DNA of 33,603 bases from a virus. Every line of letters starts with the position of its first letter. Within the stretch, counting starts at the first letter, position 1. The DNA lies in IMG/VR virus record IMGVR_UViG_3300000893_000055, positions 1-33,603 of that record. One strand, 5' to 3'. The translations under genes and the position numbers were made by a program. A model generated the notes under the pieces. That model saw only the letters and a program-made list of their open reading frames with translations. It made no database searches and was not told where the DNA came from. Positions 1-33,603 of the stretch are shown in pieces.

Positions 1-157
1 GATTACCTGGCGGGCCTTGTGAACCTGCGCTTCCGGCTGAACCTGCCGGTCCTGTTGGACCTGGAACTCCAGGCGGCCCCACTATTTCTACGCCAGGATC
101 AAGGACATACTTGAGTCCATCCCAACGGACATAACCTGGCTTTAAAATGCTTCCCAT
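1..157 (-). CDS. Collagen-like repeat protein, N-terminal part (runs off the left edge)
   Basis: An open frame starts with ATG at 157 and runs off the window after 52 codons. AGGAGA lies just upstream of the ATG at normal spacing, which supports this start. The first 27 or so residues are non-repetitive (beginning MGSILKPGYVRWDG). From about residue 28 the chain becomes Gly-X-Y triplets rich in Pro, Ala and Ser (GPP, GVP, GPT, GPA, GSA). Collagen-like stalks are known in phage tail fibres and other virion appendages, where they trimerise into rods. The role here is inferred, because the C-terminal domain that would identify the fibre is outside the window. It is the last gene in the leftward series and follows the kinase at 206-757 after a 48-base gap. 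Confidence 0.8.
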   Translation of the reverse strand, partial: MGSILKPGYVRWDGLKYVLDPGVEIVGPPGVPGPTGPAGSAGSAGSQGPPGN

Positions 158-205
158 GTATCTCCTAGACTACTTTTCTAAGAGAATACCAGACTTTTAG
201 TATAT

Positions 206-757
206 TTACTTGGATAAGGCCAAGACCGAATTAATCAGTCTTACACGCTCTTGCATGTTATCCATATTAATTTGGAAATGGGGAAGTTGCCACATCTCCA
301 ACATGAACTTGACCATGGCATCGATTGCCACCACGCCATCCCATGTTAAACTTTCTCGCACCCCGTCTGCCTTCAGGGTTGCCTTGGAGGGGCGAACGAA
401 AAATATAAATACTCCTGGCTGCCTCAGCGTGGCCAAATAGGACTCCAGCTCGGTCGAGTGTATGAGGCTGGGCAAAATGGCGGTGTGTTGGGCAGCATAA
501 GCCAAACAGTCGAAACTCCTATCTGAAACGAAATTATCTTTCTTTTCCTGTTCCTCTTGGATCTGACGATGGAAAATCTGTTTCTGGTAATCATTGACCA
601 GGCCCATGTCATAGCGAAGGGAATCTAGGTGAAGCTCCTTTTCAGAGAGGACAGCTCGGGCCACCTCTGTAATCATGGGAAGCTGATATTGTTCAGACAC
701 GTATCTTGCACAGGTAGTTTTACCCGTTGAATGAGCACCAATGAAATATACTCGCAT
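206..757 (-). CDS. P-loop kinase/ATPase, AAA_28 (NadR-like) type
   Basis: This 183-residue protein has a Walker A motif, GAHSTGKTT, at residues 7-15. It also has an EVARAVL segment near 31 and DRSFDCLAYA at 79-88. A Walker-B-like hydrophobic strand (FIFFVRPS) near 117-124 precedes a DGVRE lid-like segment at 131-135. This order matches the AAA_28/NadR kinase group, whose members phosphorylate nucleosides, nicotinamide riboside or related small molecules. The substrate cannot be told from sequence. I chose ATG at 757 because GAGG sits five bases before it; an in-frame GTG at 763 lies inside that ribosome-binding site. It follows the 56-residue gene at 765-935 by seven bases, so the two are probably co-translated. 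A thymidylate-kinase-like activity is an alternative reading, given the ribonucleotide reductase in the same block. Confidence 0.75.
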   Translation of the reverse strand: MRVYFIGAHSTGKTTCARYVSEQYQLPMITEVARAVLSEKELHLDSLRYDMGLVNDYQKQIFHRQIQEEQEKKDNFVSDRSFDCLAYAAQHTAILPSLIHSTELESYLATLRQPGVFIFFVRPSKATLKADGVRESLTWDGVVAIDAMVKFMLEMWQLPHFQINMDNMQERVRLINSVLALSK

Positions 758-764
758 TTTCACC

Positions 765-935
765 TCATAGGTCAGAGATTAACTTCTTGAATTCTTCAGT
801 AGTAATCTCCACCGCATTGGTGATTTTCTTGAGAGGATTTTCATGATCCTTGGCTGCAATAATAACTACTACCTTACCAGGATTATCTGACTTCTTAGCC
901 TCTATGTAGCTTTTATCTTCGAATGTAATTCTCAT
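765..935 (-). CDS. Small unknown protein, 56 residues
   Basis: A short frame from ATG at 935 to TGA at 765-767 encodes 56 residues beginning MRITFEDKSYIEAKK. It ends in an acidic and basic helix-like stretch (EITTEEFKKLISDL). A hydrophobic strand VVVIIAAKD lies in the middle. An AAGGG ribosome-binding site precedes the ATG. The start overlaps the stop of the preceding gene as ATGA, and the next gene begins seven bases after its stop. This fits the packing of the whole block, so I call it real despite its size. No family is recognised. Confidence 0.7.
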   Translation of the reverse strand: MRITFEDKSYIEAKKSDNPGKVVVIIAAKDHENPLKKITNAVEITTEEFKKLISDL

Positions 936-1141
936 GTTACCCTTCTGAATACAGCTTGGACAGGCTGAGCTGCTTTACGATCATTATGAATGAATCTGGC
1001 AGCCCATAAAAGAAGCGTAATGTCGGACATTTCAAAGCCGGCTTTGATGTACGCCTCGATAATCTCAGGCTCAGGTATATCGCGGGCCATAGCATCCGCA
1101 ATTACTTTAATATTGCTCTCAATTAATTCTTCATGGATCAT
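932..1141 (-). CDS. Small unknown protein, 69 residues
   Basis: The 69-residue product begins MIHEELIESNIKVIADAM. It is largely helical by eye, with an acidic N-terminal half and a hydrophobic LLLWAARFIH segment near residues 43-52. Its start overlaps the methionine aminopeptidase stop as ATGA at 1138-1141, and its own stop overlaps the next start in the same way. It therefore depends on translational coupling. No family is recognised. Its position directly behind the aminopeptidase could mean a partner or nothing at all. Confidence 0.7.
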   Translation of the reverse strand: MIHEELIESNIKVIADAMARDIPEPEIIEAYIKAGFEMSDITLLLWAARFIHNDRKAAQPVQAVFRRVT

Positions 1142-1938
1142 TGGCCGGACCTATCTGTCAAAATTTCCACCCTATCTTCATGGACAAAGATTGAATGTTC
1201 AAAGTGAGCGCCTAAATCAGGTGTCACCACCGTCCATCCATCATCCAGAGTTCTAGTGGTAGGGGTACCGATCACCAACATAGGCTCGATAGCAATGGAG
1301 AGTCCCGGTTGAATGCGGATACCCTCTTCTGGATCTGCCTTGTTAGACACAAAGGGAGCAGCATGAGGAACATTCCAATCAAGTCCATGGCCTCCGTAAT
1401 TGGTAATAAGACCAAAGCCATCGCCCTTGGCTGAGCGACTAATAGCATGTCCAATAACTCCAAGTCGTTTACCCACTTGAATAGCCTGGATGCCTTTCAT
1501 TAGGGCGGACTCGGTAGCCTCCACTAGCTTGACATGCTGGCTAGATTTTGGCTCGCCATAGATGCAGGTTAAGGCAGTATCGGCTATAGCGCCTTCGATA
1601 GTGACGCCCAAATCGAAGCTAACAATGTCACCTTCTTGTAATTTGTAGTCAGTAGGGATGCCATGAACAAGTTGCTTGTTGACAGAAATACAAACGCCGG
1701 CTGGAAATCCCTTATACCCTTTGAAGGTCGGGGTTCCACCGGCTTTTGCGATAATACTTTCAGCAATGTTGTTCAGCTCGATTAGAGAATAGGTCATTTT
1801 ACCTTTGACCTGTTGCTCTAATACCCACAGTACGTTAGCGGCAATTCTTCCCGCCTCACGTTGATAGGTCAACCATTTATCATCCTTCAAGAGGATGAAG
1901 TTATTATTAGCCCATTGGCTTTGGGTACCACTTCTCAT
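1138..1938 (-). CDS. map: Methionine aminopeptidase, type I
   Basis: This 266-residue enzyme should remove the initiator Met from nascent proteins in the host cytoplasm. The pita-bread signature is complete: FPAGVCISVN followed by VHGIP (H92), SFDLGVTIEGAIADTALT with metal ligands D109 and D120, GGHGLD with H184, VPHAAP with H191, IEPM with E218 and HFEHSIFV with E247. These match the five metal ligands and the two substrate histidines of type I enzymes. The length fits the family and there is no N-terminal zinc-finger extension. ATG at 1938 has AAGG at suitable spacing. The gene follows a 92-residue unknown after 18 bases and overlaps the next gene by four bases. Known family features make the activity likely. 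Why a phage carries it is inference: adding processing capacity for its abundant virion proteins is one possibility. Confidence 0.93.
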   Translation of the reverse strand: MRSGTQSQWANNNFILLKDDKWLTYQREAGRIAANVLWVLEQQVKGKMTYSLIELNNIAESIIAKAGGTPTFKGYKGFPAGVCISVNKQLVHGIPTDYKLQEGDIVSFDLGVTIEGAIADTALTCIYGEPKSSQHVKLVEATESALMKGIQAIQVGKRLGVIGHAISRSAKGDGFGLITNYGGHGLDWNVPHAAPFVSNKADPEEGIRIQPGLSIAIEPMLVIGTPTTRTLDDGWTVVTPDLGAHFEHSIFVHEDRVEILTDRSGQ

Positions 1939-1956
1939 GAACTTACCTTATGAGAA

Positions 1957-2235
1957 TTATTGTTTCTTTTTGACCAGACCGCTCATAATAGCACGAGCGT
2001 CATTCCATGGCTGGTTGGTGTCAGCTTTCATTTGCTTGATTGCATCTTTTAGATCACCAAACCCAACATATTCCTTGAACTCATCACTGAGTAGAATAGC
2101 AGCGATCTTCTTATCTAGAAGGATAAGTAAACCGTCTAATTCTTTGACCGTAGATTTGCCAAAGATAGGATTGGCCACAGAGTTGACAACGTAACCTCTG
2201 ATGGCGATCAAGTCAAGTAGCTCTTTTAAATCCAT
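1957..2235 (-). CDS. Unknown protein, 92 residues
   Basis: The product begins MDLKELLDLIAIRGYVV and is predominantly helical by eye, with leucine-rich helices around residues 1-12 and 33-50. It ends in a basic tail (SGLVKKKQ). Its start shares one base with the preceding stop (TAATG), so it is translationally coupled to the 114-residue protein upstream. No enzymatic motif or family is recognised. It may form a pair with that neighbour. Confidence 0.75.
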   Translation of the reverse strand: MDLKELLDLIAIRGYVVNSVANPIFGKSTVKELDGLLILLDKKIAAILLSDEFKEYVGFGDLKDAIKQMKADTNQPWNDARAIMSGLVKKKQ

Positions 2236-2579
2236 TACTGACCTTGTGGCTTTTGAACTGCTCCGCCACGAACAATATCTCCAGCTTCACTGAGAGCATC
2301 AGCTTCAGTTAGACCATACTTCATATAGATTTGGAGGATAACGTACTTGTACTGTAGCTCGGCCTTTTCATTTTGGGCCAAGGCAGCCTTAGCAGCTTCC
2401 AAAGCCGTAGCTCTTTGGGAACGAGCTAGGTCGAGGGTTAGCTTGTCAACATCGGAGAGCTTGGTTGGACCAGCATGAACAACTGGAACAACGGCTGGTG
2501 GAGCCGGTGGTGGTGCTGCAACTGTAGAATCTACATCAATCACTTTTTCAGCGGCAGGAACTTTCTTTTCTTTACTCAT
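2235..2579 (-). CDS. Unknown protein with Ala/Pro-rich N-terminal linker, 114 residues
   Basis: The first 18 or so residues are charged (MSKEKKVPAAEK), and residues 20-35 form an Ala/Pro-rich linker (AAPPPAPPAVVP). The rest looks helical, with an Ala-rich segment (ATALEAAKAALAQNEKAEL) and a second helix pair near YKYVILQIYMKYGLTEADALSEAG. No catalytic motif is visible. It sits 12 bases behind PhoH and is coupled to the next gene by TAATG. The layout of flexible N-terminus then helical bundle suggests a scaffold or binding protein, but no function can be assigned. Confidence 0.75.
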   Translation of the reverse strand: MSKEKKVPAAEKVIDVDSTVAAPPPAPPAVVPVVHAGPTKLSDVDKLTLDLARSQRATALEAAKAALAQNEKAELQYKYVILQIYMKYGLTEADALSEAGDIVRGGAVQKPQGQ

Positions 2580-2591
2580 GAGTCAATCTCC

Positions 2592-3899
2592 TTACAAGAT
2601 TTCGGCTGCTTGAGAAGCCAACCTGCTACGCTCTCCCTGTGTAAAGGTAATGTGGCCAGCAAGTGAGGAATCCTTAAACTTCTCAATAACATGCGTCAAC
2701 CCGTTACTAGTTGCATCTAATAGCGAATTGTCAATCTGCTCTATATCACCAGTTAGGATAATTTTGGTGTTTTCACCCGCACGAGTCAGGATAGTCTTGA
2801 CATCTTCCTTGCTAAGGTTTTGGCATTCATCCACTAGAATGATAGCGTTTGGAATACTACGACCACGAATATAGGTAATAGCTTCCATCTCAATTCTACC
2901 CTTCTTCTGGTACATCTCCAATTCCCTACGCCAATCGCTGCCACCAGCTTTAGTGGTGAAAAGAATTTCAAAATTGTCCATAATAGCTTGGAACCAAGGA
3001 GCTAGTTTCTCTTCCATCGTGCCAGGTAAATAACCAATGTCATTTCCTACTGGTTGAATTGGACGATAGATAATGAACTTGTCATATTCTTTACGACCCA
3101 ATACTAGTTCTAGTGCAGTAGCCAAAACAACTAAGCTCTTACCAGTACCAGCCTTGCCAATCATAGTAACTAGGTCTACACTTCTATCCATAATTAGATC
3201 AATAGCGAATGCCTGTTCTTTATTACGAGCAGAGATATTCCATGGATAAGTTTTCTTGATCAGCTTGATTCTATCAGCCGCCACTTTACGGCCCAAAGCT
3301 ATCGCATTGCCGCTGGAATCCTCAAACCGAACGCATTCGTTTGGATTTAGATAAATGTTGTAAACGGCAGGATCAATATGTCCGCGGCTTTGTAAATCTA
3401 GTCCGGCGTCTTCATTGACAATGGTTCTGGTACCAGCGTACAAATCACTGAGAGAGTATTTGTTACCCTCATGTGATTCAGCATCCATACCACGAGACTT
3501 AGCTTTGATACGCAAGTTGATGTCATTGCTGACCAACACAGCATCTTTATTGCCAATCCAGGTGGAGTAAGCGCAGGCTAGAATCTGTGTATCACCATAG
3601 GTTGGATCACCGAACCCAGCAAAGGCAGGATTGCTCATGTCGTAATAGGTGGCATCTACCTTCAACATGGTATCATCCTCAATCAGGATACCAGTACTAA
3701 TGTCGCCTTGATTGCTAACTTCATCAATCAAACGAATAGCTACACGTGCATTCTTACCAGCTTCACTGGATTGTTTCTTTAACTTGTCTAGTTCATTAAG
3801 AACTGCAATTGGAATAACGACATCGCTATCTGGAAACTGTTTGAATGTGCATGGGTCATAAACTAAAGCGGAGGTATCAAGAATATAGGTTTTTCTCAT
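2592..3899 (-). CDS. phoH: PhoH-family ATPase with N-terminal PIN ribonuclease domain
   Basis: This 435-residue two-domain protein begins with a PIN domain (residues 1 to about 150), carrying the acidic residues expected of the nuclease site: D8 in ILDTSALV, E36 in VLNELDKL, D103 in YGDTQILACA and D126 in VSNDINLR. The C-terminal half is a PhoH P-loop domain with Walker A GKAGTGKS at 248-255, a PhoH-typical YRPIQPVGNDIGYLPG segment near 278-293, Walker B IILVDECQN at 353-361, and LTGDIEQID near 382-390. The same architecture occurs in bacterial PhoH2/YlaK-type proteins, which act as ATP-driven RNA-degrading machines. An RNA-turnover role in the infected cell is inferred from that family. The start overlaps the preceding gene as ATGA. 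PhoH genes are frequent in phages; the PIN-fused form is less so. Confidence 0.93.
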   Translation of the reverse strand: MRKTYILDTSALVYDPCTFKQFPDSDVVIPIAVLNELDKLKKQSSEAGKNARVAIRLIDEVSNQGDISTGILIEDDTMLKVDATYYDMSNPAFAGFGDPTYGDTQILACAYSTWIGNKDAVLVSNDINLRIKAKSRGMDAESHEGNKYSLSDLYAGTRTIVNEDAGLDLQSRGHIDPAVYNIYLNPNECVRFEDSSGNAIALGRKVAADRIKLIKKTYPWNISARNKEQAFAIDLIMDRSVDLVTMIGKAGTGKSLVVLATALELVLGRKEYDKFIIYRPIQPVGNDIGYLPGTMEEKLAPWFQAIMDNFEILFTTKAGGSDWRRELEMYQKKGRIEMEAITYIRGRSIPNAIILVDECQNLSKEDVKTILTRAGENTKIILTGDIEQIDNSLLDATSNGLTHVIEKFKDSSLAGHITFTQGERSRLASQAAEIL

Positions 3900-4297
3900 T
3901 CTGTCTCTTGTGGTTCTTGTGATTCATCAAAGACGGACCAGCAATTTACTTCCATTTCCAAATACAATTTCTTACGCGGATCTATTTGTCGTAGATCCTT
4001 TTTTAATTTGTAGGTACACTTGTGCCATTCACCTACTAATTCACCCTCGACATACACCTGCATATGTCCATCATGGTCATCTATAACCTGGATACCATAT
4101 GTGGCGAAGATGCCACGCATTTTTATCTTTTGCTCAGGGGACAAGGGGCCGTCATTTGTCCAAATAGATTGAACCTGAGTTTGTACCTCAGTATTCTCAA
4201 ACATTTGGTCGATCAAAGCACGCAAAAATCGGGCCCTTTCTTCTTCTTCCACCTGATGGGTGTTCTCGTTGTAATTGAGAAGTATTGTGCCTTTCAT
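3896..4297 (-). CDS. Unknown protein, 133 residues
   Basis: The product begins MKGTILLNYN and has an acidic helical segment (QVEEEERARFLRALIDQMFEN) at about 15-36. A beta-rich half follows, with GIQVIDDHDGHMQVYVEGELVGEW near 70-93 and a Trp/Cys pair (NCWSVF) near the C-terminus. The ribosome-binding site is weak, with GAG immediately next to the ATG, so the start is less sure than the frame. It overlaps PhoH by four bases and lies 27 bases behind the ribonucleotide reductase. No family is recognised. Confidence 0.75.
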   Translation of the reverse strand: MKGTILLNYNENTHQVEEEERARFLRALIDQMFENTEVQTQVQSIWTNDGPLSPEQKIKMRGIFATYGIQVIDDHDGHMQVYVEGELVGEWHKCTYKLKKDLRQIDPRKKLYLEMEVNCWSVFDESQEPQETE

Positions 4298-4324
4298 CTC
4301 TTTACAAATGCCACTTAATTAGTA

Positions 4325-6829
4325 TCAGCATTTGCTCCAACCACAATTAGTGCAGGTTAAGCATTTTTCCTGATAAGCGAAGGAATTTTCCTTCTGGCAG
4401 GAAGGGCACTTGCGTTCCGCCGTGGATTTTGTGCCATCCACGATGTAGTTTTTGAGTACCCTAGCGATCACTTTCGAAAACGAAGTAATATCGGAATGCT
4501 TATCTTTCTGCAATTGCTCTACTACGTATTGCACCGGAGTGCCATGGCGTAGAGCCAAAGAGATAGTTCTGGTAAAGGCTCCGAAGTTTGCATTCTCAAA
4601 GACGTTTGCAATGTCTTTAATTAGCATTGGATCATCACCTTCACCAATAAGTAGATTGTAAGTAGTAATATCTTCTACCTTACCATTCTTGACAATTCTA
4701 CCCATTTTGAACTTGTTAGGAATATCTACATACTTGGAGAGTCCTCCGAATACTTCATATGGTTTGCCATTAAACAAACCAACAAAGATAGTCCACTGCT
4801 CTCCCTGAATCTTTGCCTTCTTGATTTCGCAAGGCAACTCCAATGGACGTTTAGGAGCCATTACCATTTCAATTTCAGCGGGGCGTCCATCGAGAGTCTT
4901 CTTAGCTTCCGACTTCTGGATGAGTACACCATCTCTGCACTTGTCACGGTAAACAGTAAATCCTTTGCAACCCTTTTCCCAAGCTCTCATATAGACTTGA
5001 GAGACTACTTCCCTACTAACATCTTCAGGAAGATTACAGGTCTTACTAATACTATGATCAATAGATTCTTGAGCGGCGGCTTGTAAATCAACAGAGGCTA
5101 CCCAATCAATCTCATTGGCAGTAGCTCCCCAATATGGAGACTCAGCAATGTCAGTCTTTCCTGTTACTTCCATCCAACGTTGAACGCCATGATGGTAAAC
5201 AGTAAACTCTTGCCAGTTATCACCTAGAGCATCAGTAAAGTCGATACGGGCATTCTTATCCGATGGATTATGCTTCTTACGACGAACGTAAGAAAGGTTG
5301 AATGCCGGTTCAATACCTGAAGTAGTCTGGGTCTGTGAAGACACTGATCCTGTGGGAGCCGTGGTAGTATTAGCAATATTACGACGGCCAGTGGTCTTCC
5401 ACATCTTGCGCACCTCGGGTGGGCAATCACCAAAAACATCCTTCAAGTAAAGATGATCCTTCTCCAATTCATAATTGAAGATAGGGAACGCGCCACGTTC
5501 TTCTGCCATAATGCAAGAAGAGGTGTGTGAAGCTACAGCAAGGGCACGGTAAATCTTGCGGGTCTTAGTAATAGACTCTGGAGAGCCGTACTTGATTCCA
5601 AGCATAGCTAGAGCATCGCCAAGCGCAGTAATCCCTAGGCCAGTACGACGGCCCGAAATATTCATTTCACGAATCTTCTTCCACAGATTGAGTTCAGCGG
5701 CTTTAGCTTCCGTTGGTTCAGGGTCGGCCTTGACTTTTTCTAGTATCCTGTCCACGCATTCAATTTCTAAATCAATGATGTCATCCATTAGGCGCTGGGC
5801 CACGATGGCATGTTGATGGAATTTCTTAAAATCAAATGACGCATCTTTGGTGAATGGGTTCTTGACATACGAGACAAGATTGAGTACTAATAGACGGCAT
5901 GCATCGTAAGCCGGCAAGACAATCTCTCCGCACGGATTGGTGCAGATAGAATTGTGGCCAAACTCAGCGTACAGGTCCGATGGGGTATTCTTCTTGACTG
6001 TATCCCAAAATAAAAGACCCGGCTCGGCAGATGCCCAAGCAGAGTCTATGACCTGATCCCAAATCTCCTTGGCCTTGACTACTTTCTTTACTTTGGCATC
6101 TTCTACGGATGCATCTACTGGCCAACGGAGCGTGTACTCCTGATCGTTCTTGACGGCTTGCATAAACTCATCGTTAAAACGAATTGAGATATTAGCACCG
6201 GTCACCTTCTTCTTATCGCGTTTGATCTTAATGAAGGTTTCTACTTCAGGATGATTGACAGAGATGGTAATCATCAAAGCGCCACGTCTACCGTTTTGTG
6301 CTACTTCACGGCAGGTATTGGAGAAGCGTTCCATGAACACTCCAATACCATCAGTGGTCTTGGCGGCGTTGTTGGTTACAACGTCTTTAGGACGGATACC
6401 AGAGATATCCAGCCCTACACCACCACGACGCTTCATGATTTGAGCAATCTCTTGATCGGCTAACATAATGCCGCCATAGGAATCTAGTTTATTAGAATGA
6501 ACTCCTTGAACGACGAAACAATTGGAAAGACTTTGAAGTTGGAATGGGTTACCAATAGCAGACATAGGGCTGCCTTGTGGTACGATGTATTTATAGTGAT
6601 CTAGTAAAGAATAGATTTCATCCTCTGAAAGAGGATTGGGATATTTGTTCTCAATGCGAACAAACTCCTTGGCCAAACGACGATGCATGTCGGAGGGCGT
6701 CAATTCTAGATACTCACCATTCGGGTTCTGCAAAGCATACTTGTCCACAAATACCTTGGCGGCAAACTCGTCACCATTAAAGTAATTCACGGACGCTTCA
6801 AAAACCTGAGAATAAGTGTATCCTGGCAT
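4325..6829 (-). CDS. nrdJ: Adenosylcobalamin-dependent (class II) ribonucleotide reductase
   Basis: This 834-residue enzyme should reduce ribonucleotides to deoxyribonucleotides for phage DNA synthesis. The core shows SNC (C104) and NPCGE at 298-302, with C300 as the thiyl-radical cysteine, and C311 in DACRLLVLNL as the likely redox partner of C104. Also visible are RTGLGITALGDAL near 395-407 and TAPTGSVSSQTQTTSGIEP near 490-507, a typical class II segment. The C-terminus is a zinc-ribbon-like tail with C808, C811, C826 and C829, plus a final Cys at 834. No radical-generating small subunit is encoded nearby, consistent with class II use of vitamin B12. That implies cobalamin supplied by the host or environment. 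The start ATG has AGGTGA at good spacing. The sigma-like gene precedes it, with a possible hairpin in the gap. Confidence 0.95.
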   Translation of the reverse strand: MPGYTYSQVFEASVNYFNGDEFAAKVFVDKYALQNPNGEYLELTPSDMHRRLAKEFVRIENKYPNPLSEDEIYSLLDHYKYIVPQGSPMSAIGNPFQLQSLSNCFVVQGVHSNKLDSYGGIMLADQEIAQIMKRRGGVGLDISGIRPKDVVTNNAAKTTDGIGVFMERFSNTCREVAQNGRRGALMITISVNHPEVETFIKIKRDKKKVTGANISIRFNDEFMQAVKNDQEYTLRWPVDASVEDAKVKKVVKAKEIWDQVIDSAWASAEPGLLFWDTVKKNTPSDLYAEFGHNSICTNPCGEIVLPAYDACRLLVLNLVSYVKNPFTKDASFDFKKFHQHAIVAQRLMDDIIDLEIECVDRILEKVKADPEPTEAKAAELNLWKKIREMNISGRRTGLGITALGDALAMLGIKYGSPESITKTRKIYRALAVASHTSSCIMAEERGAFPIFNYELEKDHLYLKDVFGDCPPEVRKMWKTTGRRNIANTTTAPTGSVSSQTQTTSGIEPAFNLSYVRRKKHNPSDKNARIDFTDALGDNWQEFTVYHHGVQRWMEVTGKTDIAESPYWGATANEIDWVASVDLQAAAQESIDHSISKTCNLPEDVSREVVSQVYMRAWEKGCKGFTVYRDKCRDGVLIQKSEAKKTLDGRPAEIEMVMAPKRPLELPCEIKKAKIQGEQWTIFVGLFNGKPYEVFGGLSKYVDIPNKFKMGRIVKNGKVEDITTYNLLIGEGDDPMLIKDIANVFENANFGAFTRTISLALRHGTPVQYVVEQLQKDKHSDITSFSKVIARVLKNYIVDGTKSTAERKCPSCQKENSFAYQEKCLTCTNCGWSKC

Positions 6830-6865
6830 AATTCACCTGTAAGAGAATTAAGTAAAAGTTTGTTA

Positions 6866-6887
6866 TGACTCGCAACCTTGCGCGTCA
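6866..6887 (-). terminator. Hairpin at the 3' end of the sigma-like gene
   Basis: Read on the minus strand, TGACGCGCAA pairs with TTGCGAGTCA around a GG centre. Nine of ten positions match and one is a G/A mismatch; the innermost pairs must open to leave a real loop. The structure includes the TGA stop codon of the sigma-like gene. It is followed about eight bases later by CTTTTACTT, which is a poor U-tract. It could be a weak intrinsic terminator, an attenuator ahead of the reductase gene, or an mRNA processing or stability element. Confidence 0.4.
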
Positions 6888-7514
6888 GATTTTGATGTTC
6901 TCTTTCATCAAAGAAAGAGCGCTGTTAATCGTTTTGATACAGCTTAATCTGGATATGTTCAATTTCTTGCATATCCTGTTAATTGACATTGGCTTGTCAC
7001 CATCGAATCCATATGCCAAGTTGATAATCTCTCTCTGTTCCGCTGTTAGAGAGGAGACAGCTTGTTGAACAGCGTGAGTAGTCTGAGACTCCTCAAGTTC
7101 CTTATCAGGGCAATATTGTTCTTCAACAAGCAAAGGCATCACAGACTCCTTGTGTGGAGTGTTAGCCTTAGCTACCTTCAAAGGAAAACGAATAGTCGTG
7201 TGCAAGTTGGCGCTACGTGAAATACGAGTGCCAATGTAGTTATGTGCCCACGCAAAGAATGATCCCTTGTTTGGCTTGAAGGTTTTCATTGCCTTAATAA
7301 GAGCTTCAAAGCCCTCCTGGTTCAAATCTTCATAGTTGCTAAATGCCTTATAGCGACCAGTCTTCATAGTAACCAGGTACTTGAATTTCTCGATGCAAAG
7401 TTGTTCATGACGCTTTAACTGAGAAACGATCTTGGGGTCATCAGAGTCTTTTGCCTGCGCCCTAAGATCGATTAGCTTAGTCATTAAGTCATGTGCTTCT
7501 TGTTCTGTCAACAT
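6885..7514 (-). CDS. RNA polymerase sigma factor, sigma-70 family (phage-encoded)
   Basis: This 209-residue protein has the two-domain layout of a small sigma factor. Residues 60-100 (YEDLNQEGFEALIKAMKTF then GSFFAWAHNYIGTRI) look like region 2, which binds core polymerase and the -10 element. Residues 147-206 (AVSSLTAEQREIINLAYGF then INRICKKLNISRLSCIKTINSAL) look like a region 4 helix-turn-helix. The linker between them carries no region 3 motif that I can see. Such proteins redirect host RNA polymerase to phage late promoters; the late role here is inference. The ribosome-binding site (GAGAG, about 11 bases upstream) is only fair. The gene is preceded by a 94-base gap, one of the few true gaps in the window. 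Confidence 0.88.
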   Translation of the reverse strand: MLTEQEAHDLMTKLIDLRAQAKDSDDPKIVSQLKRHEQLCIEKFKYLVTMKTGRYKAFSNYEDLNQEGFEALIKAMKTFKPNKGSFFAWAHNYIGTRISRSANLHTTIRFPLKVAKANTPHKESVMPLLVEEQYCPDKELEESQTTHAVQQAVSSLTAEQREIINLAYGFDGDKPMSINRICKKLNISRLSCIKTINSALSLMKENIKI

Positions 7515-7608
7515 GTTTAGTCTTCTCTCTTAACGTCGAAAGTAAATGTATACTCTATTATTGATACTAGCCCCAATAAATGAGCATCTCATGCTACAAC
7601 GAGCGGAT
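7515..7608 (-). promoter_or_regulatory. Intergenic gap upstream of the sigma-like gene
   Basis: This 94-base gap is the longest non-coding stretch in the window. It contains a perfect 5-base inverted repeat, AGCAT-GAG-ATGCT on the minus strand, at 7583-7595. Nearer the gene is an AT-rich stretch with an AATAAT at 7557-7562. I could not pair that with a convincing -35 element. It may hold a promoter or the target of a phage regulator. The gap length is seen directly; the regulatory role is inference. Confidence 0.3.
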
Positions 7609-7764
7609 TTACTTGCCAATTTCTTCTTCTAATAATTCGATCACAGACTCCATAGTGGACTTGATTATCTCTTCATCATCGAGGGACATTACGAATTTCA
7701 ACAACTCTACGATTTGTTGCAGCTTATGCTTATCAGGTGTTTTTTCGTTGTTCCTCTTTGACAT
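7609..7764 (-). CDS. Small helical protein, 51 residues
   Basis: A frame from ATG at 7764 to TAA at 7609-7611 encodes 51 residues beginning MSKRNNEKTPDKHK. After the basic start, two amphipathic acidic helices follow (KLQQIVELLKFVMSL and DDEEIIKSTMESVIELLEEEIG). It starts five bases after the zinc-ribbon gene stop and has no clear Shine-Dalgarno sequence, so translation probably relies on coupling. The amino-acid pattern looks like real protein rather than chance. No family is recognised. Confidence 0.6.
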   Translation of the reverse strand: MSKRNNEKTPDKHKLQQIVELLKFVMSLDDEEIIKSTMESVIELLEEEIGK

Positions 7765-7769
7765 GGCTG

Positions 7770-7964
7770 TTAACTATAATTATCTTTGGCCCAACCTGAT
7801 CCATTGAGGATGAAACCGCCTCCGCCACTGATCAGTCTCTTGACTTTCTGTGGCTCGGCCGCATTTTCCTCCTGGCATTTGGGACAAAGTTCTAGTTCCT
7901 CTTTGATGGAGTGGGAGACTTCAAATTCTCCGTGAACTGAGCATTGATACGTGTACGTCGGCAT
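7770..7964 (-). CDS. FmdB-type zinc-ribbon protein, 64 residues
   Basis: The protein begins MPTYTYQCSVHGEFEVSHSI, which is the FmdB/CxxC_CxxC_SSSS signature with the first Cys-x2-His pair (C8, H11). CPKC follows at 32-35, then VKRLISGGGGFILNGSGW. The RLISGGGG-F pattern after the zinc knuckle is typical of the family. ATG at 7964 follows AAGGA and lies just after the upstream stop at 7972, so longer in-frame starts inside the neighbour are rejected. FmdB-like proteins are small, are often assigned to regulation, and their biochemical role is not settled. A second copy lies at 8199-8507. Confidence 0.82.
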   Translation of the reverse strand: MPTYTYQCSVHGEFEVSHSIKEELELCPKCQEENAAEPQKVKRLISGGGGFILNGSGWAKDNYS

Positions 7965-7971
7965 TTTATCC

Positions 7972-8202
7972 TTAGTTAACGCTATAGGTTTGGAGTAAGG
8001 TAATTTCTTTTTTAATGCTGTCAATTTCCATGCCAACTTTACTTATTTCTTGCTGAATGTTTTTTATTTGAAGCATCTTCTCTTCGCTAGTCGTCTCTTC
8101 ATCCACTTCGATGGCATGAATTCTCGCCAATAAATTTTTGACAGTATGACTACATACCAGCATTTTGGTAGATAGCTGAATTTTCCTAACTTCGTTACTC
8201 AT
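7972..8202 (-). CDS. Coiled-coil protein, 76 residues
   Basis: The 76-residue product begins MSNEVRKIQLSTKML. From about residue 20 to 70 it is a continuous heptad-like helix (LLARIHAIEVDEE, then KMLQIKNIQQEISKVGMEIDSIKKEITLLQ). Its start overlaps the upstream zinc-ribbon gene as ATGA at 8199-8202. It lies between the two FmdB-type genes, so the three probably form one translational unit. An adaptor role with the zinc ribbons is a guess. No family is recognised. Confidence 0.75.
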   Translation of the reverse strand: MSNEVRKIQLSTKMLVCSHTVKNLLARIHAIEVDEETTSEEKMLQIKNIQQEISKVGMEIDSIKKEITLLQTYSVN

Positions 8203-8507
8203 CTTTTCTCACGGCGTCTTTGATCCATCTTGGTTTGAAGTTGGTGGTATCTATCGTCACCTAATAGGTTAGCGTATACCTTGTCGCTCTTAGCTGCTTC
8301 TTGCTTGAGCTTTTGGGCATCACCCTTCAGCTTATCAATTAGCTCTTGCCCCTGGAGTTGAACAACCCCCTTGGCTCCCGAAGAGATTAGTCTGGTGACA
8401 GTTTCGGCTGCACAAGAAGGGCAAGTCTTAGGAGGGTCTGCCTTGATAGAATAGGAGTCTTCCCATTCATGTTGGCAGGTGTCACATCTATGTTCATAGG
8501 TTGGCAT
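8199..8507 (-). CDS. FmdB-type zinc-ribbon protein with helical C-terminus, 102 residues
   Basis: The N-terminus MPTYEHRCDTCQHEWEDSY carries C8-x2-C11, and CPSC follows at 29-32. Then comes VTRLISSGAKGVV, the same plan as the copy at 7770-7964. Unlike that copy, it continues into about 55 residues of charged helix (ELIDKLKGDAQKLKQEAAK and a basic end). Four cysteines would bind one zinc. It lies two bases after the 57-residue gene at 8510-8683. The function of this family is not settled; DNA, RNA or polymerase contacts are possible here given the sigma factor close downstream. Confidence 0.82.
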   Translation of the reverse strand: MPTYEHRCDTCQHEWEDSYSIKADPPKTCPSCAAETVTRLISSGAKGVVQLQGQELIDKLKGDAQKLKQEAAKSDKVYANLLGDDRYHQLQTKMDQRRREKR

Positions 8508-8509
8508 AA

Positions 8510-8683
8510 TTATTTTCCTAATTTCTTTTTGAGTTGGGGCAATCCACCATTGCGGTGTAGGTCATAGGCAGAACGAGCATAGCTATCGAGAGCGGTTCCC
8601 TTTCTTAGGTTAAGCCTTCCGCCAATGTTTCTTCTGGTCCAAATAAGACCATCATCATCCATATAGTGCCAGTTATGCGTCAT
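8510..8683 (-). CDS. Small unknown protein, 57 residues
   Basis: A frame from ATG at 8683 to TAA at 8510-8512 encodes 57 residues beginning MTHNWHYMDDDGLIWTRRN. The N-terminal half is rich in aromatic and acidic residues (HNWHYMDDDGLIW), and the C-terminus is basic (LPQLKKKLGK). A strong AGGGTGA ribosome-binding site precedes it. The ATG shares one base with the preceding stop (TAATG). No family is recognised. Confidence 0.72.
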   Translation of the reverse strand: MTHNWHYMDDDGLIWTRRNIGGRLNLRKGTALDSYARSAYDLHRNGGLPQLKKKLGK

Positions 8684-8856
8684 TAATCACCCTGTACTAA
8701 AAACTTATCTACTAGTCTAAATTCTATATCTTTAGTCCAGTTCTTTTTGATGTCTTGCTTATATTTTTCATCTTTAACTTCAAAGACAATATATAGTTTT
8801 CCTGACTTTTCTTCGTATTCAATTCTGACGGCTTCTGCCACGACTTTATCTTGCAT
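8683..8856 (-). CDS. Small unknown protein, 57 residues
   Basis: A frame from ATG at 8856 to TAA at 8683-8685 encodes 57 residues beginning MQDKVVAEAVRIEYEEKSG. The pattern is mostly beta strands with alternating charge (KLYIVFEVKDEKY and DIEFRLVDKFLV). AGAGGT precedes the ATG at good spacing. It sits directly behind the DnaB-like helicase (11-base gap) and overlaps the next gene by one base. No family is recognised. Confidence 0.72.
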   Translation of the reverse strand: MQDKVVAEAVRIEYEEKSGKLYIVFEVKDEKYKQDIKKNWTKDIEFRLVDKFLVQGD

Positions 8857-8867
8857 TTTGACCTCTC

Positions 8868-10274
8868 TTATATGTCTAATAATGCAATTTTTTCCGAGAT
8901 ATCGTCAGGATCTCGCATCTCAAAAGTAGTCGGATCTTCCTCGGATTTTTGGTCCAAAAGAGTACCGCAAGCCAGGTTCTTAATGAGGATTCCATGACCC
9001 AATTCACCGTCTCGATTCTTGATGACGTGGTACTTCATATCTGGGTAACTCTTCTCGTTGGCACGAGTCTCAATCTGAATGGCAATGTTGGCGTTCTGCA
9101 TAATCAAAGCTGACCTTCCAATTCGATGGAGACCAATCTTATCTTCTTCCTTAGCACCACCCTTACGGTTCAACTGGACTGCACTGAGAACGATACAGTT
9201 ATGCACACGAGCGAACTCGTGAACCTTCTCCGCAATCTTTCCCAATTTGAGCCAGTCTTCCATATCGGTTCCCTCATAGTCCATGAGGCCGAGATAGTCG
9301 ATGACGATGATCTTAGGATTGTAGATCGTTTTGGCTTCCTCATATATCATCTCCAAGTTCTCCATAGTAGCTCCACGAGGGATATCTACGATTTCGAATT
9401 GATGAGGATATCGTTTGATGAAACGTAACGCCTTCTGTACCTTATCCACCTCCAGTGGATTGAGACTAGCATTACGAATCTTTTTAGATGGGTTACCTGA
9501 CAGACGAGCCAACACACGATTGAGGCATGGCTTGAAGGGCATTTCCAAAGAGAAATACAATACGTCATTACCTGGCGCGAACTTACCCTCTTCAGTGTCG
9601 AGAGTATTCTCCTGCATCCACATCTGGAGGGCCATGTTCATCAAGAGCATGGACTTACCACCACCAGACTCACCACCGATAAGGATTAGCTCACCAGGGC
9701 GGCCACCATCGGTTACGAAGTCGAAATAAGAGTATCCGGTACGAATACCCTGATCGAACTTCGGGTTCTCCATCTTGGCATTGTACTCATCACGGAAGAT
9801 GGGCACCGCTTCCTTGAGCGTCTTACGCTCATAGGAACGAACTTGGTTCAGTCCCTTGATGTTCTGAACTGTAGACTGTAGGCCATTGAGAATCTTATCA
9901 ACATCTACGTTGGCCCAATCCATCTTCATGAACTTGTCTCGTTGTTCCTGAAGTTGGCGCTCAGCATATCGTTTCTTCAACTTGCCCAAGTCGTGTTTGA
10001 ACTCTCGTTCATTGACTTGGAATTGATCGAGCTGAGTCCAGACTGCATGGACATGCTCAAGCAGTTTGTGATTGTTGCCTTTTTCTAGCTTTTCTACCAC
10101 CACACGAAGGGTCGGGAGATCCTTGTAGGTACGGATATACCCAACTACTAGGTTGGCAAAGTTCCACATCTCTGAGGAAAATAGTTTTGGATCAGACTCA
10201 TTGGCAAAGTCTAAACCATGCTTCTTATTAGTAAGGATGTGCTTGAGAACTGCTAAATCTAGTTCGTTACTCAT
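8868..10274 (-). CDS. dnaB: Replicative DNA helicase, DnaB-like (RecA fold)
   Basis: This 468-residue protein should be the 5'-3' replicative hexameric helicase. The N-terminal 150 or so residues are helical, as in DnaB/gp41 helicases. The RecA core shows Walker A GESGGGKS at 201-208, LYFSLEMP at 239-246, Walker B IIVIDYLGLM at 322-331, VLSAVQLNR at 362-370, and VIKNRDGELG at 417-426, which carries the arginine-finger motif. The residue order is that of the DnaB/T4 gp41 family, and the length is normal. It is joined by an ATGA overlap to the DnaC-like loader upstream. I see no primase fused to it or elsewhere in the window. Confidence 0.94.
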   Translation of the reverse strand: MSNELDLAVLKHILTNKKHGLDFANESDPKLFSSEMWNFANLVVGYIRTYKDLPTLRVVVEKLEKGNNHKLLEHVHAVWTQLDQFQVNEREFKHDLGKLKKRYAERQLQEQRDKFMKMDWANVDVDKILNGLQSTVQNIKGLNQVRSYERKTLKEAVPIFRDEYNAKMENPKFDQGIRTGYSYFDFVTDGGRPGELILIGGESGGGKSMLLMNMALQMWMQENTLDTEEGKFAPGNDVLYFSLEMPFKPCLNRVLARLSGNPSKKIRNASLNPLEVDKVQKALRFIKRYPHQFEIVDIPRGATMENLEMIYEEAKTIYNPKIIVIDYLGLMDYEGTDMEDWLKLGKIAEKVHEFARVHNCIVLSAVQLNRKGGAKEEDKIGLHRIGRSALIMQNANIAIQIETRANEKSYPDMKYHVIKNRDGELGHGILIKNLACGTLLDQKSEEDPTTFEMRDPDDISEKIALLDI

Positions 10275-10978
10275 TTGCCTTCCTTTCGATGATCCTTACC
10301 CGGAGCTACTACAAACGCTTTCATATAGCCTTTCATCAAACTATCTATACTAGCCTTGAGAGGCCCATTGAAACTTTCAATGACGTTAGGGCTATTGGTA
10401 CACATGATAGTGGGCAGCTTGTTCTGGGCACGAGTGCGGAAAATACTCTCCAAGCTTCGAGCGTACAAATCGGCTGCATTTTCTGAGGGCATAAATCGAG
10501 AATCAAACTCGTCAATTACTAGGAAGCTAACCAGCACTAACTCACGTCTAGCGGTAAACTTCTCTTCTCCACTACCGCTAGTTAGAACTGAGACGATATC
10601 GCTCAAAGTGGTGTAGAGGCAGGAGAAGCCTTTTTGAGAAGCTTTCTTGAGGATGCAGGTAGCTGTCATAGTTTTCCCTAGACCATGACCACCTGCCAAA
10701 ATAATGGAGTTGCCTGTAGTGTATGAAGTTTGTAGGTCAGCTACGTACTCATCATATTTTTCTCTCAATCGAGGATCACCGTGGAAATCTCGTTCCATCT
10801 TGAGAGTCCAGTAACCGATAGGAATGTTGCTCTCAGCGTATCGATTGATAGCAATCATCTTGAGGTTCTTGGTCTCAAGAGGCTCTTCGCTCTTCTCGAT
10901 AGTCGCAATAGCATCTTCTAACTTCTTGGTCGGGATGTTATTGAGTGCGCGGCTTCTTGAAAAATCCAGGGTATCCAT
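10271..10978 (-). CDS. DnaC-like helicase loader (AAA+ ATPase)
   Basis: This 235-residue AAA+ protein has Walker A GGHGLGKT at 96-103, Walker B FLVIDEFD at 152-159, a sensor-1 segment IMCTNSP at 191-197 and arginines R181/R183 placed as possible arginine fingers. The helical 90-residue N-terminus would contact the helicase. DnaC/DnaI-type loaders put DnaB on single-stranded DNA; this role is supported by its ATGA overlap with the DnaB-like gene. IstB-type transposase helpers share the fold, but there is no transposase here. Its start lies inside the end of the upstream gene (41-base overlap), with AAGG eight bases before the ATG. Confidence 0.9.
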   Translation of the reverse strand: MDTLDFSRSRALNNIPTKKLEDAIATIEKSEEPLETKNLKMIAINRYAESNIPIGYWTLKMERDFHGDPRLREKYDEYVADLQTSYTTGNSIILAGGHGLGKTMTATCILKKASQKGFSCLYTTLSDIVSVLTSGSGEEKFTARRELVLVSFLVIDEFDSRFMPSENAADLYARSLESIFRTRAQNKLPTIMCTNSPNVIESFNGPLKASIDSLMKGYMKAFVVAPGKDHRKEGK

Positions 10979-11408
10979 ACTTTACCTTTTTCACGTCAGT
11001 CAGATTGTGATCGCGTAGCTTGTTGGCGATAATCTCACGTTCCTGTTTGGCTAACTCCACTTGCAGTTCAGCTTTGGTCATAGCATCCAAAGTCTGCTCA
11101 TCTGCTCCTGAGTCTCTAGGCTTAGCTCTCCTGAGATGAATCTTCTCTGTAATGAGTGCGGCTTGACTCTTGGGAGTTGGCGTTGGGTCAGGCTCGGGAG
11201 AATCTTCTGGAATTTCCTCGACCACGACCTTGGTGAGCACTATATCCTCGTTGGGGTGGTGTATTATCAAATAACTTTTTCCGTCTATTGATTTCAATTT
11301 GACGTAGTTATTGTACCATTCTTCCACAATACCCTCAGCCACAGTGTTATTTCTGAGCAGACACTTAACGTGCGTGCCATCTTTTGGTGGATATAAATTG
11401 GGAGTCAT
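10938..11408 (-). CDS. Putative Sm-fold N-terminal domain protein, 156 residues
   Basis: Residues 12-40 (THVKCLLRNNTVAEGIVEEW then NNYVKLKS) resemble an Sm1 motif: a strand, a Gly-containing turn and a second bent strand. Residues 44-63 (KSYLIIHHPNEDIVLTKVVV) resemble a short Sm2 strand pair. A Pro/Asp/Glu linker follows (PEDSPEPDPTPTPK), then a basic helical C-terminus (KIHLRRAKPR and KAELQVELAKQEREIIANKL). The Sm-fold reading is by eye and would need structure prediction. It starts within four bases of the upstream gene end and overlaps the helicase loader by 41 bases. A role in the replication complex, or RNA binding as in Hfq, is inference only. Confidence 0.7.
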   Translation of the reverse strand: MTPNLYPPKDGTHVKCLLRNNTVAEGIVEEWYNNYVKLKSIDGKSYLIIHHPNEDIVLTKVVVEEIPEDSPEPDPTPTPKSQAALITEKIHLRRAKPRDSGADEQTLDAMTKAELQVELAKQEREIIANKLRDHNLTDVKKVKYGYPGFFKKPRTQ

Positions 11409-12028
11409 ACAATCCTCCTTAGAACTTCTAAGTCAAACTCTACCGCTTGAAGATCCTCGATGGTTTCATGGAAGTTCTGAGACCAAGGATCCATATGGAA
11501 CAAAAAGGCCAAATCACCATAAGTTGCTACACTGTCATAGTTATGTTGTTTGAGAATAGTTAGATAGTTATTGGGCAGCGGAGTGGAACGACTCACGTTC
11601 AGGTTCTTCTTGCCCGCTAGCAGAACGTTCATCTTATAATGGATAAGGTTCTCATCTTTGGTGAACAGAGAAATAGACCTGAATTTAGTTTTGACTTTGG
11701 GGACCAGATTGGCGTAACCCCAATCAATGTAGTCCTTGAGAATCTGGGGGTTGGCTGATAGCTTGGAAGACATAACATTCAACTGCCACACCTCAAAAGA
11801 CTTTTTAGGGTTCTCGTTATTGAACTTCCAGGGATATTCGATGTTGTAAGTCTCTCTGTACTTCTTGACAAAATAACCCAAAAGGTGGGCAGTCTTCCAC
11901 TGCGCCACCTCTAGCGTCTCAATCTCGTTGAACAGGGCGAAGAACTTCTCCCACTTCTCGTTGGGTACCGTTCTTAGCTCTCCGCCTGTTTCCTCGATCT
12001 TCTCTTTTTCTTTTCCTCTATTGGCCAT
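11405..12028 (-). CDS. Unknown replication-block protein, 207 residues
   Basis: The protein begins MANRGKEKEKIEETGGEL with a charged tail, then becomes mainly helical with many aromatic residues (WEKFFALFNEIETLEVAQW, LLGYFVKKYRETY, WQLNVMSSKL, DYIDWGYANLV). The C-terminal half includes FRSISLFTKDENLIHY and FLFHMDPWSQNFHETIEDL. I recognise no family or active site. It overlaps the UvsW-like helicase end by 55 bases and the next gene by four, so it is embedded between helicase, loader and DnaB. That position suggests a replication or recombination accessory, which is inference. Confidence 0.75.
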   Translation of the reverse strand: MANRGKEKEKIEETGGELRTVPNEKWEKFFALFNEIETLEVAQWKTAHLLGYFVKKYRETYNIEYPWKFNNENPKKSFEVWQLNVMSSKLSANPQILKDYIDWGYANLVPKVKTKFRSISLFTKDENLIHYKMNVLLAGKKNLNVSRSTPLPNNYLTILKQHNYDSVATYGDLAFLFHMDPWSQNFHETIEDLQAVEFDLEVLRRIV

Positions 12029-13494
12029 GTTACGTCAAACCCTTCTTCCGAAGTGTAAATCTTATGTCTAATACGAGAGTGGTTATCCAAATACGTGGCT
12101 TGGTCAGCAAAATCAATAACCACCGCGAATTGTTTACCAGGATACTTCCTGATGACTCGTCCTACTCTTTGCAATGCTTTGACGGTGGACTTACCGCCAC
12201 AAGCGATGACAAGCCCCGACAAACTTGGGATGTCTACACCTATATCGAAAATCTTGGAAGCTAGAACACAATCAATTTTATGGTCCTGGAGATCCTTCTT
12301 AACCTGCTCTCGTTCATCTTTTGAATTGGAACCGTTGAGCAAGGCACAACGCATATGCTGCTGGAATAGCTCATATAAGATATCGCCATGCTTAATGCTG
12401 CTAAAAAGGACCAGAGTTTGATAACCCTTTCCCACCAAAGCTTTAGCAGCATCCAACACCAAACCATTACGAGCATCGTTTTCTACCACATACTTTTTGT
12501 AGATGGACTGATAGTTCTTCTCTAGTTCGTATGGATAGGGCGGGGTGACACGGAAACGAATCAGAGCCTTGGCTAAAAATCCCTCGTTGATTAGTCTGGA
12601 AGCTGGAATGTTGACGATGTATCTTCCCAAGATAGCTTCAATGAGAAGGTCCGCCCCGTCATCACGCCAAGGGCTTCCACTTAAACCATAGATGTGCTCT
12701 ACTGTTGAATGTTTGAAAATCTGCTGAATGGTTTCACAGGCCGACATGTGACATTCATCGATGATGTGAACTCTGGAGTCCTTCATCATCTTGATGATGT
12801 CAGCATACTTACCCTTGGCTATTGCCTTTTCGTCATCATCTGAATCAAGAAGGATTTCATTCTTCTTGAGACCAATGGCTTGACCAACGGTCCAGATACT
12901 AGCGATGTTGATGTCATGGATTTGGCATTGACCATCACCAATGATACCAATGGGTTCGTCGAAACACTGTGAGAAGAAATCATGGAATTGATAAAGCAGG
13001 TCTTTTCCAATGACGTAGATGATCGTCTTCTTGCCTAATTTTGCGGCAATTAGAGCGGCGATCAAACTCTTCCCACCACCAGTAGCTACCTTTATAATTC
13101 CTCGATCATTTTTGTCAATGACATCGAGAATTTCCATTTGATAGGGGTAGGGTACCTTGCCAATCTTTTGCAAATTATTGAGAATGTTTCGCTCAATCCC
13201 CACGGATTTAGGGCCTCGCTTATCAATTACTTCTATCTCTTTGCCAGCGGCAGCATAGAAGTCCTTGACCCTGCTCACCAATCCAGTGGCGAATTGAAGG
13301 GTAGGTGTCAGCAGCTTTTTGAAACCGTCCCACTTGACCCAATCACCATCTCGATTGAGGAAGCCTTTGAAGGCGGCAGTGTGTTCGGCCCCTTGAACGT
13401 AAAATGACAAATGCTTGTCGAGAGCCAGGATGTGTTCCACATCCGACTCTTCGATAATTTGCGAGGTATTGCCTTTGATGATGAGTTTTGTCAT
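11974..13494 (-). CDS. Superfamily 2 DNA helicase, UvsW-like
   Basis: This 506-residue protein has an N-terminal 100 residues with a basic and aromatic patch (FLNRDGDWVKWDGFKKLL), as in the DNA-binding region of T4 UvsW. The helicase core follows: YPYQMEILDVI near 116-126 (motif Q region), Walker A ATGGGKS at 137-143, DECH at 246-249, SGSPW at 272-276, FDIGVDIPSL near 416-425 and QRVGRVIRK at 442-450. UvsW-family enzymes remodel recombination intermediates and stalled forks. The basic tail ends RKQAES. I start at ATG 13494; an in-frame TTG at 13503 is also open. There is no Shine-Dalgarno next to the ATG, and an inverted repeat lies immediately upstream. The end overlaps the next gene by 55 bases. 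Confidence 0.9.
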   Translation of the reverse strand: MTKLIIKGNTSQIIEESDVEHILALDKHLSFYVQGAEHTAAFKGFLNRDGDWVKWDGFKKLLTPTLQFATGLVSRVKDFYAAAGKEIEVIDKRGPKSVGIERNILNNLQKIGKVPYPYQMEILDVIDKNDRGIIKVATGGGKSLIAALIAAKLGKKTIIYVIGKDLLYQFHDFFSQCFDEPIGIIGDGQCQIHDINIASIWTVGQAIGLKKNEILLDSDDDEKAIAKGKYADIIKMMKDSRVHIIDECHMSACETIQQIFKHSTVEHIYGLSGSPWRDDGADLLIEAILGRYIVNIPASRLINEGFLAKALIRFRVTPPYPYELEKNYQSIYKKYVVENDARNGLVLDAAKALVGKGYQTLVLFSSIKHGDILYELFQQHMRCALLNGSNSKDEREQVKKDLQDHKIDCVLASKIFDIGVDIPSLSGLVIACGGKSTVKALQRVGRVIRKYPGKQFAVVIDFADQATYLDNHSRIRHKIYTSEEGFDVTWPIEEKKKRRSRKQAES

Positions 13495-13515
13495 GCTAGT
13501 CAATATATAACTAGC
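13495..13515 (-). repeat. Inverted repeat directly before the UvsW-like start codon
   Basis: GCTAGT and ACTAGC form a perfect 6-base inverted repeat around a 9-base AT-rich centre, ending at the base before the ATG. GA-rich sequence (GAGAAAAAGAAG) lies on its upstream side. As RNA it could fold and bring that GA-rich segment near the ATG; as DNA it could be an operator. The symmetry is seen directly and the function is inference. Confidence 0.4.
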
Positions 13516-13533
13516 TTCTTTTTCTCGACAAAA

Positions 13534-13878
13534 TTACTCAGTTAGAAAGGTCTTTCTGGCCCAGATAATGAGTTCGTCTGCCTCATCCAAAGAACCGCGC
13601 TTCTCGGTAGCAACTAGACTAGACCATGGACTATTACAACCCTTGAGGAAGTCTTCCATCTGTTCTTTGGTAGATATCTTGCCGGCATGTTCTGCAATGG
13701 CTTCTAAGATAGAATCTTTATGCCATCCAAAGGCGGCATAGACACGATCAAAATTAGAAACAAAATGGGAATAGACTCGGGTAGCTTCTGGGTCAAAGTC
13801 GAAGGCGAACACCCCAATATTGAGACATTCGCCTTTCAAAAGATCAAAAACTTGTACTACAATGTACTGTGATGGCAT
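13534..13878 (-). CDS. DUF3037-like protein, 114 residues
   Basis: The sequence begins MPSQYIVVQVFDLLKGECLNIG and continues VFAFDFDPEATRVYSHFVSNFDRV. The Y-hydrophobic opening, then a GE-x-LNIGV segment and an arginine-containing strand, is the pattern of DUF3037 proteins (xYxxVxYxPdpxxGExxNxGVvl). No catalytic function is established for that family. The gene begins one base beyond the endolysin stop, with GAAG before the ATG. It could be a stray passenger between the lysis and replication blocks. Confidence 0.72.
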   Translation of the reverse strand: MPSQYIVVQVFDLLKGECLNIGVFAFDFDPEATRVYSHFVSNFDRVYAAFGWHKDSILEAIAEHAGKISTKEQMEDFLKGCNSPWSSLVATEKRGSLDEADELIIWARKTFLTE

Positions 13879-13879
13879 T

Positions 13880-14701
13880 TCACTTCTTCTTTACCAATCC
13901 AGATAGCGCATTCCAAATTGTGGAAAAGATATTAGCTAAACCAGTATCCGGTACAGGTTGAACTGGTGGCGGTGGAGCTGGTTCAGGCGGAGGTGGCGGG
14001 TCTGGTGGAAGTGGAGGATCTGGTGGCGAAGGCGGATCAGGTGGAGGGGCTGGTGGTGGAACCGCTGGTGCAGTATCCCACAACGAAAGATCCTTTACAT
14101 AATCCACATCGACTGGAGCACCATTGGGCAACTTGTAATTGCCGCCGCTTCCATATTGCCACATAACCCAATCAGTCCATGGTTTTGGAATCTGTGGGGT
14201 CGGTTCATAACTAGCAAGCCATAGCTGATAAGTTTGTGCAAAGCTATCAGGTAGCTTAATCGCTTCTGCAAAATATGGATAAGTATAAACGATAGGTCTA
14301 ATGCCAGAGAGTCGTTCATACTCTTGTAGGTAGGTAATAGTCCATTCAACAATTTGGGCAGCAGTACAGCCCCACTTGGCCCATTGGTCAGGCGTTGGCC
14401 ATTCCAAATCGCAAGCGGCTAATTCACCATTAGCCCATTGAACATGCAGGGCGGCTTGTTGCTTCGGATCACGAAGGGGTTGAGAAGGGATGGTTGGTAG
14501 TGGATAAACGAAGTTGTAAGCCATGACTTTGAGTCCGGCTGCCTTCGCTTTTGCAATGTTTTGGTCATACAGTTTGTCCTTACCTCCGTTGCCCACGCCA
14601 CAACGGCAAATAACAAATTGAACTCCTGTAGCTGCCAACGCCACGAAATCGACGTTGCCTTGTATTACTGAGATATCAACACCCTTGATTAGATCCGACA
14701 T
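13880..14701 (-). CDS. Endolysin: GH25 muramidase with proline-rich linker and amphipathic tail
   Basis: This 273-residue lysin should cut the glycan strands of peptidoglycan. The GH25 barrel spans residues 4-210, with GVDIS (D9), CDLEWP (D98 and E100, the DxE catalytic pair), a WQYG strand at 181-184 and VDVDY (D198, D200). Residues 212-252 are almost all Pro with spaced Asp and Ser. The last 20 residues (from GLANIFSTIW to the final Lys triplet) form a likely amphipathic cationic helix. No signal peptide or standard wall-binding repeat is visible. ATG at 14701 has AGGAAG at good spacing, whereas the longer frame needs a TTG. The gene ends one base short of the next start. Confidence 0.92.
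   Translation of the reverse strand: MSDLIKGVDISVIQGNVDFVALAATGVQFVICRCGVGNGGKDKLYDQNIAKAKAAGLKVMAYNFVYPLPTIPSQPLRDPKQQAALHVQWANGELAACDLEWPTPDQWAKWGCTAAQIVEWTITYLQEYERLSGIRPIVYTYPYFAEAIKLPDSFAQTYQLWLASYEPTPQIPKPWTDWVMWQYGSGGNYKLPNGAPVDVDYVKDLSLWDTAPAVPPPAPPPDPPSPPDPPLPPDPPPPPEPAPPPPVQPVPDTGLANIFSTIWNALSGLVKKK
13946..14068 (-). repeat. Proline-rich low-complexity tract in the endolysin gene
   Basis: About 41 codons encode a Pro-rich linker in short units of the type PPDPP, PSPPDPP and PPPPEP. The DNA is a run of similar GGTGG and GGCGG units on the plus strand. It is a simple-sequence tract prone to length change. It also creates a false Trp/Arg-rich frame on the opposite strand. Confidence 0.85.
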
Positions 14702-14702
14702 A

Positions 14703-14999
14703 TTACTTCCTGACAAACCTCATTCCCGGAGTAACTTGTTCCAAACTAGAACGGACCTGATTATCCGTTGGTTGGGTTTCCACGTTAGGGACTGGTTGTG
14801 CCTGTCGTTTTACTTGACGAATTGCCTGGATGGCATCTTGCTTGAATGCGCAAGGCCCGTAAAACTGCTGGGCTTCACCCACCGGGACTAGTGTGACGAC
14901 ACCTTTTACAATTGGTGATAAATGGCCTTCAATCCATACCCCGCCCACTAATACTTCTACGTCTCTATTGACAAAGTGCTTAAGAACATCACCTTCCAT
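14703..14999 (-). CDS. Putative small beta-barrel (Sm-like) protein, 98 residues
   Basis: Residues 8-64 (HFVNRDVEVLVGGVWIEGHL, then KGVVTLVPV and FKQDAIQAIRQV) have the spacing of an Sm or Tudor-like barrel: a helix or loop, a strand, a Gly-x-Trp-x-x-Gly turn and short strands. The C-terminus (QPVPNVETQPTDNQ onward) is disordered-looking. No catalytic residues are seen. It is coupled to the upstream gene by TAATG and lies immediately before the endolysin. The barrel assignment is a reading by eye. It could instead be an SH3-like fold. Confidence 0.65.
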   Translation of the reverse strand: MEGDVLKHFVNRDVEVLVGGVWIEGHLSPIVKGVVTLVPVGEAQQFYGPCAFKQDAIQAIRQVKRQAQPVPNVETQPTDNQVRSSLEQVTPGMRFVRK

Positions 15000-15277
15000 T
15001 ATTTTTTCTCCTGAACCACTAAAACTTTATTCATAATGGTAATTGTATCTCCTGGCTTCAAATCTTCCCAAGAGGTAACAGCAAAACCGAGTCGTTGTGT
15101 GCCGCTAGCGTCTCGGCCTCGGATAGCTAGAGAGATATAGTTGTCAATGTCTAGCTCTTTCCAAGCTTCCAAGGCCCTACCATTCTCTTGCGCTACATAA
15201 TCTACGGTAATTTCTGCACCGTATGATGAATCTTTATAGCATGGTACACAAAGCTTCCTAGCTTCATCAGTTGACAT
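14999..15277 (-). CDS. Unknown protein behind the tubulin-like gene, 92 residues
   Basis: The product begins MSTDEARKLCVPCYKDSSYG, with a single CxxC pair (C10, C13), and ends in a beta-rich stretch (WEDLKPGDTITIMNKVLVVQ). The middle holds GRDASGTQRLGFAVTS. There is no second CxxC, so a classic zinc finger is unlikely unless a partner completes it. It shares one base with the tubulin-like gene stop (TAATG). The tight coupling suggests a matched partner of the GTPase. No family is recognised. Confidence 0.7.
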   Translation of the reverse strand: MSTDEARKLCVPCYKDSSYGAEITVDYVAQENGRALEAWKELDIDNYISLAIRGRDASGTQRLGFAVTSWEDLKPGDTITIMNKVLVVQEKK

Positions 15278-16635
15278 TACTTTCTCCTATCCACAACACC
15301 ACCAACTAGCTTACCAAAAGCAGAAGACTTTTGAGCAATCTTCTCCTTGATCTTTTGGGCGGCAGAAACAGTCTCATTAGTTCCAGTGTCTAATTGGAGA
15401 TTGAGGTTTCTTGCCTCATCCTTACCTTTGACATTCTGGAGAAGTTCTTGTGCATCTTTCTTAAGTTGAGTAACGCGAGAGTCTGGCAAACCAAGACCAG
15501 CGAACATGGAGTAGACCTTGACAACTGGCTCAGGCGACTCTACAGTGTAGATACCTTTGAACACACCTTTTGGTGTGCCACATTGATCATTTACCATTGC
15601 CATAGCATAAGTAATACTAGAACTTGGAATCTTTGCCCATACTTCTTTATTGGCGGCAATGATGACACCAACATATCTAGATTGCTTGAGGTCAAATCCA
15701 CCAGCTAGCAAGTTGCCATTCAAGTTGTTTACAACTGCTTCGGCAATAGCGGTGTCCTCAGAAAAATTCTCGACAGTTAGCTCACCATAAACCGTGAGAC
15801 CCTCACCATCGGTGAACAACTTTCCCCACTCCATCGGGTCAAGACCCTTGACTGAAGATGGCATGGAGGAAAGTGTATTGAAAACATCAATTGGCTCCAC
15901 AATAGCCTTGTTGGCTACACCATAGAAATCTACCTGACTAATATTGTGATAGATAGCTTCGATCTTGGCATTATCCACCACAATCAAGTTATTCACCTTC
16001 TTGGTCTGTGTTGCCTTGGCAAGCTTAGAGAGAGTCTCCAATGCATTAGCCTTGGTCTGTGCATCTTCAGTATCCATTGGGAGAATAGTAATAACAACTA
16101 GTGGCTTCCCTGAACTAGACAATACGTCTACCAAAGTCTCACAAGAGCCGGCGCCTGAACCACCGCCCAAGCTAAGGCAGAGGACATTGACCTGAGCATT
16201 GGCCAGCTTGTCATTGACCAGTTGGAGAACTTCACCACGATGAGACTCGGCGGCTGCTTTGCCGATTTCAATTTCCTTGGCTGCTCCCCCCAAACCGTAC
16301 TCTAAGAGTAGCTTGTTGGAATCGGGGATATTGATAAACTTCAAATCTTGCATGGCTGTGTTGATTGCCACAGCGTCATATCCCATGTTGTAGAAGGCTT
16401 CAGCCAGGCGAGAACCAGCTTGCCCTGATCCTAATACGCCCAATGCTAGGCTTCTTTCTTTTCTCGAAACGATCTTTGCGGCCATCTTAGTCTCCTGCTG
16501 TTTGGCTTGGCTCTTTGCCTTTAATGCGGCCAGCTTGCTGGCATCTACTGCGTCTCCTGGCTTTACTTCAGCTTGGGAAACATCATCTACTACATTCTCT
16601 TTATTTTCTTCTTCTGTTACTGACGTTGCTGGCAT
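15277..16635 (-). CDS. Tubulin/FtsZ-family GTPase
   Basis: This 452-residue protein carries a disordered, charged N-terminal extension of about 55 residues. The GTPase domain follows with a T1-like GVLGSGQAGSRL at 66-77, the tubulin signature as LGGGSGAGS at 156-164, and a T7-like KGLDPMEWGKLF at 263-274. In the T7 loop D266 and E269 have the +3 spacing of the catalytic acidic pair in alpha-tubulin and TubZ (FtsZ uses two Asp). Polymerisation is therefore plausible. The C-terminal 65 or so residues are helical and end basic (LVGGVVDRRK). Phage relatives such as PhuZ centre DNA or deliver capsids, while TubZ segregates plasmid-like prophages; which role applies here is unknown. AAGGAG precedes ATG at 16635. 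Two small genes follow, with TAATG coupling. Confidence 0.9.
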   Translation of the reverse strand: MPATSVTEEENKENVVDDVSQAEVKPGDAVDASKLAALKAKSQAKQQETKMAAKIVSRKERSLALGVLGSGQAGSRLAEAFYNMGYDAVAINTAMQDLKFINIPDSNKLLLEYGLGGAAKEIEIGKAAAESHRGEVLQLVNDKLANAQVNVLCLSLGGGSGAGSCETLVDVLSSSGKPLVVITILPMDTEDAQTKANALETLSKLAKATQTKKVNNLIVVDNAKIEAIYHNISQVDFYGVANKAIVEPIDVFNTLSSMPSSVKGLDPMEWGKLFTDGEGLTVYGELTVENFSEDTAIAEAVVNNLNGNLLAGGFDLKQSRYVGVIIAANKEVWAKIPSSSITYAMAMVNDQCGTPKGVFKGIYTVESPEPVVKVYSMFAGLGLPDSRVTQLKKDAQELLQNVKGKDEARNLNLQLDTGTNETVSAAQKIKEKIAQKSSAFGKLVGGVVDRRK

Positions 16636-16654
16636 TATTGCTCCTTGCGTCCTT

Positions 16655-16660
16655 ATTATA
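16655..16660 (-). promoter_or_regulatory. Possible -10 element ahead of the tubulin-like gene
   Basis: A perfect TATAAT on the minus strand lies about eight bases before the AAGGAG of the tubulin-like gene, in the short gap after the RmlB-like gene. No good -35 is found at 16-18 bases, and the predicted start point leaves only a very short leader. An AACCA-A-TGGTT palindrome at 16671-16681 lies just upstream, within the end of the neighbouring coding sequence. Confidence 0.25.
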
Positions 16661-17629
16661 TCACTTCAGAAACCATTGGTTATCCATGTACCAGTGGACC
16701 GTCTCTGCAATGCCTTCTTTGAACTTATAGGCCGGTTTCCAGCCTAGCTGTTGAATCTTATGAGTATCTACCGAATACCTAAAGTCATGGCCGCCTCTTG
16801 GGTCTGGGATAAATGAAATTAAATCATGTCCTTTGCCGATGGCGTTGCATACTGCCTGAATGGTTTCCAGGTTGGTGAATTCTTGATGAGCTGAAATGTT
16901 ATAAACCTGATTAGGCTCGCCCTTATCTAAGATGGTCATAATGGCTGAACAGTTATCGCCTACATAGGTCCAATCCCTAATCTGCTTCCCCTCTCCGTAT
17001 AGAGGTATTTTCTGCCCCTGTAGCACACATTTTATAGCCTTTGGGAGGAGCTTTTCGGGTTGCTGCCAGGGGCCATAGTTATTGCTGCTCCTGGTAATGT
17101 TATAAATTAACCCATGCGTAGTATGGGCTGCTTTTACCAGTAGCTCTCCCGCCGCTTTGGTAGCGGAATAGGGGTTTCTAGGGTCTAAAGGAGACTCCTC
17201 GGTCCAGGCAGCGTCTTTTTCGCTGGTAAGCTGGCCATACACCTCATCTGTGGAAATGTAGATAAGGCGCTTTACTTTGTGTTTGAGGCAGGCATTGATA
17301 ATGACCTGGGTACCCAACACATTGGAGGTAACGAAAGAATTGGGATCCTTGAGAGAAGAGTCTACGAAGGATTCGGCTGCCCCATGGATAACGATGTCTG
17401 GATGCTCAAACTTGAAGATAGTATCAATGACATGGTTGTCACGAATATCGGCTGGATAGAACTTGTGGTTCTGATTCCAGTACATAGAATTAGTCTCATT
17501 GAAGTTCACGCGGTCAATGCTGACGAAATCTAGCTTTTCTTCTCTTGTCTTTCGGCTGTAGATAGCTCGGCGTATAAAGTTGCCAAAGATGAACCCACAA
17601 GAACCAGTGATGAGTACTTTCTTACTCAT
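16661..17629 (-). CDS. rmlB: dTDP-glucose 4,6-dehydratase-like (RmlB) SDR enzyme
   Basis: This 322-residue extended SDR enzyme should act on a nucleotide sugar. The NAD-binding GSCGFIFGN sits at 9-17, STDEVYG at 126-132 with the D128-E129 acid pair that marks dehydratases, Y154-x3-K158 in PYSATKAAGE, RSSNNYGP at 180-187 and RDWTYVGD at 218-225. These motifs fit dTDP-D-glucose 4,6-dehydratase better than a simple 4-epimerase. The usual GxxGFIG reads GFIF-G, a small change in the turn. No rmlA, rmlC or rmlD lies in the window, so it may feed a host pathway or only make the 4-keto sugar. GGAGA precedes the ATG. Its neighbours on one side are glycosyltransferases. Confidence 0.85.
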   Translation of the reverse strand: MSKKVLITGSCGFIFGNFIRRAIYSRKTREEKLDFVSIDRVNFNETNSMYWNQNHKFYPADIRDNHVIDTIFKFEHPDIVIHGAAESFVDSSLKDPNSFVTSNVLGTQVIINACLKHKVKRLIYISTDEVYGQLTSEKDAAWTEESPLDPRNPYSATKAAGELLVKAAHTTHGLIYNITRSSNNYGPWQQPEKLLPKAIKCVLQGQKIPLYGEGKQIRDWTYVGDNCSAIMTILDKGEPNQVYNISAHQEFTNLETIQAVCNAIGKGHDLISFIPDPRGGHDFRYSVDTHKIQQLGWKPAYKFKEGIAETVHWYMDNQWFLK

Positions 17630-17641
17630 TTTTCTCCAAAC

Positions 17642-18469
17642 TTACTCTCGATAGAGATTGTATCTTGAATCCTGAGTATATATATCCTTGTCGATCACAT
17701 ATCTACCTTCCCACTTATCAAAAAGGTGTTTGATATTGTGATTCATGAACAATCTATTAGCAGGATTCTTTTTGAGAGAAGCACTCTCCTCATGGAAGAT
17801 ATTAGTCTTACCACAATATACAATTTTCTTCTCTTGATTATTCTTAATTGAGAGACACAAATCTACATCATCAAAGGCCCAATGGTATTCTTCATCCATT
17901 CCTTTGATACCAGACTTATTCTTATCGCAGATGTTTCTAAAGTTCTCGGCTTTGGTTAGGAGAACCGCACCAGTCACTACTTGGAAGAGGCGATTTCTTT
18001 CCGCATTAGCGTCAGTCTTCTCTCCTGCACGGAAGTGATTGGGGGCGCGGAATCTTGGATCAAAGATAACCCCGGCATGCTGTAAAGTATCCGTATTAGT
18101 GTAGAGAAGTCTGGCTCCTACCACCCCAACTTTAGGATCCTTATCGATAATCTCCTTCATGGCTTTGATGGATGTAGTATCATTGAATACCACATCATTG
18201 TTCATCAGGAGTACGTAGTCATTGTCGGCAGGTGAAGCTACGTTGAAGAGGAAGTTCATACCCTCAGAAAAGTTCTGGCGATTATCCTTGTATGGAATGA
18301 CTTTAGTATTCCCACCCCAAGAATTGGCCACGGCAACCGTGTCATCCTTGGAAGCGTTGTCTTTGATGAGCCAGGTATAATCTAACCCAGCAAGAGCCGG
18401 CAAAAGACTTTCCTTTAATTTGGTTAGTTTATCACAAGCATTCCAAGTCAAAGTGAGAACGTATAGCAT
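17642..18469 (-). CDS. Glycosyltransferase family 2 (rhamnosyltransferase-like)
   Basis: This 275-residue GT-A enzyme opens with YVLTLTWNACDKL. It then has IKDNASKDDT at 35-44, MNNDVVF at 89-95 (the NND metal-binding variant of DxD) and a FDDVDLCLSI segment at 199-208 that plays the role of the catalytic ED motif. H226 follows in IFHEES. This matches GT2 enzymes that transfer rhamnose or similar sugars, which is consistent with the RmlB-like neighbour. Acceptor and linkage are unknown. It shares one base with the upstream gene stop (TAATG). Confidence 0.87.
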   Translation of the reverse strand: MLYVLTLTWNACDKLTKLKESLLPALAGLDYTWLIKDNASKDDTVAVANSWGGNTKVIPYKDNRQNFSEGMNFLFNVASPADNDYVLLMNNDVVFNDTTSIKAMKEIIDKDPKVGVVGARLLYTNTDTLQHAGVIFDPRFRAPNHFRAGEKTDANAERNRLFQVVTGAVLLTKAENFRNICDKNKSGIKGMDEEYHWAFDDVDLCLSIKNNQEKKIVYCGKTNIFHEESASLKKNPANRLFMNHNIKHLFDKWEGRYVIDKDIYTQDSRYNLYRE

Positions 18470-19473
18470 TAAAAACCTACCCTAAGACCCGCGTTGATAC
18501 CCACGTTACCATCAGTTCCTACAGTTAGAGATGGGCCAATATAAGTGTTGTTCGCAAGTGGTGAAAAGAGATTCTTACCAATGTTGTAGGCCACTGGTGT
18601 TATGACCAATTGAGGTCTCTGACTGACAGTCCCATAACCAACACCCACTTCAAGAACAGAGAAGTCTGGTGTCGTTTTGAATTGACCGTAAGACATGATA
18701 CCTAGATTGACGCTGGGAGTGAATTCGCCTCGAACTGGATTGAGCCCAACTCCACCATCCAGGCCGACCAAGAGTCTTGGATTCCAAAAGCTAAACTTAG
18801 CCCCTGGGACCTCTTGCTTGGTACTACCAGTCTTGATAGGAATTTCGTATGGCTTTCCATCCACCACAACATTGAACTTGTTGTAGAAATACTGTCGTTG
18901 ATTCTCGTCAACTCCCACAACCGTATCCACCTGATAATCACGTTGGCTAATGTGGACATCCCATGGGTTCTGCTGCCATGCACTAAATCCAACCGTGCCT
19001 AGAGGTACCTTGATAGTTCCGAAGTCTTCATTCAAAGCTAGATTTTGTTGAGTCTTCTGATAGCCGAATGGGTCTGTGTTTGGACAGGTGCCGTTTACAC
19101 ACGGAACTGGTGGTGGAGGATTTGGATTGCTTGGGCCAGTATTGGTGCTTGGGATACCGCTACCATTCTGGGCATTGCTGTTGGTAGTAATGACGTTGAT
19201 GGAAGCTACCTGAGCGCCTAGCTTGTCCAAGTTGTCTTGGATAGCTTTTAGATTGATCCCATTAGTCTTAGCAAAGGCGTCAATATCTTCTTTAGTAGCA
19301 TATTGACTCTGGCTACGTACAATCCCATCAATCAATTGTTGTTGAGCAACAAGTGAAGTTTGAATTTGTGTTTGCTGGGCTTTAATTTGGATTTGATTGT
19401 AGATGATAAATGCTAGAGCACCGCAGGTGAGAATACTAGCTATTGCAATTATAATCTTGGTTTGGAGAGTCAT
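18469..19473 (-). CDS. Membrane-anchored coiled-coil protein with beta-rich C-terminus
   Basis: This 334-residue protein has a single N-terminal membrane segment (about 6-25, IIIAIASILTCGALAFIIY). A Gln-rich coiled coil follows to about 95, then a Ser/Asn/Pro linker containing PNPPPP and a CVNGTC pair. The last 180 residues are beta-rich with alternating hydrophobic strands (RLLVGLDGGVGLNP, PSVNLGIMSYG, LEVGVGYGTVS, PSLTVGTDGNVG) and end in RVGF. A terminal Phe after such strands recalls outer-membrane barrels. A spanin or envelope-bridging role is possible but inferred. I start at ATG 19473, which has AAGGTG upstream and does not overlap the neighbouring gene. Confidence 0.78.
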   Translation of the reverse strand: MTLQTKIIIAIASILTCGALAFIIYNQIQIKAQQTQIQTSLVAQQQLIDGIVRSQSQYATKEDIDAFAKTNGINLKAIQDNLDKLGAQVASINVITTNSNAQNGSGIPSTNTGPSNPNPPPPVPCVNGTCPNTDPFGYQKTQQNLALNEDFGTIKVPLGTVGFSAWQQNPWDVHISQRDYQVDTVVGVDENQRQYFYNKFNVVVDGKPYEIPIKTGSTKQEVPGAKFSFWNPRLLVGLDGGVGLNPVRGEFTPSVNLGIMSYGQFKTTPDFSVLEVGVGYGTVSQRPQLVITPVAYNIGKNLFSPLANNTYIGPSLTVGTDGNVGINAGLRVGF

Positions 19474-19481
19474 GAGACACC

Positions 19482-20303
19482 TTACTTCTGGATCGTGGGA
19501 CACCAGTGGATTGTTCTGCCTTCTGGGGTGGCCTCTTTAATTATTTGGTTTCCCAACGGGTCTTTCTTTTGGCCATAAACCTTAAACTTCGAGGAATACT
19601 TACCTTCTTCACCATACGCAGTTTTGTATGTATGAATAGTAGCGCCTTGGTGCTGGTAAGAGTCATTCATAACGGTAACTAGCGATTGACACAATAAGTG
19701 GAATTCGCTTTCATTCAACAAGTTGCCCTGACGCCAAGGTGAAATCTGAGATAGATATAACGCCTCGGCACGAATGTAGTTGCCCACGCCAGCAAAGATC
19801 CACTGATCCATCAAAAGTTGCGCAATCGGCTTGGAACTTTTGAGCACTTGCTTCTTGAGGTGCGGCAACCAATCCTCCAGTTTGTCTTGGAGCGGGTCCC
19901 ATCCTAAATCTGCCCATTTCAACTGGAAGATGGCATGCCTTTCAGCAAAACTAACTGTCCCAAAATGTCTTGGGTCATTAAAGTATATCTGGCTGCCGTC
20001 TTCAAATTCAACAACAAAACAAGGATGCTTGCCCTTGGTCGGAGACCATTGACCAGTCATCCCGAATGTATTCATCAAGTAATGGTAATCAGTAAATCTC
20101 CAATACAGGAACTTACCTTTGACTTGAACATCTTCTACTTTACAGTTACCTGTTTTAACAAACTCCATGAACTTATCAAATCCATTTGGATTCTGATATT
20201 TGTATCGACTATTTTCAGTCGCATAAGCATTCTTTACGAACTTTCCAACTACGAGTGGTCTAATCAAATCAGCGCTTAGTTTGACTTCGGGACCTTCGGG
20301 CAT
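19482..20303 (-). CDS. Fpg/Nei-family DNA glycosylase with a zincless finger
   Basis: This 273-residue base-excision enzyme should remove oxidised bases and nick the abasic site. It begins MPEGPEVKLSAD with catalytic P2 and E3; K64 sits in VKGKFLYW, NDPRHFG at 109-115 and the H2TH motif GVGNYIRAEALY at 172-183. The C-terminal finger (240-273) keeps KVYG and R263 (GRTIHWC) but has only one (C268) of the four zinc cysteines. This resembles the zincless finger of NEIL1 and some giant-virus and plant enzymes. ATG at 20303 is chosen because Pro2 must follow the initiator; a GTG at 20309 would mask it. It lies between two glycosyltransferase genes, an odd setting for a repair gene. Confidence 0.9.
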   Translation of the reverse strand: MPEGPEVKLSADLIRPLVVGKFVKNAYATENSRYKYQNPNGFDKFMEFVKTGNCKVEDVQVKGKFLYWRFTDYHYLMNTFGMTGQWSPTKGKHPCFVVEFEDGSQIYFNDPRHFGTVSFAERHAIFQLKWADLGWDPLQDKLEDWLPHLKKQVLKSSKPIAQLLMDQWIFAGVGNYIRAEALYLSQISPWRQGNLLNESEFHLLCQSLVTVMNDSYQHQGATIHTYKTAYGEEGKYSSKFKVYGQKKDPLGNQIIKEATPEGRTIHWCPTIQK

Positions 20304-20305
20304 GT

Positions 20306-20974
20306 TCACTTACTCCACTTCTTAACGAAGATTTGTCTGGCTTTCTGATACAAGGCGTGTGTGTTGAGTTGTTTACTAGTCTGTTTACCAAAATGAACTA
20401 CTGGAACTTCTACTACTTCAAATGGAATCCCAAGCTTGCGGGCTCGGAAAGAAAGATCGGTGTCCTCAAAGTAGGCCAACCCAAACTCTTCTGAGAACGG
20501 ACCAACATAATCATTGATGATGAGCATCTCCCAAAGATCCTTAGAAGAAGCTAAACACCATCCACTCATGTATGAGTTACCGGAGAGTACTTTATTGGCT
20601 TCTTGGACGAAACTGAGATTGCTATCCAATTGTCCCATGGTTGGGCCGACTAGGCTGGAGGGGCAGCGCTCCACTAGAGGAGCAGTCCAATTTGTATGAT
20701 TGGATTTTACGCGAATATCGTTGTTCAAAAACAAGACGTTCGGGGCCGTTGCCTTAGCATAACCAATGTTGCACGCCTTGGCAAATCCAAAGTTTTCTGG
20801 ATTGCGCACGTAAACTAGGCGCGTGTTCTTTTCTAATGCTTCCTGCGTCTCATCTGTACTATGGTTATCTACAATAATGATCTCATGATCTTCTGGTAAC
20901 TTGGAGAGGTCTTCCACGCATGCCTTGGTGAAATTATACTTGTTCCAAACCGGAATAACAATACTAAGTTTCAT
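20306..20974 (-). CDS. Glycosyltransferase family 2
   Basis: This 222-residue GT-A enzyme opens with KLSIVIPVWNKYNFTKACV. It then has IIIVDNHSTDET at 32-43, NFGFAKACNIGY at 61-72, FLNNDIRV at 82-89 with the NND metal site, and FEDTDLSFRA at 169-178 with the catalytic ED pair. H194 follows in VVHFG. It is clearly GT2, but shorter than the enzyme at 17642 and not an obvious duplicate of it. Acceptor and sugar are unknown. The start overlaps the preceding small gene as ATGA. Confidence 0.87.
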   Translation of the reverse strand: MKLSIVIPVWNKYNFTKACVEDLSKLPEDHEIIIVDNHSTDETQEALEKNTRLVYVRNPENFGFAKACNIGYAKATAPNVLFLNNDIRVKSNHTNWTAPLVERCPSSLVGPTMGQLDSNLSFVQEANKVLSGNSYMSGWCLASSKDLWEMLIINDYVGPFSEEFGLAYFEDTDLSFRARKLGIPFEVVEVPVVHFGKQTSKQLNTHALYQKARQIFVKKWSK

Positions 20975-21150
20975 TTGATTACCACACTCTTCTTAGCCGC
21001 AGCAATACCACGTGGGTTAATAATTCCCATCCCAATAGATTCTCTAACAGTCCACCCCACAGTCTGCGCTCTCTTGCGGGCCGCGACTATGTTGCCAATA
21101 TCTCCATTATCGTCATGGATAATGATCTCATGCTTAAACTTCTGAGTCAT
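20971..21150 (-). CDS. Small unknown protein, 59 residues
   Basis: A frame from ATG at 21150 to TGA at 20971-20973 encodes 59 residues beginning MTQKFKHEIIIHDDNGDIG. It continues with a basic helix (NIVAARKRAQTVGW) and a Gly/Ile-rich middle (SIGMGIINPRGIAAAKK). GAGAG precedes the ATG. Its start lies inside the end of the 62-residue gene (17-base overlap), and its stop overlaps the glycosyltransferase start as ATGA. No family is recognised. Confidence 0.65.
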   Translation of the reverse strand: MTQKFKHEIIIHDDNGDIGNIVAARKRAQTVGWTVRESIGMGIINPRGIAAAKKSVVIK

Positions 21151-21322
21151 CTAACGCTCTCAATTCATTCAAACTAATACGCGAAACAAACTCTGCTTCT
21201 TTTGCAGCAATAGCTCGTTGGATCATTCTAGAACGACGGGAGCTACCATCTTTGTAGGTATTTCCTTCATCGTCTGTAATTATGTACATAGTGCTATAAT
21301 CTTTTCGGCCGCTTTGGTCCAT
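21134..21322 (-). CDS. Small unknown protein, 62 residues
   Basis: The product begins MDQSGRKDYSTMYIITDDEG and continues with SSRRSRMIQRAIAAKEAEF, a basic helix, then an acidic C-terminus. The ATG at 21322 has GGAG at good spacing but lies 43 bases inside the upstream GT4 gene. A second in-frame ATG at 21289 has no ribosome-binding site. Either start leaves most of the frame intact. No family is recognised. Confidence 0.6.
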   Translation of the reverse strand: MDQSGRKDYSTMYIITDDEGNTYKDGSSRRSRMIQRAIAAKEAEFVSRISLNELRALDDSEV

Positions 21323-22416
21323 GTATACTCCGGTAGAAGCTCTTGCATCTTAGGCGAAAACTTGGCTAGATAATCATCATAGTTCTTGACCACATCCCTT
21401 AGCTTCTCGGCACATTGAGTAGTGTCAGGATCAAAACACTTAGCGTATGGAGATGGTTCCCAATACTGCATTTTGTAATCAGCCCTAATCTCTTTCCCAT
21501 CAATGAGAATGGAATTCTCATCATTCATGTAGTCAAGCTGCCCGCCATAACGAGGAGCAATAACAATCTTGTTGGCTGCAAAGCCTTCTAGACCGGGCAT
21601 CCAGAAGCACTCGGCATTAGCCATGGTTAGAACGATATCGCAGGAATTGTAGAGAGTTTCAATATCTACAATGAACTTATCCACGATTTCAATTTCCCCA
21701 TGGTTTTTAAACTCTTCGTTCCAACGGTGGAGAAGATCACCAACATTAACATCAAATCCGGGCTGTGGACTCTTGCGAGCCACCTTGAGTACCAGGCACA
21801 CATCGTCCTTCTTAGTAAACGCTTTACCATATGACCTCAACAATCCAGGTAAGTTCTTTCTCAAATGAGGCTGTGCAATGTTGCACAGTATCTTGTACTT
21901 CTTTTGAGTCTTGAGGGGGTACTTACCAAGGTTTTGAAATCGTTCCAGATAAATTCCGTGAGGAACCACCACTTGATGGTCAGCCGGCATGCCATTGTCC
22001 GTGAATATCTTCTTGGAAAACTGGGAAGACGGAAGTACCTTATCCACACACTTGTAGTACTTGGCAAAGGCTGTAGGCAATACAGTGGTTTCGTAGTTCC
22101 AAATTCCAAATCTATTCTTCTCACCACGAATGAAGTAATTGCAGAAATTTCTCAAAGCCGTGTACGACAACTGCATGTCGTATTGTTTATCCAGTTTGGA
22201 GGCCACCATCTCCACGAAGTTATCGGGCGTGATGGTATCGTTTTCAGTGACACATCCTCGGAGGTTCGATTTGAGATCCTCGGGAAAATGGGTAAGGCCA
22301 TTTGTGGAAAATAAATCCACATCATGCCCCATTCTAATAAACTCTCGTGAGAGGTTTTGAGCTACAATTGACCAGCTATGGTTCTTACCAAGAAATCCAA
22401 ACCAACATACTTTCAT
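21280..22416 (-). CDS. Glycosyltransferase, GT4-like (GT-B fold)
   Basis: This 378-residue protein opens with KVCWFGFLGKNHSWSIVAQNLS, a GT-B N-terminal strand and helix. The linker region reads VLPSSQFSKKIF and VVVPHGI near 127-155. The C-terminal half has CNIAQPHLRKNLPGLL (R186-K187 pair) and ECFWMPGLEGFA at 269-280, which fits the family E-x7-E type motif for nucleotide-sugar binding. This is the plan of GT4 enzymes such as those building capsule or O-antigen. Donor and acceptor are unknown. An AGGGG ribosome-binding site precedes the ATG. It begins 13 bases after the fibre-like gene and may share its transcript. Confidence 0.87.
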   Translation of the reverse strand: MKVCWFGFLGKNHSWSIVAQNLSREFIRMGHDVDLFSTNGLTHFPEDLKSNLRGCVTENDTITPDNFVEMVASKLDKQYDMQLSYTALRNFCNYFIRGEKNRFGIWNYETTVLPTAFAKYYKCVDKVLPSSQFSKKIFTDNGMPADHQVVVPHGIYLERFQNLGKYPLKTQKKYKILCNIAQPHLRKNLPGLLRSYGKAFTKKDDVCLVLKVARKSPQPGFDVNVGDLLHRWNEEFKNHGEIEIVDKFIVDIETLYNSCDIVLTMANAECFWMPGLEGFAANKIVIAPRYGGQLDYMNDENSILIDGKEIRADYKMQYWEPSPYAKCFDPDTTQCAEKLRDVVKNYDDYLAKFSPKMQELLPEYTWTKAAEKIIALCT

Positions 22417-22429
22417 AACCCCTACTATA

Positions 22430-25400
22430 TCAGGATGGGGTTGGGCTTGGCAAGAATGGTACGAAGTTATAGCTGTGAGAGGTTGGAGGGGCGATAGCAG
22501 TGGAACTGTTCAAGGTCAAGTTATTGTAAGTCATGACCAATCTTGCCATCTTGCAAATAGCTACGTCAGTACCTATGGAGGTTGCTAAACTCAGATGAAC
22601 TTCATACACCATTGGGGTGGCGCCCTGGGAACCAGGCAATAGCTCACTCTTAATATCCTGTGAGGCTACATACGTTGCCGCAGGATTATTGGTACTGATA
22701 ATCGTACTTGGGCCAGAAGCTAAGTTCAAATATGTATTAGTATTGACATTAAATAGTTGTATCTGAGCTGCATTGGCTGAATCATTACATTCTATAATCG
22801 CTTCTAAAGTAATAGACTCTAAACCTTCTAGAATGTATTGATCAAAGTTAAAGACCATAGCCCCAATAGCCATTGGCACATTGGAATCATTGGATTGTAC
22901 TCCAGCCACACCGTAGATATAGACTGGGTTTTTGTAATAGAAGCTTGGATCTAGGAATCCATATCCATCAGTCTTTGGAACACGGTCGTTATCCACCGAA
23001 CCTAGCGAGAAGGCGATAACACCAATCAAGTCATACACGAATTGATAGCTCACACCGCTACCATTGCTGGTAAGCACGGTTCCAACTGGCCCAACTGTGT
23101 TGAGTCCGGTACCACCATGAACCACCGGCAATATACCTGTCACGTCATTCTGCAAATCTACCAAAGCAGACGGGCCACCATCATTAGCTCCGCTGAAGAC
23201 GCTAATCAACTTGAGCATGTTTTGAACCTTAGTAGCATCTACGAAGATTGGGGAGTTGTTGAATCCGCCTTTCTTCAAGAATACATTGACCTGAACTTTG
23301 GTGCTCAAGGTGCGAAGTACTGGATCCTGATATAGGTTACTGAAATTGAGGGTCAACAATCCGGTGCTGTAATCGATATTGACGCCCATCTTGCCATCGA
23401 CAATTGGGCCGGTATAACCATCAAGGCTGTATCCGTCTATGTTTGGTGAGAATGATTGTACCGCTACAGAAAATCTTACTTGGTCATTGGCCAATGCATC
23501 TTTGTGAACATAAGAGCAATCAGCGAATCTCATAGATGGGAAGCCAAGCTTAGTGGCGCCAGTTCCAGTATAGTCCACGATGAAGTCGCTCATGATGTCA
23601 ATGGTGCGCTCTGAACCAAATAGTCCATCAGGAATTTCTAGTACCACAGTACCTACTTCAAAGTCTACCTTATAGAATTCTCCATCAGGTCTTTGAATTT
23701 CTCCATTACCAATAATCAAATTGTTTGGAACGAAGAAGTCCACACGCCCAGTCTCTACCTCTTGCGGAACAGGGTAAACATTGCACTGAATACCTTCGAG
23801 CGTGCAGGAATGTAGCGGGGTATTAGTTTCAGAAGTAAAGGCAGCCGGTACAAGTCTCGACCTTGCGTTGGTTACAACCAGCGCCTCATCCCAAACAAGT
23901 TGTTTGGTAATGCTGATCGGAACTGGGAAGTTCAAGAAGTCGTGGTTGACAAAATAACCATCGTTATTGAAAATGTCCTGGGCCGGATGGGTGGTAGTTG
24001 CTCTAGTGTTAGTATTAACTACGTAGTCATCAGTTCTATCTACGAACTTCTCTAGTCTTAGTCTAATGACGTTGAACTTGGTGCCAATCTTAGTATAAGG
24101 ATTGGTAGAAGGGGCTGGATAGGTAGTTGTTGGAGCGGTACTGAACGGTTGACGCTCAATGTAGTTGTTGAGCAAATAACCATCAGCAAAGGTAATAGCA
24201 AAGTCACCATCGATATCTGCTCTAAGCAATTGACCAAGAGTGTCTCCTGTCAAATAGACCTTACGAAGTGTGAGAACGTCGGCTACCGAATCAATGCCTA
24301 CGATATCCCAACCGCCCCAGTTAGCCTCGCCAGCTCCATTGCTAAGAATAACCAACTTATAGGTGCTGAGACCAACGATAACGTCAAAGGTAACACTGGA
24401 GCTGGTAAACTGAGCCAGTCTTGGATCATTTGGATTGGCTACCAAGATACCATCAGTTCCTTGAGCAACTACAGACCCGGTGTTAGGATCGACTAGCTGG
24501 AAGGAAATGTTAAACAGATTACTAAATGGCTGAATAAGAGTATTGTAGCCATTAGTGAATGTGGTAGTAACAGTGTCAGTATTAATGACAGTATGAGCCG
24601 GTAAGCCTTGATTGAGGTTGTATCCTAGGAAACTGTTGAGTAGAGCTAGATCGTGTTCATCGACAATGCCATTGCCATCTACGTCTCCCACAATCATCGA
24701 ACAGAGTCTTGCGTCAGCAATTCTATATTGAGTGAATGGGGCAGCCACAGCATCAGGAACGATAAGGGCACCGACTAAATCTCCATTGAGAAGATTAGTG
24801 GCTAGACCACTAACAGAGCTATTGAATCTAATTGTATCGGTAGGATCGTCAACAATTCTGATGAGTAACTCATCCTCGGCCATAGTGGCTGAGAACAATA
24901 CGGAATTGATGTTAGCCTGTCCTGGATCAAAAAACTTGATGTTACGGTCAGAGATGGCACCCAGGATAAGGGGCTCAGAAGTAGTTTCTAGATTAGTGAT
25001 ATCGATGGTGTTCATCAAGGTGACTTGAGGAACAAACTGTTGTCTCGACATAACTGGATTGCCAGTTCTTTGGTCGGCTACTGGTGTAGTGTCAGCGGTA
25101 ACCGCTTGCATAACCGCTCTGAAAACATCGTTTCCAACAAATTGCTTCTGTCCAAAAGAGTAATCTACAGTTGCTTGTGAGGCTTCGTCAACAGTGGTCT
25201 TAGGAATGATGACGCCGTTACCAGCATCGTATGCTTGACCGTCAGCTATCTTAGCAGCATCGGTCCAAATCTTGAACCACAAATCTTGAGATGGAACGTC
25301 TACCCACAAACTTCCAGTGAAAGTAGTTACTCTAGAATTGTCGATTAAATCGCCACCTGTGCTTACCAAAATATCACATTGGTTGGCAGCGCCAGCTCTC

Positions 25401-26470
25401 TTGATAGCAATAGCGTAGTACTGGCCTGGCTCCATAACGTTACCACCGGCTACTGGGCTATTGCTGAAAACAAAGTCTACAGGTTGTGGAACAGAGTCCA
25501 ACAGAATACCTGCCGCTTGCAGGCTTGCATAGTTGTAGCTGATCTGCCCAACTGGGATGTTAGAGGGCGAGAAGTCAATTGGTAGGTTAGGGGCGATATC
25601 GGTTGGGCAATCCAAACTGGTTTGCAATGGATAAATGCTGACTACGATATCACCGGCCCAAGCTAGATTGTTCTCTTGACCTACGCTGGTGTTCCTAACC
25701 GACAACAACATAGTAACTTTTTGAACGTTATTAGTAGTGGCCTGGAACTTTTGACCGATCTGTGTAGTGACATCTCCATTGAGCAAAGGAATAACGTCCT
25801 GTGGTACCGTGAAGATATTGAGGGTATCAATGTTGTACAGCGGCATGGCTGCTTGCAACATGGCCGTCAAAGACAATTGGCTAATGGAAAAGTCAAGGAA
25901 AAAATCACGGAAGAATAGATTTGGCTGTTGATCCTGGGCCAACATGATGGCATCTCTGGAAACCATCATCGGGTTAGCTTCGGTAATGGTAATCCTTCCA
26001 CCCAGGTTGAAGGAAAGATCAGGATCTCCAATAAAGTCATTGAAAAGGATAACTAGAATTTCGGAAAAGTGTTTCTTGCTGACTTGAACTTCGTTAGTTC
26101 TAAAATAGAAAATCTCGTACTGAAGGTTGCTCTGGAAATCTAAACCAATAATACCAACCTTGACGGTCTTGCGGCCGGAAACTCTGGAGCCCGTGAGTGA
26201 AATGGCAAGCTGATTTCCGAGATTGTTGTCAGAAGGCTGAGCCTGGGGGCTGATAGCCTTACCGTCGAGAAACCCTTCAGCTAGGCTAGAATCGAAAAGT
26301 ACCTGCTCCACCAAAGTTTCGGGTAGAACGCCATCACCAATGTGGTTATTGATGATAGAAGATTCTATCGTAATATTGGCTGTTTGCTCAGTATTTAGGT
26401 CGGTTTCATCGACTTGTTGAGCGTCAAACCAATTTGGTCTTATTACAGATACAGGGGAACGTTTTGTCAT
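22430..26470 (-). CDS. Large virion protein with tail-fibre motif and two dockerin-like loops
   Basis: This 1,346-residue protein is beta-rich and Asn/Thr/Val-rich, like phage tail fibres and baseplate spikes. The N-terminus (MTKRSPVSVIRPNWFDAQQV) resembles attachment ends of large fibre proteins. Residues 595-607 read GDVDGNGIVDEHD, and residues 752-763 read DIDGDFAITFAD. Both follow the dockerin/EF-like pattern D-x-D/N-x-D/N with a final Asp at position 12, and both are followed by a short helix (LALLNSFLG and GYLLNNYIE). Residues 1114-1122 read LPVVHGGTG, a motif common in tail fibres, and the C-terminal 200 residues are Val/Gly-rich. A receptor-binding role is inferred. The ribosome-binding site is weak. 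Confidence 0.88.
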   Translation of the reverse strand: MTKRSPVSVIRPNWFDAQQVDETDLNTEQTANITIESSIINNHIGDGVLPETLVEQVLFDSSLAEGFLDGKAISPQAQPSDNNLGNQLAISLTGSRVSGRKTVKVGIIGLDFQSNLQYEIFYFRTNEVQVSKKHFSEILVILFNDFIGDPDLSFNLGGRITITEANPMMVSRDAIMLAQDQQPNLFFRDFFLDFSISQLSLTAMLQAAMPLYNIDTLNIFTVPQDVIPLLNGDVTTQIGQKFQATTNNVQKVTMLLSVRNTSVGQENNLAWAGDIVVSIYPLQTSLDCPTDIAPNLPIDFSPSNIPVGQISYNYASLQAAGILLDSVPQPVDFVFSNSPVAGGNVMEPGQYYAIAIKRAGAANQCDILVSTGGDLIDNSRVTTFTGSLWVDVPSQDLWFKIWTDAAKIADGQAYDAGNGVIIPKTTVDEASQATVDYSFGQKQFVGNDVFRAVMQAVTADTTPVADQRTGNPVMSRQQFVPQVTLMNTIDITNLETTSEPLILGAISDRNIKFFDPGQANINSVLFSATMAEDELLIRIVDDPTDTIRFNSSVSGLATNLLNGDLVGALIVPDAVAAPFTQYRIADARLCSMIVGDVDGNGIVDEHDLALLNSFLGYNLNQGLPAHTVINTDTVTTTFTNGYNTLIQPFSNLFNISFQLVDPNTGSVVAQGTDGILVANPNDPRLAQFTSSSVTFDVIVGLSTYKLVILSNGAGEANWGGWDIVGIDSVADVLTLRKVYLTGDTLGQLLRADIDGDFAITFADGYLLNNYIERQPFSTAPTTTYPAPSTNPYTKIGTKFNVIRLRLEKFVDRTDDYVVNTNTRATTTHPAQDIFNNDGYFVNHDFLNFPVPISITKQLVWDEALVVTNARSRLVPAAFTSETNTPLHSCTLEGIQCNVYPVPQEVETGRVDFFVPNNLIIGNGEIQRPDGEFYKVDFEVGTVVLEIPDGLFGSERTIDIMSDFIVDYTGTGATKLGFPSMRFADCSYVHKDALANDQVRFSVAVQSFSPNIDGYSLDGYTGPIVDGKMGVNIDYSTGLLTLNFSNLYQDPVLRTLSTKVQVNVFLKKGGFNNSPIFVDATKVQNMLKLISVFSGANDGGPSALVDLQNDVTGILPVVHGGTGLNTVGPVGTVLTSNGSGVSYQFVYDLIGVIAFSLGSVDNDRVPKTDGYGFLDPSFYYKNPVYIYGVAGVQSNDSNVPMAIGAMVFNFDQYILEGLESITLEAIIECNDSANAAQIQLFNVNTNTYLNLASGPSTIISTNNPAATYVASQDIKSELLPGSQGATPMVYEVHLSLATSIGTDVAICKMARLVMTYNNLTLNSSTAIAPPTSHSYNFVPFLPSPTPS

Positions 26471-26480
26471 TGTTTTTCAC

Positions 26481-29400
26481 TCACGTAGTATACTGAATAA
26501 ACACCCTAGAGGTAGCTGGCTTCAGAGTTTTGATTAAGGCTTCGAGTATTTCTTTTACCTTGGAACTACTACTAACTATACCAAAAGAATCGAAAATATT
26601 AACCGTAAAGTCGAAAGAACCTACTCCTCTATCGGTCAAAATCGAAAAATCAGTGTTGAGAGTAATTAGCTTATCAAAATCCATCAAATATGTGGTGTAG
26701 AGGTCTTGGGTCACCGGGAACAAAATATCCAGATTAGAACCCCAGTTGACATCAATTGCCTCGCCATAAGGCGCATAGATTGGTCTGGAAATGGAACTAA
26801 TTCTGAAATTATCCATCAGGGTGAAGGCTGCTCCAGCCCCTCTAAAATCTGTTCCAATGAATAGCTCATTGATTGGGTCTTTGAAATTAATAGAGCCCAA
26901 CAGGCTATAGCCATCGCCAATGGAGACGGAGCCCATAACATTTGGATACTTGCCGAAGACCAATCCAGAGCCAAATAGAACGTCAGTGTACTGGTATCCG
27001 TCCAGGAAGAGCCTCATCTCATCATTGCCGAGGTGACCGTTGATTTTGTAGCTGGCCTTGACACGGTGCCAAGTGTTCTTGGCCCAACGAGTTGGGGCAC
27101 GAACTACGAAGTCTTGACCAGAAGCCGTAATAGCAAAGTTCATATAGCCCAAGACATCCTTGTAGACCGTAATACGATCACCCTGCAATCCAGATGGGAT
27201 GTAAGTAACTCGTACCTTGCAATTCTGGAAAGGCAGTCTTCTATTCAATCTAATTACTTGTGTATTTATTTGAGTATTTTTGTTATTGGTAGAAACATAA
27301 GTAACAACCAAGTGAGCATGATTAATTGGAAGCAACCTACCTAGATAGATAGTTCTGCCATCGGTACCTATTGTACCATTGGCAAAGTAGTCAGTTCCGC
27401 TCAGGTCTCCTGCAATTTTGACAGTCACTACCTGTAGAATTGGCTGAGTCACCATAACATGGGTGTTACCAATGCTGACGCTTTCCTCTTGGATAGCGTT
27501 TTTGGTATCGGTCTCTATCTTGCCGCCTACGAAGTAATCGATGTTTTGGTCGCCTGAGTGCAGCTTGACACTAATGATTTCTTTGGCGGGGGCGGACAGC
27601 TTGACAGCCACATTGCTGACGCTAACTACTTCTTCTACAACAGCTCCAAACGCATCAAAATAAAATCTATTTTGAGGATCGTTAGCTGTATCGTAAAGGG
27701 GGCTCATCCAAAATTCAATGGTGCCTTCTCTGCTGTTATCCATTATTCCATCATTTGGAACGACAATAGGTTTGTCTAGCATTACCACGCTAGCACCGAA
27801 GTTGTCATTGACGGCCCAAGAAGACTGAAAATGTCCCTTGACGCTAGTAGAGTTGGTATAGAACGGAGCGCTATTGGAGAATGGGAAGGAATCGAAGTCT
27901 ATGAAGACTAGAACTTGGTGATCTGGTTTAACTGCCTTCAAAGAGTTAAAATCTTTAGTAATAGAACGAGTATTGACTGCTACGGTCTCGCCCACTCTGG
28001 TATCCGTCAACATAATGGAATAGACGATCGCTTGATCCAGAATGGCATTGGCCGGATTGTTTCCTTCGAAATCTGTTCCAAAATAGATGTTGGAGTCGAG
28101 AGGGTCAAACTTAATAGAGGTATAGGTCGAATATTCTAACTCGTAGAATCCTCGGGTCAGGAACCAAGCTTGGGTTGGAAGCCAATTGCCTTCCAAAGTA
28201 AAGAATCCATTTTGCAATCCACTACGATAAGCGGTGGTATTTAGTACCTGGTAAATCCCATCAGTAAATGGTTGGAGTGGGAGCTGGAAGGCAGCGTAAG
28301 TAGACTTGACCAAAACTGAATGACGATCTGGTGAAACCCCTGTGATGGTATAGAATCCCGCCACATTTGGTGGGCTGTGAATTAACAAACAATTACCAAC
28401 ATCTGAATCACTGAATAGATTGTAACCATCTGTCAGAGTATATCCGTCAGTGCTGCTGAGAGTATAACCACCGCCAATATGGTAGCTGTATCTAACAACT
28501 GGAACCAAACCACTGAACTCGCTGTGAGTGATAGAGTATTTTTCTCTTAGTGTGATGGCCAAGGCATTTTTACTAGCATTGATTGGTTTAGCATTGACCT
28601 GGATGTAATTTACCTCTAGATATGGGTTAGCAAAATCTAATGTTCCATAATCTGTAAAGGTAATAGTCTCATTAACAGTGTAGATGCCTGTCAGACCGTT
28701 GAGTGTAACGGTAACTGGAGTAGAGAAATCCACATTGGTACCACTGATAGTTACGCTGACCGTTCTTCCATTCTGAGCATTAGTAGTACGTTCGCCTGGC
28801 AAATTGTTGGAGACGAAGACCCCACCTGTTAGGGTCGAGTTCTTAGGCCCAATGACGGTGTTCGGAATAATGATTTTGGTGATGTTTACCTCATCCAAAG
28901 AAATTGGAGCTGGCATTTGGGTCATCAGGACATTTTCGTTCTCTTGGCTCCATACGTAATATTGCTTCTTGACAGAGCGGCTGCTCACGCCCAATGTACG
29001 AACCAAAATCAAATCACCAGCAAACACTCCGTTAGAGATGGTAAGGATATTGTTGAAATTGTTATCCTTGCTAATAGAGTAATCCGGGTGGAGGGCTCTC
29101 ACACCTGGGATTTCATTTTCCTGATTGGAATAAACCTGGAAGGTTACATTGCTAAAGTTGGCTGGAAGCGGATCGGTTACTGTCACGCTGTTCCCAGATA
29201 CTTGAACTATAGTATACGCTACTGGAAGTCCTGGTTCGTCAATTCTTATGAGGTAGCCTGGCTTGACACCGAGAGTAGTGAAATTGCTTCCTGTCGAAGT
29301 GACAGCCGGAGACCCTGCAATGCCGGCCAAGTCAGTACCAGTAGTAAAAGTATGGATAGTGGTAACTGCAATGTTCGGTGCAATATCGATATCAGAAGTA

Positions 29401-32400
29401 ATAGTAAAGCTAGTTCTGTTGACCGAGAATCTACCATTACCATTGACGCTGACAGGCATAGGTTCACTGAGATGTAATGTTTGACCAGTTACATTCGATA
29501 TAGTATATCCTGTAGGATCAAATCCCATTTCATCAATGTAAAGAATGTCTCCTGGGAAAATCTGATAGGCTGAGAATGTAATACTAGAAGAGACTACATT
29601 AGAACCTTGTATGGTGGTCAAGTCATCTGATCCCACAATATCTCTATTGACTAATCCGGCAATTTCTTCTGGGTTGACTGTTCTAAACTTCTCATGCAGA
29701 TATGGCTGTAGCTTCTGCGAATACTTCATGATGTTTGGAACTTCCAAACCATCAATGAACAAATGGATCTCATCTCTGTTATTGCGAGTGTTTAATTTCC
29801 AAGAGGCAGCAATGTGGTGAGGTTGGTTGATTCGCCATCCCGAGACATCAGCACTGACAGAGTATTGCGTTTTTCTGTTATCAAAAACTCTAAAATTGAG
29901 ATATCCGCTAACATCCTTGTAGAGAGAAATTCTGCTATTGTCTACATCTTCACCCAGATCCAAGAAATAGTGTTCCAAATCGGAAATGAAGGTCACCCCT
30001 TGATCGATGCGTCCTCCTCCCGTAATGGTTAGGGAAAGGCTGCTAGTTCCAGTAAAGGTACGTAGGTTAGGCGGCTTGATTGGAGTAAGGGATTTGACAT
30101 CGTAGAATTTACCAGTGGAGGTAACTTTGATGCTGTATGTATGGTTATTTGGCGCCACATACCCATCAATGACTTCAATGTACCAACGATTGAAAGCTCC
30201 TGAAATATCCTTATCGTAGTAGATAAAGATACCATCTTTGTTGGTGTTGGGTTTGCCCTGGACAGCCGAGTTCTTATCCAAAGTAAATGGACCCGAGGCA
30301 GTCGGATGCATCTCCCCAGCTCCCATGAAAACAAAGGATGGACTAATAGCATAACCGTCTCTCAAGATGGTAAAGGTCAAGGAAGCGTCATTGTCCAAAC
30401 CGTTCCATTGAGGAATAACCCATTGTTCGAAGGTTCCCTCTTCCAATCTCAAATTGGAATTGATTGGCAGGGTAATGGATTGGCCTACAGTATCTACTAG
30501 AACCCCATCCCCATATTTAGCTGATAGAAGTTGGAATGATCCAGTGGTCTCTACCGACTCTGGATATAGTAAGCTGCTTCCTAGGGACCAGGTTTCGAAA
30601 GCCGATTCTATAATCTCTGGTTCAACATGGGAGATAACTTGTCCAATATTCTTAATAGCCGCTACCGTTGGTCCTTGAATAAAGGAAGTCATGGCTGCTA
30701 TCAGAGCGTCTCTGTACCTCTCACGATCTAAAGTGATATCTAGGGTGGCTAATTCTGGAACGTTTACCAATGTACCAAAGTTGGATACCAGGGCGTCTCT
30801 CAAAGCTCCAACTTTGTAGGTAACGTAGTAGGTAGTGCCTGCGGGCACGGTAGTACTCTTCCTAAAGTCTAGAGCGTTGTTGCCGTATTCATAGCTAACG
30901 ATGATTTCATCTGCTAGATAAGTGTAGTCAACAAAGTAGTCTCCTCTGTTGTAATCTACTACTACACGTGCCAGCGGAATAAGGGCAAAGGAATAGTTGA
31001 TGACCGCCAAATCACCAGCTTGTGGTGAATTGATTCCTGGTAGGATAAGCTTGAGCGGGTTACCTGGGATCACAGTTCCATTAGCATTCCAGAGTGGCTG
31101 TGAATCAGATACTCTAGTTACTGAGAACGTGTATTGAACCTCTGTAGAGAGGTACGGAATGTTCTCATTGAGTAGAACGTAATAGTTGGCGCCATCGAAA
31201 TGGACCGATTCAAAAGATTGTTTAGAAATGGTTCCAACCGAAATGGTCGATCCAACACTGGTGCTTGCCTGAGCGAAATTGAGAGGGGACGTGCTATTCA
31301 CCAAGTCATCATAGGCATAAACGGACCTGACATATTTTACTTGGTTAGTAACGCTTGGTACGAACACTGCCTCTACGAAGGCTCCCACATTGCCATTGAA
31401 AAATTGATATGGCGCACCAACGAAGCCATTAAGAAACGATTCATCCACCGAATCAAACTCATCTGGCAAAATAGTATTGTCAGTAAATGTGGTGTAAGTG
31501 AATGTCTTGTTCTTAGGCTCCAATACGCTGATTCGATAATACAGATCATCCACACTAATTATGTGAGAGTTTTCTGTTTGTATAAAGGAACTCTTATAAG
31601 AGGCGCTTCCGATGCTGGTGTTCTGATTATTATCCACTGCACAGTAGACGACACCATTCGCGTAATCTACGGTGTATTCTCCTACATTTAGTAAGCGATC
31701 GATATTCTCGCTCTCAGTGAAAAGAGTATTGAACCACTTCTCGGCCACAAACACATTACCATCAGAGAACATCAAGCTGGTATTAAAAGAGGCTGCCAAA
31801 CCATCTTCTGTACCTGAGCAGATTCTATTATTGGCTAGGTTGATCTTAAAGACTTTCAATGAACTAATGTTGGTAAGAGAATTGGCCACGAACAACAGTT
31901 CATTAGTGACGTTTTGGAAAGTCGCTCTTTCTCCTGTATCGGCAATAATACGGGGAGCCGCATTATATCTAAAATAGACCTTGTTATCGTTCCATCTATC
32001 TAGAGTGTAGATTTCCCCCGATGTTTCATTGTAAATACGAAATACATTAGTAATAGGAGATTGAGTGGTAACCAAAGCATTGAGAGCTACTAGATTATTG
32101 CCAATGCGCTCTTCCAGAACTTCGTTGTGTGGATCAGAAACATAATCCACGCCAGGAACAAATACTTCTTCGTACTTGTAAACTACGGTACCAGGCTCGT
32201 TTACTAGGCTGCCTAGGGGGAGAGCAACCAAATCCCTCAAATCATTATCATAAACGTAATCTACTTCAGATTTGTAGACTAGTTGGTAGTAGTAAGTGGC
32301 TAGCGGTGGAATAGGGCCTGTACCATCATTGGTAGTGTCGGCACCATACACGTACACAGTACCGTTAGGATAATCTATAGCGTACTGTCCAGGTGCGAAT

Positions 32401-33603
32401 GGCAATCCATTCAGTCTAAATGGAATCTCGTATAGGAAAGCTGGATGAGGGGCTCCGATATTGGTATTAGGATTGGTAAATACTACACCGCCCAGAGTAG
32501 GAATGTTGTTGCTAGCATCTGTGATTGGAGCGTGCTTTAGATTGAAAATATTGATGATAGGCGGTAGCACTTCTCTAACGGATTGTTCAGTGGTGTAGAG
32601 CTGAACAGTAGTGCCATCTATTACCCTACCCAGATCCTTATATTCATACTGAACGTCTATCTTGAAAATGTTGTTGATATCAAATAGCGGATCGCTCAGA
32701 ATAGCTTCGTTGAGACGGACTTGATTGTCAGCCAGCAGTAGATAGTCAGAGGCGAAATCCTGATCGTATCTGGAATCCAATAGTGAGTATCCTAGTTTAA
32801 CAATATCGTAGTTATAAACTGGATTAGGTGTCAATAGAGTAAATACAATGCTATTTACTCTAGTAACCGGAGAGTGGCTTAGATTAAATGTTAGATTGTT
32901 GACATTGAATGTGCCAGGCTGGTCTGTAGAACTGAGAGTCAGACTTTCAGTCCAGAAAGTACGCTGTAGTGTGACGGGAAAATATGGGAAGCTGTCAAAT
33001 TGGAAAGTGGCAGTAGCGTTAGCGCCAGTTGGGGTCAATCCCACCCTCACAATCTCATAGGCTGCTTCTTCATTCAATCTATCATAAGCCGCTTCACCAC
33101 GTATCTGTTGCTCATCTACAATTGTAAAAGAAAGATAGTTTTCGTTCTTAACTTGCCTAATATCGTAGAGGGCTCTAACTAATATAGTAGATAGGGCTTG
33201 AACGTATCTGCTGACCACAGTTTGGTCAGTGTCAATATTATAGATGTTATCTTTGAGAAAAGAGGTAAGGAATTGCTTGACGGGGTTGTCAGGGTCGAGC
33301 GGACCTTGGATGAGGAATTTATTAGAAACCCCATCTTCAGAAATCTTAGTGTCCCCGTTGGTCGAGACGAACGGATTTTGTGGGGTCGATTGGAACTGAA
33401 GAAAATAGCTTGCTAGCTCTCCCAATGGAGTGCAAGTAATAGACAAGACAGCGCCACTAACCGATACCTTCATTACTTGAGGGTCGGGTACATTGATGGT
33501 GTCTGAAAATATGGAAACGTTAGCGGGTACTAGATTAGGAGTGATGTTCTCAGCAAAGGTTACATCAATGCTGGAGGGGCTTAAAACCTGTACGTTAACG
33601 AAT
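26481..33603 (-). CDS. Giant virion protein with duplicated LamG-like domains (5' end outside window)
   Basis: This frame ends at 26481 and stays open to the right edge, giving at least 2,373 residues. The ATG at 33473 has no ribosome-binding site, and 43 upstream codons are open and protein-like (VNVQVLSPSSIDVTFAENIT), so it is probably internal. Numbering below is from that Met. Two LamG/ConA-like regions lie near 1000-1260 and 1915-2230, sharing YKDVSGYLNF versus YKDVLGYMNF and HLFIDG versus RLFLDG. Two tandem beta modules (about 1288-1355 and 1386-1455) share PGD/Y-x-L-x-IDE-x-G and YTI segments. VDY-x-NG-type strands recur near 360, 595 and 840. Such proteins build tails, baseplates or fibres; LamG folds usually bind glycans. 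The exact location in the virion is unknown. Confidence 0.88.
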   Translation of the reverse strand, partial: FVNVQVLSPSSIDVTFAENITPNLVPANVSIFSDTINVPDPQVMKVSVSGAVLSITCTPLGELASYFLQFQSTPQNPFVSTNGDTKISEDGVSNKFLIQGPLDPDNPVKQFLTSFLKDNIYNIDTDQTVVSRYVQALSTILVRALYDIRQVKNENYLSFTIVDEQQIRGEAAYDRLNEEAAYEIVRVGLTPTGANATATFQFDSFPYFPVTLQRTFWTESLTLSSTDQPGTFNVNNLTFNLSHSPVTRVNSIVFTLLTPNPVYNYDIVKLGYSLLDSRYDQDFASDYLLLADNQVRLNEAILSDPLFDINNIFKIDVQYEYKDLGRVIDGTTVQLYTTEQSVREVLPPIINIFNLKHAPITDASNNIPTLGGVVFTNPNTNIGAPHPAFLYEIPFRLNGLPFAPGQYAIDYPNGTVYVYGADTTNDGTGPIPPLATYYYQLVYKSEVDYVYDNDLRDLVALPLGSLVNEPGTVVYKYEEVFVPGVDYVSDPHNEVLEERIGNNLVALNALVTTQSPITNVFRIYNETSGEIYTLDRWNDNKVYFRYNAAPRIIADTGERATFQNVTNELLFVANSLTNISSLKVFKINLANNRICSGTEDGLAASFNTSLMFSDGNVFVAEKWFNTLFTESENIDRLLNVGEYTVDYANGVVYCAVDNNQNTSIGSASYKSSFIQTENSHIISVDDLYYRISVLEPKNKTFTYTTFTDNTILPDEFDSVDESFLNGFVGAPYQFFNGNVGAFVEAVFVPSVTNQVKYVRSVYAYDDLVNSTSPLNFAQASTSVGSTISVGTISKQSFESVHFDGANYYVLLNENIPYLSTEVQYTFSVTRVSDSQPLWNANGTVIPGNPLKLILPGINSPQAGDLAVINYSFALIPLARVVVDYNRGDYFVDYTYLADEIIVSYEYGNNALDFRKSTTVPAGTTYYVTYKVGALRDALVSNFGTLVNVPELATLDITLDRERYRDALIAAMTSFIQGPTVAAIKNIGQVISHVEPEIIESAFETWSLGSSLLYPESVETTGSFQLLSAKYGDGVLVDTVGQSITLPINSNLRLEEGTFEQWVIPQWNGLDNDASLTFTILRDGYAISPSFVFMGAGEMHPTASGPFTLDKNSAVQGKPNTNKDGIFIYYDKDISGAFNRWYIEVIDGYVAPNNHTYSIKVTSTGKFYDVKSLTPIKPPNLRTFTGTSSLSLTITGGGRIDQGVTFISDLEHYFLDLGEDVDNSRISLYKDVSGYLNFRVFDNRKTQYSVSADVSGWRINQPHHIAASWKLNTRNNRDEIHLFIDGLEVPNIMKYSQKLQPYLHEKFRTVNPEEIAGLVNRDIVGSDDLTTIQGSNVVSSSITFSAYQIFPGDILYIDEMGFDPTGYTISNVTGQTLHLSEPMPVSVNGNGRFSVNRTSFTITSDIDIAPNIAVTTIHTFTTGTDLAGIAGSPAVTSTGSNFTTLGVKPGYLIRIDEPGLPVAYTIVQVSGNSVTVTDPLPANFSNVTFQVYSNQENEIPGVRALHPDYSISKDNNFNNILTISNGVFAGDLILVRTLGVSSRSVKKQYYVWSQENENVLMTQMPAPISLDEVNITKIIIPNTVIGPKNSTLTGGVFVSNNLPGERTTNAQNGRTVSVTISGTNVDFSTPVTVTLNGLTGIYTVNETITFTDYGTLDFANPYLEVNYIQVNAKPINASKNALAITLREKYSITHSEFSGLVPVVRYSYHIGGGYTLSSTDGYTLTDGYNLFSDSDVGNCLLIHSPPNVAGFYTITGVSPDRHSVLVKSTYAAFQLPLQPFTDGIYQVLNTTAYRSGLQNGFFTLEGNWLPTQAWFLTRGFYELEYSTYTSIKFDPLDSNIYFGTDFEGNNPANAILDQAIVYSIMLTDTRVGETVAVNTRSITKDFNSLKAVKPDHQVLVFIDFDSFPFSNSAPFYTNSTSVKGHFQSSWAVNDNFGASVVMLDKPIVVPNDGIMDNSREGTIEFWMSPLYDTANDPQNRFYFDAFGAVVEEVVSVSNVAVKLSAPAKEIISVKLHSGDQNIDYFVGGKIETDTKNAIQEESVSIGNTHVMVTQPILQVVTVKIAGDLSGTDYFANGTIGTDGRTIYLGRLLPINHAHLVVTYVSTNNKNTQINTQVIRLNRRLPFQNCKVRVTYIPSGLQGDRITVYKDVLGYMNFAITASGQDFVVRAPTRWAKNTWHRVKASYKINGHLGNDEMRLFLDGYQYTDVLFGSGLVFGKYPNVMGSVSIGDGYSLLGSINFKDPINELFIGTDFRGAGAAFTLMDNFRISSISRPIYAPYGEAIDVNWGSNLDILFPVTQDLYTTYLMDFDKLITLNTDFSILTDRGVGSFDFTVNIFDSFGIVSSSSKVKEILEALIKTLKPATSRVFIQYTT

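Follow-up and report, generated by a model that had tools for sequence, protein, structure and literature searches.

Dockerins are, to our knowledge, mainly known as the plugs of cellulosomes, and the role of those found elsewhere is seldom known. What would a dockerin do in a phage protein, and can it be a single module when its two calcium loops lie far apart in the chain? Both questions are raised by a 1,346-residue protein encoded in an IMG/VR virus record of 33,603 bases, which was analysed over its full length and is hereafter called the window. A sequence-only reading of this protein had proposed dockerin-type loops at residues 596-607 and 752-763, about 156 residues apart, as the two halves of a dockerin split by an inserted beta-rich domain. 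The features concerned are the following.

22430..26470, minus strand: whole open reading frame (ORF) of 1,346 aa, read as a baseplate/tail-fibre-type protein with a predicted discontinuous dockerin (ORF translation and relatives)
25250..25804, minus strand: CBM-like jelly roll, residues 223-407 (structural match to phi812 baseplate 9euj_G)
24692..24913, minus strand: predicted beta-rich segment before dockerin half 1, residues 520-593 (AlphaFold2 model)
24614..24697, minus strand: predicted dockerin half 1, calcium loop 1 and helix 1, residues 592-619 (profile, model and superposition)
24650..24685, minus strand: calcium loop 1, DVDGNGIVDEHD, residues 596-607 (pattern and conservation)
24248..24601, minus strand: predicted inserted beta-barrel of PilZ, split-barrel or trypsin-half type, residues 624-741 (model and structure search)
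24143..24247, minus strand: predicted dockerin half 2, helix 2, calcium loop 2 and helix 3, residues 742-776 (profile, model and superposition)
24182..24217, minus strand: calcium loop 2, DIDGDFAITFAD, residues 752-763 (pattern and conservation)
23105..23119, minus strand: HGGTG motif, residues 1118-1122 (alignment of relatives)
22433..23035, minus strand: exchangeable C-terminal tip, residues 1146-1346 (differing versions in relatives)
26481..33473, minus strand: upstream partner gene, 2,330 aa, adjoining the dockerin-protein gene in the relatives examined (ORF and relatives)

Exactly two dockerin-type calcium loops were found in the protein, at the residues proposed and with a D1-to-D1 spacing of 156, and each precedes a helix both in the sequence and in the model described below. 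A loop-plus-helix pattern modelled on dockerins, and composed with these two loops in view, matched twice in this protein but not at all in seven further large ORFs encoded in the window, with a mean of 0.0 matches per shuffle over 5,000 shuffles of the protein. Under a looser generic EF-loop pattern, two or more matches arose in only 0.34% of shuffles of the protein. The two-loop pattern is not a chance occurrence. Pfam Dockerin_1 was the sole significant Pfam family for the protein, scoring slightly below the 22.9-bit cut-off against the whole sequence (E 2.3e-4, 21.7 bits) and above it against residues 480-880 (E 1.3e-5, 25.7 bits), and it matched 24 of 25 family members at E ≤0.01; phmmer against PDB sequences returned dockerin matches at sub-threshold values only (E 0.17-0.89). 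In a profile search of 15 phage records, loop 1 fell on the N-terminal part of Dockerin_1 (mostly positions 1-24 or 1-26, once 2-42), and in many relatives loop 2 fell on positions 12-57, after loop 1 in order. Both loops, rather than only one, thus match dockerins, each on a different part of the profile and in the right order, which is the signature of a single Dockerin_1 profile broken by an insert.

An AlphaFold2 model of residues 480-880, built on an alignment of 25 sequences, reached a pLDDT of 93-96 across the dockerin and over the greater part of the insert. A further model, extended to residues 1-1145, was poor outside residues 520-860 (mean pLDDT 61.6) but gave about 88 for the dockerin. 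The Clostridium thermocellum dockerin 2ccl_B superposed (VIA-align) with 59 of its 62 residues at 1.9 Å and 34% identity, with a Z of 4.9 that is modest, the dockerin domain being small and the model long. The aligned range (model 113..296, that is, residues 592-775) spans the insert and, because the halves contain only 28 and 35 residues, 59 aligned residues require both of them. For scale, a natural dockerin of Ruminococcus flavefaciens compared with 2CCL gave Z 6.5, 1.44 Å and 26% identity over 61 residues (PMC5934362). The double dockerin 8x39 was aligned with the model as well (Z 6.1, 71 residues, 2.5 Å, 34% identity). These DALI-like alignments resolved the split dockerin where Foldseek had not; by itself, Foldseek aligned it badly, placing 8x39 at rank 31 with an rmsd of 17 Å, probably because the domain is discontinuous. 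In the predicted structure the halves pack as one three-helix module, and the helix at residues 742-751, directly upstream of loop 2, is the equivalent of dockerin helix 2, which would put the insert between helices 1 and 2. The model thus supports a single dockerin-fold module made of residues 592-619 and 742-776 and broken by a barrel of about 120 residues, with both loops placed in one dockerin rather than far apart. We infer the contacts between the halves from the superposition. The protein was modelled as a monomer, phage fibres are usually trimers, and the contacts in the phage protein could instead be formed between chains.

The insert itself (residues 624-741) was modelled as a beta-barrel, in keeping with the beta-rich domain proposed. 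Its best match was PilZ 2rde_A (Z 6.2, 3.4 Å over 94 residues), with flavin split-barrel and trypsin-like barrels scoring too close to PilZ for a family to be assigned. A precedent for insertion at the linker between helices 1 and 2 comes from an engineered dockerin, whose contour-length signature was measured to be the same after 16 residues, (GS)8, had been placed between these helices (PMC4728124).

Successive IMG/VR scans recovered 5, then 31, then 48 loci of this family, many of them on contigs of 200-481 kb and so in uncultivated jumbo phages. Both loops were kept in 47 of the 47 loci that cover the region, some near-identical and others down to 38% identity: in 45 by pattern and in the other two by alignment, loop 2 being DVSGDMVVNTAD in L081 and NIDGDFYIGPND in L105. 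Since the last IMG/VR scan and the genome-contig scan used patterns without the loops, loop retention there is not a product of how the loci were selected. The inter-loop spacing was 152-159 residues in most relatives and 141-181 overall, and no member without the insert, that is, with an unsplit dockerin, was detected among the 47 covering loci. Two scans of genome contigs yielded one relative, L105, whose 383-kb contig was assigned to a Chitinophagales genome bin, which weakly hints at a host in the Bacteroidota; this contig is phage-like within the Chitinophagales MAG, representing either a host hint or a binning error. A tblastn search of 50,697 INPHARED phage records found no match for the protein, its most distant relative or the 201-residue region, so no cultured phage with this protein is known from that set.

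Lone calcium sites are common in phage fibre proteins, and the 156 residues between the loops would also fit two independent EF- or dockerin-like loops, each bracing a local beta-domain with no single dockerin formed. We regard this as very unlikely given that both loops superpose jointly on one dockerin across the insert at 1.9 Å, divide the Dockerin_1 profile into its N- and C-terminal parts, and are kept together in every covering relative. More weight must be given, although it too is unlikely, to a true docking module, in which the split dockerin would bind a cohesin-like domain of another phage protein or of the host surface. The predicted dockerin fold and the conservation of the calcium loops are in its favour.

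Across 25 aligned relatives, D596, G601, D607, D752, D754, D756 and D763 were invariant, and the remaining ligand positions exchanged similar residues only (D/N at 598 and 600, mostly D at 604, T/S at 760). Hydrophobic helix positions were kept as well. These conserved ligand residues suggest that the module binds two Ca2+ ions. The most variable sites of the module include positions 10 and 11 in each half (2.5-2.9 bits, with only position 23 of loop 2 higher), and there was variation at 17 and 18 too (1.6-2.1 bits). All four are cohesin-contact positions, and 10 and 11 carry the Ser-Thr recognition code of C. thermocellum, a code placed at 11/12, with 18/19, when each F-hand is counted (PMC5772552, PMC4728124); where C. 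thermocellum has Ser-Thr, the window protein has E-H and F-A, and with these positions varying, the family holds no fixed recognition code, whether Ser-Thr or an equivalent. Nor did any cohesin match at E ≤1 in a Pfam search of 15 phage records, some of them incomplete. Both observations count against docking, although a divergent cohesin could escape Pfam, and conserved ligands beside a variable surface would also fit fast-changing partners. Some surface may indeed be used, since conservation in nearly all members extends past the calcium ligands to Y765 and R773, at positions 14 and 22 of loop 2. Position 6 of loop 2 (residue 757, 24200-24202) is Phe in place of the usual Gly and is invariant in the 25 aligned relatives, with other branches carrying Gly (L083), Leu (L075 and L084) or Met (L081). 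This Phe may alter the geometry of the second calcium site, and Phe757, Y765 and R773 may lie where the module touches the barrel or a second chain.

Selection in this family keeps the calcium-folded core and not a fixed docking face, and on this basis we consider the split dockerin, a two-calcium module with a barrel between helices 1 and 2, to be probably a calcium-locked joint in a baseplate or tail-fibre protein. The sequence-only reading had left the choice between a joint and a docking module; the joint fits better, whereas cohesin docking loses ground with its variable contact positions and the lack of a cohesin in the records searched. As we envisage it, two Ca2+ ions would fold and rigidify the dockerin module, the rigid module would hold the side barrel, and the beta domains on either side, in place along the fibre, and receptor choice would be carried by the swappable C-terminal tip rather than by the dockerin. 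Such a mechanical role is deduced from conservation and the predicted fold. The last strand of the beta-rich segment (residues 582-593) ends just upstream of loop 1 in the model, and the module may itself be nested in a beta-domain, with strands 582-593 and 798-808 of that domain on either side. Nesting of this kind is possible since the ends of a dockerin can lie close together, as in an intramolecular clasp (PMC5934362).

A related scheme turns the lock into a calcium switch, with the dockerin folding only at extracellular calcium and thereby changing the pose of the fibre, gating adsorption or triggering of the baseplate. Dockerins do fold in a calcium-dependent manner. Such folding (Adams et al. 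2005, as cited in PMC12484212), together with the location of the module in mid-protein between the conserved body of residues 1-1145 and the swappable tip, would suit a switch, but no sign of a second conformation was seen here, and the sequence data are compatible with a permanent lock too; we think a switch improbable. Also improbable is the broader proposal that a giant-phage lineage turned a cohesin plug into a domain-insertion joint of the tail apparatus, one that would sense calcium outside the cell and, ahead of infection, move the side barrel or the fibre tip to a new position. Of these readings, the permanent calcium-locked joint is the one that we prefer.

The genomic setting is that of a contractile tail. 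In the relative L012/L042, the tail sheath gene comes first, followed in turn by structural genes, a gp25-like baseplate gene, genes for a 910-aa and a 2,372-aa protein and the dockerin-protein gene, the sheath and baseplate genes of its locus L042 matching phrog_2839 (E 1.4e-10) and phrog_2669 (E 4.5e-9), respectively. Residues 223-407, in a part of the model where pLDDT is mostly 55-84, matched the phi812 baseplate protein 9euj_G with Z 13.0 and 2.9 Å over 144 residues. Taking the gene order together with this phi812-like N-terminal jelly roll and the swappable C-terminal tip, the 1,346-aa protein is most naturally read as belonging to the baseplate or a tail fibre of a contractile-tailed jumbo phage and as binding the receptor through an exchangeable tip. 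Its gene neighbourhood and fold similarity likewise suggest presence in the virion. The HGGTG motif recurs in phage tail-fibre shafts. Tips were compared over 22433-23119 and in L011, L013, L016-L018, L032, L033, L019, L021, L078, L083 and L105, and several unrelated versions follow the motif: tips of about 190-275 aa in one related group, one of about 65 aa ending in '...ASVQEALDRIAAAIG', and a different one in L033, with some members having no HGGTG. This variation looks like the exchange of receptor-tip modules.

The upstream partner protein is 2,330 aa long in the window and 2,371-2,390 aa in the relatives examined; neither Pfam nor PHROG gave a significant match to it, and INPHARED phages gave none at all. 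A possible calcium loop in its counterpart (L010/L012) was not conserved and was dropped as chance. Directly downstream of the dockerin-protein gene, at 16661-22416, lies a block of glycosyltransferase and sugar-epimerase genes, with similar-sized ORFs in the same place in relatives; this block might glycosylate the fibre. A PhuZ-like tubulin is encoded at 15277-16635 (phrog_4733, E 7.9e-9), for which tblastn against INPHARED phages found no match.

A fixed calcium core, an unfixed cohesin face and a whole domain between the halves suggest that a dockerin fold can be used as a calcium-dependent structural joint and nothing else, which offers a testable reason why calcium may be needed by some phages. 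A natural dockerin that tolerates a domain insert would also be useful to protein engineers. In the open-access literature searched, we found no paper describing a dockerin whose halves are separated by an entire domain, or a dockerin in this type of phage tail protein, and the mentions of phage dockerins that we found were a VvAW1 gene (BLASTP note) and HSE2 (fold-modelling match) only. An uncultured Caudovirales phage protein in BFVD/UniProt, A0A6J5RS54, is a homologue, with identities of 55% across the region and 60% across residues 1-1145, that is already named 'Dockerin domain-containing protein', although this is a database name only and no account of the split was found. The baseplate proteins of Staphylococcus phage phi812 (9euj_G, 9eui_Q and 9euf_0) share the jelly roll of residues 223-407 (Z 12.0-13.0) but have no match to the dockerin and its insert.

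Like a type I dockerin (PF00404, 2ccl_B), the phage module has two calcium-loop/F-hand halves in the same order and three predicted helices. Unlike it, a barrel of about 120 residues would lie between helices 1 and 2, so that the halves are not contiguous, whereas a type I dockerin is a single segment of about 60-70 residues; the phage module also differs in its variable cohesin-contact residues, the Phe at position 6 of loop 2, the lack of a detected cohesin and its occurrence in a phage tail-type protein. Inserts are known from the CttA XDoc and ScaA dockerins of R. flavefaciens, the three in CttA serving as structural buttresses for the adjacent module (PMC5934362, PMC4266597). Those inserts, of 12-13 residues where lengths are given, lie within the second calcium loop, whereas the phage protein carries a whole predicted domain between its halves and leaves both loops intact.
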